Positions 1 through 64,000 of a stretch of DNA of 64,000 nt are shown in pieces. The notes below the pieces were generated by a model. The model was not told the DNA's origin. It did no database searches and saw only the letters and a program-made list of their open reading frames with translations. The position numbers and the translations under genes are program-made. The stretch comes from Alphaproteobacteria bacterium (GTDB lineage Bacteria > Pseudomonadota > Alphaproteobacteria > Ferrovibrionales > Ferrovibrionaceae). Each line of letters begins with the position of its first letter. Within the stretch, counting starts at the first letter, position 1. The stretch is taken from assembly GCA_017307375.1 (NCBI GenBank), contig JAFKFH010000004.1, positions 248,001-312,000 on the forward strand, in the 5' to 3' direction.

Positions 1-594
1 CCGTGCGACCTCCGAGACCGCATGGCTGACATAGACGATCGGGACCTGCCCTTCGTCGCGCAGGCGCTCGACATAAGGCAGGATCTCGGCCTTGCGCGCC
101 TCGTCGAGCGCCGCCAGCGGCTCGTCCATCAGGAGCACCCGGGGGCTCGACAGCAGGGCGCGGCCGATTGCGACGCGCTGCTTCTCGCCGCCCGACAGCA
201 GGGCCGGCCGGCGATCGAGCAGCGGGCCGATGCCGAGCATCGCGACGACGCCGTCGAAGCTGCCCCAGCGGGCCGACGCCGGGGTGAACCAGCGGCCATA
301 GGTCAGGTTCTGCCGCACCGTCAGATGGGGGAACAGCCGGCCTTCCTGGAAGACATAGCCGACGCGCCGCCGATGGGGCGGCAGGTCGATGCCGCGCCCG
401 GTATCGGCCAGCACCACGCCGTCGACGACGATGCGGGCGCGATCGGGCCGGGTCAGCCCGGCGATGATGTTGATCAGCGAGGTCTTGCCCGCCCCCGAAC
501 GGCCGAACAGCGCGGTCAGGCGGCCGGTCGCGGTGAACTGCGCCTGCAGCGTGACCGTGCCCAGCCGGTGTTCGACATCGACCTCGAGGCTCAT
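1..594 (-). CDS. modC: Molybdate ABC transporter ATP-binding protein ModC (C-terminus cut by window edge)
   Basis: This is the cytoplasmic ATPase that powers molybdate import with ModB. I translated about 198 residues before the left edge. The Walker A motif GRSGAGKT is at residues 31-38, the ABC signature LSGGEKQR is present, and the Walker B/D-loop reads [11 protein letters not shown], followed by the switch His in YVSHA. The ATG at 594 overlaps the modB stop (ATGA), so the two are translationally coupled. The family is about 350 aa with a C-terminal MOP/TOBE domain, which would lie outside the window. The GRSGAGKT loop and short N-terminus are typical of ModC rather than sulfate or polyamine ATPases. 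Confidence 0.9.
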
Positions 595-1286
595 GCCCGG
601 CGGATCCTGCGTTCGACGACGCGCGCCAGCCATTCGGATGCCAGCAATGCCGCCAGCGAGATCGCGACGGAAATGGCGGTCAGCCGCATCGCCCCGGCAT
701 CGCCTCCAGGTACCTGGGTGAGGGTATAGATCGCCGAGGGCAGGGTCTGGGTTTCCCCGGGAATGTTGGAGACGAAGGTGATGGTCGCGCCGAACTCGCC
801 CATCGCCTTGGCGAAGCCCAGGATCGCGCCGGCAATGACGCCCGGCAGGGCCAGCGGCAGCGTTACCGTCGCAAACACCCACAGCCGATGGGCGCCCAGC
901 GTGCCGGCCGCTTCCTCGAGCCGGGGATCGACCGCCTCTATCGACAGGCGGATGGCGCGCACCAGCAGCGGAAACCCCATGACGGCGCAGGCGACCACGG
1001 CCCCGGTCCAGCGGAAGGCCAGCACGATGCCGAAGGTGTCGGCGAGGATCTGGCCGATCGGGCCGCGCCGGCCGAGCAGCAGCAGCAGGATGTAGCCGGT
1101 GACGACCGGCGGCAGGATCAGCGGCAGATGCACCAGGCCGTTCAGCACCGAGCGGCCCCAAAACCGGCCCCGGGCCAGCGCCCAGGCGACGAGGATGCCG
1201 AACGGCAGGCTGACGACCGTCGCCCACAGGGCGACCTTCAGGCTCAACCGCACCGCGGTGAGTTCTTCGGGCGTCAGGTCCAGCAT
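591..1286 (-). CDS. modB: Molybdate ABC transporter permease ModB
   Basis: This inner-membrane permease of the molybdate importer is 231 aa, full length for ModB, with about five to six hydrophobic segments. The EAA loop that docks on the ATPase is visible ([13 protein letters not shown] followed by [11 protein letters not shown]). The start [12 protein letters not shown] matches the usual short ModB N-terminus. It is followed by modC with a 4-nt overlap. The gene upstream is trmO, not the usual modA, so the periplasmic binding protein must be encoded elsewhere. Molybdate specificity is inferred from family resemblance of both subunits. Confidence 0.88.
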
Positions 1287-1330
1287 CGCGCGAACCTTAG
1301 ACTCCGGGGGTCGAGTTTCCCAAGCGTTAT

Positions 1331-1351
1331 ATTCGTCGGGAAATGACGAAT
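1331..1351. promoter_or_regulatory. Inverted repeat upstream of modB
   Basis: ATTCGTC (1331-1337) and GACGAAT (1345-1351) form a perfect 7-bp inverted repeat with a 7-nt spacer. It sits 45 bp upstream of the modB start and touches the trmO stop codon. It could be an operator of modBC or a weak hairpin between the two genes. There is no T-tract, so a rho-independent terminator is unlikely. It lies next to CGTTATAT, which resembles half of a ModE box, but the other half is not present. Confidence 0.35.
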
Positions 1352-2046
1352 CAGGGGCCGTAATGCGGCTTGATATCGATCAGCGGGGTCCGGTCGAGGC
1401 AATCGAGGCCGCGGACGTGCAGCACCGACCCCTCGACACCGACCAGGTCCACGATCGACGATGCGACCGGATTCGGCCGGATCGGCGAGCGGACCGTGAA
1501 GGCACCCAGGATGCGGCCATCGCCTTTCGGCCGCTGCACCAGCACGTCGCGGCGGGCCAGGTGCATCCAGTAAAGAACTTGCAACTGCCGATGCCGCTCG
1601 ATGCCGGCGAGGCCGGCCACCCATGGCGGATCGACCTCGATCCGGCAGGCCGGGCCATCTGGCGCGCCATGGCTGGGGCAATCGCCGCGCCGGGTCCAGG
1701 GCGTGCGGATCAGCCCGATGAAGACGAGCCCGGCATCGATCCGGTCGGGCAGGGGGGCCACGACCTCGCCCGGCCGCGGATCGTCGACCGAGCCGCCGGC
1801 GCGGGCCAGCGCCAGCGGCAGCACGACGTCGCGCACCAGGCCGGACAACGGTGCCTCGCCCGGGGCCGCCGGATCGACCCAGCGCCCCGCCATCGTCGCC
1901 GTCGCGGTCAGGAATAGATCGGCGTCCCCGAAGGCGCCGAGCGGGATGGCGTCGGCCGGGATGTCGTCGAGTTCGGGCAGGCCGTCGCCTGCGACCAGCA
2001 GGCGACCGTTGCAGTCGAGGACCACGGCAAGACGGCGTCGCGGCAT
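1351..2046 (-). CDS. trmO: tRNA (N6-threonylcarbamoyladenosine(37)-N6)-methyltransferase TrmO
   Basis: SAM-dependent enzyme that N6-methylates t6A at position 37 of ANN-decoding tRNAs (TsaA/YaeB/UPF0066 family). The conserved core is clear: IGLIRTPW near residue 110, RSPIRPNPVASS and the C-terminal DRTPLIDIKPH motif. It has an N-terminal extension of about 100 residues before the core, not needed in short homologues and of unknown role. I chose the ATG at 2046 (231 aa) because a GGAG ribosome site lies 7 nt upstream. It precedes modB by 64 bp on the same strand, so read-through into modBC is possible. Confidence 0.85.
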   Translation of the reverse strand: MPRRRLAVVLDCNGRLLVAGDGLPELDDIPADAIPLGAFGDADLFLTATATMAGRWVDPAAPGEAPLSGLVRDVVLPLALARAGGSVDDPRPGEVVAPLPDRIDAGLVFIGLIRTPWTRRGDCPSHGAPDGPACRIEVDPPWVAGLAGIERHRQLQVLYWMHLARRDVLVQRPKGDGRILGAFTVRSPIRPNPVASSIVDLVGVEGSVLHVRGLDCLDRTPLIDIKPHYGP

Positions 2047-2070
2047 CGGAATCTCCGCCAGGGTTGACTG

Positions 2071-2088
2071 CCATTCATAGCTGAATGG
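2071..2088. promoter_or_regulatory. Palindrome in the divergent trmO / MFS intergenic region
   Basis: CCATTCA (2071-2077), TAGC, TGAATGG (2082-2088) is a perfect 7-bp inverted repeat between two divergent genes. A TTGACT hexamer lies just left of it (2064-2069). It has the size and placement of an operator for a dimeric repressor, but no regulator gene is adjacent. Confidence 0.35.
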
Positions 2089-2164
2089 GCGGCCATGCGC
2101 GCAAGCCGATTGGCAAGACCCGCACAAAGCGCGAGCCTCGGCAAGCGACAGGGAGTTAGCGACG

Positions 2165-3364
2165 ATGCAGGAACGCGATTGGCGGACACCCGCCCTGGTG
2201 CTGGTTGCCGGCGCGGCGGTATTGTTCCTCAGCCTCGGGATCCGCCAATCCTACGGCCTGTTTCTGAAGCCGATTTCGGACATGCTGGGCGGCGGCCGCG
2301 CCACCTTCGCCTTCGCCATCGCGGTGCAGGTGGTGATGTGGGGCGTGGCCCAGCCGCTGCTGGGCCCGGTGGCCGACCGTATCGGCGTCGGGCGGATCGT
2401 CGCGGCCGGCGGGCTGCTGATCGCCGCCGGCACCGCGATGGTGGCCTGGGCCGGTGGGCAGGTGGCGCTGGTCGCCGGCCTCGGCATCCTGGTCGGCACC
2501 GGTGTCGGCTGCGCCAGCTTCGCCATGGTGCTGGCGGCGGTGGCCCGTCGCTATCCGGCCGAAAAGCGCACCCTGGCCTTTGGCATCTGCACCGCCGTCG
2601 GCTCGTTCGGCATGTTCGCGATGGTGCCGGTCGGTCAGATCCTGCAGGCCCGGTTCGACTGGGACGGCGCGCTGCTGATCATGGCCGTCCTGGCGCTGGC
2701 CATCCTGCCATTGGCGTGGCCGCTGGCCGGACGGCCCGCGGCGCCTGCCGGGGCCGGGCAATCGCTTGGCCAGGCCTTGGCGCAGGCGCTCGGCCACCGC
2801 GGATTCTGGCTGCTGTGCGGCGGATATTTCGTCTGCGGCTTTCACGTCACCTTCATCGCGACCCATCTGCCGGCCTATCTGGTCGACCGGACGCTGTCGT
2901 TCACGACCGCCGCCTGGGCGTTGTCGCTGATCGGCCTGTTCAACGTCGCGGGTTCGCTGCTCGCCGGCGTGCTCGGGCAACGCTTCCGGAAGAAATACCT
3001 GCTCAGCCTGATCTACGCCGCGCGTGCCGTCGTCATCCTGGCCTTCATCACGCTGCCGCTGTCGGCGGCCAGCGCCTATGTGTTCGCGGCGGTGATCGGC
3101 GTTCTCTGGCTGTCGACCGTCCCGCTGACCACCGGGCTGGTCGGTCAGATCTTCGGCGTGCGCTATCTCGGCACCATCGGCGGCCTGGTCTTCCTCAGCC
3201 ATCAACTGGGCAGCTTTGCCGGCGTCTGGCTCGGCGGGTATCTTTTCGACGCCACCGGGTCCTACGACCTCGTCTGGTGGCTGTCGATCGGCCTGGGGCT
3301 CCTCGCCGCCATCCTCCATTATCCGATCGACGACCGGATCCTTGTCCCTCAGCCCGCGTCGTAA
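2165..3364 (+). CDS. MFS transporter
   Basis: This 399-aa inner-membrane carrier of the major facilitator superfamily has about 12 hydrophobic segments and a central cytoplasmic loop near residues 190-215. The N-terminus (GIRQSYGLFLKPISDMLG) and the motif-A-like PVADRIGVGRIV after TM2 resemble the oxalate/formate and monocarboxylate-type MFS group. The substrate cannot be named. GGGA lies 10 nt upstream of the ATG. It is divergent from trmO across an intergenic palindrome. Confidence 0.8.
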   Translation: MQERDWRTPALVLVAGAAVLFLSLGIRQSYGLFLKPISDMLGGGRATFAFAIAVQVVMWGVAQPLLGPVADRIGVGRIVAAGGLLIAAGTAMVAWAGGQVALVAGLGILVGTGVGCASFAMVLAAVARRYPAEKRTLAFGICTAVGSFGMFAMVPVGQILQARFDWDGALLIMAVLALAILPLAWPLAGRPAAPAGAGQSLGQALAQALGHRGFWLLCGGYFVCGFHVTFIATHLPAYLVDRTLSFTTAAWALSLIGLFNVAGSLLAGVLGQRFRKKYLLSLIYAARAVVILAFITLPLSAASAYVFAAVIGVLWLSTVPLTTGLVGQIFGVRYLGTIGGLVFLSHQLGSFAGVWLGGYLFDATGSYDLVWWLSIGLGLLAAILHYPIDDRILVPQPAS

Positions 3365-3430
3365 CAGCCGCGCAACAGACCGCAGGTACATAGCCCCCGG
3401 GGACAAGTTCGCATCCGATAGGGGGATCCC

Positions 3431-3724
3431 ATGCGTCCGACCGAAGTCATCGTCGCCGTTTCCGTCGCCGCCTTCGCCGTCGTCACCACCGCCGGCTGCG
3501 CCGTCACGCCGGTGGGCCAGCCGACCTACGACAAGCAGGGTTACCAGACCAAGGTCGAGGATGGCCGGCTCTGGGTGTTTCCGGCCGGTTCGAAGGACTA
3601 CGCCGACTTCACCAAGGGGGTCGAGCCCAAGGTCATCGTCACCCGGATCGGTGCCGGTCCGAACGGCATGACCATCCGTTCGATCGATGCCAAGGTGATC
3701 GACGGCTATCTGGCCGCCAAGTAA
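3431..3724 (+). CDS. Small putative lipoprotein
   Basis: This 97-aa protein has a hydrophobic leader and a lipobox-like TTAGC around residues 20-24, so it is probably lipidated at the following Cys and anchored in an envelope membrane. The mature part (about 70 aa) is polar, with no recognised domain; YQTKVEDGRLWVFPAG is its most distinctive stretch. A GGGGGATCCC ribosome site precedes the ATG. It stands alone between an MFS gene and a small convergent reading frame. Function unknown. Confidence 0.7.
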   Translation: MRPTEVIVAVSVAAFAVVTTAGCAVTPVGQPTYDKQGYQTKVEDGRLWVFPAGSKDYADFTKGVEPKVIVTRIGAGPNGMTIRSIDAKVIDGYLAAK

Positions 3725-3727
3725 CGA

Positions 3728-3871
3728 TCAAAGACAGGCCCAGGGCGCGTCGATCAGGCGCACGAAGCCCGACAGGACGTCGTCACCCTGCAGGCCCAGC
3801 AGGGTGGCGGCGGCCATAATCAGGCCGATCCCCACGATGTACGGGGCAAAGGCGAGCTGACGCAGCATCAT
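3728..3871 (-). CDS. Small membrane protein candidate (47 aa)
   Basis: A 47-residue reading frame begins MMLRQLAFAPYIVGIGL and ends with a polar tail. Residues 8-27 form one plausible membrane helix. It fills the gap between the lipoprotein gene and pncA on the opposite strand. A weak GAAG ribosome site precedes the two adjacent ATGs (3871 and 3868). It resembles the many short one-helix proteins annotated in alphaproteobacteria, but nothing beyond the hydrophobic profile supports it. Confidence 0.4.
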   Translation of the reverse strand: MMLRQLAFAPYIVGIGLIMAAATLLGLQGDDVLSGFVRLIDAPWACL

Positions 3872-3954
3872 CGGCCGATCTTCGCGCCGATGATGCATCG
3901 CGTCAATCCGCCGGCTATAGTTGCCCGGGCAATCAATCGGGCAGGGGTTTCATC

Positions 3955-4590
3955 ATGGCGGGCAGGATCACCGTGGGACCGGCGGACGCGCTGATCGTCG
4001 TCGACGTGCAGAATTCGTTCCTGCCCGGCGGCAGTCTCGCGGTACCCGACGGCGACGCGGTCATCCCGGTGATCAACCGGCTGGCGCCGTTGTTCGAGAC
4101 CGTGGTGCTGACCCAGGACTGGCACCCGCCGGGGCACCTGTCCTTTGCCTCGTCGCATGGCCGCGCCCCGTTCGAAACGGTCCGCCTGCCCTATGGCGAG
4201 CAGGTGTTGTGGCCCGACCATTGTGTCCAGGAGACCGAAGGGGCGGCGCTGGCCGACGCGCTGCAGGTGCCGCATGCGCGGCTGGTCATCCGCAAGGGGC
4301 ATCACAAGGCAGTCGACAGCTATTCGGCGTTCGTCGAGGCGGACCGGCGCACCCGGACGGGCCTTGCCGGCTATCTGCGGGAACATGGTATCGGGCGCCT
4401 GTTCGTGACCGGCCTCGCCACCGATTTCTGCGTCCGCTACACCGCCGTCGACGGACGCTCGGACGGCTTTGCCGTCAGTGTGGTCACCGATGCCTGCCGG
4501 GCGATCGATGCGAACGGATCGCTGGCCGAGGCCTGGGCGGCGATGGATACGGTCGGCGTCGGCCGGGCGGTGTCGAACGCCTTCGTCTGA
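3955..4590 (+). CDS. pncA: Nicotinamidase (bifunctional nicotinamidase/pyrazinamidase type)
   Basis: Cytoplasmic hydrolase that converts nicotinamide to nicotinate for NAD salvage. It is 211 aa, normal for the family. The catalytic triad is visible as D17 (VVDVQNSF), K114 (IRKGHHK) and C159 (TDFCV). Metal ligands lie in QDWHPPGH (D55, H57) and PDHC (H89). An AGGGG ribosome site is upstream of the ATG. It is monocistronic and convergent with the small exported-protein gene that follows. Confidence 0.92.
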   Translation: MAGRITVGPADALIVVDVQNSFLPGGSLAVPDGDAVIPVINRLAPLFETVVLTQDWHPPGHLSFASSHGRAPFETVRLPYGEQVLWPDHCVQETEGAALADALQVPHARLVIRKGHHKAVDSYSAFVEADRRTRTGLAGYLREHGIGRLFVTGLATDFCVRYTAVDGRSDGFAVSVVTDACRAIDANGSLAEAWAAMDTVGVGRAVSNAFV

Positions 4591-4591
4591 A

Positions 4592-4891
4592 TCAAGTCGC
4601 ACGTTCCGCGACACGGGCGGGTTGCTGGTCGCGCCAGTTGTCGCCGGCGGCGAGCAGGCAGGTCGCTCCGGATGGGAAAGTGACCAGCATGGTCCAGGTA
4701 CCGGCAGCCGACGACAGGAATTCGACCACCGCACCGTTCGAGGCGAGTCCCTTGCCGGCCGGCGTCTCGTTGAACTCGCGCTTGAGCTGATCGAGAATCG
4801 CGCTGCGCTCGCCGCAGACCTGCTGGGCGGCGGCGGGCAATGTCGCCAAGGCGATCGCGCCGACGATGATCGTACCGATTAAGCCGCGCAT
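4592..4891 (-). CDS. Small exported protein of unknown function
   Basis: A 99-aa protein with a Sec signal peptide (MRGLIGTIIVGAIALATLPAAA, likely cleavage before QQVCGE). The mature part has two Cys (VCGERSAI and GATCLLA) that could pair in the periplasm, and a WTMLVTFPSG stretch. I chose the ATG at 4891 because GGAGG lies 6 nt upstream and the signal peptide starts there; the frame extends further without a better start. It resembles short hypothetical secreted proteins of alphaproteobacteria, and no function can be assigned. Confidence 0.7.
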   Translation of the reverse strand: MRGLIGTIIVGAIALATLPAAAQQVCGERSAILDQLKREFNETPAGKGLASNGAVVEFLSSAAGTWTMLVTFPSGATCLLAAGDNWRDQQPARVAERAT

Positions 4892-5055
4892 GATGACCTC
4901 CGTTCCAGGAACCATCCCCCGAGGGGTTGCGATTTCCTTAACGGTCGGGCGCCTCACCCGTTCCGATGGCCTCTTTCCTGCCATGCGGATTCGATCGACA
5001 CTCCTAGCCGTATGCGTGCTAGCCTCGCGGCTTCGGCACCGCACACCGCGGGGTC

Positions 5056-7179
5056 ATGGCAGGGCGGTTCATGCACGGCGGAGACGTGCCGGTCGCTGAC
5101 AAGGCAACGACAAGCACTGGCCGTCGCGCCGGCCGGCGGCGCCGGCTGGCCGTGCAGCAGGCGATTACCGCGCTGGCCATCGCCTTCGCGCTCGGTGTCG
5201 TGATGACGCTCGTGCAACTCACCCTCGACTGGCGCGATGCGCGCCAGGAGATCGACAATACCCTTGCCGACGTGGTGCGGCTGGTTCGCCGCTCGGCGGC
5301 GGAAACGGCGTTCAACCTCGACGATCGCGCGGCCAACACGATCGTCGACGGCCTGCTGACCCATGAGAACATTGCCGCCGCCAGCCTGCGCGACGACCTG
5401 GGCAAGGTGCTCGCCCAGCGCCAGCGCCCGGTCGAGGAGGATACCCGGCGCTGGATCGCGCGAACCCTGTTCGGCGACCGGCGCGAAATCGCAATCCCGC
5501 TCGAACATGGCGACGAGAAGCCGGTCCCGGTCGGCACCCTGGCGCTGACGGTCGATACCCGGGGCGTGGCGACGACCTTTTCCCGGCGGGTGCTGGTCCA
5601 ACTCGCCACCGGGGCCGCCAGCGCGATCCTGTTGGCGCTGGCCTTGACCTTCGCGTTCAAGCACGGCGTCACCGACCCGCTGCGCCGCCTGTCGGCGGCG
5701 GTCGCCCGCGTCAATCCGCTGCGGCCGGAGACGATGAACCTCGCCATTCCCGAGGTCGAGCGCCGCAACGAGCTCGGCCTGCTGGCCCGCAACATCGTCG
5801 GCTTTCTCGAAGCCCTGCGTGAGAACCTGCGCCAGCGCGAGAGCGCCGAAACCGCCCTGCGCCGGATGGCGACCCTCGATGCGCTGACCCAGCTGCCCAA
5901 TCGCAGCCTGCTGGCCGACCGGCTGCGGCACGCCGTGCTACGGGCCAGCCGCACCCATCGCCAGGTCGCGGTGATGTTCATCGATTTCGACCGCTTCAAG
6001 CTGATCAACGACAGCCTCGGCCATTCCGCCGGCGACGAGTTCCTGCGCCAGGTCTCGGCCCGGCTGAATTCCTGTCTGCGCGAAAGCGACACGCTCGGGC
6101 GCTATGGCGGCGACGAATTCCTGATGATCGCGTCCGACATGGACGACGGGCTCGCCGCCGCCCGCATCGCCGACCGGATGCGCGCGACGCTGGCCGAACC
6201 GGTGGTGGTCGATGGCCGCCCGATCTATGCGACGATGTCGATCGGCATCGCGGTCTTTCCGCGCGACGGCCGCGATTCCGACAGTCTCCTGCGGGCGGCC
6301 GATACCGCGCTCTATTCGGTGAAGGCGTCGGGCCGCAACAGCTATTGCTTCTTCTCGGCCGAGATGAACGAGGCGGCGACCAGTCGCTTCAACATCGAGC
6401 ACGGGCTGCGCCGCGCCCTCGACGGCGACGAGCTCGAGCTGTTCTTTCAGCCCAAGGTCGCCTCCGGCGACCTCGGCCTGGCCGGGGTCGAGGCGCTGTT
6501 GCGCTGGCGCCATCCCGAGCGCGGTCTGATTCCGCCGCTGGAGTTCATCCCCGTCGCCGAGGAATCCGGGCTGATGCAACTCGTCGGTGCCTGGGTGGTG
6601 CGCAACGCCTGCTGTTTCGTGCGCCGCTGGCGCGACCGCTTCGGCTATGAACTCACCGTCGCGGTCAACGTCTCGCCCAGCCAGTTCGGCACCCGCAACC
6701 TGGTCGAGGTCATCGCGCGCGAGACCGCGGCGCAGGGCATCAGCCCCTCGGCGCTGCAGATCGAGATCACCGAGAGCAGCATGGTCCAGCGCTTCGACGA
6801 GACGCTGGCGATTCTGGCCGAACTGCGTGCCATGGGCGTCTCGATCGCCCTCGACGATTTCGGTACCGGCTATTCGTCGCTGTCCTATCTGCGCCGCCTG
6901 CCGCTCGCCGTGCTCAAGATCGACCGGACCTTCGTCATGGCGTTGCCCGACGACCGCTATGACAGCGCCGTCGCCGCGACCATCGTCGAACTCGCCCACC
7001 GCATCGGGTTGAAGGTGGTGGCCGAGGGCGTCGAGACCGAGGGCCAGGCCGAGTTCCTGCGCGCCGTCGGCTGCGACGAGATGCAGGGGTATCTGTTCGG
7101 TCACCCGCTGCCGGAGGATGAGCTGGTGGCGCTCGTCGCCGGGATGAAGCCCGGCGACCCTGTACGGATCGCCACCTGA
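5056..7179 (+). CDS. Membrane-bound GGDEF-EAL cyclic-di-GMP protein
   Basis: A 707-aa predicted c-di-GMP turnover enzyme. Domain order: TM near residues 35-57, a roughly 120-residue periplasmic sensor segment, a second TM near 185-205, a HAMP-like linker, GGDEF and EAL. The GGDEF motif (residues 351-355) is intact and preceded at 5-residue spacing by RESD, an inhibitory RxxD site. The EAL motif is at 479-481 (GVEALLRW), followed by DDFGTGYSSL. Both cyclase and phosphodiesterase activity are therefore possible. The start is uncertain: ATGs at 5056 and 5071 are both weakly preceded. It is monocistronic. Confidence 0.9.
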   Translation: MAGRFMHGGDVPVADKATTSTGRRAGRRRRLAVQQAITALAIAFALGVVMTLVQLTLDWRDARQEIDNTLADVVRLVRRSAAETAFNLDDRAANTIVDGLLTHENIAAASLRDDLGKVLAQRQRPVEEDTRRWIARTLFGDRREIAIPLEHGDEKPVPVGTLALTVDTRGVATTFSRRVLVQLATGAASAILLALALTFAFKHGVTDPLRRLSAAVARVNPLRPETMNLAIPEVERRNELGLLARNIVGFLEALRENLRQRESAETALRRMATLDALTQLPNRSLLADRLRHAVLRASRTHRQVAVMFIDFDRFKLINDSLGHSAGDEFLRQVSARLNSCLRESDTLGRYGGDEFLMIASDMDDGLAAARIADRMRATLAEPVVVDGRPIYATMSIGIAVFPRDGRDSDSLLRAADTALYSVKASGRNSYCFFSAEMNEAATSRFNIEHGLRRALDGDELELFFQPKVASGDLGLAGVEALLRWRHPERGLIPPLEFIPVAEESGLMQLVGAWVVRNACCFVRRWRDRFGYELTVAVNVSPSQFGTRNLVEVIARETAAQGISPSALQIEITESSMVQRFDETLAILAELRAMGVSIALDDFGTGYSSLSYLRRLPLAVLKIDRTFVMALPDDRYDSAVAATIVELAHRIGLKVVAEGVETEGQAEFLRAVGCDEMQGYLFGHPLPEDELVALVAGMKPGDPVRIAT

Positions 7180-7273
7180 CCCAGGCAGATGTTCGCCCGC
7201 TGAACATCTGGCCGGGCCGCGCATGGTATTCCTTGCGGCCGGCCCGTTCTCTTGGATAATTGGCTTGGGCTAA

Positions 7274-7287
7274 CATGTATAGACAAG
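7274..7287. promoter_or_regulatory. Possible HutC operator overlapping the hutH leader
   Basis: CATGTATAGACAAG matches the palindromic HutC consensus CTTGTATATACAAG at 12 of 14 positions when read on the minus strand. It ends just before the AAGGAA ribosome site of hutH. The match was made by eye from memory of the consensus, and no hutC gene is in the window. Confidence 0.35.
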
Positions 7288-7298
7288 GAAATGCCACC

Positions 7299-8819
7299 AT
7301 GGAGACCCTGACGCTCGCACCCGGCCAATTGACACTCGAGCAGATCCGCGCGGCCTTGGCCGGCCCGGTGGCGGTGACGCTGGATCCGTTGTGCCGGCCG
7401 GGCGTCGACGCGGCGGCTGCGGTGGTCCAGCAGGCGATCGACGAGCGGCGCACGGTCTATGGCATCAACACCGGTTTCGGCCTGCTGGCCCGCACCCATA
7501 TCGACGACGACCGCCTGCGCGACCTGCAACGGTCACTGGTGCTGAGCCATGCCGTCGGCACCGGCCCGCTGCTCGACGACGCCACGGTGCGGTTGGTCAT
7601 GGTGCTGAAGGTCGCCTCGCTGGCGCGCGGTTTTTCCGGTGTCCGCAACAGCGTCATCGACGCGCTGATCGCGTTGATCAATGCCGATGTCCTGCCCTGC
7701 ATTCCGTCGCAAGGGTCGGTCGGCGCGTCCGGCGACCTGGCGCCGCTCGCCCACATGTCGGCCCTGCTGATCGGGGTCGGCGAGGCCCGGGGCGGGGGCA
7801 CGGTCCTGCCGGCCGAGGCGGCGCTGGCGCGCGCCGGGCTGGCGCCGGTGGTGCTGGGCCCCAAGGAAGGCCTGGCCCTGCTCAACGGCACGCAGGTCTC
7901 GACCGCCCTGGCGTTGCGCGGCCTGATCGCGGCGGAAACTGTCGCCGTGGCGGCATTCGTCGCCGGTGCCATGTCGGTCGATGCGGCGGCCGGTTCCGAC
8001 ACGCCGTTCGACCCCCGGATCCAAGCCGTGCGCGGCCATCGCGGCCAGATCGACGCCGCCGCGTTCTATCGCGATCTGCTCAAGGGCAGCGCGATCCGGG
8101 CCAGCCATGCGGAATGCGACCGCGTGCAGGACCCGTACTCGCTGCGTTGCCAGCCGCAGGTGATGGGCGCGTGCCTCGATCAGCTGCGCCAGGTGGCAGG
8201 AACGCTGCTGACCGAGGCCAATGCGGTTTCGGACAATCCGCTGGTGTTCGCCGATACCGGCGAGGTGCTTTCCGGCGGCAATTTCCATGCCGAGCCGGTG
8301 GCTTTTGCCGCCGATACCCTGGCGCTGGCGATCGCCGAGACCGGCGCGCTGTCGGAACGGCGGCTGTCGCTCCTGGTCGACGCGACGATGTCCTCGGGCC
8401 TGCCGGCGTTCCTGGTTCGCGACGGCGGGGTCAATTCCGGCTTCATGATCGCCCAGGTGACCGCCGCGGCGCTGGCCAGCGAGAACAAGGCGCTGGCCCA
8501 TCCGTCGTCGGTCGATTCGCTGCCGACCTCGGCCAACCAGGAAGATCACGTCAGCATGGCGACCTACGCCGCCCGCCGCACCCTGACCATGGCCGAGAAC
8601 ACCGCAGCGATCGTCGCCATCGAACTGCTGGCCGCGGCCCAGGGCATCGATTTCCGCCAGCCGCTGGCGACCTCGGCGCCGCTGGCCGAGGCGCACCGGC
8701 TGGTCCGGACGAAGGCGGCGTTCTGGGACGTCGACCGCTACTTCGCCCCGGACCTGGCGGCCGTCAAGGAGCTGGTGCTGGCCGACGGCTTCGGGCACCT
8801 GCTGCCCAGGCTGGTTTAG
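7299..8819 (+). CDS. hutH: Histidine ammonia-lyase
   Basis: Cytoplasmic enzyme that deaminates L-histidine to urocanate, the first step of histidine degradation. It is 506 aa from the ATG at 7299, the family's usual length; that start has an AAGGAA ribosome site. The autocatalytic MIO triad A143-S144-G145 lies in [11 protein letters not shown], and YGINTGFG near residue 54 supplies the conserved Tyr. FSGVRNSVI and [11 protein letters not shown] are also family motifs. No hutU, hutI, hutG or hutC is present, so the pathway is split in this genome. Phenylalanine/tyrosine lyases share the MIO fold, but length and motifs favour HutH. Confidence 0.93.
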
Positions 8820-8882
8820 GCCGATCGGACGCTGACCGGACGTAAGGTCGACGCCGGGCGGTCGCGCGGCTACACTCCGCGC

Positions 8883-10181
8883 ATGATTCGTCGCCCGGTT
8901 GTTGCCCTCGTCGCGCTCGCCGCCCTGCTTGCAGGGTGCGGCGGGGGCGAGACCGTGCGGGCAACGTCCGGTCCGCTGGTCGAGGTGCGCCCGCCCCAGG
9001 GCGGTGGCGCACCGACCCGGCCACGCGGCCCGACCGACGGTTCGCCGGCGCCCAGCGCCGCGCCGCGCGGGGGCATTTCGGTGCAGACGCTGGGGCCGCC
9101 GGGCAGTGCTTCCGGCGCCGGCGGCAAGGCCGCGGCCATCGTCCCGGCACCGGCCGCCGCGGGGCGGCCGCAGCGGGTCGAGGTCCGGCCGGGCGAGACG
9201 CTCTATGCGCTCGCCCGGCGCTACAACGTGCCGGTCCGCTCGGTGATCGAACTGAACCGGCTGACGCCGCCGTTCGCGCTGCGTACCGGCCAGATGCTCG
9301 AATTGCCGCAGAACACCTATCACACGGTCCAGCCGGGCGAGACGCTCTATGCGATCTCGCGCCGCTACGGCATCGACAACTTCGCGCTGGCGCAGGCCAA
9401 CCAGCTATCGCCGCCCTACGGCATCCAGGTCGGGCAGCAGATCGCCATTCCGTCGAACCGGGCGCCGGCGCCGGCGGCCACCGAGGTCGCGGCGATCCCG
9501 CCGGTACCGGTGCCCGCCCCGCCGCCGCCTACGGCCGCTACCCCCGGTGCGCCCCCGCATGTGCTGGTGGCGCCGCCCACGCCGTCGGCGCGCCCCTCGG
9601 CTGTGCCCCCGGTCGAGCCGCCGCCTGCCGTGGCCGCGGCGGAGACCGCACCCGTCGCTGCCGCGCCGGAGGAGCCGTCGCCGGCCCCGGCGCCGCAACA
9701 GACCGCCGCGCTGGCGGTGCCGCCGCCGGCCGAGCCCCAGGCCGCGGCCCCGCCGCCCGAACCGGAGGAGGCGCCGGCCCCGGTGATCAAGGGCACCGGC
9801 CAGTTTTCCTGGCCGGTCAAGGGCCGGGTCCTGTCAGGCTATGGCCCGACCGCGGATGGCTTGCATAACGATGGCATCAACATCGCCGCGCGGAAGGGCG
9901 AACCGGTTCGCGCCGCCGATGGCGGCACCGTGGTCTACGCCGGGGACGGCATGAAGGGCTTCGGCCATCTGGTGCTGATCCGGCATGCCAACGGCTTCGT
10001 CACCGCCTATGCCCACAACGACGTGCTGCTGGTCCGCAAGGGCGCCTCGGTCCGCCGCGGCCAGATCATCGCCCGGGCCGGGCAGAGCGGCGGCGTCTCC
10101 GAACCCCAGGTTCATTTCGAAATCCGCAAGGGCGTCCAGGCGGTCAACCCACTGGCGCTGCTCGAGCCGGCCTCGGCCTGA
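8883..10181 (+). CDS. NlpD-like lipoprotein: two LysM domains and a degenerate M23 domain
   Basis: A 432-aa envelope protein for cell separation, of the NlpD/DipM type. It has a signal peptide with lipobox LLAGC (about residues 16-20), two LysM peptidoglycan-binding repeats (VRPGETLYALARRYNV and VQPGETLYAISRRYGI), a Pro/Ala-rich linker of about 120 residues and a C-terminal M23/LytM domain. Catalytic positions are altered: HNDGIN replaces HxGxD and QVHFEIR lacks the first His of HxH. It therefore probably activates amidases rather than cleaving peptidoglycan itself. It is followed convergently after 3 bp by a DUF815 ATPase. Confidence 0.85.
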   Translation: MIRRPVVALVALAALLAGCGGGETVRATSGPLVEVRPPQGGGAPTRPRGPTDGSPAPSAAPRGGISVQTLGPPGSASGAGGKAAAIVPAPAAAGRPQRVEVRPGETLYALARRYNVPVRSVIELNRLTPPFALRTGQMLELPQNTYHTVQPGETLYAISRRYGIDNFALAQANQLSPPYGIQVGQQIAIPSNRAPAPAATEVAAIPPVPVPAPPPPTAATPGAPPHVLVAPPTPSARPSAVPPVEPPPAVAAAETAPVAAAPEEPSPAPAPQQTAALAVPPPAEPQAAAPPPEPEEAPAPVIKGTGQFSWPVKGRVLSGYGPTADGLHNDGINIAARKGEPVRAADGGTVVYAGDGMKGFGHLVLIRHANGFVTAYAHNDVLLVRKGASVRRGQIIARAGQSGGVSEPQVHFEIRKGVQAVNPLALLEPASA

Positions 10182-10184
10182 TCT

Positions 10185-11051
10185 TCAGACGCGGTCGAGC
10201 GGCTGGCCCAGCCGGCCGGCCAGATCCTGGATGAACTGCCAGGCGACGCGGCCGGAACGGGCGCCGCGGGTGATCGACCATTCGACCGCCTCGGGCTGCC
10301 ACTGCGCCCGCTCGATCTTCAAGCCGTAATGGGCGACGTAGCCCTCGATCATCGCGAAGAAATCGTCCTGCGGGCAGGCGTGGAAGCCGAGCCACAGGCC
10401 GAAGCGGTCCGACAGAGACACCTTTTCCTCGACCGCCTCGCCGGGATTGATCGCGGTCGAGCGCTCGTTCTCGATCATGTCGCGCGACAAGAGGTGCCGG
10501 CGGTTGGAGGTGGCGTAGAAGATGACATTGTCCGGCCGGCCCTCGACGCCGCCGTCCAGCACCGCCTTCAGCGACTTGTAGCTGGCGTCGTTGCCGTCGA
10601 AGGAGAGGTCGTCGCAAAACAGGAGGCAGCGCTTGGGCTGGTTGCGCAGCTGGGTCAGCAGGCGGGGCAGGGAGGGGATGTCCTCGCGATGGATCTCGAC
10701 CAGGGCGAGCGAGCCGGGAGTCTCGGCCAGCACCGCGCCGTGCGCCGCCTTGACCAGCGACGACTTGCCCATGCCGCGCGCGCCCCACAGCAGGACATTG
10801 TTGGCCGGCAGGCCGCGGGCGAAGCGCAGGGTATTGTCGAGCAGGATGTCGCGTACCCGATCGATGCCGCGCAACAGGCCGATCTCGACCCGGTTGATCC
10901 GCGGCACCGGCTGCAGGTCCTGCGTCTCCGAGTGCCAGACGAATCCGTCGGCGGCCGACAGGTCCAGGGCGCGCGGCGCCGGCGGGGCCATGCGCTCCAG
11001 CGCGTCGGCGATGCGGGTCAGGATGGGGGCCAGCGCGGCGGCGTCGAGCAT
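10185..11051 (-). CDS. DUF815-family AAA ATPase
   Basis: A 288-aa predicted cytoplasmic ATPase of the DUF815 family, whose role is not established. The Walker A region reads WGARGMGKSS (about residues 110-119) and the Walker B region LLFCDDLSFDG; ATSNRRHL matches a sensor-1 segment. I chose the ATG at 11051 because a GGAG site lies 9 nt upstream and the MLDAAAL start matches the family; an upstream extension would be rich in Pro/Arg and atypical. Its neighbourhood between an nlpD-like gene and yajC-secDF is common in alphaproteobacteria. Confidence 0.8.
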   Translation of the reverse strand: MLDAAALAPILTRIADALERMAPPAPRALDLSAADGFVWHSETQDLQPVPRINRVEIGLLRGIDRVRDILLDNTLRFARGLPANNVLLWGARGMGKSSLVKAAHGAVLAETPGSLALVEIHREDIPSLPRLLTQLRNQPKRCLLFCDDLSFDGNDASYKSLKAVLDGGVEGRPDNVIFYATSNRRHLLSRDMIENERSTAINPGEAVEEKVSLSDRFGLWLGFHACPQDDFFAMIEGYVAHYGLKIERAQWQPEAVEWSITRGARSGRVAWQFIQDLAGRLGQPLDRV

Positions 11052-11194
11052 CGAGGCGATCTCCGAACGGTACGATCTTGGATCCAGGGCGCGACACGCT
11101 ATCGGCTGGACCGGGCCTGGGCAAGCGGCGGGCTTTACAAGCCGCGACCAGGCTTTTAGTTTCATTTGATACTAATCAACAGGGGAAACGCCAA

Positions 11195-12400
11195 ATGGGT
11201 ATCAAACGATGGGCCGGCGCGGCGATCGCGTTGCTGCCGCTGGTTGCCGGACACCAGGCGCTGGCTGGTGAAAAGGCGATCAAGGTCGGTGTCATGGCGG
11301 ACATGAGCGGCTTTGCCGCCGATATCGGCGGACAGGGGGCGGTGCTGGCCGCCAGGCTCGCCGCCGCCGAGGTGGGTGGCAAGGCTGCCGGCAGGCCGAT
11401 CGAGATCGTCGGTGCCGACATGCAGAACAAACCCGACGTCGCCGCCGAGATCGCGCGCCGCTGGTACGACAAGGAAGAGGTCGATGCGATCGTCGATCTG
11501 CCGGTCTCGCCGGTGGCGCTGGCGGTGCAGGAAGTGGCGCGCGACCGCAAGAAGGTCACGCTGGTGACCGCCGCGGCGACGACCGACCTGACCAACAAGA
11601 ATTGCTCGCCCTATGCCGTCCACTGGGCCGACGATACCTACGCGCTGGCTGTCGGCGGGCCGAAGGCGATCGTCGAATCGGGGGCAAAGACCTGGTTCTT
11701 CATCACCGCCGACTTCGCCTTCGGCCATGCGATGGAGAAAGCCGCGACCGAGGTGATCACCGCGGCGGGCGGCCAGGTCGTCGGCGGGGTGAAACATCCG
11801 ACGAACACCAACGATTTCGCCTCGTTCCTGGTCGCGGCGCAGGCATCGAAGGCCAACGTCGTCGGCCTGGCCAATGTCGGCACCGATACGATCAACGCGA
11901 TCAAGCAGGCCGGCGAGTTCGGTCTGACCCAGTCGGGCCAGCGGATGCTGGGCTTCATCACCTTCATCACCGACGTCCATACCCTGGGGCTGCAGACCGC
12001 GCAGGGCCTGATGGTGACCGAGAACTACTATTGGGACGAAAACGACGCGACCCGGGCCTTCGCCAAGAAATTCATGGCCGAGCACAAGAAGATGCCGTCC
12101 AAGGAACAGGCGTCGACCTATGCGGCGCTGGTGCACTATTTCCGCGCCGTCGATGCGGCGGGCACCGACGAAGCCGGCGCGGTCGTGGCCAAGATGAAGG
12201 AAATGCCGATCGACAATTTCGGCCGCAAGGGGACGATCCGCAAGGACGGGCGGGCGCTCTACGACATCTCGCTCTATCAGGTGAAGGCCCCCGCCGAATC
12301 GAAATATGCCTGGGACTACTACAAGAAGGTCCGCGACATTCCGCAGGCCGAAGCCTTCATGCCGCTGGAAAAATCGAGCTGCGCCTTCGTCAAAGGGTGA
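11195..12400 (+). CDS. ABC transporter substrate-binding protein, branched-chain amino acid (LivJ) family
   Basis: A 401-aa periplasmic binding protein. The Sec signal peptide is MGIKRWAGAAIALLPLV...ALA, followed by KVGVMADMSGFAADIGGQGA, the typical start of a type-1 periplasmic-binding fold. Length and the W-x-D segment (HWADDTYALAVGG) match the amide/branched-chain amino acid group. AGGGGAAA lies upstream of the ATG at 11195. No permease or ATPase genes are adjacent, so it is an orphan binding protein that may serve a transporter elsewhere or a signalling role. The ligand is unknown. Confidence 0.85.
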   Translation: MGIKRWAGAAIALLPLVAGHQALAGEKAIKVGVMADMSGFAADIGGQGAVLAARLAAAEVGGKAAGRPIEIVGADMQNKPDVAAEIARRWYDKEEVDAIVDLPVSPVALAVQEVARDRKKVTLVTAAATTDLTNKNCSPYAVHWADDTYALAVGGPKAIVESGAKTWFFITADFAFGHAMEKAATEVITAAGGQVVGGVKHPTNTNDFASFLVAAQASKANVVGLANVGTDTINAIKQAGEFGLTQSGQRMLGFITFITDVHTLGLQTAQGLMVTENYYWDENDATRAFAKKFMAEHKKMPSKEQASTYAALVHYFRAVDAAGTDEAGAVVAKMKEMPIDNFGRKGTIRKDGRALYDISLYQVKAPAESKYAWDYYKKVRDIPQAEAFMPLEKSSCAFVKG

Positions 12401-12519
12401 AGTGACCCGATTTCGGCCATCGCGGGGCCTTGAATCCCGCGGTGGCCGTCCGACTTGCAAAGGCGGCGGGCGCCGCTATAGTCCGCGCGACCTTTGTCCA
12501 ACGCTTGAAGGACCAAACA

Positions 12520-12879
12520 ATGCTGATTTCCCAGGCCTATGCCCAGGCTGCCGGTGGCGGCGCGGGCGGCGCTTTCGACATCATGTCCCTGCTGCCGCTG
12601 GTCCTCATCTTCGTCGTGTTCTATTTCCTGCTGATCCGCCCGCAGCAGAAGAAGATGAAGCAGCACAAGGCGATGATCGAGGCGGTCAAGCGCGGCGACA
12701 TCGTGACCATGGGCGGCGGCATCGTCGGCAAGGTGACCAAGGTGATCGACGACGGTCATGTCGAGGTCGAGATCGCCGAGGGCGTGCGCGTCAAGGTGCT
12801 GCGCTCGACGCTGGCCGACGTGCGCGGCAAGACCGAGCCGGCCAAGGAAGAGGCCAAGGCCGAATCCGGCGCCAAGTAA
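12520..12879 (+). CDS. yajC: Sec translocase accessory subunit YajC
   Basis: A 119-aa single-pass inner-membrane protein that associates with SecDF. One TM helix spans about residues 23-41 (LLPLVLIFVVFYFLLIRPQ), followed by the diagnostic IRPQQKKMKQHKAMIEAVKRGD and GGIVGKV. The ATG at 12520 has a GAAGGA ribosome site, and the frame upstream of it is not conserved-looking. First gene of yajC-secD-secF. Confidence 0.93.
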   Translation: MLISQAYAQAAGGGAGGAFDIMSLLPLVLIFVVFYFLLIRPQQKKMKQHKAMIEAVKRGDIVTMGGGIVGKVTKVIDDGHVEVEIAEGVRVKVLRSTLADVRGKTEPAKEEAKAESGAK

Positions 12880-12915
12880 CCGACGTCTTCAGCGTTCCAA
12901 GGCCCTCGTCGCGAC

Positions 12916-14535
12916 ATGCTGCATATCCAGACCTGGAAGGTCATCGCTGCCACGCTCCTTTGCCTGGTCGGCATCGTGTTCGCGGCGCCCAATCTGCTCG
13001 CGCCCGAGCAGATCACCCATCTGCCGAAATGGTTGCCGCACCAGCGCGTCAATCTCGGTCTCGACCTCCAGGGCGGCGCCTATCTGCTGCTCGAGGTCGA
13101 TACCAAGGCGGTGGCGCGCGAGCGTCTGAACAACGTCGTCGAGACCGCGCGTAATTCCTTCCGTGCCGCCCGCATCGGCTATACCCGCCTGAGCCCGTCG
13201 GGCGACCGCGCGGTGGTCGTCAAGCTGCGCGAGGCCGGCCAGCTTCAGCAGGCGCTGGACCTGCTGAAGAAGGAGCTTGAGCCGGCCGGCTCCGGCATCA
13301 TGGTGCTGGGCCAGCAGAAGCCCGAGCTCAGCTTCGCCTCGACCCCGGATGGCGAGATCACCGTCACCCTGACCGAGGAAGCGATCGTCGACAAGTCGCG
13401 CAAGGCGGTCGAGCAGTCGATCGAGATCGTGCGCCGCCGCATCGACGAGACCGGCGTTTCCGAACCGCAGATCGCCCGCCAGGGCCAGGACCGCATTCTG
13501 ATCCAGCTGCCCGGCGTGCAGGACCCCGAGCGCATCAAGCGCCTGCTTGGCCAGACCGCGAAGATGTCGTTCCGCATGGTCGACACCTCGGCCAATCCGA
13601 ATGACCGCACGCCGCCGCCCGGCTCCGACTTCCTCGAGGTCGAGGGCGAGAAGGGTCCGAACGGCCAGTTGAACCGCATCGCGGTCAGGAAGAAGGTCGA
13701 GGTCGCCGGCGAGAATCTGGTCGACGCCCAGGCCTCGTCCGACACCCGCAACGGCCAGTGGGTGGTCAATTTCAAGTTCGATTCGGTCGGCGCCCGCCGC
13801 TTCGGCGACGTGACCCGCGAGAACGTCGGCAAGCCCTTTGCCATCGTGCTCGACGACAAGGTCATTTCCTACCCGGTGATCCGCGAGCCGATCCTGGGCG
13901 GTTCGGGCCAGATCAGCGGCAGCTACACCGCCGCCTCGGCCAACGACCTCGCCGTGCTGCTGCGCGCCGGTGCGCTGCCGGCGCCGCTGACGATCATCGA
14001 GGAACGCACGGTCGGCCCCGATCTCGGCGCCGATTCGATCAAGGCGGGCATCTTCGCGACGCTGATCGGCTTCGTCCTGGTCGTTACCTACATGTCGATC
14101 TTCTACGGGCGGTTCGGCTTCTATGCCAACGTCGCGCTGGTGATGAACCTGGTCCTGTCGCTGGGCGCGCTGTCGCTGCTGCAGGCGACGCTGACCCTGC
14201 CCGGCATTGCCGGCCTCCTGCTGTCGATGGGGCTTTCGGTCGACGCCAACGTGCTGATCAACGAGCGCATCCGCGAGGAAACCAAGCTCGGCAAATCGCC
14301 GGTCGCTGCCCTTGATGCCGGCTTCAAGCGCGCGTTCTCGACGATCGTCGACGCCAACTTCACCACCGTGATCAAGATGATCATCCTGTTCGCGCTCGGC
14401 TCCGGGCCCGTCAAGGGCTTTGCCGTCACGACCTCGATCGCGATCATGATCTCGATGTTCACCGCGACGCTTCTGGTCCGCATCCTGATGGCCGACTGGC
14501 TCAGGTCGACGCGGCCCAAGTCGATTCCGGTCTGA
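12916..14535 (+). CDS. secD: Protein translocase subunit SecD
   Basis: A 539-aa membrane subunit that uses the proton gradient to help pull exported proteins across the inner membrane. It has an N-terminal TM, LGLDLQGGAYLLLEVD (the conserved D1 signature) near residue 40, a large periplasmic P1 domain, and a C-terminal RND-type bundle with GLLLSMGLSVDANVLINERIREE, which holds the conserved DANVLI motif. It lies 36 bp after yajC and 12 bp before secF, so it is part of one operon. Confidence 0.95.
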   Translation: MLHIQTWKVIAATLLCLVGIVFAAPNLLAPEQITHLPKWLPHQRVNLGLDLQGGAYLLLEVDTKAVARERLNNVVETARNSFRAARIGYTRLSPSGDRAVVVKLREAGQLQQALDLLKKELEPAGSGIMVLGQQKPELSFASTPDGEITVTLTEEAIVDKSRKAVEQSIEIVRRRIDETGVSEPQIARQGQDRILIQLPGVQDPERIKRLLGQTAKMSFRMVDTSANPNDRTPPPGSDFLEVEGEKGPNGQLNRIAVRKKVEVAGENLVDAQASSDTRNGQWVVNFKFDSVGARRFGDVTRENVGKPFAIVLDDKVISYPVIREPILGGSGQISGSYTAASANDLAVLLRAGALPAPLTIIEERTVGPDLGADSIKAGIFATLIGFVLVVTYMSIFYGRFGFYANVALVMNLVLSLGALSLLQATLTLPGIAGLLLSMGLSVDANVLINERIREETKLGKSPVAALDAGFKRAFSTIVDANFTTVIKMIILFALGSGPVKGFAVTTSIAIMISMFTATLLVRILMADWLRSTRPKSIPV

Positions 14536-14547
14536 GGGGCCGACGCC

Positions 14548-15510
14548 ATGCGTATTCGCCTGATCAAAGACGGCACCCGCATTCCGTTCATGCGGGGCCG
14601 GTTCACCGGCCTTGCCGTGTCCGCGCTGCTGTCGCTGCTGTCGGTCATCCTCTATTTCTATCCCGGGGTGAATTTCGGCATCGACTTCCGCGGCGGCGTC
14701 GTCATGGAAGTGCGGATGGCCCAGGACGCCGATTTCGGCGGCCTGCGCGACCTGTTCACCGCGGCGGGCCACCCCCACGCGGCGCTCCAGGAATTCGGGT
14801 CCAAGAAGGACGTGCTGATCCGCATGGAGGCGACGCCGGGCCCCGAAGGCGCCCAGCAGGCCGAAGTCGAGAAGATCCGCGGCCTCTTGACCGAGAAGTA
14901 TCCGGGCACGGAATTCCGCCGGGTCGAGGCAGTGGGCGGCGCGGTATCGTCCGAGCTTTACCGCAACGGTCTGCTGGCGATGGGCCTCGCCCTCGTCGCC
15001 ATGCTGTTCTACATCTGGTTCCGCTTCGAATGGCAGTTCGGCGTCGGCGCGATCGTGACCCTGGTCCTCGACGTGACCAAGACGTTCGGGTTCTATGCGA
15101 TCACCGGCATCCCGTTCAACCTGTCGTCGATCGCCGCGGTGCTGACGGTGATGGGCTTCTCGGTCAACGACAAGGTCGTCGTCTATGACCGCGTGCGCGA
15201 AAACCTGCGCAAGTACAAGTCGATGCCGCTGCGCGAACTGATCGACCTGTCGATCAACGAGACGCTGAACCGTACCCTGAACGTGTCGCTGACGACGTTC
15301 CTGGCCATCGTCCCGCTCGCCTTCTTCGGCGGCGAGGCGGTCCAGACCTTCGCCTGGGTGATGCTGTTCGGCGTGCTGCTGGCCTGTTCGTCCTCGATCT
15401 TCATCGCTGCGCCGATCCTGCTGTTCCTCGGCGAGAACCGCCTGCGCCGCGGCGGCGTCGGCGACGAGAAGAAGAAGGCCGACGGGGGCGCCGCGGCCAC
15501 GGCACCGTGA
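14548..15510 (+). CDS. secF: Protein translocase subunit SecF
   Basis: The 320-aa partner of SecD in the export complex. After an N-terminal TM it shows NFGIDFRGGVVMEV, and in the C-terminal six-helix half VMGFSVNDKVVVYDRVRENLR, the SecF equivalent of the SecD DANVLI motif. The basic/Ala-rich C-terminus ends at the stop that overlaps the GTG of the next gene by 4 nt, implying coupled translation. Confidence 0.95.
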   Translation: MRIRLIKDGTRIPFMRGRFTGLAVSALLSLLSVILYFYPGVNFGIDFRGGVVMEVRMAQDADFGGLRDLFTAAGHPHAALQEFGSKKDVLIRMEATPGPEGAQQAEVEKIRGLLTEKYPGTEFRRVEAVGGAVSSELYRNGLLAMGLALVAMLFYIWFRFEWQFGVGAIVTLVLDVTKTFGFYAITGIPFNLSSIAAVLTVMGFSVNDKVVVYDRVRENLRKYKSMPLRELIDLSINETLNRTLNVSLTTFLAIVPLAFFGGEAVQTFAWVMLFGVLLACSSSIFIAAPILLFLGENRLRRGGVGDEKKKADGGAAATAP

Positions 15511-15875
15511 GCGACAAGGGCCCCGTCCTCCAGATCATCAACGGGTATGCGCCGGGGACATTTCATGTCTCCGGCGTCGATTATCAGGGCCCGATCCTGG
15601 TCATCCCCAACCGCACCGTCACCTGGGCGGTGGCGAGCCTCGCCGAGGCCACGCTCGAGAGTTTCCAGCCGGTGATCGAGGCAAGCCCGAAGGTCGAGTT
15701 GCTGGTGATCGGCTGCGGCCGGTCGATTCGGCCGGTGCCACCGGCGCTGCGCGCCGGCTTGCGCCAGCACGGCATCGTGGTCGAGCCGATGGATACCGGC
15801 GCGGCCTGCCGCCAATATGCGGTGCTGCTGGGCGAGAATCGCCGCGTTGCGGCCGCGCTGCTGCCGCTGCCCTAA
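15507..15875 (+). CDS. Mth938-like domain protein (NDUFAF3 homologue)
   Basis: A 122-aa protein of the Mth938/DUF498 family, whose mitochondrial member NDUFAF3 helps assemble respiratory complex I. The typical segments are visible: INGYAPGTFHVSGVDYQGPILV and ELLVIGCGRSIRPVPPALR, then a small C-terminal domain. Translation starts at GTG 15507, overlapping the secF stop by 4 nt. Linkage to secDF is a known alphaproteobacterial arrangement. A complex I role is inferred from homology and from the NDUFAF6-like gene 2.8 kb downstream. Confidence 0.8.
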   Translation: MSDKGPVLQIINGYAPGTFHVSGVDYQGPILVIPNRTVTWAVASLAEATLESFQPVIEASPKVELLVIGCGRSIRPVPPALRAGLRQHGIVVEPMDTGAACRQYAVLLGENRRVAAALLPLP

Positions 15876-15905
15876 CCCCTGGTCGCCCCGTAACCGCTGT
15901 GGCAT

Positions 15906-15927
15906 CCTGATCGCGAAAACGATCAGG
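15906..15927. promoter_or_regulatory. Perfect 8-bp inverted repeat before the monooxygenase
   Basis: CCTGATCG (15906-15913), a 6-nt spacer, and CGATCAGG (15920-15927) end immediately before the GGGGTGGAAG ribosome site of the next gene. The size and placement fit an operator for a dimeric repressor, or an RNA hairpin that would affect ribosome access. Confidence 0.45.
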
Positions 15928-15940
15928 GGTGGAAGTTGCC

Positions 15941-17410
15941 ATGGCTGACAGGCGGCAGGTACTGGTGGCCGGGGCTGGCCCGGTCGGGCTGATGATGACC
16001 GCCGAGCTCAGGCGCTACGGCATCGATGTCCGCCTGATCGACAAGGCGGCGCAACCCACCCAGACGTCCAAGGCGCTGGTCGTGTGGAGCCGCACGATGG
16101 AATTGCTCGACCGCGCCGGCTGCGGCGGCGCCTTCCTCGCCGCCGGCATGAAGGCGCGTGGCGGCGGGATGTTTTCGGGCCGCGAGCGGCTGGCGACCCT
16201 CGATGTGCGCGCGGTCGACAGCCCGCATCCCTATGCGCTGATGATCGCCCAGAGCGAGACCGAGCGGCTGCTGGCCGAGCATCTCGACCGCCTCGGGGGC
16301 CGGGTCGAACGCGAGGTCGAGCTTACCGGATTCAGCCAGGACGAAAGCGGTGTCCAGGCAACGCTGCGTCACGCCGACGGTACGGCCGAGACCATCGGCG
16401 CTGACTGGCTGATCGGCTGCGACGGCGCCCATTCGACCGTGCGCCATCGGCTCGGCTTCGCCTTCGAGGGCGAAACCCTGGAAAGCGACTGGATCCTGGC
16501 CGACGTGCATCTGCATGGGCCGGATGTCGTCTCCGACGAGATCCGGATCTACTGGCATGCCGATGGCGTGCTGGCCTTCTTTCCGATCACGCCCGGCCGG
16601 TTCCGCGTCATCGCCGACCTCGGCGAGACCCCGCCCGGCGCGGCCGGCCGCCCCGATCCGACGCTGGCGGACGTCCAGGCATTGCTGGATCGCCGCGGGC
16701 CTGGCGAGATCGTTGCCGGCGACGCGATCTGGCTGTCGGCCTTCCGCATCAACGAGCGCAAGGTTGCCTCCTATCGCGGCGGGCGGGCGTTTCTCGCCGG
16801 TGACGCCGCCCATATCCACAGCCCGGCGGGCGGCCAGGGCATGAATACCGGCATGCAGGATGCCGCCAACCTGGCGTGGAAGCTGGCCCTGGTCATCCGG
16901 GGCGAGGGGCGCGATGGCCCGCTGCTCGACAGCTACAGCGACGAGCGCAGCGCGGTCGGCGATCTGGTGCTGCGCAATGCCGGGGCGATGACCCGGGTGG
17001 CGCTGTTGCGCAACCCGATCGTCCAGTCGATCCGAAATTTCGTGGTCAGCCATGTCACCCGCCTCTCGCCGGTGCAGCAGCGCATGGCCGAGCAGATCAC
17101 CGAGCTCGACATCGCCTATCCCGGCAGCCCGCTGAGCGTGGGCGGCGGCCATCGCATGCCCGGCAGCCTGCAGGCCGATCTGCGCATCGGCGGCGGCAAC
17201 CTGCCCAGGCTGACCCTGCTGCACCCGCATCGTCATGCGATCGCCGGTCTCGCGGCCGATTGGCCGGGGTTGGTCCAAGCGCTCGAAGCTGCCGTCGAAC
17301 GGCCGACGCTGGTCCGGCCCGATGGCTACATCGCCCTGGAAACCGAGGATTTCGCCGCGATAACCGGCTATCTCGCGGCGCTGGCCGGGCCCGGCGCCCG
17401 GACGAAATAA
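15941..17410 (+). CDS. FAD-dependent aromatic-ring monooxygenase (PheA/TfdB family)
   Basis: A 489-aa flavin hydroxylase of the PF01494 type, which inserts oxygen into aromatic or polyketide substrates using NAD(P)H. The FAD-binding VAGAGPVGLMM is at the N-terminus, the DG motif ADWLIGCDGAHSTVR near residue 165, and the second FAD motif GDAAHIHSPAGGQGMNTGMQDAANL near residue 290. A short C-terminal thioredoxin-like part follows. I chose the ATG at 15941 because a purine-rich site precedes it; an in-frame GTG at 15929 is the alternative. The substrate is unknown. Its 3' end overlaps the convergent GNAT gene by 43 bp. Confidence 0.85.
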   Translation: MADRRQVLVAGAGPVGLMMTAELRRYGIDVRLIDKAAQPTQTSKALVVWSRTMELLDRAGCGGAFLAAGMKARGGGMFSGRERLATLDVRAVDSPHPYALMIAQSETERLLAEHLDRLGGRVEREVELTGFSQDESGVQATLRHADGTAETIGADWLIGCDGAHSTVRHRLGFAFEGETLESDWILADVHLHGPDVVSDEIRIYWHADGVLAFFPITPGRFRVIADLGETPPGAAGRPDPTLADVQALLDRRGPGEIVAGDAIWLSAFRINERKVASYRGGRAFLAGDAAHIHSPAGGQGMNTGMQDAANLAWKLALVIRGEGRDGPLLDSYSDERSAVGDLVLRNAGAMTRVALLRNPIVQSIRNFVVSHVTRLSPVQQRMAEQITELDIAYPGSPLSVGGGHRMPGSLQADLRIGGGNLPRLTLLHPHRHAIAGLAADWPGLVQALEAAVERPTLVRPDGYIALETEDFAAITGYLAALAGPGARTK

Positions 17411-17826
17411 TCGTCGAACGGGCCCTCATGCGAGGGATTGAAGCCCTGGCGGCGATAGAACCGCGCCGCCGGGCTCTGTTTGAGCACCCCGATCGTCACG
17501 GGCAGGCCCGCCGTGTCGGCCTCAGCCAGCAGGCGGCGTAGGACCTCGCTGCCGATGCCGCGACCATGCAGCGCGGGTTCGAGGTAGAAATGTTCGATCT
17601 CCAGGCCGCCGGGGATCGGTTTCAGGCTGACGCAGCCGACCGCTGTGCCGTCGGCGACGATCAGACGGGTATGCTCGGACGAGAAACCACGGCGGAACCG
17701 TTCCCGGCCGCGGACCGGATCATAGCGGCCCAGCCGTTCGAGATGCGGGCGCAGCGCGCGCATCCGCAGATCGAGCAGCGCCTCGAAATCGGCTTCGGTC
17801 GCCGCACGCAGGTCGATATCGGTCAT
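17368..17826 (-). CDS. GNAT-family N-acetyltransferase
   Basis: A 152-aa acetyltransferase fold protein. LEIEHFYLEPALHGRGIGSEVLRRLL contains the acetyl-CoA pyrophosphate loop (RGIGSEV) and beta-4 segment, and ARFYRRQGF is the usual C-terminal motif. The substrate is unknown. Its last 43 bp overlap the end of the convergent monooxygenase gene, and sodB lies 69 bp downstream on the same strand. Confidence 0.85.
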   Translation of the reverse strand: MTDIDLRAATEADFEALLDLRMRALRPHLERLGRYDPVRGRERFRRGFSSEHTRLIVADGTAVGCVSLKPIPGGLEIEHFYLEPALHGRGIGSEVLRRLLAEADTAGLPVTIGVLKQSPAARFYRRQGFNPSHEGPFDDYFVRAPGPASAAR

Positions 17827-17895
17827 GGCCGCGGCGCCCCTGTCGCAAGACGGGGCCCCGCAGGGCCCCGTCCGATCGCGCGATGCCGGCTGAAC

Positions 17896-18495
17896 TCAGG
17901 CCTTGGCCAGGTTCGCGTTCGCGAAGTCCCAGTTCACCAGATGGTCGAGGAACGCGCTGATGAAGTCCGGGCGGCGGTTCTGGTAGTCGAGATAGTAGGC
18001 ATGCTCCCACACGTCGATGGTGAGCAGGGCCGTCTGGCCATGCACCAGTGGGGTGTCGGCATTGCCGGTCTTCGTGACCTTGAGCTTGCCACCCTCGACG
18101 ACCAGCCAGGCCCAGCCGGAGCCGAACTGGGTGGTGCCGGCGGTCTTGAAGGCCTCGACGAACTTGTCGTAGCCGCCGAGATCGGCGTCGATCTTGGCCG
18201 CGATGGCGCCGGTCGGCTTGCCGCCGCCGTTCGGCTTCATCGAATTCCAGAAGAAGGTATGGTTCCACACCTGCGCGGCGTTGTTGAAGATGCCGGCCTT
18301 GGCCGCGTCACCGGCCGAAGCCTTGATGACATCCTCGAGCGAGGCGTCGGCCAGCGGGGTGTCCTTGACCAGGTTGTTCAGGTTGGTGACGTAGGCCTGG
18401 TGGTGCTTGGCGTGGTGGAACGAGAAGGTCTTGGCCGTCATATGCGGCTCAAGGGCGGTGTCGGCGTAGGGAAGGGGCGGGAGCTCGAATGCCAT
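17896..18495 (-). CDS. sodB: Superoxide dismutase, Fe type
   Basis: A 199-aa cytoplasmic enzyme (no signal peptide) that dismutates superoxide. The metal ligands are visible: H27 (FHHAKHH), H80 (VWNHTFFW), D162 and H166 (DVWEHAYYLDYQN). AAQVWNHTFFWNSM and the short TTQFGSGWAWLV loop favour iron rather than manganese, though cambialistic use cannot be excluded. It follows the GNAT gene's strand but has its own upstream gap of about 200 bp. Confidence 0.93.
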   Translation of the reverse strand: MAFELPPLPYADTALEPHMTAKTFSFHHAKHHQAYVTNLNNLVKDTPLADASLEDVIKASAGDAAKAGIFNNAAQVWNHTFFWNSMKPNGGGKPTGAIAAKIDADLGGYDKFVEAFKTAGTTQFGSGWAWLVVEGGKLKVTKTGNADTPLVHGQTALLTIDVWEHAYYLDYQNRRPDFISAFLDHLVNWDFANANLAKA

Positions 18496-18692
18496 GATCT
18501 GCCTCGGTTATGCGGGTCTGGGTGGTTCTGGCATCACCAACGGCCGGATGCGGACTGAAAACGGGCCGCACTGGACCTTTGGCAAGTCGAATGGTAGCGG
18601 AGCAGCGTCGGCAGGCGACGGCGGTGACGCTGTTCCGGGAACCGATATAGGGCGGTTTTGAATCTTTCTCAACTATCTGAGGCGGAAGGGCT

Positions 18693-19445
18693 TTGAGCGA
18701 CGAGCTGGATGACGACGGGCTTTGTGCCGCGGCGGTCGAGGCCCATGACCACGACCGGTGGCTGGCCGCGCTGTTTGCCCCCGATGCGCGCCGCCCCGGC
18801 CTGATGGCGCTTTATGCCTTCAATCTCGAGGTCGCGCGGGTGCGCGAAACCGTGCGGGAACCGATGCTGGGCGAAATTCGCCTGCAATGGTGGCGCGAGA
18901 CGCTGGAAGGCTGCGCCGCCGGCCAGCCGCGCGAGCAGCCGGTCGCCCGGGCGCTGGCCCGCCACGTCTCGGCGTCGGACGCGTGGCCCAGGCTGCAGGC
19001 GCTGATCGATGCGCGGACCGCCGACCTCGATGCCGGACCGCCGGCCGATCTCGCCGCCTATGCCGCCGGCACCGCCGGCAACCTGACCGAGGCGGCGGCA
19101 ATCCTGCTGGGCCACGCCGATTCGGGCACGCTGGCGGCCGCGCGCGCCGCCGGTACCGCCTATGCGCTGGTCGGCCTGGTCCGCGCGGCGCCGTTCCTGG
19201 CCGCCCATGGCCGGCCCTGGATCGGGGAACGAGAGGAAGCCGCCCTGCTCGCTGCCGCGGCCGGCCATCTTGCCCAGGCGCGGCGGGCGCGGGTCCCGCG
19301 CGGCGCGCTGGCCGCGCTGTTGCCGGCGACGATCGCGGGGCTCTATCTCGGCCGGCTGCAGGCGGACAGGGACCCCGACCCCTTCGTTTCGCCGCTGCGC
19401 AAGCAGACGGCCCTGCTGTGGCGGGCGGCGCTGGGCCGGTTCTGA
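18693..19445 (+). CDS. Squalene/phytoene synthase-fold protein, NDUFAF6-like
   Basis: A 250-aa protein with the helical trans-isoprenyl synthase fold. YAFNLEVARVRETVREPMLGEIRLQWWRE matches the NDUFAF6 branch, a mitochondrial complex I assembly factor. The Asp-rich motifs needed for farnesyl-diphosphate chemistry are missing at both expected places, so it is unlikely to make squalene or phytoene. The start is a TTG with GGCGGAAGGG close upstream. Found 2.8 kb from the NDUFAF3-like gene. A role in complex I assembly is inferred. Confidence 0.75.
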   Translation: MSDELDDDGLCAAAVEAHDHDRWLAALFAPDARRPGLMALYAFNLEVARVRETVREPMLGEIRLQWWRETLEGCAAGQPREQPVARALARHVSASDAWPRLQALIDARTADLDAGPPADLAAYAAGTAGNLTEAAAILLGHADSGTLAAARAAGTAYALVGLVRAAPFLAAHGRPWIGEREEAALLAAAAGHLAQARRARVPRGALAALLPATIAGLYLGRLQADRDPDPFVSPLRKQTALLWRAALGRF

Positions 19446-19470
19446 CGCCGGCCGCGGCCGCGGCGGCGGG

Positions 19471-20820
19471 TCAGGCAGCCTGCGTCGCCGCCTGCCCCAG
19501 CCAAGCCGAGAAATCGGCCCGGGCGCGGCGGACCATCGCCTGCTTGCGCTCGTGCTTGCGCACGTCGGGCAATGGCGGAAACAGGCCGAAATTGACGTTC
19601 ATCGGCTGGAAGCTCGCCGCATCCGCGCCGCTGGTGATATGGCCGATCAGGGCGCCCAGCGCGGTGGTCGGCGGCGGCGCGACGATGTCCCGGGCCAGCC
19701 GGTCGCCGGCGGCGAAGCGGCCGGCCAGCAGGCCGATCGCCGCGCTTTCGACGTAACCCTCGACGCCGGTGACCTGCCCGGCAAACCGCAGGGCCGGCAT
19801 CGCCTTCAGCCGCAGGGTGCCGTCGAGGAGTCGCGGGCTGTTGAGGAAAGTGTTCCTGTGCAGGCCGCCCAGCCGCGCGAATTCGGCATTCTGCAGGCCG
19901 GGGATCATGCGGAACACGCGCGTCTGTTCGCCGTACTTCATCTTGGTCTGGAAGCCGACGATGTTGTAGAGCGTGCCCAGCGCGTTGTCCTGGCGCAGCT
20001 GGACCACGGCATAGGGGCGCCGGCCGGTGCGCGGATCGATCAGGCCGACCGGCTTCATCGGGCCGAAGGCGAGGGTGCGATGGCCGCGCGCGGCCATCAC
20101 CTCGATCGGCAGGCACCCGTCGAAATAGGGCGTGTCCTTTTCCCATTCCTTGAATTCGGTCGCCTCGGCCGCGAGCAGCGCGGCGATGAAGGCATCGTAT
20201 TCATCGCGCGACAACGGGCAGTTGACGTAGTCGGCGCCGTCACCGCCCGGCCCGGCCTTGTCGTAGCGCGACTGGAACCAGGCGATGCCGAAGTCGATCG
20301 ATTCCTTGTGCACGATCGGGGCGATCGCATCGAAGAAGGCGAGGCTTTCCTCACCGGTCAGTCCCCGCAGCGCCTCGGCCAGAGACGGCGAGGTGAGGGG
20401 GCCGGTCGCGACCACGACGTTGTCCCATTCCGCCGGGGGCAGGCCCGCGATCTCCTCGCGGGCCAGCGTGACGTTGGGCAGGGCCAGCAGTCGCGCCTGC
20501 ACCGCCGCCGAGAAGCCGTCGCGGTCGACCGCCAGCGCGGCCCCGGCCGGCACCTTGTTGGCATCCGCCGCGGCAATGATCAGCGAGCCGCAGCGGCGCA
20601 TCTCCTCATGCAGCAGGCCCACGGCATTGTTGTCGGCATCGTCGGAGCGGAACGAGTTCGAGCAGACCAGCTCGGCCAGCCCGTCGGTGGAATGGGCATC
20701 GGTGCGCCGGACCGGCCGCATCTCGTGCAGGATCACCGGCACGCCGGCCTGGGCCAGCTGCCAGGCGGCTTCCGACCCGGCGAGGCCGCCGCCGATCACG
20801 TGAACGGGCTGATGCGCCAT
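19471..20820 (-). CDS. trmFO: Methylenetetrahydrofolate--tRNA-(uracil-5)-methyltransferase TrmFO
   Basis: A 449-aa FAD enzyme that makes 5-methyluridine at position 54 of tRNA using methylenetetrahydrofolate. The N-terminus carries the FAD fold [16 protein letters not shown], and [12 protein letters not shown] contains the conserved catalytic Cys near residue 53. [20 protein letters not shown] and the C-terminal [11 protein letters not shown] are also diagnostic. Convergent with the NDUFAF6-like gene (25 bp apart). Confidence 0.95.
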
Positions 20821-20936
20821 GGCCTGCTCCTCAAGTTTGCGTGACCCCGGCTGCGGGGCCGGGGCGGTGTTTGCATGCGGATGGCCGTAAAGTAAAGTCT
20901 GCCGTCGGCCCGATACAGACTGAGAACCGAGCGCAG

Positions 20937-21365
20937 ATGCCCCAGCCCAAGATCGACTATCCCAAAATCAAGGTCCTGGTGATCGACGATCAGCAGTTCA
21001 TCCGCTCGATCATCGTGCGTTTCCTGCGCTACATGGGGATCGAGCATATCGCCGAGGCCAAGGACGGCGAAAGCGCGTTGCGCAGCTGCAAGGATTTCGC
21101 GCCGGATATCGCGTTCTGCGACATCGACATGGCGCCGATGAACGGACTGACCTTCCTGAAGGAACTGCGCCGGTCGCCCGACATTCCGCGGGCGCGCACG
21201 CTGCCGGTGATCATGCTGACCTCGCACAACGAATCGAACGTGGTGATGGAGGCCCGCGCCTCCGGCATCGACGCCTTCCTGGTCAAGCCGGTGTCCCAGA
21301 AGGCGGTGACCGACCGGTTCGACTGGGTGGTGGCCAAGCATTACAAGGAATTCGTCAAAGGCTAG
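20937..21365 (+). CDS. Single-domain response regulator (CheY-like)
   Basis: A 142-aa receiver domain without an output domain. Acidic pair D17-D18 (VLVIDDQQ), probable phosphorylated D62 ([11 protein letters not shown]), T95 (IMLTSHNES) and K117 (FLVKPVSQ) are all present. A C-terminal helix extends past the usual fold ([14 protein letters not shown]). The ATG at 20937 is chosen since the sequence upstream is not receiver-like. No kinase is adjacent, so the partner is unknown. It may act in a phosphorelay or on motility. Confidence 0.85.
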
Positions 21366-21483
21366 CGCCCTGGCGCAAATGCCACAGAGAGCGGGTAATC
21401 GTGCATCGATCGGCGAATCGGACTTGCCCGGGCCGGCGGATCTGCCTACCCTGCCCGTCCATTTTTCCAATGAGGAGGTGCGC

Positions 21484-21510
21484 ATGTCGCAAGCCGATCG
21501 CCTGATCTGA
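21484..21510 (+). CDS. Eight-codon leader reading frame before the ABC exporter
   Basis: The reading frame MSQADRLI-stop has a near-ideal ribosome site, GAGGAGG (21472-21478), spaced 5 nt from its ATG. That is stronger than those of the neighbouring genes. It ends 104 nt before the ABC transporter ATG and 17 nt before a perfect stem-loop. This layout fits a translation-dependent leader peptide, but coding has not been shown. Confidence 0.35.
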   Translation: MSQADRLI

Positions 21511-21527
21511 GGCCGGCTCGACACTTC

Positions 21528-21549
21528 GGTTCCGGATCAACCCGGAACC
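21528..21549 (+). promoter_or_regulatory. Stem-loop in the ABC exporter leader
   Basis: GGTTCCGG (21528-21535) pairs perfectly with CCGGAACC (21542-21549) around a 6-nt loop. No T-tract follows, so it is not a standard terminator. It lies between the short leader frame and the transporter start at 21615. Confidence 0.5.
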
Positions 21550-21614
21550 CTCCGTCGGGTCGGTGCTGACTTCGTCTTTCGCCATGCACCTGAGAACCGT
21601 CGGAGCTGCGCACC

Positions 21615-23468
21615 ATGTTCGCCGCTGTCTTTTCTTTCTTCGAACGTCTGACTTCGCCTTTTGCGCCGCCGCCGGCGGGCCGGGCGTTGCCGTCCGGGCT
21701 GTCTGCGTTCTATCGCCATTTCGTCGCGCAGTTCCGCTGGCCGCTGCTGGCGCTGATGGTCGTCGGCCTGTTCGTCGCGGTCATCGAGGTGGCGATCTAC
21801 GACTATGTCGGCCGGCTGGTCGACATGCTCAACGACACGACGCCGGCCCGGCTGTTCGCCGATCACGGGCCGGAACTGGTCTGGATGGCCGTGGTGGTGA
21901 TGGTGCTGCGCCCGCTGTTCTCGGGCCTGCACAGCCTGATCAAGTTTCAGGCGATCGAACCGCAGATGACCAACCTGGTGCGCTGGCAGATGCATACCCA
22001 TGCGCTGCGCCACAGCCTGGCCTATTTTCAGAACGACTTCGCCGGCCGCATCGCCAACAAGATCATCCAGACCGGCCCCGCGCTGCGCGGGTCGGTGGTC
22101 GACATGATCGACGCGATCTGGTTCGTCGTCGTCTACATCGTCGGCGCATTGGCCCTGTTCGCCAAGGTCGATTTCTGGCTGGCCGCGCCGCTGCTGGCCT
22201 GGCTGGTCGCGTATTTTTTCGTGCTGCGCGCCTATGTGCCGCAGATCAAGCGGCTGGCGGTGGTGATGTCGGAGGCGCGCTCGATGCTGACGGGTCGCGT
22301 GGTGGACAGCTACACCAATATCCAGACGGTGAAGCTGTTCGCCTCGTCCTCGCGCGAGGAAGCCTTCGCCCGCGATGGCCTGCAGTACCACACCGACCGT
22401 TTCCACGAGATGCTGCGGCCGCTGTCCGCGATGGTGATCTGGCTGTGGCTGATCAACGGCCTGCTGATCGGCGGCACCGCGGCATTGTCGGTCTGGCTGT
22501 GGTCGGACGGCCTCGTCACCGTCGGCGCGCTCGCCCTGGCCACCGGCCTGGCGCTGCGCGTCAACAACATGTCTGGCTGGATCATGTGGACGATCACGAA
22601 CATCTTCGAGAACGTCGGCACGGTCCAGGAGGGGATGGAGACGATCGCCCGGCCGCATGGCCTCGTCGACCGGACCGAGGCGCGGCCGATCGCGGTGACC
22701 GCCGGCGGCATCTCGTTCCGTGACGTCTCGTTCCATTATGGTCGCGAGGGCGGGGTGATCGATCGGCTCAACCTGACCATCCGGCCCGGCGAGAAGATCG
22801 GCCTGATCGGCCGGTCGGGGGCGGGCAAGTCGACGCTGGTCAACCTGCTGCTGCGCTTCTACGACCTGGAAGGCGGCGAGATCCGCATCGACGGCCAGAA
22901 CATCGCCAAGGTGACGCAGGATTCGCTGCGCGCCCGGATCGGCGTGGTGACGCAGGATACCTCGCTGCTGCATCGCTCGGTCCTGGACAACATCGTCTAC
23001 GGCCGGCCCGACGCCACCCGCGACGAAGCCCTGGCCGCGGCGGCGCGGGCACATGCGGCCGATTTCCTGCCGGGTCTGGCGGACATGAAGGGCCGCACCG
23101 GGCTCGACGCCCATGTCGGCGAGCGCGGCGTCAAGCTGTCGGGCGGCCAGCGCCAGCGCATCGCCATCGCACGCGTCCTATTGAAGGATGCCCCGATCCT
23201 GGTGCTCGACGAGGCGACGTCGGCGCTGGATTCGGAAATCGAGGCGGCGATCCAGGAAAGCCTGTTCGAACTGATGGAAGGCAAGACCGTCATCGCCATC
23301 GCCCACCGCCTGTCGACCATCGCGGCGATGGATCGGCTGGTGGTGATGGACCAGGGGCGGATCGTCGAGGAAGGCACGCACGAACAGCTGCTGAAACTGG
23401 GCGGCATCTATGCCCAGCTGTGGAACCGGCAGTCGGGCGGCTTTCTCGATCCGGCTCACGCCGCCTGA
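21615..23468 (+). CDS. ABC exporter, fused membrane and ATPase domains
   Basis: A 617-aa half-transporter of the exporter type. Six TM helices lie in residues 40-335, followed by the ATPase: Walker A GRSGAGKST, signature KLSGGQRQR, Walker B ILVLDEATSALDSE and IAHRLSTIAAMD. It probably works as a homodimer in the inner membrane. The substrate is unknown; it resembles the MsbA/LapB-like multidrug and lipid group. Preceded by a possible leader peptide and stem-loop. Its end overlaps the convergent hybrid kinase gene by 13 bp. Confidence 0.85.
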   Translation: MFAAVFSFFERLTSPFAPPPAGRALPSGLSAFYRHFVAQFRWPLLALMVVGLFVAVIEVAIYDYVGRLVDMLNDTTPARLFADHGPELVWMAVVVMVLRPLFSGLHSLIKFQAIEPQMTNLVRWQMHTHALRHSLAYFQNDFAGRIANKIIQTGPALRGSVVDMIDAIWFVVVYIVGALALFAKVDFWLAAPLLAWLVAYFFVLRAYVPQIKRLAVVMSEARSMLTGRVVDSYTNIQTVKLFASSSREEAFARDGLQYHTDRFHEMLRPLSAMVIWLWLINGLLIGGTAALSVWLWSDGLVTVGALALATGLALRVNNMSGWIMWTITNIFENVGTVQEGMETIARPHGLVDRTEARPIAVTAGGISFRDVSFHYGREGGVIDRLNLTIRPGEKIGLIGRSGAGKSTLVNLLLRFYDLEGGEIRIDGQNIAKVTQDSLRARIGVVTQDTSLLHRSVLDNIVYGRPDATRDEALAAAARAHAADFLPGLADMKGRTGLDAHVGERGVKLSGGQRQRIAIARVLLKDAPILVLDEATSALDSEIEAAIQESLFELMEGKTVIAIAHRLSTIAAMDRLVVMDQGRIVEEGTHEQLLKLGGIYAQLWNRQSGGFLDPAHAA

Positions 23469-26236
23469 GGCTTCAGCCCGGCAATCGCCGCCCCGGCGGC
23501 GGCGAAAGCCGGGCGGATGCCGTGGGCGAGGGGGCCGGCATCCGGATCGCCGGCGGCGGCCCGTTGTTCGACGTCGCTGCACAAGGCTGCCATTGCAACC
23601 GCCCCGGCCATCCGGGCCGCACCGGCGGCGGCGTGGGCATGGCGGCGCACTTCGGACCAGTTTTCGGCGACGATCGCCGCGTCGAGGTCGTCCAGCACCG
23701 GCTCGGTGGTTTCGATGAACGTGCCGAGCAGCGCGATCGCCTCCTCGTCCAGCACGCCGAAGGTCTCGATGACCCGCTCGACGTCGAAGACCGGCAGTTC
23801 GGCCTGGTCATCGATCGGCAGGGGCGGCGCGATTGCTGGCGGCGCCTCCGCATCGGCCAGCCAGTGGGCCAGGGTCGTGGCGAGGTCCTTGAGCTCGATC
23901 GGCTTGGGCAGATAGCCGTCCATGCCGGCGGCGAGGCAAAGCCTGGCGGTGTCGGCGAGTGCATCGGCGGTCAGCGCGATGATCGGCAGCCGGTGATCGG
24001 TCTCGGCCGCGCGGATACGCCGGGTCAGCTCGTAGCCGTCCATCTCGGGCATGTGGCAGTCGGTCAGCAACAGGCCATAGCGTGTCTGCTGCAGCGCGGC
24101 CCAGGCGCGCGCACCGTTCGCGACGATATCGGCCTGGTAGCCGAGCCGCGAGAGCAGCTTGGCGATGACGATCTGGTTGGTCGCGTTGTCTTCGGCGACC
24201 AGGATCAGGCTGCCGGCGGCGAGTGCCGCCTCGCGGCTTGGCGCCCGGCGTTCGAGCGGGGTGGCGTTGCTGCCGGTTGCGATATCGGCAAGATCGATCG
24301 TGCGGCCGGTGGCCTGGGCGATTGCCTTCAGCAGGTCGGCCCGATGGACCGGCTTGACGACCGAACCGGCAAAGCCGAGCCGCGCAGCCTCGGCGCGGCT
24401 GGAGGCGAGGCCGCGCGGCGCCAGCAACAGGATCCGGGTATCGCCCAGCGTCGGATCGGCCAGGACGGCGCGGCCGAAGGACAAGGCGGGATTGTCGAGC
24501 AGCCGGTGGTCGAGCAGCAGGATCTGGTAGGGCCGGCCGGCGGCGGCGGCGGTACACAACCGATCGAGGGCATCGTCGCCGTTTGCCGCGCGGTCCGTCT
24601 CGATACCGGTCGCGCCGAGATATCCTGCCACCGCCTCGGCCAGGGCGGGCGTCTCGATCAGGGCGAGCAGCCGCAACCCGGCAAAGTCGACCCGGTCGGC
24701 GGCGGGCTGGGCCGCGGTCGGGCGCAACGGGATCTCGAACCAGAAGGTCGAGCCGGCGCCCGGCGCCGAGGTGACGCCGATGCGGCCGTCCATCAACTCG
24801 ACCAGGCGTCGGCAGATCGACAATCCGAGCCCCGTGCCGCCGTATTTGCGGGCGGTCGACGTATCCGCCTGCTCGAACGGCTGGAACAGCCTGGCCTGCT
24901 GTGCCGGGGTCAGTCCGATGCCGGTATCGCTGATTTCGAGCCGCAGCGAGCCGTCCCGCGCGCGCCGTGCGGCGACGCCGACACTGCCGTGTTCGGTGAA
25001 CTTGATCGCATTGCCGGTCAGGTTGACCAGGATCTGGCGCAGCCGCGTCGGATCGCCGATCAGCCGCCGGGGCAGGGCGGGATCGACGAAGGCGACAAGC
25101 TCGAGCGTCTTTTCCGCGGCCTGCTGGCCCAGCAGTTCGGCGACGCCGCGTACCAGATCGGCCAGGTCGATCTCGACCTCCTCCAGCGCCAGCTTGCCGG
25201 CCTCGATCTTCGAGAAGTCGAGAATGTCGTTGATGATGGTCAGCAGCGAGCGGGCGGAGTCGCGCACGATCTGCGCCATGCCGCGCTGCTCGTCGTCGAG
25301 TCGGCTTTCGTGCAGCAGGTCGGCCATCGTCAGCACGCCGTTCATCGGCGTGCGGATCTCGTGGCTCATCACCGCGAGGAAATCGGCCTTGGCCTTGGCG
25401 GCGGCCTCGGCTTCGTCGCGCGCCGCCTTGACGTCGAGCATCGCGGCCTTGAACACGTCGGTGGCGCGCGCCATCGCACCGATCTCGTTCTCCTGCCGCA
25501 GATAGGGGACCTCGGTATCCAGCGCGCCGCCGGCCAGCCGCGTCATCACCTGGGTGAAACGCGACAGCGGCCCGACCGTCTGCCGCACGACGACCAGCGC
25601 GATCGCAATGCCGAGCACGGCACAGACGACGGCGATGATGCCGGTGCGCCAGATGCCGGCCTCCAGCTCGGCCTGCGCGACCTCGGTGAAGGTGTTCGCC
25701 TTGCTCGACGTCGTTTCCGCCACCAGCCCGGTGATCCGCGCGATCTGACGGCCATAGCGGTCCATCGCTGCCAGGATGCGGCGCGCCTCCGGCGCCATCG
25801 CGGCGGCGGCCTTGTCTTCGGCGCCAGCCATGAACCCGGCAAGCTTTTCGAACTCGGCCAGGAAGGCATCGAGATTGTCGGCGATCCCGTCGAGATATTC
25901 GCCTGCATCGCCGGCATCGGGGCCGAGCCTGCCGCGCATGTCGGACGAGGCCGCCTTGATCGCCGCCGCGGCAGTCCAGACTTGTCGGCGTCGGGTTTCG
26001 GCCGGGTCCCCGGCATAGGCGGCGGCATCGCGCAGGAGGGTTGCCGCCTCGTTGCGCAGGTCGGCGCCGCGCTTGGAGACGGCGGCGAGGTCCTTGACCT
26101 GGATGAACGACGCGTCGATCTCGCGCATCGCCAGCACGCCGGCGACCGATGCGCCGACGATCAGGACGATCAGCAGCAGAAAGCCGCCGTAGATCAGCCC
26201 GCCGATCGTCAGCCTGCGGCGGGCCAAGGCGGTCAC
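23456..26236 (-). CDS. Hybrid histidine kinase with two receivers and Hpt domain
   Basis: A 926-aa membrane phosphorelay kinase. Domain order: TM (about 12-35), periplasmic four-helix-like sensor, TM (about 200-220), HAMP, coiled coil, HisKA with [14 protein letters not shown], HATPase with [10 protein letters not shown], a first receiver ([10 protein letters not shown], degenerate around the acidic pocket), a second canonical receiver ([25 protein letters not shown]), and a C-terminal Hpt with [15 protein letters not shown]. Its ATG overlaps the stop of the upstream cupredoxin gene (ATGA), so the two are co-translated. The signal is unknown; copper or redox is suggested by the partner. Confidence 0.88.
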
Positions 26237-26562
26237 TCGGCGACGGTCACGACGAGCTTCATGCGCGGGTGGATTGCGCAGAGCACGTCGAAGGTGCCGG
26301 GCAGCGGAAAGGCGACGTCGAGGGTGCGGCCGACCGGCTGCTCGCCGGAATCGTAGTTGAAGGCGGCCGATTCGACATAGATGTGGTGGACGACGGTATC
26401 GGCGTTCGAAATCTGCACGACATCGCCCTTGCGGATCGACAGGGCCCCCGTGCTGAAGGCGCGGTCGCGCTGGGTCACCTGCGAGGTCGCGGCCCAGGCG
26501 ATGCCGGCCCCGAGGGCGACACCCGTTGCGGCGGCAAGGCAGATCAGCGGCAGGCGCGGCAT
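26233..26562 (-). CDS. Exported cupredoxin-like protein
   Basis: A 109-aa periplasmic protein. A signal peptide or anchor covers residues 1-25, then a plastocyanin-like fold. Probable type-1 copper ligands are H59 or H60 (TVVHHIYVE), C95, H98 and M101 in the classic C-x2-H-x2-M loop (VLCAIHPRM). I chose the ATG at 26562 because AAGGGAG lies 8 nt upstream and the signal peptide begins there. It resembles small plastocyanin/MauL-like proteins. Coupling to the hybrid kinase by a 4-nt overlap suggests it supplies the kinase with a copper or redox signal. Confidence 0.82.
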
Positions 26563-26596
26563 CCCGTTACTCCCTTCGGACAGGTCCGCCACGCTA

Positions 26597-27154
26597 TCAC
26601 GACGACCGCGCATCCGACAGCAGGGCGGCCAACACATCGGCGTCATCGGCCTCGACGATGCGGCGTGCGATGGAGGGCGGGAACCCGCGCCGCGCCAGGC
26701 TCGCGGCCTCGCGCCGCCGGGCAGCATCGTCACCCGCGCCGCGCCGCCAGGGACCCAGCTTGCGCTTCTCGGCGAAGGCGATCGCGGCGGCGAGATCGCC
26801 GGCCGGATCCTCCTCGGCCAGCGCACGCAAAGTCCGGTCGATGCCGTCGCGCGCGACACCCTTGGCGGCCAGCCGCTCGGCGATCGCTGCCCGCGGTCGC
26901 CCCTGCGCCGCCAGCCGACGGGCGCGGGCCGTGGCGAAGGCATCATCGTCGAGATAGCCAAGCCGGGCGAGCTTGGCCAGCACGGCGGTGATCGCCGCTT
27001 CGGCCGCCTCCTGGCGTTCAGGCTCTAGCCCCTGGCGGCGCAGCCGCCGCCGCAGCACGCGGCGGACGCCCTCGGCCGAGGCGGCATAGCGGCCGAGATA
27101 ATGCAGGGCTGCCTGCTCCAGCGCGGCCACATCGAGCGGATCGCCGGCGGTCAA
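26597..27154 (-). CDS. recX: Recombination regulator RecX
   Basis: A 185-aa all-helical cytoplasmic protein that modulates RecA filaments. Typical segments: ALHYLGRYAASAEGVRRVLRRRL at the N-terminus, LGYLDDDAFATARARRLAAQGRPRAAIAERLAAKGV in the middle and AASLARRGFPPSIARRIVE at the end. Its GTG/ATG start region overlaps the upstream PAS-GGDEF stop by 4 nt. recA itself is not in the window. Confidence 0.88.
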   Translation of the reverse strand: MTAGDPLDVAALEQAALHYLGRYAASAEGVRRVLRRRLRRQGLEPERQEAAEAAITAVLAKLARLGYLDDDAFATARARRLAAQGRPRAAIAERLAAKGVARDGIDRTLRALAEEDPAGDLAAAIAFAEKRKLGPWRRGAGDDAARRREAASLARRGFPPSIARRIVEADDADVLAALLSDARSS

Positions 27155-28497
27155 GATACGGCGACCTGATTGCGCCCGCCGCGCTTGGCGCTGTAGAGGG
27201 CGCGGTCGGATCGGGCCAGCACGTTCAGCAATTCCTTGTCGCCTGCTTCGCGCGCGCTGACCCCGAAGCTCGCGGTCAGCGAGATCGCGCCGTGTTCCTC
27301 GGGCAGGCTGATGCCGGCGATGACGAGGCGCAGCCGTTCGGCCAGCGCGGCCGCCGCCGCTTTCGGTGTCTCGGGCAGCAGCACCGCAAACTCCTCGCCG
27401 CCGAGACGGCCGATGAAGTCGAGCGAGCGCACGCTGGACGACAGCCGCTCCGCCGTCCGCATCAGTGCGGTGTCGCCGGCGAGATGGCCCCAGGTATCGT
27501 TGATCTTCTTGAAGTGATCGATGTCGACCATGATCAGCGACATCTCGCGCCCGTAGCGCAGCGACCGGGCGAATTCGTGCCGGGCATGGTCCAGGAACTT
27601 GCGCCGGTTCATCACCCCGGTCAACGGATCGGTTTCGGCCATCACCGTCAGCTGCTCGTTCGACTTGAGCAACTCGGCCTGGACCCGGCGCAACTGGTGC
27701 AGCGAGCGCTCGAGATCGATCCGGACGAGGGCTGCCTCGTCTTCGCGCTGCTTCAGCTCGGTCACGTCGATGAATGTCGTCGTGTGGCCGTTCGACGATC
27801 GCTGCTCCTCGATCCGGACCCAGCGGCCGTCGCGCGTCTGCAGCACCGCAGGGGCGGGCGAAGGCCGTTCGAGCGACGCCAGCAAGTCAAGTTCCGGGGC
27901 CGCGACGAAGGCGGGCGCGACGGTGCGCCAGAAGGCCCCGGGCTCGCCGGCATAGAGCGGCGAGGGGTCGACGACATGGGCGCCGAACAGGGCCACGAAG
28001 AAGCGCGAGTTGATGTATTGCAGCCGATGCGCCGGGTCCGACAGCATCAGTCCCAGATTGAGCTGCGACAGCGCATCGCCCAGGCGATGCTCGGCCAGGC
28101 GCTTGCCGTAGAGCGGCGTGGCATCGCGCCAGATCTTCAGCCGGCAGCCCTGGGGCAGGTCGTGCAGGGTCAAGCGCAGCCAGCGGCCGTCGTCGGGGCG
28201 CTGATAGTCGATCGGGCCATCGGCATGGCGATGGCGCTGGATCGCCCGCTCGATGAAGCCGCGGCGCCCGGCGGGCGTACCGCCGTCCGGATTCATCAGG
28301 TCGTAGAGCGTCTCGGCGGTTTCGACGAAGGGCAGACCCTGGCGCAGCCGCGGCGCCAATTCGGGAAAGAACGCCGGCAGCTGCCCATTCCACCAGAGCA
28401 GGCGCTCGCCAGCGTCGTAGATCGCCGCGGCCTCGTCGATCCCTTCGGCCAGAAGGGCGAACGTCGCGGCCATGACCTCGGGATTGTCCAATTTCAT
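27151..28497 (-). CDS. PAS-GGDEF diguanylate cyclase (first paralogue)
   Basis: A 448-aa soluble protein without TM segments. Two PAS-like regions (IYDAGERLLWWNGQLPAFFPEL near residue 26, and LMLSDPAHRLQYINSRF near 150) precede a coiled coil and a GGDEF domain with GRLGGEEFAVLLPET. RSLD stands 5 residues upstream as an inhibitory RxxD site. It should synthesise c-di-GMP in response to a cytoplasmic cue. It overlaps recX by 4 nt. It is a close paralogue of the gene at 28533-29846 and they probably arose by tandem duplication. Confidence 0.88.
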   Translation of the reverse strand: MKLDNPEVMAATFALLAEGIDEAAAIYDAGERLLWWNGQLPAFFPELAPRLRQGLPFVETAETLYDLMNPDGGTPAGRRGFIERAIQRHRHADGPIDYQRPDDGRWLRLTLHDLPQGCRLKIWRDATPLYGKRLAEHRLGDALSQLNLGLMLSDPAHRLQYINSRFFVALFGAHVVDPSPLYAGEPGAFWRTVAPAFVAAPELDLLASLERPSPAPAVLQTRDGRWVRIEEQRSSNGHTTTFIDVTELKQREDEAALVRIDLERSLHQLRRVQAELLKSNEQLTVMAETDPLTGVMNRRKFLDHARHEFARSLRYGREMSLIMVDIDHFKKINDTWGHLAGDTALMRTAERLSSSVRSLDFIGRLGGEEFAVLLPETPKAAAAALAERLRLVIAGISLPEEHGAISLTASFGVSAREAGDKELLNVLARSDRALYSAKRGGRNQVAVS

Positions 28498-28532
28498 CTG
28501 GTAATATTAGCCCGGCCGGTGGCTTCTTGCCA

Positions 28533-29846
28533 TCAACCGTCGACGACGCAGTCGCGGCCCGCGGCCTTCGCCACGTAAAGCGCGCGATCGGCCCGTGCCA
28601 TCACCGTTTCGATGGTTTCGTCCTCACGGGTCAGGCCCACGCAGCCGACCGAGACGGTGACCTGGATCGCGCCGGCCGGGGGTATCTCGGCCGGCCGGCC
28701 CGAAACGGCGCGCCGCAGACGTTCGGCCAGGATCATCGCATCGGCCGGCCGCGTCTCGGGCAGCAGCACCGCGAACTCCTCGCCGCCGAGCCGGGCGACA
28801 CGATCGCAGGAGCGGACGCCGGCGGCGATGATCTCGGCGACATGGCGCAGCACGCCGTCGCCGACCGGATGGCCGAAGCGATCGTTGACCGTCTTGAAAT
28901 GGTCGAGATCGAGGGCCAGCAGAGACAGCGGGCGGCCATAGCGCCGTGCACGCTCCATTTCCTCGGCGGCGAGCTCGCTGAACTTGCGGCGGTTCAACAG
29001 GCCGGTCAGCGCATCGGTCGCGGCCTGGACCGCCAGCCGCCGGTTGGCCTCGATCAGTGCGGCCTGGGCTGCCGCAGCCGCGGCCTCCTGCCGCTTCAAC
29101 TCGGTCACGTCGACCAGCAGCGTGACGATGCCGAAGTCGGTCCGCCGTTCCTCGAGCCTCAGGAACAGGCCGTTCTGCGTCTCGACCACCAGCGGCTGGC
29201 CCAGCGGCTGGTCGATCGGCGGCGAGGCCAGCAGCTGGTCGACCGTCGGGTCGGGTTTCAGCCCCAGGCCGAGCGCCTGCCAGAACAGCTTGCGGCCGTC
29301 CGGCCGACCGAAGGCCGACCAGTCGACGACATGGCGGCCGACCAGTTCGATGAAGTAGTGGCCGTTGCCGAACAGGATCGAGCCGTCACGCTCGGTGATG
29401 ACGACGCCGGCGCGCAGGCTCGCCAGCACTTCCGACAGGCGGGTGTCGGAGGTGACGCCCTGGTAGACATGAGTGATGTCGCGCCACAGCTTGATGCGTC
29501 CGCCGTTGCTCAAGCGCGACATCCGCATCCTGATCCAGCGGCCGTCGGGCCGCTGGTAGTCGAGCGGGCCGGTCACGTTGCGATGCCGTTCCAGCGCATT
29601 GGCCCGGTACATTGCCCAGGCCGTCTCGTCCCCGTCCGGTGCCATCAGGCGGAAAAGCCGTTCGAACGTGTCCAGGAAATGGACACCGACGGCGATCATC
29701 TCGCCGACTTCGGGAAACAGTTCCGGATAACGCGGATTCCACCAGGCGATGCGATCGTCCGCATCGTAGAGGCACATGGCCTCGTCGCTCAGACATGAAA
29801 TCGTGCCGATCAGTTCGGCAAGATCACTCCCCACCGGTATCTGCAC
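28533..29846 (-). CDS. PAS-GGDEF diguanylate cyclase (second paralogue)
   Basis: A 437-aa soluble protein with the same order as its neighbour: PAS (LYDADDRIAWWNPRYPELFPEV), second PAS (VVITERDGSILFGNGHYF), coiled coil, and GGDEF with ARLGGEEFAVLLPETRP plus an RSCD I-site 5 residues upstream. Start codon appears to be GTG at 29846, with GGGAGG about 11 nt upstream; this is not certain. It lies 36 bp from the first paralogue and 48 bp after uvrA on the same strand. Confidence 0.88.
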   Translation of the reverse strand: MQIPVGSDLAELIGTISCLSDEAMCLYDADDRIAWWNPRYPELFPEVGEMIAVGVHFLDTFERLFRLMAPDGDETAWAMYRANALERHRNVTGPLDYQRPDGRWIRMRMSRLSNGGRIKLWRDITHVYQGVTSDTRLSEVLASLRAGVVITERDGSILFGNGHYFIELVGRHVVDWSAFGRPDGRKLFWQALGLGLKPDPTVDQLLASPPIDQPLGQPLVVETQNGLFLRLEERRTDFGIVTLLVDVTELKRQEAAAAAAQAALIEANRRLAVQAATDALTGLLNRRKFSELAAEEMERARRYGRPLSLLALDLDHFKTVNDRFGHPVGDGVLRHVAEIIAAGVRSCDRVARLGGEEFAVLLPETRPADAMILAERLRRAVSGRPAEIPPAGAIQVTVSVGCVGLTREDETIETVMARADRALYVAKAAGRDCVVDG

Positions 29847-29894
29847 GCTCCCGGCCGCCTCCCCCGCGCCACGCGGTGATTAATTACCGTCATT

Positions 29895-32783
<2,889 letters not shown>

Positions 32784-32844
32784 GGGGCTGGGTACCGAAA
32801 TCTGGGAAGGCGGATGGGGGAGATCGGGGCCGGCAATATACCCG

Positions 32845-32859
32845 GAACATCCCGCGAAC
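32845..32859. promoter_or_regulatory. Alphaproteobacterial LexA box upstream of uvrA
   Basis: GAAC-ATCCCGC-GAAC is the exact reverse complement form of the GTTC-N7-GTTC SOS box known from alphaproteobacterial LexA. It lies 62 bp upstream of the uvrA ATG, where a promoter is expected. A third GAAC at 32871-32874 is out of register. Confidence 0.7.
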
Positions 32860-33066
32860 GCGAGAGCCGCGAACGCGCCTTAGAGATGGCGATCGGCCGG
32901 CCGATGTAAAGCCCTTCGAGGTCGCGGTATCATTGTACGAATGTTCACTAAAATACCGCAGCGACGATGTTTCGTAAGTCGGTCTTAAGCTTGGCGTAGG
33001 AAAACTCAAGGTTCAGAACAATAATCGGACTCGCGCAAACGACGCAGTCCCGGGGAGGAAAACGGC

Positions 33067-34527
33067 ATGGCCCAAGAGCATGCGGTACAGTCGGTGACGC
33101 CCGTAGCCTCAGTCGATGCCGAGGACGTCGAGACATTGCGCCGCCGCGTGCGCGAAGCCGACGGCTTTGCCAACGACGTGTTGTCGAAGGTCCAGCAACT
33201 GAGCCTCGAAGTCGCCGATATCGCCGGCTCGATCGAGGGTGTCGCGCGCTTCGTCAAGCATCAGGAAGCGCTGTTCGGCGAACTGCGCGAAATCGCGCGC
33301 GGCATGGCCCAGGCGATCCGCGAGATCGACCAGTCGGGCTCGGCCACCTCGCAGGTCGCCTCGAGCGCGGCAAGCGAGGCCGGCCGCTCGCAGGAAGCGG
33401 TCGGCTCGGCCCTGACCTCGATCGGGCGGCTGGTCGGCTCGGTCCAGGGGATCGAGCAGCGCCTGCAGACGCTGGATCAGGCGTTGACCGGCGTCGGCCG
33501 GATGACCCAGTCGATCGATGCGATCGCCAAGCAGACCAACCTGCTTGCCCTCAACGCGACCATCGAGGCGGCGCGCGCCGGCGATGCCGGCAAGGGGTTC
33601 TCGGTCGTGGCCTCCGAGGTCAAGGCGCTGGCCCGCCAGACCGGCGACGTCAACGCCAACATCAATCGCACGGTCAAGGACCTCGCCGGCAACGTGACCG
33701 AGCTGATTTCCGATTCGACCACCGCCCTGAAGACGGCGGGTGCCGCCACCTCCGGCGTCGAGCTGATCAAGGGTGTCACCGGCCAGTTCGGCGATGCGTT
33801 GGGCGACATCTTCGGCAAGGTCCGGGCGATCTCGGGCGCCGCGACCGAGGGGCTGCGCCAGTGCGAGACGGTGATCGGCGAACTCGACAAGCTGGTCGAG
33901 GGCGTGTCGCTTACCGGCGACAACCTGAAGAATGCCGACGCCCGCGTCGGCAAGCTGCTCGGTGTCGGCGAGGACCTGATCGCCTTCATCGCCGAAAGCC
34001 CGTTCCAGACCGCCGACACCAAGTTCATCGAGGCGGTGATCGCGGGGGCGGCGGCGCTGGGCCAGGCGCTCTCGGGTGCAGTCGCGTCGGGCCAGATCGC
34101 CATCGCCGACCTGTTCGACGACCGCTACCAGCCGATCGCCGGGACCAACCCGCAGCAGGTGATGGCCAAGTTCACCACGCTGACCGACCGGCTGTTCCCA
34201 CCGGTACAGGAGCCGGTCCTGGCCCTCGACCCCAAGGTCGCGTTCTGCGCCGCCGTCGACCGCAACGGCTATCTGCCCACCCACAATGTCAAGTTCTCGC
34301 AGCCGCAGGGCAGCGATCCCGTCTGGAACAATGCCAATTGCCGCAACCGCCGGGTCTTCAACGACCGCACCGGACTGTCCGCCGGCCGCTCGACCAAGCG
34401 TTTCCTGCTGCAGACCTATCGGCGCGACATGGGCGGCGGGCAGTTCGTGCTGATGAAGGACGTGTCGGCGCCGATCATGGTGCAGGGCCGCCATTGGGGC
34501 GGCCTGCGCATCGGCTACAAGATGTGA
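33067..34527 (+). CDS. Soluble methyl-accepting chemotaxis-type protein
   Basis: A 486-aa cytoplasmic chemoreceptor with no TM helix. A coiled-coil signalling domain spans roughly residues 20-310; its hairpin tip is [23 protein letters not shown] followed by [17 protein letters not shown]. The C-terminal 150 residues are a sensor module with [20 protein letters not shown] and [20 protein letters not shown], a pattern seen in a family of soluble receptors. A GGGAGG ribosome site precedes the ATG. A STAS gene follows after 11 bp. The ligand is unknown. Confidence 0.85.
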
Positions 34528-34538
34528 GGGGCGCGGCC

Positions 34539-34841
34539 ATGCGCTACGACCTCCGCCAGGAACGCGACCGCCTCGCCGTGACGCTGCATGGCGACGTCAC
34601 CATGGACGACCATGGCGGCTTCCGCGCGGTCATCGCCCAGATCGTCGGCCAGCAGCCGCGCGAAGTCTGCTACGACGTGACCGACGTCGGCCACATCGAT
34701 GCCGGCGGCCTCGGCATGGTGCTGATGTCGGCGGATGCCGCGCGCACCGCGGGGGCGGCACTGACCCTGCGCGGCGCCAGGGGCCAGGTCGCCCGGATGC
34801 TGGAAAGTCACAGGTTCAGCCGCCTGATGCGGGTGGAGTGA
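34539..34841 (+). CDS. STAS-domain protein (anti-anti-sigma type)
   Basis: A 100-aa single STAS domain. The segment DVTDVGHIDAGGLGMVLMSADAAR corresponds to the switch region of SpoIIAA/RsbV proteins. The residue normally phosphorylated (Ser after Asp) is Ala here, so control by a serine kinase is unlikely. It lies 11 bp after the soluble chemoreceptor and is probably co-transcribed; it may scaffold or link the receptor to a partner. Its 3' end overlaps the convergent MFS gene by 26 bp. Confidence 0.75.
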   Translation: MRYDLRQERDRLAVTLHGDVTMDDHGGFRAVIAQIVGQQPREVCYDVTDVGHIDAGGLGMVLMSADAARTAGAALTLRGARGQVARMLESHRFSRLMRVE

Positions 34842-36228
34842 TCTGCCGCCGGTGTCCGCTGACATCGGCACCGTCGTCGGGCTTCAGCCGCAGGAAGGCC
34901 AGCGTCGACAGGCCGGATATCAGGCCGACGGCGATGAATGCCGGGGTGAAGTCGGTCGGGCCGAGATGCTCGGCCCCCCGCCAGGCCAGCGTCAGATGCA
35001 GCAGCGCCGCGCCGACCGCCACGCCGAGCGACAGCGACAGTTGCTGCAGGGTCGAGGTCATCGACGACGCGCGGCTCATGCGCTCGGGCGGCACGTCGGC
35101 GAAGGACAGCGTATTGGTGCCGGTGAACTGCAGCGAGCGGAAGAAGCCGCCGGCCAGCAGCAGGGCGATCACGACGGTGTGGGGCGTATCCGGCCGGAAC
35201 AGCCCGTAGGCGACGATGAACAGGCCGCAGAGCAGGGCGTTCACTGTGAGGACCGCGCGGAAGCCGAAGCGCTTCAGGATCGGCTTGGCCGTCATCTTCA
35301 TCGCCAGCGCGCCGACGGCCGAGGCGAAGGTCAGCAGGCCGGAACTTAGTGCCGACATGCCGAAGCCGAGCTGCAGCATCAGCGGCAGCAGGAAGGGCAG
35401 GGCGCCGATGCCGACGCGGAAGACGAACGCGCCGCCGACCGCGATGGCGAAGGTCGGGATGCGCATCAGGGTGAAATCCAGCACCGGATTGGGGTGGCGC
35501 CGGGCATGCCACAGGAAGGCGGCGGCGCCGGCGGCGCCGGCGGCAAGCAGCGCCAGCGCGACCGCCGTGTCCTCGCCGTCGCGGCCGAGGATCTCGAAGC
35601 CCAGCATCAACCCGGACAGGCCGATCGCCGACAGCACGGCGCCGACGATGTCGAGCGGCGGCGGATCGGGTTCGCGCGCATCCTCGATGAACCGGGTGAC
35701 CAGCCAGAAACCGATCAGGCCGATCGGCAGGTTCAGCAGGAAGATCCAGCGCCATGACCAGAAGGTCACGATGAAGCCGCCGATCGGCGGCCCGATCACC
35801 GGCCCGATCAGCGCGGGCACGGTCAGGTAGGCCATGGCCTGCACCAGTTCGGATTTCTCGACGCTGCGCAGCAGCACCAGCCGTCCGACCGGTACCATCA
35901 GCGCCCCACCCAGGCCCTGCACGATCCGGGCCGCGGTCAGCTGCCACAGGCTGTCGGACATGGCGCACAGCAGCGAGCCGCAGGTGAACACCAGGATCGC
36001 CGCCCTGAACACCCGGCGCGCGCCGTAGCGGTCGGCGAACCAGCCGGAAACCGGGATCAGCACGGCCAGGCTGAGCATGTAGCTGGTGATGGCCAGGCTC
36101 AGCCGGATCGGGCTGGTGCCGAGCGACTGGGCGATCTGGGGCAGGGCGGTCGCGATGATCGTGCCGTCCAGGTTTTCCATGAACAGGGCGCAGGCGACGA
36201 TCAGGGCGGTTAGCTTGGGCCGGGACAT
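34816..36228 (-). CDS. MFS drug efflux transporter, DHA2 (EmrB/QacA) family
   Basis: A 470-aa inner-membrane proton antiporter with 14 predicted helices. FMENLDGTIIATALPQIAQSLG in TM1 (DGTII in place of DxTIV) and FADRYGARRVF after TM2 are family signatures, as is PALIGPVIGPPIGGFIVTFWSWRWIFLLN (motif C region). It probably exports hydrophobic compounds. No MFP/EmrA partner is adjacent. The start at 36228 gives a normal N-terminus. Confidence 0.85.
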   Translation of the reverse strand: MSRPKLTALIVACALFMENLDGTIIATALPQIAQSLGTSPIRLSLAITSYMLSLAVLIPVSGWFADRYGARRVFRAAILVFTCGSLLCAMSDSLWQLTAARIVQGLGGALMVPVGRLVLLRSVEKSELVQAMAYLTVPALIGPVIGPPIGGFIVTFWSWRWIFLLNLPIGLIGFWLVTRFIEDAREPDPPPLDIVGAVLSAIGLSGLMLGFEILGRDGEDTAVALALLAAGAAGAAAFLWHARRHPNPVLDFTLMRIPTFAIAVGGAFVFRVGIGALPFLLPLMLQLGFGMSALSSGLLTFASAVGALAMKMTAKPILKRFGFRAVLTVNALLCGLFIVAYGLFRPDTPHTVVIALLLAGGFFRSLQFTGTNTLSFADVPPERMSRASSMTSTLQQLSLSLGVAVGAALLHLTLAWRGAEHLGPTDFTPAFIAVGLISGLSTLAFLRLKPDDGADVSGHRRQITPPASGG

Positions 36229-36261
36229 GGCTGCAGTCGTGGGACCGAACTGTGGCGAGTT

Positions 36262-36975
36262 TCAGGCAAACCGGATCGGGGCCGAGAAGACCAGCCCGAC
36301 CGCCTGCACGGTCTGCACGGGCAGTTGCCGGCCGGTCGCCGCGAGCGTCTTGCGGCGCAGGCGGCGGATGGTCGCGTCGAGGCCGCGGCTTTCCGGGCCG
36401 AGGACGTCGTGGCCGAGCAGGCGGATCAGTTCGTTGCGCGGTACTGGAATGCCGCCTTGTGCCGCCAGCCGCTCGACCAGCTGCATTTCCTTGGCGGTGA
36501 GCTGCACCGTCTGCGCGCTCGGGGCGATCAGGCGCCACTGCACGCGGTCGAGCACCCAGGGGGTCTTTTCACCGGTGGCGATGGTGATTGCCGGCTCGGC
36601 CGTGCCGGTGCGCTCGCCCAGGCGCCGGGCGAGATTGGTGATGGCCAGGACCAGTTCCTTCGGGTCGACCGGCTTGACGAAATAGAGATCGGCGCCGTTG
36701 GTGAAGCCGCGGATGCGATCTTCCGCCTGGCCCCGCCCGGTCATGAAGATGATGCCGAGGCTGGTCTTTTCGGCCAGGAAGCCCGCTATCGAATAGCCGT
36801 CCCGGTCCGGCAGGTTGACGTCCAGCACCGCGATGTCGAACGCCGACGCGGCGAGTTCCTGGTAGAATTCGAGGGCGGAACCGACGCCGGACGCCGCCAG
36901 CCCGGACAGCCGCAGGCATTCGATCAGGCCGTCCCGCAGATCGGCGTCGTCTTCCACGACGATCACGTTGGTCAC
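36262..36975 (-). CDS. Response regulator with winged-helix output (OmpR-like)
   Basis: A 237-aa regulator. Receiver motifs: VVEDDADLRDG, phosphorylated Asp in AVLDVNLPDRDGYSI, IIFMTGRG and FVKPVD. The C-terminal part (TAKEMQLVERLAAQGG...DATIRRLRRKTLA...VQTVQAVGLVF) is a winged helix with the OmpR pattern. I chose GTG 36975 because GGGGG lies 8 nt upstream; an in-frame ATG at 37011 is the alternative. Divergent from the 7TMR kinase across about 90 bp, so they form a likely pair. Confidence 0.85.
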   Translation of the reverse strand: MTNVIVVEDDADLRDGLIECLRLSGLAASGVGSALEFYQELAASAFDIAVLDVNLPDRDGYSIAGFLAEKTSLGIIFMTGRGQAEDRIRGFTNGADLYFVKPVDPKELVLAITNLARRLGERTGTAEPAITIATGEKTPWVLDRVQWRLIAPSAQTVQLTAKEMQLVERLAAQGGIPVPRNELIRLLGHDVLGPESRGLDATIRRLRRKTLAATGRQLPVQTVQAVGLVFSAPIRFA

Positions 36976-37067
36976 CGATGCACCCCCTCTACCCCGTCGC
37001 GATCTCAGCAAGTGGTCCGCGAGATACTGCTGCGCTATACCCTGATCGACCTGTCAGAGGAAGGTAG

Positions 37068-39122
37068 ATGACGCGGCGACGCTGGGATGGCCTGATCGTG
37101 GTGCTGGGGTTGCTGGCGTCGCTGCTGCTGACGGGGCTGCCCGGACCGGCCGCGGCACAGCCGGTGCTGCGTTTCGGTCCGGCGGACCGGACCGCGTCGC
37201 TGAACGGCCACATGGCCCTGCTGCTCGATCCGGGCGGCCGCCATGCGCTCGGCGACGTGATCGCCCTGCCGCTGCGCGACCGGTTCGAACCCTTGCCGGT
37301 CAATCTCAGCCTGGGCTACACCCCGGTCACCGCGTGGATCCGGATCGTCCTGGAAAACACCGGTCCGGCATCGCGCCCGCTCTACCTCGAACTCGAGCCG
37401 GCCTTTCTCGATCATGTCGACGTCTTCAGCCCGGCGGTGGCGGTTCCGTCCGGCGCCGCCGACTTCCGGGAGATCCGGTTGGGCGATCATGTCGCAGTCG
37501 ACGACAAGCCGGTTTTCAGCATCAACAATGTCGTGCCGATCGACCTGCCGCCGGGCCAGGCGCGCGCCTACTACATTCGGCTCCAGACGAGCAGTTCCCT
37601 GATGCTGCGCGGGGCGGTCCGGACCAGCGCCAGCCTGAACCGCCACACGGCCGACATCCTGCTGGCGATGGGCCTCTATGTCGGGCTGGCCGTGGCGGTC
37701 GCGGCGATCAACCTGATCTTCTGGCTTTGGGTCCGATCGCGCACCCATCTGTGGTACGCCGCCTATGTCCTGTCGCTGGCGGCCAGCGCCGCGGCCATCG
37801 CCGGGGTCGTACCGATCTGGCTGTTTCCGGGGCACCCGGCATGGTCGGATCTGGTGGTCGGCAGCTCCAGTTTCCTGGCCTGTACCACCTGCAGCTATTT
37901 TGCGATCCATTTGCTGGAGACGCGGCAGCGGTCGCCGATCCTGCATTGGGTCTATCACGTGACCGCGATCTACGGGCTTGTCGGCGTCGCCGCGACGTTC
38001 CTGGGCTATTACCAGACCCTGGCCGGCACGCTGATGGTCGGGGGCGTGATCGCGCTGTTCAGCGCCGCCGGCCAGAGCTACCGGCTGGCCCGGCAGGGGT
38101 TCGCCCCGGCCAAGCTGTTCCTTATCTCGTTTGCCGCCCAGCTGGTCGGGCTGACCGTCAACGTGGCGCGGGTGGTCGGGCTGCTGCCGACGCTCGAATG
38201 GACCGACTACAGCTACCAGGCGGCGTCGGCCATCCACATGATCCTGATGAACATCGGCCTCGCGCAGCGCATGAAGGAGGCTGACAATCGTGCCCGGCTT
38301 GCCCAGGCCGAGGCCCTGGCGCTGGCCCAGCAGGCCGAATTGCGCGCCCAGGCCATCGCGACCGAGCGAACGCGCGACCTCGCGGCGGCCAAGCAGCGGG
38401 CCGAGGCCGCGCTGGCCGCCGAGCAGGAGGCGCAGCGGGCGCAGGTGCGCTTCATCGACGTGATTTCCCACCAGTACCGCACCCCGCTTTCGGTCATTGC
38501 GACGAACATCGAGGGCATCGGCATGAGCCTTGCCGAAGCCGATGCGCCGAATCGGCGGCGGATCGACCGCATCCGCCGCGCGGTCGGCCGTCTGGTGGCG
38601 ATGATCGACGTCAGCCTCAACCGCAGCCGGCTGGACGGCCAGCCGCTGGCCCCGCAACTGCGCCCGCTGGCCCCGGCCCCGATGCTGCGCCAGGCGGTCC
38701 AGCGGGTGCGGGATGCGACCGGCGATCGGATCATCGGCCTCGAATTCGACGACAGCGTGGACGCGGCCGTCCTGCTGGCCGATTCCGAGATGATCGAACT
38801 GGCCCTGACTAATCTGATCGAGAATGCGCTGAAGTTCTCCGATGCCGACCGGCCGGTCGACGTCACGGCCAAGGTCGAGCGGGGGGCGCTGCGGATCGAC
38901 GTGCACGACCAGGGCATCGGCATCCCGCAGGCCGAGCTCGGCCAGATCTTCGGCAAGTTCTATCGCGCGGCCAACGCCGCCAGCCGGCCCGGTGTGGGCA
39001 TCGGGCTGCAGCTGGTCGCCCAGCTGGTCCGGGCGCATGGCGGGCAGGTGACGGTCGACAGCGCCGAAGGCCGCGGCTCGACGTTCTCGATCATCCTGCC
39101 GCTGGCCACGATCCCGGCCTGA
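37068..39122 (+). CDS. 7TMR-DISM sensor histidine kinase
   Basis: A 684-aa kinase. A Sec signal peptide precedes a periplasmic 7TMR-DISMED2 domain (about residues 35-185, carbohydrate-binding-like), seven TM helices (about 195-395), a coiled coil, then HisKA with VISHQYRTPLSVIATN and HATPase (NLIENALKFS, DQGIGIP, GVGIGLQLV). It should phosphorylate the divergent response regulator. A GAGGAAGG ribosome site sits before the ATG. The ligand of the DISMED2 domain is unknown. Confidence 0.88.
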   Translation: MTRRRWDGLIVVLGLLASLLLTGLPGPAAAQPVLRFGPADRTASLNGHMALLLDPGGRHALGDVIALPLRDRFEPLPVNLSLGYTPVTAWIRIVLENTGPASRPLYLELEPAFLDHVDVFSPAVAVPSGAADFREIRLGDHVAVDDKPVFSINNVVPIDLPPGQARAYYIRLQTSSSLMLRGAVRTSASLNRHTADILLAMGLYVGLAVAVAAINLIFWLWVRSRTHLWYAAYVLSLAASAAAIAGVVPIWLFPGHPAWSDLVVGSSSFLACTTCSYFAIHLLETRQRSPILHWVYHVTAIYGLVGVAATFLGYYQTLAGTLMVGGVIALFSAAGQSYRLARQGFAPAKLFLISFAAQLVGLTVNVARVVGLLPTLEWTDYSYQAASAIHMILMNIGLAQRMKEADNRARLAQAEALALAQQAELRAQAIATERTRDLAAAKQRAEAALAAEQEAQRAQVRFIDVISHQYRTPLSVIATNIEGIGMSLAEADAPNRRRIDRIRRAVGRLVAMIDVSLNRSRLDGQPLAPQLRPLAPAPMLRQAVQRVRDATGDRIIGLEFDDSVDAAVLLADSEMIELALTNLIENALKFSDADRPVDVTAKVERGALRIDVHDQGIGIPQAELGQIFGKFYRAANAASRPGVGIGLQLVAQLVRAHGGQVTVDSAEGRGSTFSIILPLATIPA

Positions 39123-39124
39123 CG

Positions 39125-39826
39125 CTATCCGGCGTGGACGCCGAAGATCGTGCCGACCGCGGCCGTGACGCCCATGGCCAGTGCGCCCCAGAACGTGACC
39201 CGTACCGCGCCGCGCAGCACGCCGGCCCCACCGGCCGAGGCACCGAGGCCGCCCAGCACGGCCAGCGCCACGATGGTCGACGCCGCGACGATCAGGCTGG
39301 TCTTGCCCGCCGGGGAAACCAGGGCGGCCAGCACCGGGATGACGGCACCGGCCGCGAAGGTGAGCGCCGAGACGATCGCCGCCTGGATCGGGCGGGCCGC
39401 CGTGGTTTCGGTGATGCCGAGTTCGTCGCGGGCATGGGCCGCAAGGGCATTGTGGCCCGAGAGCTGGGCGGCGACCCGCTCGGCCAGATCCCGGTCCAGC
39501 CCGCGATCGACATAGATCTGCGTGAGTTCCTCCAGCTCGGCCTTCGGCGCCGCCGCCAGCTCGCGCCGCTCGCGCGCCAGGTCGGCGGTCTCGGCATCGG
39601 TCTGCGAACTGACCGAGACGTACTCGCCGGCTGCCATCGACATCGCGCCGGCCACCAGGCCGGCCAGGCCGGCGATCAGGATCTCGGCCGAGCCCGACCC
39701 CGCCGCCGCGACCCCGACCACCAGGCTCGACGTGGAAACGACACCGTCGTTGGCGCCCAGCACCGCGGCGCGCAGCCAGCCGATCCGGTGGACCATGTGG
39801 GTTTCGGCATGCGATCGGCGGTTCAT
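39125..39826 (-). CDS. VIT1/CCC1-family iron/manganese transporter
   Basis: A 233-aa membrane protein with about five TM helices. The hallmark GWLRAAVLGANDGVVSTSSLVVGV is near the N-terminus, followed by GLAGLVAGAMSMAAGEYVSVSSQ, which holds the metal-path Met and Glu residues, and a charged cytoplasmic loop (about 75-135) typical of metal-binding VIT domains. It probably moves Fe2+ or Mn2+ out of the cytoplasm. Last gene of the DUF2271-PepSY-ApbE-VIT operon, overlapping apbE by 4 nt. Confidence 0.9.
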   Translation of the reverse strand: MNRRSHAETHMVHRIGWLRAAVLGANDGVVSTSSLVVGVAAAGSGSAEILIAGLAGLVAGAMSMAAGEYVSVSSQTDAETADLARERRELAAAPKAELEELTQIYVDRGLDRDLAERVAAQLSGHNALAAHARDELGITETTAARPIQAAIVSALTFAAGAVIPVLAALVSPAGKTSLIVAASTIVALAVLGGLGASAGGAGVLRGAVRVTFWGALAMGVTAAVGTIFGVHAG

Positions 39827-40788
39827 GAATGATTTCCTTGCTGCAACTCGAACACCGGCCCGAAGCCCCGGGCGCGCAGCCTACCGTCTTTGCCGCGCAG
39901 CAGGAACAGCGCATCCAGGCCCTGCCGCACGGCGAGCGCGCCCCCATTCTCGGGACCGAGGACCATCAGGGCCGTGGCCCAGGCATCGGCGGCGGCGCAG
40001 GTCGGCGCCAGCACCGTGACCGATGCCGGCGCGTCCGGCAGCGGCGCGCCGCGGCGTGGGTCGACGGTATGCGACAATCGCCGCCCCTGCACCTCGACCC
40101 AGTGCCGGTAGTCGCCCGACGTGGCCACCGCGCCCGTCGCGAGCCACAGCCGCGAGTGCGGCGCCCGACGGTCGGGGTCCGGCTGCTCGACCGCGATGGT
40201 CCAGCCCTCGTCGTCGTCCCTGGTGCCGATGGCGCGGATCTCGCCGTCGATGCCGACCAGGCCGCGGTCGATGCCGAGGCCGGCCAGCGTCTCCGCCAGG
40301 CGGTCCACGCCGTAGCCCTTGGCGATGCCGTTGAGGTCGAGGCGCAGGGGCGACAATTTCCTAACCGTGCCGCTGCCGAGTTCGATGGCCTCGAAGGCGG
40401 GCGGGCGGCGGGCGGCCAGGGCCGCACGGATCAGCGCCGGTTCCGCGGCATCGGGACCGAAACCCCAAGCGGAGATGACGTCGCCGACCCCGATGTCGAA
40501 GGCACCGCCGGATGTCCGGCCGATCGCCAGCGCCAGCGTCAGCACGGCCAGCAGCGCCGGCGGGACGGCCACCGTCTCGCCGACCGCCGCGCGGTTCAGG
40601 CGCATGAGGTCGCTGTCGGGCCGCCATGTCGACATCTGTGCGTCGACCTCGTCCACCGCCGCTTGCAGTGCCTGCCGGGCGGCGGCGATGTCGAAGCCGC
40701 CAGCCGCATGGATCACCGCGGACCAGCGCGTGCCCATGGTCGGCCCGTTGAGGGTGTGACGGACGCGATCAGTAGACGTCTTCGACAT
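39823..40788 (-). CDS. apbE: FAD:protein FMN transferase ApbE
   Basis: A 321-aa enzyme that attaches FMN through a phosphoester bond to Ser/Thr in Dxx(S/T)GA(S/T) motifs of target proteins. Visible motifs: GPTMGTRW, AFDIGVGDVISAWGFGP, LDLNGIAKGYGVDRLAE and HTVDPRRGAPL. Unusually it has no signal peptide or lipobox: the ATG at 40788 is preceded in frame by TGA. The first 20 bp overlap the upstream PepSY-reductase gene. The likely target is the DUF2271 protein of the same operon. Confidence 0.9.
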   Translation of the reverse strand: MSKTSTDRVRHTLNGPTMGTRWSAVIHAAGGFDIAAARQALQAAVDEVDAQMSTWRPDSDLMRLNRAAVGETVAVPPALLAVLTLALAIGRTSGGAFDIGVGDVISAWGFGPDAAEPALIRAALAARRPPAFEAIELGSGTVRKLSPLRLDLNGIAKGYGVDRLAETLAGLGIDRGLVGIDGEIRAIGTRDDDEGWTIAVEQPDPDRRAPHSRLWLATGAVATSGDYRHWVEVQGRRLSHTVDPRRGAPLPDAPASVTVLAPTCAAADAWATALMVLGPENGGALAVRQGLDALFLLRGKDGRLRARGFGPVFELQQGNHS

Positions 40789-42976
40789 AGCGCCCCTCGG
40801 TTCTCAGCTGCGCCAGCGAAAGGCCTTGGCGTTCCAGCAGTCGCGCGATCGCTTCGGCGACGCCGGCGGCCATCGCCCTGCCCCCGCAGACCATGATCCG
40901 TCCGCCATGGCGGACGGCATCCAGGATCGCCGTCGGATCGGCGGCGAGCGCGTCCTGGACATGGCGGGGGCTTGCGCCGCGCGACGATGCGGTCGTGAGC
41001 GTCGCGAGCCTGCCGTCGGCAAGCCAGCCCGTCAGCGCGTCCCCGTAGAGGAAATCGCTGTCGGGGTGGCGCATGCCGAAGATCAGATGGATCGCGCGAC
41101 GTCGGGTATTGGCGCGCACGAAGCCGGCCAGCGGCGCGATGCCCGTGCCGGCGCCGACCAGCACAAGCGGCGTGGCCGCGTTCCCGGCGTGAAACTGCGG
41201 GTTGCGGCGCAGGAAGGCATCGACCTTGCCGCCGCAGGGCAGCGTCGTCAGTTGACCCGAGCAGAGACCGCCGGCCTGTCTGCGCACCGCGATTTCGAGG
41301 AAGCCATCGTCGCTGCCGGAAGCCAGCGAATAGAAGCGCGGTACGGCCGAGCCCGCGGGCACGATGCCGAGCAGATCGCCGGCCTGGAACCGCGCAAAAC
41401 CGCTGCCCGACAGGCAGGCGGCGAAGGACGTGCCGGGGATGGCGAACCGAAGGATGGTCGCGGGTGCCTGCACGTCCTGGCCGAACTCGCGGCGCGCGAC
41501 GAGGGTGAGCGGCACGGTCGCCGGCGGCGCCGGCCGATGGTCGAGTTCCAGGGCGATTCCGAGCGCCGCGCCGAGGGCGCTGCCCCAGCGGGCGAAGGCC
41601 TGAGGCGACTGGCGATCCACGGTGGCGAACGGCAGCAGGGGCTGCCATCCCTTGGCCCGGGCGGCAGCCTCGACCCGGCGCGCATAGCCGCAGAAATCGG
41701 GAAAGCCGCTGTCCCCGAACCCCAGCACGGCCAGCGGCGCCGCCGGTGCCGCGGCCATGCCGGCGAGGCGGTCCAGGAAGCGATCGGCGGAGGCGGGCGC
41801 GGCGCCGTCGCCATAGGTCGCGGCCAGGATCAGGTAGCGGCGCGCGGCGGTGGTGCGCGCCGGGTCGAACGACGACATCGGCGCGACATGGACAAGCTGT
41901 CCCGCACGGGTCAGTGCCCGGTGCAGCGTCGCCGCAAATCCCCAGGTGCTGCCGCCCTCGCTGCCGACCAGGATCACGGTTTCGGCCGGCGCCGCGGCGG
42001 CATTGCCGGTGACGCGGGGCTTGCCGCGGCGTGCGGCGAGCCAGACCGCGAGGCCGGTGGCGCCCATTGCCGGCACGGCGAGGGCGGTGACGCCGAGTAG
42101 CAGCGCCAGGACCGGCACGCCCCGCCCGGTATGCAGCATGTAGACGGTTTCGGAAGCCTGCGCCCACCATCCGTCTTCCGACCAGCCGAGCGTCGCGCCC
42201 GTGCCCTGGTCGACGTAGCCGGTGCCCTGGCTGGTCTTCAGGGTGAAGACGTCGGTCCTGTCGCCGGCGGCCGGGAAGTCGAGCCGGCGCAGGCTGGCGA
42301 CGGGGATGGACACGAGCGCCGGGATTTCGGCGACCGGCGCCCCGGTCAGGCCGCTGGCGGGCGGGATGGGCCGGGGCGGTGCGCCCTGGTCGGGGAGAAG
42401 CCCGAAAGTCGATGCCGCAAGCCACAGCGCCGTCACCGACGACAGCAGCAGGCCGGGAACCGCCAGCCGTGCCATCTCGGTATGGATGCGGCCCGGCAGC
42501 GGACCCCTCAGCGGGCGGAACCAGCGGCGCCAGCCGCCGACGCGGCGCGCGACCAGCAGGCTGCCCGAGAGGGTCAGCAGCAGCATGATCGCCGCGCCGC
42601 CGGCGGCGCCGATGCGGCCGGCATCGCCCAGGAACAGGGCACGGTGCAGGTTGGTCAGCCACCGCTCCAGCGGATCCGGCGCGGCGGCCGCCACCGCCGT
42701 CGCCGTGACCGGGTCGATCACGGCAGAACCGGCGACACCGTCATCGGTCCAGTAGGCGGTGATCCTGCCCGACGGCGCGCGCCTGATCTGCTCGATCCCC
42801 GGATGGGCGGCCTGCAGGCCGGCCGCCAGTTCGGCGACGCTCATGCCCGGCGCCGCCTGCGGGGCGACGAGGCGCTCGGCGGCGGGGAACACGGACAGTG
42901 CCGCGCCGCTGAGCGACAGCGTGGCGACGAGCGCCAGCGCGGCAATGCCGGGCCAGCGATGCGCGGTGCGGATCAT
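40769..42976 (-). CDS. PepSY / flavodoxin / NADPH-reductase fusion membrane protein
   Basis: A 735-aa inner-membrane flavoreductase. The N-terminal half is a PepSY-TM protein with about four helices (near residues 10-30, 120-140, 170-190, 295-320) and a periplasmic PepSY domain after TM1. The cytoplasmic half has a flavodoxin domain (VILVGSEGGSTWGFA near 340, LAATYGDGAAP, VLGFGDSGFPDF) and an FAD/NADPH reductase domain (PRFYSLASG, LVLVGAGTGIAPLAGFV, IHLIFGMRHPDSDFLY, IMVCGGRAM). It could pass electrons from NADPH to the periplasm. It follows the DUF2271 gene by 7 bp. Confidence 0.88.
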   Translation of the reverse strand: MIRTAHRWPGIAALALVATLSLSGAALSVFPAAERLVAPQAAPGMSVAELAAGLQAAHPGIEQIRRAPSGRITAYWTDDGVAGSAVIDPVTATAVAAAAPDPLERWLTNLHRALFLGDAGRIGAAGGAAIMLLLTLSGSLLVARRVGGWRRWFRPLRGPLPGRIHTEMARLAVPGLLLSSVTALWLAASTFGLLPDQGAPPRPIPPASGLTGAPVAEIPALVSIPVASLRRLDFPAAGDRTDVFTLKTSQGTGYVDQGTGATLGWSEDGWWAQASETVYMLHTGRGVPVLALLLGVTALAVPAMGATGLAVWLAARRGKPRVTGNAAAAPAETVILVGSEGGSTWGFAATLHRALTRAGQLVHVAPMSSFDPARTTAARRYLILAATYGDGAAPASADRFLDRLAGMAAAPAAPLAVLGFGDSGFPDFCGYARRVEAAARAKGWQPLLPFATVDRQSPQAFARWGSALGAALGIALELDHRPAPPATVPLTLVARREFGQDVQAPATILRFAIPGTSFAACLSGSGFARFQAGDLLGIVPAGSAVPRFYSLASGSDDGFLEIAVRRQAGGLCSGQLTTLPCGGKVDAFLRRNPQFHAGNAATPLVLVGAGTGIAPLAGFVRANTRRRAIHLIFGMRHPDSDFLYGDALTGWLADGRLATLTTASSRGASPRHVQDALAADPTAILDAVRHGGRIMVCGGRAMAAGVAEAIARLLERQGLSLAQLRTEGRYVEDVY

Positions 42977-42983
42977 CGGCGAC

Positions 42984-43451
42984 CTACAGGCGATAGCCGA
43001 AGCCGGCGACGTAACGGCGACCCGGCACGGTCTGTCCGCTGGCCGCCTTGGTCAGCGGCACCGCGATCTCGTTCGGGGCGTCGCGCATGTCCTCGACCGC
43101 CGTGTCGACATGGACGGTGTAACCGGCATCGAACAGCGCATCGGCCAGCTCGACCGAGACCTCGAGCGTGCGTCCGGAACCGACGCTGGCGCCGGTGATG
43201 CCGTCGATCGCGCCGCGGCCGCCGGTCGCCCGATACCAGTCGCTCAGATGCTCGTAGTATTTCGCCTTGCGGCCGGCGACCCACAGCGTCCGGGCATAGG
43301 CGCCCTTGGCATCGGTCAGGTAGATCGCGACATAGGCGCCGTTGCCGCCATAGTTCTTCAACGTGGTGGTGAGCGTCACCGGCCGCGCCATGGCGAGGCC
43401 GGGACAGACCAGGGCGGTGGTCAGCGCCAGGACGGCGAGCATCCTTTTCAT
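42984..43451 (-). CDS. Exported DUF2271 protein with a flavinylation-like motif
   Basis: A 155-aa periplasmic protein. Signal peptide is residues 1-22 (ending GLAMA). The body matches DUF2271: NGAYVAIYLTDAKGAYARTLWVAGRKAKYYEHLSDWY. Residues 83-89, DGITGAS, fit the ApbE target motif, making S89 the likely FMN attachment residue. It is the first full gene of an operon with a flavoreductase, ApbE and VIT. Its ATG overlaps the stop of a 17-codon leader frame (ATGA). The redox role is inferred. Confidence 0.85.
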   Translation of the reverse strand: MKRMLAVLALTTALVCPGLAMARPVTLTTTLKNYGGNGAYVAIYLTDAKGAYARTLWVAGRKAKYYEHLSDWYRATGGRGAIDGITGASVGSGRTLEVSVELADALFDAGYTVHVDTAVEDMRDAPNEIAVPLTKAASGQTVPGRRYVAGFGYRL

Positions 43452-43501
43452 CGCGCATCATCCTCGTGCGACCAAAGCCGCGGAGCGAATTCAGTGTTCA
43501 T
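43448..43501 (-). CDS. 17-codon leader frame coupled to the DUF2271 gene
   Basis: The frame MNTEFAPRLWSHEDDAR-stop starts at 43501 behind an excellent GGAGG site spaced 7 nt from its ATG. Its TGA overlaps the ATG of the DUF2271 gene (ATGA). The DUF2271 start has no comparable ribosome site of its own within the 17 codons, so ribosomes probably arrive through this leader. There is no signal peptide; the product itself may be irrelevant. Confidence 0.5.
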   Translation of the reverse strand: MNTEFAPRLWSHEDDAR

Positions 43502-43544
43502 GGCAGGACCTCCGGTTTCACTGACCCCGGTTCTGCCAGCCCCG

Positions 43545-43600
43545 GCTGATCGCTTCCTGACGAAGCCGGCGTTTCCGCTTCAGCCTGGCGTCAGGAAGCG
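43545..43600. promoter_or_regulatory. Four-box operator A, upstream of the DUF2271 operon
   Basis: CTGA boxes start at 43546 and 43557, 11 bp apart. TCAG boxes (the same motif inverted) start at 43580 and 43591, also 11 bp apart. The outer part forms a perfect 12-bp inverted repeat, CGCTTCCTGACG at 43551-43562 and CGTCAGGAAGCG at 43589-43600. The spacing is typical of dimers of OmpR-family regulators. The same layout recurs at 43970-44019. It lies 44 bp upstream of the leader frame start. Confidence 0.65.
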
Positions 43601-43614
43601 ACCGGGCAGGGCGG

Positions 43615-43920
43615 TCAGGATGGCTTGTCCCGGCGCCGGCCGCGGTCGTCCTTGTCCTTGAATTCGATCGCGAGAATTTCCAGGGTCGACGGATGAACGG
43701 TCGCCTCGAGCCGCCGGCCGTCGCCGTCGCTGCCCTGGATTTCGTAGCAGCCGTCGTCGATCTTGATCCGCCGCACCGACCAGCCCTGCCGTGCCGCCAG
43801 CGCCGCGACGGCCTCCCGCGGCTGCCAGTCGGCCATCGGCACCGAGCATTTGTCGCCTGCCAGGGCGGCGCCGGCCTGGAAGGCCGCGACAAAGGCGAGA
43901 ATTGTCAACGCCGGGCGCAT
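43615..43920 (-). CDS. Small exported PepSY-domain protein
   Basis: A 101-aa periplasmic protein: signal peptide of about 21 residues, then one PepSY domain (REAVAALAARQGWSVRRIKIDDGCYEIQGSDGDGRRLEATVHPSTLEIL) and a short charged tail. Two Cys (DKCSV and DGCYEI) may form a disulfide. Proteins of this kind commonly sit beside two-component pairs that sense metals or cations. It is divergent from the response regulator gene at 44064 and upstream of the DUF2271 operon. Confidence 0.82.
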   Translation of the reverse strand: MRPALTILAFVAAFQAGAALAGDKCSVPMADWQPREAVAALAARQGWSVRRIKIDDGCYEIQGSDGDGRRLEATVHPSTLEILAIEFKDKDDRGRRRDKPS

Positions 43921-43968
43921 GCGCCATGACTCCCTTTTTGAGGACTTGCCGCCATCCTGCGGGCCGAA

Positions 43969-44019
43969 GCTGACGGCAGGCTGAAGCGCTCCTCCCGCGT
44001 CGCGTCAGCCGGCCGTCAG
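43969..44019. promoter_or_regulatory. Four-box operator B, between the PepSY gene and the response regulator
   Basis: CTGA boxes start at 43970 and 43981 and TCAG boxes at 44005 and 44016, each pair 11 bp apart. Read in the same sense, CTGACGGCAGGCTGAAGCG here and CTGACGCCAGGCTGAAGCG in operator A differ at one of 19 positions. It ends 45 bp before the response regulator ATG and begins 49 bp before the PepSY start on the other strand, so it can serve both directions. Confidence 0.65.
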
Positions 44020-44063
44020 GATGACCTGCCAGGAATGGGCGTGGCCGTGGAAGGCGTTGGACC

Positions 44064-44723
44064 ATGCGTATGCTGCTTGTCGAGGACGATGCCGTGCTGG
44101 GCGCGGCGGTGCGCGACCAGATCGTGGCGGACGGTCATTCCGTCGACTGGGTGACGCGCCTGGATGCCGCGCGCGACGCCCTGGCGGCCGCGCATCACGA
44201 CCTGGTCCTGCTCGACCTCATGCTGCCCGATGGTCTCGGCATCCCGTTCCTGAAGTCGCTGAGGGCGGCGGGCGAGGCGACGCCGGTGATCATCCTGACC
44301 GCGCTGGACCAGGTGTCGGACCGCATCGCCGGGTTGAAGGCGGGGGCCGACGACTACCTCGTCAAGCCGTTCGACCTCGACGAACTTTCCGCCCGCATCG
44401 GCTCGGTGGCGCGGCGCTATGCCGGCAATCCCAACCCGATCATCCGCCATGGCGCGCTCGACATCGACATCGCCCGGCGCAGCCTGAGCCGCGCCGGGCG
44501 CCCGGTGCAGCTGACCGCCCGCGAATGGGCGCTGCTCGACGCCTTCCTGGCCCGCCCCGGCCAGATCCTGTCGAAGGCGCAGCTGGAAGAGAAGCTCTAC
44601 GATTTCGATACCGAGATCGACAGCAACACGATCGAGGTGCATGTCAGCCGGCTGCGCAAGAAGCTCGGCGCCGAGCTGATCCGGACCGAGCGCGGGCTGG
44701 GCTATCGGCTGGCCCCGGCATGA
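44064..44723 (+). CDS. OmpR-family response regulator (QseB/PmrA-like)
   Basis: A 219-aa DNA-binding regulator. Receiver: LLVEDDAVLG, D in LVLLDLMLPDGLG (about residue 51), T in IILTALD, and YLVKPFD. Output: OmpR winged helix with LTAREWALLDAFLARPGQILSKAQLEEKLY and DSNTIEVHVSRLRKKLG. Its stop overlaps the kinase ATG (ATGA). Two copies of an 11-bp-phased operator flank the neighbouring PepSY gene and are its likely targets. The activating signal is unknown. Confidence 0.92.
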   Translation: MRMLLVEDDAVLGAAVRDQIVADGHSVDWVTRLDAARDALAAAHHDLVLLDLMLPDGLGIPFLKSLRAAGEATPVIILTALDQVSDRIAGLKAGADDYLVKPFDLDELSARIGSVARRYAGNPNPIIRHGALDIDIARRSLSRAGRPVQLTAREWALLDAFLARPGQILSKAQLEEKLYDFDTEIDSNTIEVHVSRLRKKLGAELIRTERGLGYRLAPA

Positions 44724-46060
44724 GGGGGCCGCGCAGCCTCCAGGGCCGGCTGCTGCTGTCGCTCGGGGCGATCCTGCTGGTGATCTGGGCGGGCGCGGCC
44801 TGGGCCACGGCGATGTTCCTGCGCCACGAGATCGGGGAAGTCTTCGATTCCTCGCTGCAGGAGACGGCCCAGCGCCTGCTGCCGCTGGCGGTGCTCGACA
44901 TCGTCGGGCGGGAAGAGGGCGATGCCGCGACCCAGCGCCTCGCCGCGATCCGCAGCCATGACGAACGCCTGACCTATGTCGTTCGCGACGACAAGGGGCA
45001 GATCCTCATCCGCTCGCATGCCGCCGACCCCGCGGCCTTCCCGCCTTATGACGGCCCCGGTTTCCGGCGTACGGCGGGCTATCGCCTCTACAGCGAGGAA
45101 GCCTTGCAGGGCAGCGTCATCGTCACGGTCGCGCGCAGCCTGGCCCATCAGGACGGCATCGTCCGCGAGATGCAGATGGCGCTGGGCCTCTCGGTGCTGC
45201 TGGTGCTGCCGCCGGCCTTCGCCGCGATCGCCTTCGCGGTCAGAAGCGGCACCCGGCCGCTGCGCCGGTTCCGCGAGCAGCTGGAAACGCGCAGCGAACG
45301 CGACCTCGCCCCCGTCGCCGCCGGCGACCTGCCCAGCGAGATCGTCCCGCTGGCCGCGACGATGAACGCGGTGCTCGAAAGACTGCGCGCCGCGTTCGAG
45401 GCCGAGCGCAGCCTGGCGGCCAACACCGCCCACGAACTGCGGACGCCGCTGGCCGGCGCGATCGCCCAGGCCCAGCGGATCCGCAAGGAGACGGCCGAGC
45501 CGGCCACGGCGCGGCGGGGCGCCGAGATCGAGGCGGCGCTGAAGCAACTGGCTCGGCGCGCCGAACGGCTGATGCAGCTGGCGCGCGCCGAAGGCGGGCG
45601 GCTCGAGGGGGAGGCGCAGGCCGATCTGCGGGAAACCGTCGCCATCGTCGCCGGCGATCTCGCCGCCGCCGAACCGCCGGGCCGCCTGCGGCTCGATCTG
45701 CCGGATGCGCCGGTCCCGTCGCGGGTCGATCCGGATGCGGTGGGCATCGTCTGCCGCAACCTGGTCGAGAATGCGTTGCGTCATGGCGACCCGGCGGCGC
45801 CGGTCGACGTCCTCCTGTCGCCGGACGGCACGCTGACGGTCGCCAATGACGGCCCGGTCGTGCCCGAAGCGCTGCTGGCCCGGCTTTCCCAGCGCTTCGA
45901 GCGGGGCGGACAACCCGGCCGGGGCAGCGGGATCGGCCTGTCGATCGCCGCCACCATCGCCGACCGCATCGGCGGCCGGCTGGTGCTGAGATCGCCGCGG
46001 ACCGGCGGCAGGGCGGGCTTCGAAGCCAGCCTGCGCTTTCCGGGCGACAAGGCCCGCTAA
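44720..46060 (+). CDS. Sensor histidine kinase partner of the QseB/PmrA-like regulator
   Basis: A 446-aa inner-membrane kinase. TM1 about 15-37, a periplasmic sensor of about 110 residues (QseC-like, with RLTYVVRDDKGQILIRS and YRLYSEEALQGSVIVTVA), TM2 about 150-170, HAMP-like linker, HisKA with AANTAHELRTPLAGAIAQ, and HATPase with CRNLVENALRHG and GSGIGLSIAATIADRIGG. Co-translated with the regulator. Its 3' end overlaps the convergent AhpD-like gene by 4 bp. The sensor closely follows the QseC/TctE family pattern; the ligand is unknown. Confidence 0.9.
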   Translation: MRGPRSLQGRLLLSLGAILLVIWAGAAWATAMFLRHEIGEVFDSSLQETAQRLLPLAVLDIVGREEGDAATQRLAAIRSHDERLTYVVRDDKGQILIRSHAADPAAFPPYDGPGFRRTAGYRLYSEEALQGSVIVTVARSLAHQDGIVREMQMALGLSVLLVLPPAFAAIAFAVRSGTRPLRRFREQLETRSERDLAPVAAGDLPSEIVPLAATMNAVLERLRAAFEAERSLAANTAHELRTPLAGAIAQAQRIRKETAEPATARRGAEIEAALKQLARRAERLMQLARAEGGRLEGEAQADLRETVAIVAGDLAAAEPPGRLRLDLPDAPVPSRVDPDAVGIVCRNLVENALRHGDPAAPVDVLLSPDGTLTVANDGPVVPEALLARLSQRFERGGQPGRGSGIGLSIAATIADRIGGRLVLRSPRTGGRAGFEASLRFPGDKAR

Positions 46061-46452
46061 GCGTCGAACATCGGGTCGACCGGCACGCGGTAGCCCGCGG
46101 CCAGCCGGTTGGTCTCGTTGGCCATGCCCACGATCGCCATCAGTTCGCCGAACATCTCGGGCGTCATGCCGGCCCGGGCGGCCGCCGCACCATGGCTGGC
46201 GATGCAGTAGTCGCAGGCATTGGTGACGCTGACGGCGAGATAGATCATTTCCTTGACGACAGGGGGCAGCGCGCCCGGCCCCATCACCTGGCGCAGCGAG
46301 TCCCAGGTGCGGCGCAGGCCGGCCGGATCGTTGGCGAGGTATTTCCAGAAATTGTTGACGTCGGCCACGCCGCGCGCGGCCTTGATCTCGTCATAGACGG
46401 CGCGGACCTCGGGTCCGGCCTCGGCGTAGTCGATCGGGCGGGGCTTGCTCAC
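46057..46452 (-). CDS. Carboxymuconolactone decarboxylase/AhpD-family protein
   Basis: A 131-aa all-helical cytoplasmic protein. The redox CxxC with downstream His is present: VTNACDYCIASHGAAA (about residues 78-93), as in AhpD-like peroxidase partners. It probably acts as a thiol reductant or peroxidase rather than a true decarboxylase. It is monocistronic and convergent with the kinase gene. Confidence 0.85.
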   Translation of the reverse strand: MSKPRPIDYAEAGPEVRAVYDEIKAARGVADVNNFWKYLANDPAGLRRTWDSLRQVMGPGALPPVVKEMIYLAVSVTNACDYCIASHGAAAARAGMTPEMFGELMAIVGMANETNRLAAGYRVPVDPMFDA

Positions 46453-46652
46453 GGCGTTTGGTCCTCCGGCAGATGTCGAATGGCCGCAGCATAGAACAGA
46501 TCGGCCGGCCGGGCAGGGCGGGCATGACTTACGGCATAGATCGTCGGTATAGCTGCGGCAAAAATCCGGCGTGCCTTGCCGGTCTTTCTGGCCATGTCAG
46601 CCTGCGGCGGCTAGATTGCACCGCGCTTGTCTTGCCTGGCCTGGGAGATTTC

Positions 46653-47909
46653 ATGCCGACCACGATCGAACTGATCGGTGCCGCGCTGTTTGCCGTTGCC
46701 CTCGTCCATACCTTCTCGACCAAGTTCTTTGAAAACCTCGCCCAGCGCCGCCCGGCCCATGCCGGGCTGTGGCATCTGCTGGCCGAGGTCGAGGTGGTCT
46801 TCGGCTTCTGGGCGATGGTGCTGGTGATGTTCATCTTCGCCGTCCAGGGCAGCGGCGCGGCCATCGGCTATCTGGAAAGCCGCAATTTCACCGAGCCGAT
46901 GTTCGTCTTCGCGATCATGGTGATCGCCGGCACCCGGCCGGTGCTGCAACTGGCGCAGGCCTGCGTGCGCGGCGGCGCCCGGCTGCTGCCGGTGGCCGAG
47001 CCGGTGGCGATGTATTTCCTGGTCCTGTTCCTGGTGCCGCTGCTGGGGTCGTTCATCACCGAGCCGGCGGCGATGACGCTGGCCGCGCTGGTGCTGCGCG
47101 ACCGCTTTTTCGCCCGCGACATGTCGACGCGCTTCCGCTACGCCACGCTCGGCGTGCTGTTCGTCAACATCTCGATCGGCGGCACGCTGACGCCGTTCGC
47201 CGCCCCGCCGGTGCTGATGGTGGCCGGGAAGTGGGGCTGGGACATGGCGTTCATGGTGTCGAACTTCGGCTGGAAGGCGGCGCTGGCGGTGGTGGTGAAC
47301 GCGGCGGCGGTGACCGTGCTGTTCCAGCGCGAACTGCGCCGGCTGCCCCCCGCGATGAGCATTCCCGGCCGTGCCGACGTGCCCTGGGCGCTGGTGGCGC
47401 TGCATCTGGCGTTCCTGGCCGGGGTCGTCGTGTTCGCCCACCATCCCGTCATCTTCATGGGGATGTTCCTGTTCTTCCTCGGTGTCGCCAATGCCTACGA
47501 GCGGTTCCAGAACCGCCTTATCCTGCGCGAAGGCCTGCTGGTCGCGTTCTTCCTGGCCGGTCTCGTCGTGCTCGGCGGCCAGCAGCAATGGTGGCTGCAG
47601 CCGGTGCTGCTGGCGATGTCGAGCGACGCGGTGTTCTTCGGCGCCACGGCGCTGACCGCGGTGACCGACAATGCCGCGCTGACCTATCTCGGGTCGCTGG
47701 TCGAGGGGCTGTCGCCCGAGTTCAAATATGCGCTGGTCGCCGGCGCGGTGACCGGCGGCGGCCTCACCATCATCGCCAACGCCCCCAATCCGGCCGGCAT
47801 CGCCATCCTGCGCCCGAAATTCGAGCACGAGACGGTCAACGCCCTCTACCTGCTGGCCGGGGCGCTGCCGCCGACGATCGTCGCCCTCGTCGCCTTCCGC
47901 TTCCTGTAG
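46653..47909 (+). CDS. Putative Na+/H+ antiporter family membrane protein
   Basis: A 418-aa membrane protein with about 11-12 helices, similar to the putative Na+/H+ antiporter family PF07399. Recognisable stretches: MPTTIELIGAALFAVALVHTF at the start, SFITEPAAMTLAALVLRDRFF, SIGGTLTPFAAPPVLMVA, TDNAALTYLGSLVEG and IANAPNPAGIAIL. I chose the ATG at 46653 because GGGAG lies 7 nt upstream; the longer frame begins with non-membrane sequence. Ion specificity is inferred from the family name only. Confidence 0.82.
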   Translation: MPTTIELIGAALFAVALVHTFSTKFFENLAQRRPAHAGLWHLLAEVEVVFGFWAMVLVMFIFAVQGSGAAIGYLESRNFTEPMFVFAIMVIAGTRPVLQLAQACVRGGARLLPVAEPVAMYFLVLFLVPLLGSFITEPAAMTLAALVLRDRFFARDMSTRFRYATLGVLFVNISIGGTLTPFAAPPVLMVAGKWGWDMAFMVSNFGWKAALAVVVNAAAVTVLFQRELRRLPPAMSIPGRADVPWALVALHLAFLAGVVVFAHHPVIFMGMFLFFLGVANAYERFQNRLILREGLLVAFFLAGLVVLGGQQQWWLQPVLLAMSSDAVFFGATALTAVTDNAALTYLGSLVEGLSPEFKYALVAGAVTGGGLTIIANAPNPAGIAILRPKFEHETVNALYLLAGALPPTIVALVAFRFL

Positions 47910-47915
47910 CCGCCG

Positions 47916-48821
47916 TCAGTCGATCCGGACCGTCGCGGCCAGGAAGTCGAGGAAGGCGCGGACGCGCGCCGGCATCAGCCCGCCCTGGCCGAGGAACACG
48001 GCATGGACCGGGTCGCGATCGCCGGGGTTGCAGTCTTCGAGCACCGCTTCGAGCCGGCCGGCGGCGATGTCGTCGCGGACCTGGAAGGCGGCGAGCCGGG
48101 CAAGGCCCAGCCCGGCCAGCGCCATCAGCCGCAAGGCGTCGCCGTCGCCGGCCAGCGCATTGCCCCGCGCCGGCATGACGACGAGGCCGCTGCCGTCGCG
48201 CAGCGGCCAGCCGGTGCTGGCCCGCGCGAAGCCGAAACCCAGCCGGTTGTGGCCGGCCAGGTCGGCGGGGCCGGCCGGCCGGCCGCGGGCATCGAGATAG
48301 GCCGGCGCCCCCACGATCACCATCGCCGCCTCGCCGAGCTTGCGGGCGATCAGCCCGGAATCCTTCAGCGGGCCGGAACGGATGGCGACATCGGTGCGCT
48401 GGCCGATCAGGTCGACGACCTCGTCGGTCAGCACGACGTCGACGACGACGCGCGGGTGGCGGGCCAGGAATTCGCCCAGCCGCGGCAGCAGGATCTGCCG
48501 GCCGATCGGCACGTTGACGCTGACCCGCAGCCGGCCGGCGGCCTGCTCGGGGCCGGCCGCGCTGCGCTCGGCTTCGTCGAGGTCGGCCAGCACCTGCAGG
48601 CTGCGTTCGTAGAAGGCGCAGCCCTCGGCGGTCAGTTGCAGGCGGCGGGTCGAGCGGTTGACCAGCCGGGCACCCAGCCGCGCCTCGAGCCGCGCGACCA
48701 GCCGGCTGACCGCCGACGGGGTCATGCCGGCAAGCCGGGCGGCCGCCGACAGCCCGCCGGCCTCGACCACCCGGACGAACATCTCCATCTCGCCGGACCG
48801 GTTGACCTCGATGCGCGCCAT
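47916..48821 (-). CDS. LysR-family transcriptional regulator
   Basis: A 301-aa regulator. The N-terminal winged helix-turn-helix reads EMFVRVVEAGGLSAAARLAGMTPSAVSRLVARLEARLGARLVNRSTRR, followed by the effector-binding domain. It is divergent from the SDR gene at 48919 and probably controls it and itself. The effector is unknown. Confidence 0.88.
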   Translation of the reverse strand: MARIEVNRSGEMEMFVRVVEAGGLSAAARLAGMTPSAVSRLVARLEARLGARLVNRSTRRLQLTAEGCAFYERSLQVLADLDEAERSAAGPEQAAGRLRVSVNVPIGRQILLPRLGEFLARHPRVVVDVVLTDEVVDLIGQRTDVAIRSGPLKDSGLIARKLGEAAMVIVGAPAYLDARGRPAGPADLAGHNRLGFGFARASTGWPLRDGSGLVVMPARGNALAGDGDALRLMALAGLGLARLAAFQVRDDIAAGRLEAVLEDCNPGDRDPVHAVFLGQGGLMPARVRAFLDFLAATVRID

Positions 48822-48918
48822 GTTGCGTTGAACTCACAGATGCTGTGCCGCCCCGCAGGCTAGTGCACGATCCGGCGGGCGTCCATGTTCGTCCAGTCGA
48901 CAGCAGCGGGAGCGGACG

Positions 48919-49971
48919 ATGGAACACAAGGTGGCGCTGGTGGCCGGGGCGCAAGGGGTGATCGGCCGGACTCTCGTCGGGCATCTGGCGGGCTTGCCCG
49001 ACTGGCAGGTGATCGGCCTGTCGCGCCGCAAGGCCGAGGCGGCCGACGGGGTGCGCCATGTCGCGGTCGACCTGCTCGACGCCGGCGCGGTCGCCGGGGC
49101 GCTGAGCCGGCTGCCGCCGGTCACCCATGTCTTCTACGCCGCCTATCAGGACCGGCCGGGCTGGGGCGAACTGGTGGCCCCCAATCTCGCGATGCTGGTG
49201 AATCTGGTCGAGGCGGCCGAGGCGGCGAGCCCCCGCCTGCGCCATGTCAGCCTGATGCAGGGCTACAAGGTCTACGGCGCCCATCTCGGCCCGTTCAAGA
49301 CGCCGGCGCGCGAGACCGACGCCGCGACCTTTCCGCCCGAGTTCAACGTCGACCAGCAAGCCTATCTGACGCGGCGCCAGGCGGGCAGGGACTGGACCTG
49401 GTCGGCGATCCGCCCGGCCGTGGTCGGCGGCTTCGCACCGGGTAACCCGATGAACCTGGCGCTGGGCATCGCGGTCTATGCGACGGTGTCGAAGGCGCTG
49501 GGCCTGCCGCTGCGCTTTCCAGGCCGGCCCGGCGCCTACGACCGGCTGCTCGAGATGACCGATGCCGGGCTGCTGGCACGTGCCACGGTCTGGGCGGCGA
49601 CGACCGGGGCCTGCGCCAACCAGGCCTTCAACATCAACAACGGCGATCTGTTCCGCTGGTCGGAGATGTGGCCCAGGATCGCCCGCTTCTTCGCGATGGA
49701 GGTGGGGCCGGGCCTGCCGCTGCCGCTGGCCACGATGATGGCCGACAAGGCGCCGCTGTGGGCCGGCCTGCAGGCGCGGCACGATCTGGTGCCGCACCAC
49801 TATGCGGCATTGTCGCCGTGGCCGTTCCTCGATTTCGTGTTTTCCTGGGACTACGACATGTTCGCCGACGGCACCAAGGCGCGCCGCCTGGGCTTTGCCG
49901 AGCATGTCGAGACCGAGGCGATGTTCATGGGGCTGTTCGCCGACTTGCGGCGGCGCCGGGTGATACCCTGA
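48919..49971 (+). CDS. SDR-family oxidoreductase, PRISE-like
   Basis: A 350-aa extended short-chain dehydrogenase. The NADP-binding ALVAGAQGVIGRTLV is at residue 6, and SRR near 36 fits NADPH preference. HVSLMQGYKVYGAHLGPFKTPARE matches the progesterone 5-beta-reductase/iridoid synthase (PRISE) group, where YKVYG carries the catalytic Tyr and Lys is displaced relative to classic SDRs. It probably reduces an enone substrate. Divergent from a LysR gene. Confidence 0.83.
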   Translation: MEHKVALVAGAQGVIGRTLVGHLAGLPDWQVIGLSRRKAEAADGVRHVAVDLLDAGAVAGALSRLPPVTHVFYAAYQDRPGWGELVAPNLAMLVNLVEAAEAASPRLRHVSLMQGYKVYGAHLGPFKTPARETDAATFPPEFNVDQQAYLTRRQAGRDWTWSAIRPAVVGGFAPGNPMNLALGIAVYATVSKALGLPLRFPGRPGAYDRLLEMTDAGLLARATVWAATTGACANQAFNINNGDLFRWSEMWPRIARFFAMEVGPGLPLPLATMMADKAPLWAGLQARHDLVPHHYAALSPWPFLDFVFSWDYDMFADGTKARRLGFAEHVETEAMFMGLFADLRRRRVIP

Positions 49972-49976
49972 CGGCC

Positions 49977-50057
49977 TCAGCCGCCCTTGACCTGCAGCGC
50001 CAGATAGCCGAGCAGCACGGCCGCGGCCACGGCCCGGATCAACCACACCCTGATCAT
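49977..50057 (-). CDS. Very small membrane peptide candidate (26 aa)
   Basis: The frame reads MIRVWLIRAVAAAVLLGYLALQVKGG: a short basic start, one membrane-spanning stretch and a polar end. It lies in the gap between an SDR and an EamA gene. The ribosome site is weak (GAG only). Supported only by composition. Confidence 0.3.
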   Translation of the reverse strand: MIRVWLIRAVAAAVLLGYLALQVKGG

Positions 50058-50243
50058 CGGGAAATTCTCGCAACGGTGGCAACGAAACCGGGCGGAGATA
50101 TACCGCCCTTTGCCGCCCGCGCGTTGTCAGAAAGTATAACCGCGTGGCCCGGCTTGACGTGTTACCCGGCTTGACTTTGGGCGGCGGTGCTGGCTCTAAC
50201 CCGCCGGGCATTCCCCCCGCAACCGTCCAGGGCCGATCATTCG

Positions 50244-51116
50244 ATGAAACCCCGCGAACTGGCCGCCTATCTGTTCCTGGCCGTCGCCTGGGGCCTGTCG
50301 TTCCTGGTGCTGGTCAGGGTGGTCGCCGCCTTCGGCTGGGTCGGTGCGGTCACTTTCCGCTGCCTGATCGCCGGCGCGACCCTGCTGATCGTCGCCGCCG
50401 TCCTGCGCCGGCGGCTCGATTTCCGGGCGGGGTGGCGCAAGTTCGCCGTGGTCGGCGCCACCACCGTGGCCGGCCAGCTGGTCGGGCTGTCCTACGGCAC
50501 GCCGCTGATCGGCACCGCGATGGCGGCGATCCTGGTCGCCTCGATCCCGCTGTTCGGCATGATCATCGCCCAGGCCTGGGGGCTGGAGCGGGTCAATGCC
50601 CGCAACCTCGGCGGCTTGGCGCTGGGCACCGCCGGCATCGTGCTGCTGGTGGGGTTTCCGGCGGTGCCGATCACCCTGCCGTTCCTGCTCGGCTGTGCCG
50701 CCACGCTGGCCGCCTGTTTCTGCGCCGCCTTCGGCAGCAACTACGCCGCCCGCCACCTGCGCACCGCCGGTTCGTGGGAGGTGACCACCGCGGCCTTCCT
50801 GACCGGCGGGGTGATGACCCTGCCGCTGCTGCTGGCGGTGCCGGTGCCGGCGCTGCCCGGCCTGGCCGACTATCTCCATCTCGTCGTGCTGGGGGCGGTG
50901 ATGTCGGCGCTGACCTACGTGACCTATTTCCGCCTGGTCACCGCGATCGGGCCGACCCGGGCGATCTCGGTCGAATTCGCGGTGACGGCGGTGGCGGTGC
51001 TGGTCGGCGCGCTGTTCCTGGGCGAGACGCTGTCGGCGGTGCAGGTCGCCGGGGCGGTCGTCATCATCGCCGGCTGCGCGCTGGTGCTGGGGCTGGTGCC
51101 GCGGCGGGGCGGCTGA
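50244..51116 (+). CDS. EamA/DMT-family transporter
   Basis: A 290-aa inner-membrane carrier with ten helices in two EamA repeats (AWGLSFLVLVRVVAAFGWVGAVTFR in the first; PTRAISVEFAVTAVAVLVGALFLGETL in the second, with the typical E-x-L end). I chose the ATG at 50244 where the MKPRELAAYLFLAV start matches the family. The substrate is unknown; exporters of metabolites are common in this group. The last 53 bp overlap the convergent tag gene. Confidence 0.82.
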   Translation: MKPRELAAYLFLAVAWGLSFLVLVRVVAAFGWVGAVTFRCLIAGATLLIVAAVLRRRLDFRAGWRKFAVVGATTVAGQLVGLSYGTPLIGTAMAAILVASIPLFGMIIAQAWGLERVNARNLGGLALGTAGIVLLVGFPAVPITLPFLLGCAATLAACFCAAFGSNYAARHLRTAGSWEVTTAAFLTGGVMTLPLLLAVPVPALPGLADYLHLVVLGAVMSALTYVTYFRLVTAIGPTRAISVEFAVTAVAVLVGALFLGETLSAVQVAGAVVIIAGCALVLGLVPRRGG

Positions 51117-51708
51117 ACCGCTGCCTGGCCCGCGCCGCCGCCGGGCGGATGGCGCAGCCTTCGGCGTGATCGTTGACGAGCCCCATTGCCTGCATGAAGG
51201 CGAACACCGTGGTCGGGCCGACGAAGGCCCAGCCGCGCCGCTTCAGGTCCTTCGACAGCGCGACCGATGCCGGCGAGGTGCTGGCGGTCTGCGGCGCGGC
51301 GAGGTCGGCGGCGGCCGGTTCGAAGCGCCAGACATGGGCGGCGAGCGAACCGGCCTCGCGCACCAGCTCGCGGGCGCGGCGGGCATTGTTGATCACCGCC
51401 TCGATCTTGCCGCGATGGCGGACGATGCCGGGATCGTGCAACAGCCGCTCGACATCGGCCGGGCCGAAATCCGCCACCGCGCCGATGTCGAATCCGGCGA
51501 AGGCGCGGCGGAAATTCTCGCGCTTGGCCAGGATCGTGCGCCAGGACAGGCCGGACTGGAAGCTTTCCAGGCACAGCTTCTCGAACAGCCTGGTATCGTC
51601 GGCGACGGGAAAGCCCCATTCGGTATCGTGATAGGCGAGGAATTCGGGCGCGGCCGCGCACCAGCGGCAGCGCGGCCGGCCGTCCGGGCCGGGAAGGGTC
51701 GACGTCAT
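51064..51708 (-). CDS. tag: DNA-3-methyladenine glycosylase I
   Basis: A 214-aa base-excision repair enzyme that removes 3-methyladenine. RCRWC (zinc Cys) near residue 15, YHDTEWGFP, FEKLCLESFQSGLSWRTIL and the catalytic-region Glu, then GPTTVFAFMQAMGLVNDHAEGC with the zinc His and Cys. The Arg/Pro/Ala-rich C-terminal tail of about 20 residues is in the part that overlaps the EamA gene and may be dispensable. It precedes no partner gene on its strand but follows the YciI gene by 5 bp. Confidence 0.92.
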   Translation of the reverse strand: MTSTLPGPDGRPRCRWCAAAPEFLAYHDTEWGFPVADDTRLFEKLCLESFQSGLSWRTILAKRENFRRAFAGFDIGAVADFGPADVERLLHDPGIVRHRGKIEAVINNARRARELVREAGSLAAHVWRFEPAAADLAAPQTASTSPASVALSKDLKRRGWAFVGPTTVFAFMQAMGLVNDHAEGCAIRPAAARARQRFSRPAAAPAPAPARSRR

Positions 51709-51713
51709 CGGAT

Positions 51714-52001
51714 TCAGCCCTGCAGGAAGGCGAGGCGCGGGTCGGTGCGGCCGGGCGCGATTTCCAGGATTTCCGGGCGCACCACATCCTCGGCGACGAA
51801 CGGGTCGGCGGCCAGCCGCGCCTCCAGCGCCTGGCGCGTCAGGTTGTGGGCCAGCACCGCGCCGCCGGCCCCGGGCGGCAGGCTGCCGGTCAGCAGGAAC
51901 ACGCCGTCGGCAAAGCCCCGGGCGATCCAGTCGTTATGCCCCGCCATCAGCTCGGGCGCGCGGGCGCGGTTGGCGGAAAACGTCAGCGTGACGACGAACA
52001 T
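51714..52001 (-). CDS. YciI-family protein
   Basis: A 95-aa ferredoxin-fold protein: MFVVTLTFSANRARAPELMAGHNDWIARGFADGVFLLTGSLPPG. His and Asp in GHNDW and GSLPPG match the putative active-site pocket of YciI proteins. The ATG at 52001 has GAGGAGAG upstream. It lies within the end of the TetR gene by 19 nt and 5 bp before tag, so TetR-YciI-tag form one operon. The enzymatic role is unknown. Confidence 0.82.
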   Translation of the reverse strand: MFVVTLTFSANRARAPELMAGHNDWIARGFADGVFLLTGSLPPGAGGAVLAHNLTRQALEARLAADPFVAEDVVRPEILEIAPGRTDPRLAFLQG

Positions 52002-52579
52002 CGGGTCTCTCCTCGAGCGGCTTGATCGGCGGCCCAGGCGCACATCGCCGCGACCTCGCGGTCGACGAAGGCCTGGTCGCGAAAGGCGGTGGCGAGCGTC
52101 GCGACCCCCTGGCTGCGCATCAGCAGGTGCAGGGCCAGCAGGTCGGCATCGGCCCCGCGCCCCAGCGCGGCGAACTGCCGGGCGAGCCAGTCGCGGAACA
52201 GGGTGAACAGGGCGGCGGCGTCGCCCTGCGCGGCGTGGTCGAGCTTGGCCAGCTCGTTGCACAGCGTGCCGACCGGGCAGCCATGGGCCATGATCGCCGC
52301 CCGGTTGGCCACCAGCATGCCGACGAAGCAGCGGATGCGGCCGAGCGCGTCGCCGCCCTCGGCCTCCCAGCCGTCGAGCATCGCGCGGGTGCGGTCCAGC
52401 CGCCGGACGATGACGGCATCGAGGATCTCGTCCTTGGTGCGGAAGTGATAATAGAAATTGCCCCGCGAGATCCGCACTGCGGCGGCGATGTCGGCCAGCG
52501 ACGTGGCCGCGAAACCCTGTTCGTAGAACAGCCGGTCGGCTTCCTCGACGATCTGCAGGCGGGTCGCCGCGGCGGTCAT
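51983..52579 (-). CDS. TetR-family transcriptional regulator
   Basis: A 198-aa repressor. The helix-turn-helix is TSLADIAAAVRISRGNFYYHFRTKDEILDAV (about residues 26-56). The C-terminal ligand domain has HGCPVGTLCNELAK, typical of the TetR_C group near YciI-type genes. A 49-bp palindrome starts 8 bp upstream of its ATG and is the likely self-operator. It shares an operon with yciI-like and tag genes. Confidence 0.9.
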   Translation of the reverse strand: MTAAATRLQIVEEADRLFYEQGFAATSLADIAAAVRISRGNFYYHFRTKDEILDAVIVRRLDRTRAMLDGWEAEGGDALGRIRCFVGMLVANRAAIMAHGCPVGTLCNELAKLDHAAQGDAAALFTLFRDWLARQFAALGRGADADLLALHLLMRSQGVATLATAFRDQAFVDREVAAMCAWAADQAARGETRCSSSR

Positions 52580-52586
52580 GCGCGAA

Positions 52587-52635
52587 TCTCTAGGTCAATT
52601 GCCCTAAATCAGAATTAGGGCAATTGACCTAGAGA
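52587..52635. promoter_or_regulatory. 49-bp nested palindrome, candidate TetR operator pair
   Basis: The arms 52587-52607 and 52615-52635 are perfect 21-bp inverted repeats around a 7-nt spacer. Each arm itself holds a near-palindrome TAGGTCAATTGCCCTA centred on CAATTG, so the region can offer two dimer sites. It begins 8 bp upstream of the TetR start and ends 71 bp before the divergent ABC-F gene. If transcribed it would form a strong hairpin. Confidence 0.7.
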
Positions 52636-52706
52636 CTCAAGCGCATTGTCGCGCTTGCTGCATCGCGGCATAAGGGGCGCGAAAATTTCGCGAGAACCCC
52701 GCCGCC

Positions 52707-54323
52707 ATGATTCGTTTCGACAATGTCAGCAAGCAGAACGGCAACCGCCTTCTGTTCATCGAAGCTTCCGCCGTGCTGAACCGGGGCGAGAAGATCGGCC
52801 TGGTCGGCCCCAACGGGGCCGGCAAGACCACGCTGTTCCGGATGATCACCGGCGAGGAGGCCCCGGACCTGGGCCAGGTCTCGGTCGAGAAGCAGGTGAC
52901 GATCGGCTATTTCAACCAGGATGTCGGCGAGATGGCGGGCCGCAGCGCGGTGGCCGAGGTGATGGACGGCGCCGGCCCGGTCAGCGCGGTGGCCGCCGAG
53001 CTGGCGACGCTCGAAGCCGCGATGGCCGATTACGAGCGCGAGGACATGGACGAGGTGATCGCGCGCTATGGCGAGGTGCAGGCGCGTTTCGACGAACTCG
53101 GCGGCTATCAGCTGGAGGGGCGGGCGCGCGAGGTGCTGGCCGGCCTCAGCTTCAGCCAGGAGATGATGGACGGCGACGTGGGCAAGCTGTCGGGCGGCTG
53201 GAAGATGCGGGTGGCGCTGGCCCGCATCCTGCTGATGCAGCCCGACGCCATGCTGCTGGACGAGCCGAGCAACCATCTCGACATCGAAAGCCTGATCTGG
53301 CTCGAAGGTTTCCTGAAGGCCTATGACGGCGCCCTGCTGATGACCTCGCATGACCGCGAGTTCATGAACCGCATCGTCACCAAGATCATCGAGATCGACG
53401 GCGGCTCGCTGAACAGCTATTCCGGCGACTACGAATTCTACGAGCAGCAGCGGGCACTGAACGAAAAGCAGCAGCAGGCGCAGTTCGAGCGCCAGCAGGC
53501 GATGCTGGCCAAGGAACTGAAGTTCATCGAGCGTTTCAAGGCCCGCGCCTCGCATGCCAGCCAGGTGCAGAGCCGGGTGAAGAAGCTCGACAAGATCGAG
53601 CGGGTCGAGCCGCCGAAGCGCCGCCAGATGGTGACCTTCGACTTCCCCCCGGCCCCGCGCTCGGGCGACGACGTCGCGGTACTGAAGAACGTGCGCAAGG
53701 CCTATGGTGCCCGCGTGATCTATGACGGCTTCGACCTGACGATCCGCCGCCGCGAACGCTGGTGCGTGATGGGCGTGAACGGCGCCGGCAAGTCGACGCT
53801 GCTGAAGCTGGTGGCGGGCGAATCAACGCCCGACGGCGGCAGCGTACAGGTCGGGGCCAGCGTCAAGATGGGTTATTTTTCCCAGCACGCGATGGAAGTG
53901 CTCGACGGCGAGAAGACGATCTTCGAACAGCTCGAAACGACCTTTCCCCAGGCCAACCAGGGTTCGCTGCGCGCGCTGGCCGGCTGTTTCGGGTTTTCCG
54001 GCGACGACGTCGACAAATACTGCCGCGTGCTCTCGGGCGGCGAGAAGGCCCGGCTGGTGATGGCGATCATGCTCTACAACCCGCCGAACTTCCTGGTGCT
54101 GGACGAGCCGACCAACCATCTCGACCTCGACACCAAGGAAATGCTGATCAAGGCGCTGGCCGACTACGAAGGCACCATGCTGTTCGTTTCCCACGACCGC
54201 CATTTCCTGGCGACGCTGTCGAACCGGGTGCTGGAACTGACGCCGGAAGGCGTGCACCAGTATGGCGGCGGCTATGTCGAGTATGTCGAGCGGACGGGGC
54301 AGGAGGCGCCGGGGCTGCATTGA
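52707..54323 (+). CDS. ABC-F ribosome-associated ATPase
   Basis: A 538-aa soluble protein with two ABC domains and no TM helices. Walker A GPNGAGKTT (about residue 34) and GVNGAGKST; signatures LSGGWKMR and LSGGEKAR; Walker B MLLDEPSNHLD and LVLDEPTNHLD. The inter-domain P-site linker (about 240-310) is basic and helical (EKQQQAQFERQQAMLAKELKFIERFKARASHASQVQSRVKKLDK). It resembles the YbiT branch of translation factors that rescue stalled ribosomes. Resistance is possible but not shown. Confidence 0.88.
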   Translation: MIRFDNVSKQNGNRLLFIEASAVLNRGEKIGLVGPNGAGKTTLFRMITGEEAPDLGQVSVEKQVTIGYFNQDVGEMAGRSAVAEVMDGAGPVSAVAAELATLEAAMADYEREDMDEVIARYGEVQARFDELGGYQLEGRAREVLAGLSFSQEMMDGDVGKLSGGWKMRVALARILLMQPDAMLLDEPSNHLDIESLIWLEGFLKAYDGALLMTSHDREFMNRIVTKIIEIDGGSLNSYSGDYEFYEQQRALNEKQQQAQFERQQAMLAKELKFIERFKARASHASQVQSRVKKLDKIERVEPPKRRQMVTFDFPPAPRSGDDVAVLKNVRKAYGARVIYDGFDLTIRRRERWCVMGVNGAGKSTLLKLVAGESTPDGGSVQVGASVKMGYFSQHAMEVLDGEKTIFEQLETTFPQANQGSLRALAGCFGFSGDDVDKYCRVLSGGEKARLVMAIMLYNPPNFLVLDEPTNHLDLDTKEMLIKALADYEGTMLFVSHDRHFLATLSNRVLELTPEGVHQYGGGYVEYVERTGQEAPGLH

Positions 54324-54371
54324 GGGGGACGCCCGGCTGCTGGGCACCTCGCCCGCGTGGCCGGGTTCAGG

Positions 54372-54664
54372 TCAGGTTGCCGCCGGCCCGGAGCACATTC
54401 CTGACGTCGGTTCGTGAAAAATCGTCACCGACGAAGAGCAGGGGGCAGGCATGCTCCTTCGCCACATCGTAGGTGAAGCAGTCTCCAAGGTTCCGCGTGC
54501 CATCTCGTCGCCGACATTTTGCCGCGCCGCGACGATGCATGCTCCGCGACGGTCGCAGCCGAGATCAGCAGATCGCCCACAACCTCCAGCACGCCGATGC
54601 AGGCATCGGCCTCCGACTCGTTCAGCACGATCGCCATGAGGGTCGAGATATCGACGGCGATCAT
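54372..54664 (-). pseudogene. Broken VapC PIN-domain toxin
   Basis: The start MIAVDISTLMAIVLNESEADAC is a normal VapC N-terminus with the first catalytic Asp and Glu. After residue 41 (VAEH) the match continues in another frame (IVAARQNVGDEMAR). It then skips about 45 residues and resumes in the third frame as NLGDCFTYDVAKEHACPLLFVGDDFSRTDV, ending at TGA 54372. A frameshift and an internal deletion have therefore removed the middle of the PIN domain. The toxin should be inactive. Its ATG overlaps the antitoxin stop by 4 nt. Confidence 0.75.
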
Positions 54665-54918
54665 TCGGGCAGACCATCACTGCCGTAGAGAAAATCCTGA
54701 TTGCGCGCGGCGCTCGGCCCATCCACGGCCTTCGCCGCGGCGGCTTTGCGGACGGCGTCGAGCAGGGACCGACGGGATGCCTTGTCCCGCGCGGCCTTGA
54801 CGGGCACGAGGCGCACGGCAGGGTGACCATGCCGGGTCAGGATGATCTCGTCCCCCGCTTCGGCGCGTCGAACCAGTTCCGTCAACTGTCCCTTCGCGTC
54901 GGTCACGGATACGTACAT
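54661..54918 (-). CDS. Phd/YefM-type antitoxin (VapB role)
   Basis: An 85-aa antitoxin. MYVSVTDAKGQLTELVRRAEAGDEIILTRHGHPAVRLVPV is the Phd/YefM DNA-binding domain, followed by a toxin-binding tail. A perfect AAGGAGG ribosome site lies just upstream of the ATG. The reading frame is intact although the following toxin gene is broken, so the antitoxin may persist as an autorepressor or protect against related toxins. Confidence 0.85.
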   Translation of the reverse strand: MYVSVTDAKGQLTELVRRAEAGDEIILTRHGHPAVRLVPVKAARDKASRRSLLDAVRKAAAAKAVDGPSAARNQDFLYGSDGLPE

Positions 54919-54931
54919 CTACCCCTCCTTA

Positions 54932-54987
54932 CTGGACCAACAAATGGTTCAAATGATCGGCGTCTTTTAGACCGTCATGTGGTCCAG
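54932..54987. promoter_or_regulatory. Inverted repeats upstream of the antitoxin gene
   Basis: CTGGACCA (54932-54939) is inverted at TGGTCCAG (54980-54987). TGGACCA-ACAAA-TGGTTCA (54933-54951) is also a near-palindrome with one mismatch. They sit 14-70 bp upstream of the antitoxin ATG, the usual place for autoregulatory antitoxin sites. Confidence 0.4.
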
Positions 54988-55048
54988 ATCACCGGCATTG
55001 GGCAACTATCCCCGTGCGTTGTCGGCGTGCCTGCGCGGAAAGCAGACG

Positions 55049-55951
55049 TCACCCTCCGACCTGCACGCCGCCGCCGTAAGCCTCGAAGGCCTCGACCAGA
55101 TGGTCGAACAGGGCCGCGACGCGCGGCAGGCGCCGCAGATTTTCGTGGGTGACGATCCAGGCCGGCAGTTGCGGAAGCTCGACGTCCGGCAGCACCCGCT
55201 CCAGCTCGGGATAGCGGGCGGCCGCTGGCACCTGCGCGACGGCGATGCCGAGCCCGGCCCGCGCCAGGGCGAGCTGGGCGGGATGGCTGTCCGTCAGGGC
55301 GATCCAGCGGATATGGGCCGGGTCGCCGATCAGCGCGGCGAAGGCGAGGTCGCTGACCGTGCGGTCCGGCCCGATGAACAGATGCCCGCCGGTCGCGGTC
55401 CGTGACGCGGGGCGGCCATAGGCATCCAGATAGTCGCGGTGCGCGAACAGGCCGAGCGGGATCGACGGCACTTTCCTGGCCACCAGCGCGGCCTGCTGCG
55501 GCGGGTGCATGCGCACCGCCACGTCGACCTGCTGGTCCGGCAGGTCGGCGCTGGCATTGCTCAGTTCGAGTTCGACGGCGAGCTGCGGATGCTTGTCGCG
55601 CAGGCGGCGGAGCATCGGCGGCAGCACCTCGATCCCGACGAATTCGGAAACGCTGAGGCGAACCCGGCCCGCCGCCGCCGTCGCATCCGCCGAGGCGGCC
55701 CGCAGCATCGCCGCCGACGCATGCGCCATCGCGCGGGCGGGGGCTGCCATCGCCTCGGCGGTGGCGGTCGGCACCAGCCCATGCACCGACCGGGTGAACA
55801 GCGCGATGCCCAGCACGGCCTCCAGCCCCTCGATGCGGGCCCGCACGGTCGGCTGCGACAACCCGAGGTGACGGGCGGCGGCCGACAGGCTGCCGGTTTC
55901 CATCACCGCCAGAAACGCGCGCTGGTCATCCCAAGCCACCGGTCTGCTCAT
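55049..55951 (-). CDS. LysR-family transcriptional regulator
   Basis: A 300-aa regulator. The winged helix-turn-helix reads FLAVMETGSLSAAARHLGLSQPTVRARIEGLEAVLGIALFTR. I chose the ATG at 55951 (MSRPVAWDDQRAF), since the frame upstream does not resemble LysR. The effector-binding domain follows. It is divergent from the SDR gene at 56046, with palindromic sites in between, so it probably regulates that gene. Confidence 0.88.
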   Translation of the reverse strand: MSRPVAWDDQRAFLAVMETGSLSAAARHLGLSQPTVRARIEGLEAVLGIALFTRSVHGLVPTATAEAMAAPARAMAHASAAMLRAASADATAAAGRVRLSVSEFVGIEVLPPMLRRLRDKHPQLAVELELSNASADLPDQQVDVAVRMHPPQQAALVARKVPSIPLGLFAHRDYLDAYGRPASRTATGGHLFIGPDRTVSDLAFAALIGDPAHIRWIALTDSHPAQLALARAGLGIAVAQVPAAARYPELERVLPDVELPQLPAWIVTHENLRRLPRVAALFDHLVEAFEAYGGGVQVGG

Positions 55952-55969
55952 AAAATTCTTATAGGCAGA

Positions 55970-56010
55970 TGGCCAAGTGTTGGCAATTTCCTTGCCATCG
56001 AACCTGGCCA
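55970..56010. promoter_or_regulatory. LysR-type binding region between the LysR and SDR genes
   Basis: TGGCAA-TTTCC-TTGCCA (55981-55997) is a perfect 6-bp inverted repeat with the T-N11-A form of a LysR box. TGGCCA flanks it on both sides (55970-55975 and 56005-56010). The sites lie in the roughly 95-bp gap shared by the two divergent genes. Confidence 0.45.
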
Positions 56011-56045
56011 AGAGTCTCCGGGTCGGCAAGACAAGGAGATGACGG

Positions 56046-57086
56046 ATGGTTCACACAGCTTCCGCACCGGCGGGCGAACCGGCGGCCGGTCGTAGCGCCT
56101 TGGTTCTCGGCGCGACCGGCGGTGTCGGCGGGGCGATCGCCGCCAGGCTGATCGCCGAGGGCTGGCAGGTCCGCGCCCTGTGCCGCGTCAGCGAGGCGGC
56201 CCGATCCGGCTGGCGCCAGGATTGTCCGGCGCCGCGGTTCATCGCCGGCGATGCCATGGACGCGACGTCGGTCATGCGCGCCGCGACGCTGGGCGGGGGC
56301 GTCGCCGTGATCGTCCACGCGGTCAATCCGCCGGGCTACCGCAACTGGTCGTCGCTGGTGCTGCCGATGATCGACAACACGCTTGCCGCCGCCCGCGCGG
56401 CCGGCGGCGCCCGCATCGTGCTGCCCGGCACGGTCTACAACTACGATCCCGCGCTTAACGAGGTGATCGACGAACACGGCGCGCAGAATGCGCGCAGCGT
56501 GAAGGGCCGGATCCGCATGGCGCTCGAGCGCAGGCTGGCGGCGGCGGCCCCGCAGGTCCCCTCGCTGATCGTCCGCGCCGGCGATTTCTTCGGGCGGGGG
56601 GCGCGGTCGAGCTGGTTTGCGCAGGTGATGGTGCGGCCGGGGCGTCCGGTGCGCAGGGTCACCAGCATCGCGCCGGGTGTGCCGCACGCCTATGCCCATC
56701 TGCCCGATCTCGCCGCGGCCGTCGCCGCGTTGCTGGCGATTCCCGAACGGCTGCGCCCGCATGAAACGGTGCAGTTCGCCGGGCATTGGGATGCGACCGG
56801 CACGGCGATGCGCGACGCGGTCCGCCGGGTGGTCGGCCGCGAGGTGCCGGAACGCGCGTTTCCCTGGTGGCTGATCCGCCTCGCCGCCCCGTTCGGCGGT
56901 TTCCCGCGGGAGTTGGCCGAGATCGAGCCGGTATGGAAGCACCCGATGCGTCTCGACAACCGCCGCCTCGTGGAGCTGATCGGCGCCGAGCCGCATACCC
57001 CGCTCGACCAGGCCGTCGCGGACGCGCTCGCCGACATGGGTTGCCTGGCCGGGCCGCAAGGCCATGCCGGCCTCGTCCACGGCTGA
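56046..57086 (+). CDS. NAD-dependent epimerase/SDR-family protein
   Basis: A 346-aa extended SDR. After a short Ala-rich start, ALVLGATGGVGGAIAARLI binds the nucleotide. GTVYNYDP and the following Ser/Lys region stand where the catalytic Tyr and Lys are in epimerases, though the YxxxK spacing is not clear. YAHLPDLAAAVAALLA is a late family motif. The substrate is unknown. It is divergent from the LysR gene that probably controls it. The 3' end borders the integrase remnant. Confidence 0.8.
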   Translation: MVHTASAPAGEPAAGRSALVLGATGGVGGAIAARLIAEGWQVRALCRVSEAARSGWRQDCPAPRFIAGDAMDATSVMRAATLGGGVAVIVHAVNPPGYRNWSSLVLPMIDNTLAAARAAGGARIVLPGTVYNYDPALNEVIDEHGAQNARSVKGRIRMALERRLAAAAPQVPSLIVRAGDFFGRGARSSWFAQVMVRPGRPVRRVTSIAPGVPHAYAHLPDLAAAVAALLAIPERLRPHETVQFAGHWDATGTAMRDAVRRVVGREVPERAFPWWLIRLAAPFGGFPRELAEIEPVWKHPMRLDNRRLVELIGAEPHTPLDQAVADALADMGCLAGPQGHAGLVHG

Positions 57087-57099
57087 GCCCCGGGCGATG

Positions 57100-57433
57100 G
57101 CCGAACCGCCGCTGTCCCAGCCGCGTATCGCCGGCGGGTCGGATTCGGCCACGAGTTCGACCATCGGGCGATACCCGAACCCGAACGATCGGGCCAGCTT
57201 CACCGCCGCGTCGTATCGGCGCCTGGCCTCGGCGACGTCGCCCGCGCCCAGCAGGGCGTCCCGGTACATCTCGAGTTCATGATCGATGATCTCCGGCCGC
57301 CGCGCGGCAATGGTCGGATCGACCGTGCGCGGGCTCATGGCAACATGGCCCGGGGGGCGAGATGGGCCACGTTCTGAGGCACCCGGCGCTGGTAGTGCAA
57401 ACGGCCGCCCCTAAGGATGACGTGATCGGCCAC
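57100..57433 (-). pseudogene. Tyrosine-integrase N-terminal remnant
   Basis: From GTG 57433 the frame reads ADHVILRGGRLHYQRRVPQNVAHLAPRAML, the N-terminus of alphaproteobacterial phage-like integrases. It stops at codon 33. The match resumes in another frame at 57338 as MSPRTVDPTIAARRPEIIDHELEMYRDAL and KLARSFGFGYRPMVELVAES, which is the integrase arm-binding region. The catalytic C-terminal domain is absent, its place taken by the end of the SDR gene. The right end of the remnant is approximate. It marks the left border of the defence island. Confidence 0.65.
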
Positions 57434-57740
57434 AAAAGCCTCTGTGTGGCAATTCGTGATACGATTTGCGATACAGAAAATGACGGTCGAGCGCTAGAGA
57501 CCGCCCGAGGAACGAGCGATCGATTTCCTGTAAGTATTTGATTTAGGCGATTTTTTGGAGCGATATAGCCGTTTCAGGCTCGGGTCCGATGGCGGGCGGG
57601 AGACGAAGAAACCGAGAATTACACCTACGCTATAGCCCTACAAAATGGAGGCTAGAAAGAGCTGTCCAACGTGGCCGAGAGATACCGCCACCTTCTCGCC
57701 CCGGCTTTAGACGTTGGCGCACCCGAAAAAAAACTAGTGG
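57434..57740. other. Gene-free left flank of the Hachiman island
   Basis: About 307 bp with no convincing gene. Base composition shifts here from GC-rich host to AT-rich island. It contains a GATAC-N8-GATAC-like repeat in front of the integrase remnant (57457-57475 region), and an 8-A run at 57726-57733. On the minus strand that run is a T-tract after a short CTAG-CCA-CTAG hairpin just past the hamB stop, a weak terminator candidate. Confidence 0.4.
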
Positions 57741-59855
57741 CTAGATTGCCTTTTCCGTCGGCTCCGGATCGTCAAGCGTGATTCCATTGAAAAAAAATCG
57801 AACTACGTAGCGATCAAAGGGACCAAGTGACCTAATCGCTAACACTGCATCCTTTCCGAGAGACTTAAAGCGATCAATTGCCCTCAATAGGTCCATGCTA
57901 GGATCTTGAAAGTCAATCAAACCAGATAAGTGAATTTTTTTTGAAATCATGCGTGGCAAGCCATATTCTTCGAGATGATAAACTGCACTAGGTAAAAACG
58001 CTCTACTCATTCTTCCTATAAAGGCAGAAATATCGACTGACGGATTAATAATCATCTTATGAAGTTCGTTTGTATCACTCAGAAGGGCTGCCAACTTGAA
58101 CGTCATAGTCCGTTCGAGCTTGAAAAAATCGTCAATATCGACATCATCACCTTTAAGGGTCGATATTAGCTGAGGCAAATCTCGATCCCAATTGTGGGCC
58201 ATCGCCTTAGTTGCCGCCACAAGTTTGCCGAATTGCGTGTCCCAATTCCCGGGCTTAAGCCGCAAGACCCTGTAGAGCATGTTGTCCCAATGATCGGGGT
58301 TGCTAGAGTTTAGATAACCAAAGCCACGCCAGTCGTCGGGATTATTTCTCATATCCATTGCTAGCCGAAGCAAGAAATCCGCATCACTATCTTGCAGGAT
58401 GTTGTCGCGCTTTATGCGGGCAAAATTTTCCTCACCAATGATCGCGGACATTTGTGTGCGATACTCAATTATCCGCTCCACTTGCCGATCCGTGAGTTGA
58501 TCCGAATCTCGCACCTCATCGAGTGTTCCCAGTATTTCCTCTGGGAAATCAATATCAAGCTGAACGTCCTCGGACTTCGGTGGAGCGTCAAGAAGGTATA
58601 TATTGCCAACAAAATACTTAAACATTCGGCCACCCCTGCCGATGATGTTCTTATACGTAAAGTCCTTGAGGTTCGTATTTCCTAACTTGCTTTTCCACAC
58701 AATAACATTTTGAGCAGATGTATTTACACCTTCAATTATTGAAGAGGTAGATACAATGCTATCAAATCCATCTTCATACTCGAAAAGGCGGATTTGTAAC
58801 TGACTGAGGCATCGATGCATGCTGCCGTTATGAACACCAATCGCACGGTCAACCAAATCGGCCAGACTCCAGTCCGACTGATAGTTTTGCCTAAGCCACT
58901 TTGAAAAGTGGCTTGTATATATACGATCAACAGGTTGAATTTTCGATACAACAAGTTCAGATATTTTCTTTATTTCAGAATATGTTCCTGCATATATCAA
59001 TGATTTTTGTGTTTGCTGAGAAATTAAATCAATTAATTTTTCGCCCTTCTTGGATTCGTCTTTTCCAAACTCCTTATATAGCTCCTTAATATCAAGATAT
59101 ACTGTATTAAAATCTAGCAACTCGACGAATTCCATGTCGCGAGTAAAGGCGTTGTCACTCAATTTTTTGATGTTTGGCGCTAAGTAATATCTCTGCTTCG
59201 CCTTCTTCGAGAGCTTCAAGATCGCTTTGATGAGGGCCGGCGCGCGATCACGGTCATGTTTTTGGCTTGCCTTGTAAAATTCATCGACCACCAACAAGTC
59301 TATACTATCAAGTGCATCCAGATAACCGAAGGCTCGCTCCTGCGGGAATATAAGTATATTTTTTACTCCAAGTCTCGTATCCGGTGCTGTGACGATTGTA
59401 TACTCTTCGGAGAACTTTTTGAACAATCGACGACGCGTTTCGTCCATCAGGGCGATGGTAGGGACGATAATCACTACATTGTTCGGCCTTTTGGCTGCAA
59501 TAAATGCATCAATGACAAAACTCTTGCCGAAGCTAGTCGGAGCGCTAATCGCTATGTTCTTGCCCTCCAAAAGCTTGGCGAGAACGCTCGACTGTTCACG
59601 ATGGAGTGTTGCTACGCGCCGACCAACATCAACCTCAAATGCATGATGAACATACTTCTGATCCCATGAAGCGTTTGCCAGTTGCAGATAGGGGAATAAC
59701 CCAGTCGCGCGGATCATATGATTGACCACTTGCGGATAAGGGGTTTTGGAATGATCGAGGTCCGCCAGTAGGCGGATCAAGAGATTTCTAGCGGCGATCT
59801 CGTTCTTGAGCGTCAGGAGTCTGTTGATCTCGTGGCATGTATCAAAAATATCCAT
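57741..59855 (-). CDS. hamB: Hachiman defence helicase HamB
   Basis: A 704-aa superfamily 2 helicase that with HamA forms the Hachiman anti-phage complex. Walker A APTSFGKS is at residues 105-112 and motif II DEFYK at 191-195. Motif V-like STSSIIEGVNTSAQNVIVW and motif VI IIGRGGRM are near 375 and 410. It is AT-rich compared with host genes, which supports transfer. Its ATG overlaps the hamA stop (TAATG), so the two are co-translated. In studied systems HamB senses DNA and releases HamA; that mechanism is assumed here. Confidence 0.88.
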   Translation of the reverse strand: MDIFDTCHEINRLLTLKNEIAARNLLIRLLADLDHSKTPYPQVVNHMIRATGLFPYLQLANASWDQKYVHHAFEVDVGRRVATLHREQSSVLAKLLEGKNIAISAPTSFGKSFVIDAFIAAKRPNNVVIIVPTIALMDETRRRLFKKFSEEYTIVTAPDTRLGVKNILIFPQERAFGYLDALDSIDLLVVDEFYKASQKHDRDRAPALIKAILKLSKKAKQRYYLAPNIKKLSDNAFTRDMEFVELLDFNTVYLDIKELYKEFGKDESKKGEKLIDLISQQTQKSLIYAGTYSEIKKISELVVSKIQPVDRIYTSHFSKWLRQNYQSDWSLADLVDRAIGVHNGSMHRCLSQLQIRLFEYEDGFDSIVSTSSIIEGVNTSAQNVIVWKSKLGNTNLKDFTYKNIIGRGGRMFKYFVGNIYLLDAPPKSEDVQLDIDFPEEILGTLDEVRDSDQLTDRQVERIIEYRTQMSAIIGEENFARIKRDNILQDSDADFLLRLAMDMRNNPDDWRGFGYLNSSNPDHWDNMLYRVLRLKPGNWDTQFGKLVAATKAMAHNWDRDLPQLISTLKGDDVDIDDFFKLERTMTFKLAALLSDTNELHKMIINPSVDISAFIGRMSRAFLPSAVYHLEEYGLPRMISKKIHLSGLIDFQDPSMDLLRAIDRFKSLGKDAVLAIRSLGPFDRYVVRFFFNGITLDDPEPTEKAI

Positions 59856-60778
59856 TAGCTCTGCCCCTTATAGAAAGCGACGGCTTGGACGAAAGCGTTG
59901 ACGATTTTCTTCTTGTTAGGGACTGGAAACAGGATGATGTGAAAATTTAGATCGTCATATTTATGGACTGAACCCGACTTTGCAATTTGCTTAAGGAAAT
60001 AAGCGTCTGCACGGCTTTTATGAAATTTGATGATTTCGGCCTTGTAGGCTTCGCTAAGATCTTTTGCGCCTGAGGTAATCGAACATTCATGCAATAGTAG
60101 GATTGGAATATGAATTTTTGATTTTAGGTTGTCGATGGACTCTCTATTGTCCAAAGCCGCTTTTATCTTGGCGCGAAGGTCTGGAGCGATAGGTAGGCCA
60201 TCAAGATCAGCTACGCTGGTTATAATGGCATTTTCCTTTTTTAGCTTGTCCGTCGAAAGCGAATTCATGACCGAGGTTATGACAGAATCCAAGCGAGCAT
60301 CAGCAATGGAATTGTAGAATTTTGCCTCTCCAAACCACAGCGTGAAATCGTCGCCATCAACGACGATATGAACACTGTCCGCTCCCTTGGCGTTATCCTG
60401 AACATTTTGCTTATAGAAAATTTTCGGGACTACGGGCAGCGCGCCAAAGCGATGACGCATCAGGCCATACAAAAAGACTTCAGCAATTTCACTGCCCTGT
60501 CCGATTTCATCATTGTCTGTAAGCCTCAAATTCTGCGCCGCTGCGATCAGACTGCTGTGACTTTGATCGACAAGGGAGGATCGCTCTTTTTCAGATAGGG
60601 CCGTTTGAGCGATATTATCCCACAAGTAACTTTGAAATTTTGGATAGCGCCATTCCGCATCTTCAAAATCATTTATCAAACTAATTACATGATTATTGAC
60701 GATTTCTTTGAGCTGTTCTGTCGATGTTACCGAAGAAAGAGAATCATCTATCAAGACCTCGAATGCCAGCCCAGACAT
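59855..60778 (-). CDS. hamA: Hachiman defence nuclease HamA (DUF1837)
   Basis: A 307-aa DUF1837 protein. The PD-(D/E)xK-like nuclease core is visible: E in GSEIAEVFLYGL (about residue 97), D134 in KGADSVH, and E151 and K153 in WFGEAKFY. The C-terminal part (DDLNFHIILFPVPNKKKIVNAF) is typical of the family. A GGGGGA ribosome site is 9 nt upstream of the ATG. First gene of the hamA-hamB pair, followed by hamB with a 1-nt overlap. Predicted to destroy DNA when activated by infection. Confidence 0.85.
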   Translation of the reverse strand: MSGLAFEVLIDDSLSSVTSTEQLKEIVNNHVISLINDFEDAEWRYPKFQSYLWDNIAQTALSEKERSSLVDQSHSSLIAAAQNLRLTDNDEIGQGSEIAEVFLYGLMRHRFGALPVVPKIFYKQNVQDNAKGADSVHIVVDGDDFTLWFGEAKFYNSIADARLDSVITSVMNSLSTDKLKKENAIITSVADLDGLPIAPDLRAKIKAALDNRESIDNLKSKIHIPILLLHECSITSGAKDLSEAYKAEIIKFHKSRADAYFLKQIAKSGSVHKYDDLNFHIILFPVPNKKKIVNAFVQAVAFYKGQS

Positions 60779-60857
60779 AAAATAGATTCCCCCATCGAGA
60801 CTGTCCCCGGCGGACTACGGTACAATTTGGGAGGGTACATGACTAGGTACTTTGTCG

Positions 60858-60914
60858 ATGACCTCCGCGCAGGTCGTTGCCCTGTCCCCTGACGCTCTCG
60901 GATTTGACCGTTAG
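60858..60914 (+). pseudogene. Possible truncated gene start at the left IS border
   Basis: The short frame MTSAQVVALSPDALGFDR ends exactly at the insertion-sequence border (TAG at 60912-60914). Its start recalls the MTxxQVxALAPDA opening of SWIM zinc-finger proteins. The match rests on about 12 residues, so this is tentative. If real, the IS or an IS-mediated deletion removed the rest. Confidence 0.22.
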
Positions 60915-60939
60915 TGAACCGCACTGGGTTTGCCGGAGG
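60915..60939. repeat. Left terminal inverted repeat of the IS3 element
   Basis: 25 bp, identical in inverted orientation to 62198-62222. It lies 137 bp upstream of the hamA start. Confidence 0.9.
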
Positions 60940-61842
60940 TGGGTCCTACGCGGCCATTTTGATGTTTTCAAGGCCGCGTAGTAGTTTGCCTCTGCCTTGG
61001 CGGGTGGGATGTTGCCGATTGGCTCTAGCAGGCGCTGTTGGTTGAACCAGTCGACCCATTCGAGGGTCTTGTACTTCATTGCCTCGAATGACTTCCACGG
61101 CCCCAGCCGATGGATGACCTCGGCCTTGAACAGCCCGGTCACGCTCTCAGCGAGGGCGTTGTTATAGCTGTCGTCGACGCTGCCGACCGAGGGCTCGATG
61201 CCGGCTTCGGACAGCCGCTCGGTGTACCGGATGCTCACATATTGCGATCCGCGGTCGCTATGATGGATGAGGCTCTCGGTCGGTCTGCGGGCATGCAGCG
61301 CTTGCTCCAAGGCGTCGAGAGCGAAGCTGGCCGCCTGCGTGCGGCTGACCCGCCAGCCCACGATGCGCCTGGCGAAGACATCGATAACGAAAGCGACGTA
61401 GACCATGCCGGCCCAAGTGCTCACATAGGTCAAGTCCGAGACCCAGAGCATGTTCGGCGCCGGAGCATGGAACTGTCGGTTGACCAGATCGAACGGGCAA
61501 GCCGCCGCTTTATCCGACCTGGTTGTCCTGACCACCTTGCCGCGCACCACGCTCTCCAGCCCGAGCCGCGCCATCAGCCGGGCGACGCGGGCGCGGCCGA
61601 CCTTGACGCCTTCGCGGTTAAGCTGCAGCCACACCTTCTTTGCGCCGTAGATGCCAATGTTCTTCTTGTAGGAGCGGATGATTTCCTTCGACAGCCGCTC
61701 ATCCTCCTTCGCGCGCGTGGAGCGAAGATCGGGATTGTGGCCCTACGGCGAACGTGCTCGTGCCAGGTGGAGGGGGCGACCCGCAGAACCCTGCTCATCG
61801 GCTCGATCCCGTAACTCTCCACATGGGGCGCCGTGAATGCGG

Positions 61843-62169
61843 TCACTTCCGAAGCGGGCGGTCGAACTCCGCCTGGGCGAAATAAGCGCTGGCCTTGCGC
61901 AGGATCTCGTTCCCCTGCCGGAGTTCACGCACCTCGCGTTCCAGCGCCTTCATCCGCTCGGCAATTTCGGTCGGCACGCCGGCCCGCTTGCCGGTGTTGA
62001 TCTCGCTCTTCTTAACCCAGTCCAGCAGGGTCTGCGGCACGCAGGCGGTCTTCCCCGCAATCGACTCGATGGTCGCTCATCGCGAGGCATACTCTTGTTC
62101 ATTGTCGAGCGTCGGCCTGACGGCACGCTCGCGGACCTCGGGTGAAAACTTGTTCGTCGTTCTACTCAT
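61843..62169 (-). pseudogene. IS3 OrfA with an in-frame stop
   Basis: From ATG 62169 the frame reads MSRTTNKFSPEVRERAVR, then TGA at codon 31 (62077-62079), where relatives have Trp. It continues in the same frame as [25 protein letters not shown] to a leucine-zipper-like end ([37 protein letters not shown]). A single TGG-to-TGA change is the simplest cause. Its stop overlaps the orfB GTG. Confidence 0.8.
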
Positions 62170-62197
62170 GATGGCCCCACCTTCTCAGGAGTTGAGC

Positions 62198-62222
62198 CCT
62201 CCGGCAAACCCAGTGCGGTTCA
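62198..62222. repeat. Right terminal inverted repeat of the IS3 element
   Basis: 25 bp, the inverse of 60915-60939. It abuts the serine-recombinase remnant. Confidence 0.9.
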
Positions 62223-62223
62223 A

Positions 62224-62617
62224 TACCGGAATCAGGCACGGGCCGACGCCGTAAGGACTGAAGCCATGCTGAAAAACTCGGCCCATAACGGCCTCACAGG
62301 GGTGGCCGTGCGGGAACTGGCGAGCGAGGCACGCACCGGGCTTCGGCGGCTATCGGCGGGATCACGTCCGGGCTTTCGCCCAGCATGTCGAGGTCGCGGA
62401 TGATGCTATCTACATCAATGGCAACAAAAACACGCTGTTGAGGACGCTGATAGCCAATGAGGGAGGGAAATCGGCGGGAATCGGCGTTCCCGGTTTTATG
62501 ACAAGGTGGCGGAAAGGGTGGGATTCGAACCCACGGTGGGCTTGCACCCACGGCGGTTTTCAAGACCGCTGCCTTAAACCACTCGGCCACCTTTCCGGGG
62601 CCGCCTGTTTGGCATAA
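62224..62617 (+). pseudogene. Serine site-specific recombinase C-terminal remnant
   Basis: Starting at the IS border, one frame gives VRELASEARTGLR. After a shift near 62340, another gives GGYRRDHVRAFAQHVEVADDAIYINGNKNTLLRTLIANEG, the C-terminal signature of large serine recombinases in alphaproteobacteria. The catalytic N-terminus is missing, cut by the IS. The frame continues antisense through tRNA-Ser (WDSNPRW) to TAA at 62615, as expected for an element inserted at that tRNA. Confidence 0.65.
62505..62596 (-). tRNA. tRNA-Ser (anticodon TGA)
   Basis: The minus strand reads GGAAAGGTGGCCGAGTGG... with acceptor stem GGAAAGG/CCTTTCC, D-arm GCCGAGTGGTTTAAGGC, anticodon TGA at 62562-62560 within TTGAAAA, a long class-II variable arm (GTGGGTGCAAGCCCAC), T-arm GGGTTCGAATCCC, discriminator G and encoded CCA. 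It is 92 nt, normal for Ser. It sits at the right end of the island and is a plausible attachment site. Confidence 0.95.
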
Positions 62618-62750
62618 CTCGGCGGTTCTGTCGATGGCAGGGTTGCACCGCTGATCGCACGGGTGTCCGGCTTCGGCAGTGGTTGCCGCCGGCCAGCCGT
62701 GCTAAGGACTTGGGCCACAGGGCAGAACGCTCGAGGGTGGCGGATCGGGA

Positions 62751-64000
62751 ATGGGGCTTGCGCAAAACAGGCGGGCAGGGTGGTGGCGGCCGGCGGCGGT
62801 GCTGGCCGGGATCGCCTGCCTCTTTCTCATGCTGTCGCTGTCCGCCGCCCGCGCCGTGCCGCAGGTGCTGGTGCTGGAGGACGGGCGGCCGAGCCACAAT
62901 GCCGGGCCGGTGCTGGAATTCCTCAGCGATCCCGGCGAAACCCTCACCGTCGCCGATCTGGCCCGGCCCGAGGTCGCGGCCCGCTTCAAGGCCGATGGCG
63001 CCGCGGTGCCGGCGCTGGGTTTCAGCCGCGGCGGCTATTGGGCGCGGCTGACGCTGCGCGACCCGCGGCAGGTGCGCCGCGACCTGGTCCTGGTGTTCCA
63101 CGACGTCGGCGTCGACCATGTCCGGCTCTACGAGCCGGCGGGCGACGGCCTCGGTTTCACCGTGCGCGGCGACGGGCTGGGCGGGGCGACCGACCCGGCG
63201 ATGGAACAGCGCCGCTACATCTTCTTCCCGATCAGCCCGGCGGCCAATGCCGAGACCACCTATTACCTGCGGGTCGATACCGCGGGCTCGGCCCGGTTTC
63301 CCGTCACCATCGACGATGCGGCGGCGCGCGAGCGCACCGACCGGCGGGAAATCCTGCTGTTCGGCGTGCTGCTCGGCACCATGGTCGCGATTGCCGGCTA
63401 TCTCGTCTTCATCTGGGGCGCGATGCGCGAGCGCAGCCTGCTGCTGCTCGCCGCCCATACGCTGGGCCTGGCCGGCTATCTGATCGGCGTCTCGGGCATG
63501 CGGCGCGAACTGTTCGCCGCCACCTCGGGCGATGCGATCGCCATCGGCGTGCATGCGATGCTGGCGATCGCCATGGTCTTCGGCGTCTGGTTTGCCATCG
63601 AGGTGCTGGGGGCGCGGCGGCGCTTTCCCCGCTTCTACCGGATCGGGCTGGTGCTGATCGGGCTGTCGGTCGCGCATTTCGCGGTGGCGCTGTTCGACCG
63701 GCTGGGCGGGCGGTGGGCGGCGAGCAACCTGGTCGCGCTGCTGGTGGTCTATGTCGTCGCCCTCGGCCTCCATGCCTGGCGGCGCGGCGTGCCGGCCTCG
63801 GCCACCTTCACCCTGGCCTGGGGCATCCTGCTCGCCACTTCCGGGCCGCGGGCGCTGGTCGAACTGGGGCTCCTGCCCTATCACTCGTCGCTGGTCATCC
63901 TGGGCCAGGTCGGGCCGGGTTTCACCGCGATCTTCCTGGCCTTCACCCTGTCGCGGCTGATCCGCCAGCGCCAGGCCGAGGCCGAGGGCGAGCTGGCCGA
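62751..64000 (+). CDS. 7TMR-DISM membrane sensor (C-terminus cut by window edge)
   Basis: About 416 residues are visible. Signal peptide or first helix at residues 14-37 (PAAVLAGIACLFLMLSLSAARA), a periplasmic 7TMR-DISMED2 domain (about 40-195, with YWARLTLRDPRQVRRDLVLVF and TYYLRVDTAGSARFPV), then seven TM helices to about residue 400 and the start of a coiled coil (LIRQRQAEAEGELA). The output domain lies outside the window; kinase and GGDEF are both common. GAGGGTGG is about 10 nt upstream of the ATG. Confidence 0.82.
   Translation, partial: MGLAQNRRAGWWRPAAVLAGIACLFLMLSLSAARAVPQVLVLEDGRPSHNAGPVLEFLSDPGETLTVADLARPEVAARFKADGAAVPALGFSRGGYWARLTLRDPRQVRRDLVLVFHDVGVDHVRLYEPAGDGLGFTVRGDGLGGATDPAMEQRRYIFFPISPAANAETTYYLRVDTAGSARFPVTIDDAAARERTDRREILLFGVLLGTMVAIAGYLVFIWGAMRERSLLLLAAHTLGLAGYLIGVSGMRRELFAATSGDAIAIGVHAMLAIAMVFGVWFAIEVLGARRRFPRFYRIGLVLIGLSVAHFAVALFDRLGGRWAASNLVALLVVYVVALGLHAWRRGVPASATFTLAWGILLATSGPRALVELGLLPYHSSLVILGQVGPGFTAIFLAFTLSRLIRQRQAEAEGELA

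Follow-up and report, generated by a model that had tools for sequence, protein, structure and literature searches.

The window, a stretch of 64,000 nucleotides of alphaproteobacterial DNA, contains a sensor-linked flavin gene cluster whose sequence supports its reading as one regulated unit. At the level of sequence it exemplifies a periplasmic flavin relay with a dedicated sensor pair, and no such case is described in the open literature searched. The flavin core is already published; new are a subtype under sensor control, the operator of this subtype and the conflict between ApbE and DUF2271 over export. The cluster probably carries electrons from the cytosol across the inner membrane to a flavin protein, and the chances are about even that it constitutes a metal-stress module, built on this known kind of flavin electron relay and placed under its own sensor pair.

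Gene content and the predicted electron relay

The three adjoining operons of the original prediction are confirmed in gene content by a Pfam scan, in which all seven module proteins exceed the cut-off of at least one family. The flavin operon lies on the minus strand. Its end gene encodes VIT, a putative metal transporter of the VIT1/CCC1 type (39125-39826; PF01988, 221.9 bits, cut-off 28.1), preceded by genes for an ApbE flavin transferase (39823-40788; PF02424, 259.5 bits, cut-off 25.6), a CysJ/CPR-like reductase fusion of PepSY_TM, flavodoxin and NAD-binding domains (40769-42976; Pfam) and DUF2271, a predicted exported protein presumed to carry FMN (42984-43451; PF10029, 123.9 bits, cut-off 27.3). 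A 17-codon ORF (43448-43501) is confirmed to be present on the same strand, as is the gene for a small, predicted exported PepSY_2 protein (43615-43920; PF13670, 95.6 bits, cut-off 24.3). The plus strand encodes an OmpR-family response regulator (44064-44723) and a sensor histidine kinase with 2CSK_N and HAMP domains (44720-46060), both identified with Pfam. Overlaps amount to 4 bp for VIT/ApbE and regulator/kinase and to 20 bp for ApbE and the PepSY fusion. Within 43400-44100 there is no match to a sigma-70-type promoter or a terminator, and a PHROGs search of three proteins gave no match.

That the membrane reductase passes NADPH electrons to a flavinylated exported protein holds as a prediction, given the fusion of a diflavin reductase to PepSY, four invariant His and a GITGAS motif. 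The reductase domains match the sequences of CysJ and P450 reductase (NCBIfam/PDB), and the structure model of the whole protein (pLDDT 83.6, pTM 0.57) has four membrane helices. H6, H111, H165 and H282 of the membrane domain are invariant in 24 of 24 alignment rows, at modelled positions predicted to suit two hemes. Four helices and four invariant His are shared with the FoxB-type di-heme PepSY_TM reductases and CrpH, as these are described in PMC11334425 and PMC13038864; unlike them, the window's PepSY_TM has DUF2271 as a partner and continues into fused flavodoxin and NADPH-reductase domains on the cytosolic side. FoxB itself is absent from the sequence matches at E 0.001 and from the 50 fold matches listed.

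In DUF2271, GITGAS (residues 84-89) is invariant in all 23 rows, and its TGAS satisfies the [S/T]GA[S/T] flavinylation motif in each of them. The N-terminus has a hydrophobic stretch that hydropathy reads as an export signal, without twin arginines. The PepSY protein also contains a TGAT-like stretch, which was discounted since its final residues differ among relatives (by eye).

The PepSY_TM gene (PF03929) is clustered with those of ApbE and DUF2271, the mark of PepSY-like flavinylation systems, in which at least one target gene also encodes a signal peptide, as DUF2271 does here by hydropathy. Earlier surveys were correctly said to cover such clusters: the core is in print, with VIT1 in 167 PepSY-like clusters (PMC8238504). 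Like the clusters of Meheust 2021, the module combines DUF2271 with a flavinylation motif, a PepSY membrane protein (1077 of those surveyed have an NAD-binding domain), ApbE and VIT1. It differs from them, as far as that source describes them, in adding a divergent sensor pair, the small PepSY_2 protein and a common operator, in having no DUF4198 seen, and in an ApbE without export signal (PMC8238504).

Operator and sensor pair

The motif CTGAMG-N5-CTGAMG occurs at three sites in the 64-kb window, all at module promoters, whereas 100 shuffles gave 0.03 sites on average. A face-to-face double operator occupies the regulator/PepSY_2 gap (43970-44019), with halves at 43970-43986 on the plus and 44003-44019 on the minus strand. 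The flavin-operon operator (43546-43594, minus strand) comprises CTGACGCCAGGCTGAAG at 43578-43594(-) and a degenerate mirrored pair downstream, whose limit was judged by eye. Across 46 related loci, 97 sites have half-sites spaced by 5, and each other spacing from 0 to 15 accounts for 0-5 sites. A mirrored partner lies 32-33 bp from 92 of 102 operator sites, in a tally that enters a double site from both sides when its two halves are exact and that omits 5 of the 46 loci (L003, L041, L047, L050, L077); L041 and L047 have the regulator and lack an exact site. Among 180 permutations of CTGACG, more than two sites are found only for the motif and its reverse complement, along with either of these shifted by one base. 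The exact double site is present in 4 of 385 genomes of the class, the window among them (control 0), three times in the response-regulator/small PepSY gap and once in the small PepSY/DUF2271 gap; all four fall within modules of this type, which supports a dedicated regulator. In stretches fetched from 19 class genomes with DUF2271 over the cut-off, the exact operator is found at 4/4 sensor-type loci and 0/15 others. The label "operator-linked" is thus apt, as the sites are far over chance in the window and kept in relatives, and this conservation makes the regulon open to direct testing.

The versions of the module in Cupriavidus, Klebsiella, Marinobacter and Xanthobacter lack the exact operator, and matches in the beta- and gammaproteobacterial and Xanthobacter versions reach only 10-11 of 12 positions in an uncontrolled comparison. 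A search allowing two mismatches loses the signal (10 found vs 5.8 expected). A wider regulon in the window's genome was considered and rejected: a loose site has 7 occurrences vs 5 for its reversed control, so that the 4 sites outside the module are at chance level.

The regulator is divergent from, and at most 400 bp from, a small PepSY gene upstream of DUF2271 in 43 of the 46 dereplicated related loci. This adjacency and the shared operator bear out the proposal of a dedicated two-component pair. Loss of the neighbourhood in related genomes, which had been named as grounds for refutation, is not what the sequence half of that test returned, as both arrangement and operator are kept. The nearest NCBIfam models to the regulator are PmrA (202.8, cut-off 330) and QseB (195.6, cut-off 345), both below cut-off, as are QseC (138.5, cut-off 475) and PmrB (133.3, cut-off 314) for the kinase. 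The PepSY_2 protein is exported by hydropathy and encoded within four genes of the kinase or regulator, as in DbfQRS-like modules. In DbfQRS and BqsRS, too, a small exported PepSY protein adjoins regulator and kinase, and an opposite-strand arrangement is mentioned for modules of that type (PMC12714742, PMC12666569). The window's module differs from those described in these sources in its tie to a flavin relay and metal transporter and in its operator. UipA likewise is a PepSY protein adjoining a two-component pair with a metal link, but it comes from an actinobacterium and crosses the membrane once, with its PepSY domains in tandem, and no flavin genes are reported in the available part of its description.

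Proposed metal-stress role and competing functions

From gene content, the operator with its conservation, motifs and co-occurrence, we infer regulator binding, electron path, heme and flavin loading, substrate, signal, metal and transport direction as follows. The kinase, with the small PepSY_2 protein as its probable periplasmic partner, would sense a signal in the periplasm, excess metal being the likeliest (Fe2+ the best guess). The regulator would then bind CTGACG-N5-CTGAAG pairs, which face each other at a distance of about three helical turns in the promoters that drive its own operon, PepSY_2 and the flavin operon. Electrons from NADPH would pass via FAD, FMN and two hemes to the FMN on exported DUF2271, which may reduce a periplasmic acceptor, whether Fe(III), another oxidised metal or an oxidant, and VIT would export Fe2+/Mn2+ from the cytosol.

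In favour of metal stress are the operator results, the regulator adjacency, the linked transporters and a kinase motif. VIT is linked in 17/46 related loci and recurs in the Xanthobacter, Klebsiella and Marinobacter plasmid versions of the module; a heavy-metal ATPase is found in 17/46 (at least 65% identity in 13/46, L015 and L042 contributing fragments only; hand-checked). ExxE, a motif of iron-sensing kinases that is periplasmic as Exx(x)E in BqsS and PmrB (PMC12666569), occurs in 32 of 45 kinases, the window's included, where it lies near the membrane (E37, E40). Recurrent VIT and the relatives' ATPases suggest, from sequence, metal-excess stress (Fe2+/Mn2+), not Fur-type iron uptake. Against this model, VIT is unseen in 29/46 loci and an ATPase of at least 65% identity in 33/46, many of these stretches ending shortly past ApbE; ExxE is absent in 13/45 kinases, ApbE looks cytosolic, FoxB is missing from the sequence and fold matches listed and four genera have the module without the exact operator. 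DbfS, the kinase of a comparable PepSY-linked pair, is reported as unresponsive to Fe(II) and Fe(III) (PMC12714742).

Meheust et al. interpret clusters with VIT1 and PepSY as iron uptake (PMC8238504), a reading that extends to TonB receptors. The corresponding alternative here, an iron-uptake reductase in which flavinylated DUF2271 reduces periplasmic Fe(III), VIT or another carrier imports Fe2+ and the sensor pair reports periplasmic iron, is unlikely. It would agree with Fur control of such clusters in Shewanella and Caulobacter (PMC8238504) and with the importance of Caulobacter DUF2271-PepSY genes under EDTA (PMC12004947). However, the published cases belong to another DUF2271 class, which accounts for 14 of 19 class genomes and has neither the sensor pair nor the operator; the analysis separates the sensor-controlled class from this published Fur-type class. 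In a search covering the window, 105, 295, 275 and 215 of 300 random stretches gave matches at least as good as the best Fur, Irr, RirA and Mur boxes, respectively, at 43440-44070. Moreover, VIT and P1B ATPases are exporter kinds, such roles being described for iron P-type ATPases and the VIT-like MbfA (PMC7762939).

Cytochrome b561-like or ferric-reductase-like genes in 26/46 loci (a script count including fragments and a weak downstream match in L042) raise a further alternative, defence against envelope redox or oxidative stress, in which electrons would serve repair or oxidant removal together with the relatives' cytochrome b and metals would be secondary. One locus (L101) has the sensor pair, PepSY, cytochrome b and operator, with no DUF2271 match on its 8.9-kb contig, and Bordetella has a PepSY_TM protein that supports its heme-copper oxidases (PMC13038864). 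This function is rather improbable, as it leaves the recurrent VIT and ATPase linkage unexplained. A Cupriavidus metallidurans strain of raised metal resistance carries a disrupted apbE gene, Rmet_5388 (placed by coordinates), which is little informative given the many other changes in that strain.

ApbE location and a probably lost exported protein

By sequence, the enzyme that would attach the flavin seems misplaced, in the cytosol and not beyond the membrane. None of 45 ApbE proteins of the sensor-controlled subtype has an export signal by hydropathy, a point overlooked in the original prediction, and a cytosolic-looking ApbE fits poorly with simple periplasmic flavinylation. The signal-less ApbE raises the testable question of which membrane side receives FMN attachment. 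Tentatively, DUF2271 of this clade may obtain covalent FMN in the cytosol from a never-exported ApbE and then leave by Sec ready-flavinylated. The absence of a signal in 45/45 ApbE, the DUF2271 signal lacking twin arginines, and the finding of one ApbE and no FMN_bind protein in the window's genome point this way. If true, attachment and export would here follow the opposite of the order accepted for substrates that ApbE modifies outside the cytosol. Residues 67-91 around GITGAS form an unmodelled loop (pLDDT <50) in the DUF2271 model, which was excluded from the fold search (mean pLDDT 67); this is weakly compatible with modification of an unfolded chain.

The 17-codon ORF, originally predicted to be a leader, is most likely what remains of the beginning of a gene, now lost, that encoded an exported protein with an NGLF tail. 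NGLF tails are found in 39/46 loci (hand-corrected from 40/46 on discarding a minus-strand match in L014), and the protein is missing from the window's genome. The operator, ribosome-binding site and start codon of the ORF match those of the relatives' NGLF-tailed gene, and the distance of 93 nt between operator and start is shared by many of the relatives. A functional leader peptide that regulates the flavin operon would suit the good ribosome-binding site and the stop overlapping the DUF2271 start codon, which make coupling possible in the window's genome. This is nevertheless highly improbable, since its start coincides with that of the relatives' exported protein and no similar peptide lies upstream of DUF2271 in any of 81 loci; across 18 genomes of the family, the only occurrence of the coding pattern FAPRLWSHE is that in the window. 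In five loci (L032, L043, L053, L054, L064) the DUF2271 start codon itself is 97-99 nt from an operator, so a leader is unnecessary there.

DUF2271 of this kind is also common on plasmids: 97 PLSDB records matched, of which 71 are typed as conjugative and 38 come from one Pseudosulfitobacter group.

Gene content and neighbourhood of the module

All seven genes of the original prediction were recovered by a Pfam scan, in the order proposed (39125-46060). On the minus strand, the genes for DUF2271, a PepSY_TM-flavodoxin-reductase fusion, ApbE (39823-40788) and VIT are tightly packed or overlapping; the small PepSY_2 gene shares this strand, and the response regulator (44064-44723) and kinase (44720-46060) diverge from it. 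The module is flanked by a further response regulator and 7TM-DISM kinase (36262-39122), the latter convergent with VIT and ending 2 bp from its stop, and by an AhpD-like (CMD) gene (46057-46452), convergent with the module's kinase and overlapping its end by 4 bp. The flavin core is already published, and a small PepSY protein with a sensor pair is also of a published kind; open-licence papers, preprints aside, yielded no account of DUF2271 clusters with a sensor pair or an operator. The main interest lies in the operator and in the location of ApbE.

A protein search of GTDB contigs gave 251 relatives; the 80 best, together with a single locus from a family genome, made 81 loci, reduced to 46 at 95% DUF2271 identity, a sample selected by likeness to the window's DUF2271. 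The expected linkage of sensor pair and DUF2271 module is conserved, the regulator being divergent to a small PepSY gene that lies no more than 400 bp away, upstream of DUF2271, in 43 of the 46 loci, while the other three are truncated on the regulator side: L003 spans 3.4 kb and has a longer copy (L105) that carries the sensor pair, L050 stops just beyond the PepSY gene and operators, and L077 starts 1.4 kb upstream of DUF2271. A test with less selection bias covered 385 genomes of the class, with DUF2271 matches at E 0.001 in 39 and above the cut-off in 19. Four of these 19 have the sensor pair (the window, L102, L103 and L150). In fourteen, a distant DUF2271 stands close to an ApbE match (10 also match the PepSY protein), and these 14 loci gave no regulator match and one weak kinase match; the remaining one (L151, a 6-kb contig) has a 32%-identical DUF2271, ApbE and PepSY reductase without the sensor pair.

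In relatives, the interval from the small PepSY gene to DUF2271 often holds a gene of cytochrome b561-like or ferric-reductase-like type, and in 39/46 loci (hand count) it encodes a small exported protein with a C-terminal tail resembling APPxNGLFGxGxxPKVxVN. These NGLF-tailed proteins (L008 5571-5960, L015 5610-5960, L029 5537-5956 and other loci) are Asp-rich in some loci and PepSY proteins in others (L029); the three Asp-rich ones checked had no match in Pfam or NCBIfam. Some relatives carry a heavy-metal P-type ATPase downstream, ahead of VIT, and ATPase fragments standing alone between ApbE and VIT in L015 (9694-10048) and L042 (9602-9778) suggest repeated loss. No cytochrome, NGLF-tailed or ATPase gene lies between the module genes of the window; in its genome, one NGLF-tailed PepSY protein used as query found no match besides the module's own PepSY_2, and no ATPase exceeded 40% identity to that of the relatives.

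A predicted facing-pair operator

The window holds three copies of the motif CTGAMG-N5-CTGAMG, all within the module (shuffles average 0.03). The 46 loci contain 97 sites at spacing 5, versus 0-5 at every other spacing from 0 to 15, and 39 of the 43 intergenic regions that separate regulator and PepSY gene hold at least one site. When all 180 permutations of CTGACG were counted, more than two sites were obtained solely for the motif, its reverse complement (15 exact repeats each) and their one-base shifts (8, 8, 4 and 4). A mirrored pair (at least 10/12 matches) follows 32 or 33 bp downstream at 92 of 102 sites (45 loci, window included), and none of the 102 has, at similar distance, a pair on its own strand downstream or a mirrored one upstream. 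The mirrored copies indicate that the full predicted operator is two facing pairs, CTGACG-N5-CTGAAG and CTTCAG-N5-CGTCAG, about 15 bp apart. Start codons located after the operator lie 88-103 nt from its start in 58/60 cases. The exact double site occurs in 4 of the 385 class genomes, including the window's, and its reversed control in 0; three sites lie between the regulator and PepSY gene, whereas the fourth (L103) separates the PepSY gene from DUF2271 in a module of this type. In the stretches fetched for the 19-genome test, exact sites are present in all 4 sensor-type loci versus 0/15 others. The operator linkage of the module lies far above chance expectation, with 3/3 window sites inside it and retention in relatives. 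Elsewhere in the window's genome, sites are no commoner than the control, so that the predicted regulon looks local.

The 17-codon ORF at 43448-43501(-), earlier taken for a leader peptide, is best read from alignment as the putative remnant of a deletion, because the third operator (43578-43594(-)), the ribosome-binding site and the start codon, which lies 93 nt from that operator (GGAGGTCCTGCCATGAA), align with the start of the relatives' NGLF-tailed gene, e.g. GGAGATCCTGCCATGAA, 93-94 nt from the operator in L023, L024 and L030. L101, one of the three loci with the exact double site between regulator and PepSY gene, has the sensor pair, PepSY and cytochrome b genes with the same operator (1261-4216) and no DUF2271 match on its 8.9-kb contig, which suggests that the flavin operon may have joined an older sensor-PepSY-cytochrome unit.

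Predicted electron relay and the location of ApbE

The C-terminal half of the fusion protein resembles CysJ and NADPH-cytochrome P450 reductase in sequence and predicted fold, and its SR...VQD stretch, kept among relatives, is presumably the NADPH-binding stretch of that family. In the model (mean pLDDT 83.6, pTM 0.57), the membrane half has four long helices; His 6, 111, 165 and 282, invariant in 24/24 rows, appear near the helix ends, placed as expected for two hemes. The same arrangement is reported for FoxB (PMC11334425, PMC13038864), which was not among the sequence matches, nor among the 50 fold matches listed. In DUF2271, GITGAS is invariant (23/23 rows), and flavinylation at [S/T]GA[S/T] was proven experimentally in another DUF2271 (PMC8238504). 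Given the reductase likeness, the placed His and GITGAS, the proposed passage of NADPH electrons through the membrane reductase to the flavin protein stands as a well-supported prediction, in which electrons would run from NADPH via FAD, FMN and two successive hemes to FMN.

Most ApbE are described as secreted and acting on secreted targets, and the known cytosolic ones as serving cytosolic fumarate reductase (review PMC12052999). Export was scored as the highest hydropathy of any 12-residue stretch among the first 40 residues, with up to 8 candidate starts considered and a threshold of 1.6. None of 45 ApbE of the sensor-type class (the window's and those of 44 related loci) reached it, compared with 48/48 DUF2271 and 47/47 PepSY_2 as exported controls and 4/47 regulators as the cytosolic control; in DUF2271 loci without the sensor pair, 3/13 ApbE did. 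The window's genome (7.54 Mb, 41 contigs, stated completeness 100) gave a single match each for DUF2271 and ApbE and none for FMN_bind. Its sole ApbE thus looks cytosolic, whereas the only known kind of ApbE substrate found there, the presumed substrate DUF2271, appears exported; either FMN would be attached before export, or ApbE would exit by an unrecognised route.

Possible metal link

Heavy-metal ATPases beside such modules are of two kinds, one with SPC and HEGG, characteristic of P1B-4 ATPases, and a second with TPC. VIT is linked in 17 of the 46 loci, after the ATPase, ApbE or kinase; it is convergent with ApbE in the Xanthobacter version, and follows the PepSY reductase, with no ApbE beside it, on Klebsiella and Marinobacter plasmids (L154, L156). 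Export is the described role of iron-exporting P-type ATPases and of the VIT-like MbfA (PMC7762939). A membrane-proximal ExxE, a motif described for iron-sensing kinases (PMC12666569), is present in 32/45 of the kinases and absent from the other 13; among PepSY proteins, UipA is reported to bind metal (via review PMC8963506) and DbfQ to control a neighbouring kinase (PMC12714742). Among the promoters of the window, none showed a prominent iron-uptake box. On these grounds we favour a response to metal excess, at about an even chance, over iron assimilation, the reading that published authors favour for the related class; against metal excess, VIT was not seen in 29/46 loci, and DbfS is described as giving no response to iron (PMC12714742).

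Close to the Klebsiella and Marinobacter plasmid versions stand genes of phosphonate type and an additional AraC regulator. Cupriavidus metallidurans CH34 carries the module at L153 9250-15637, its apbE corresponding by coordinates to Rmet_5388.
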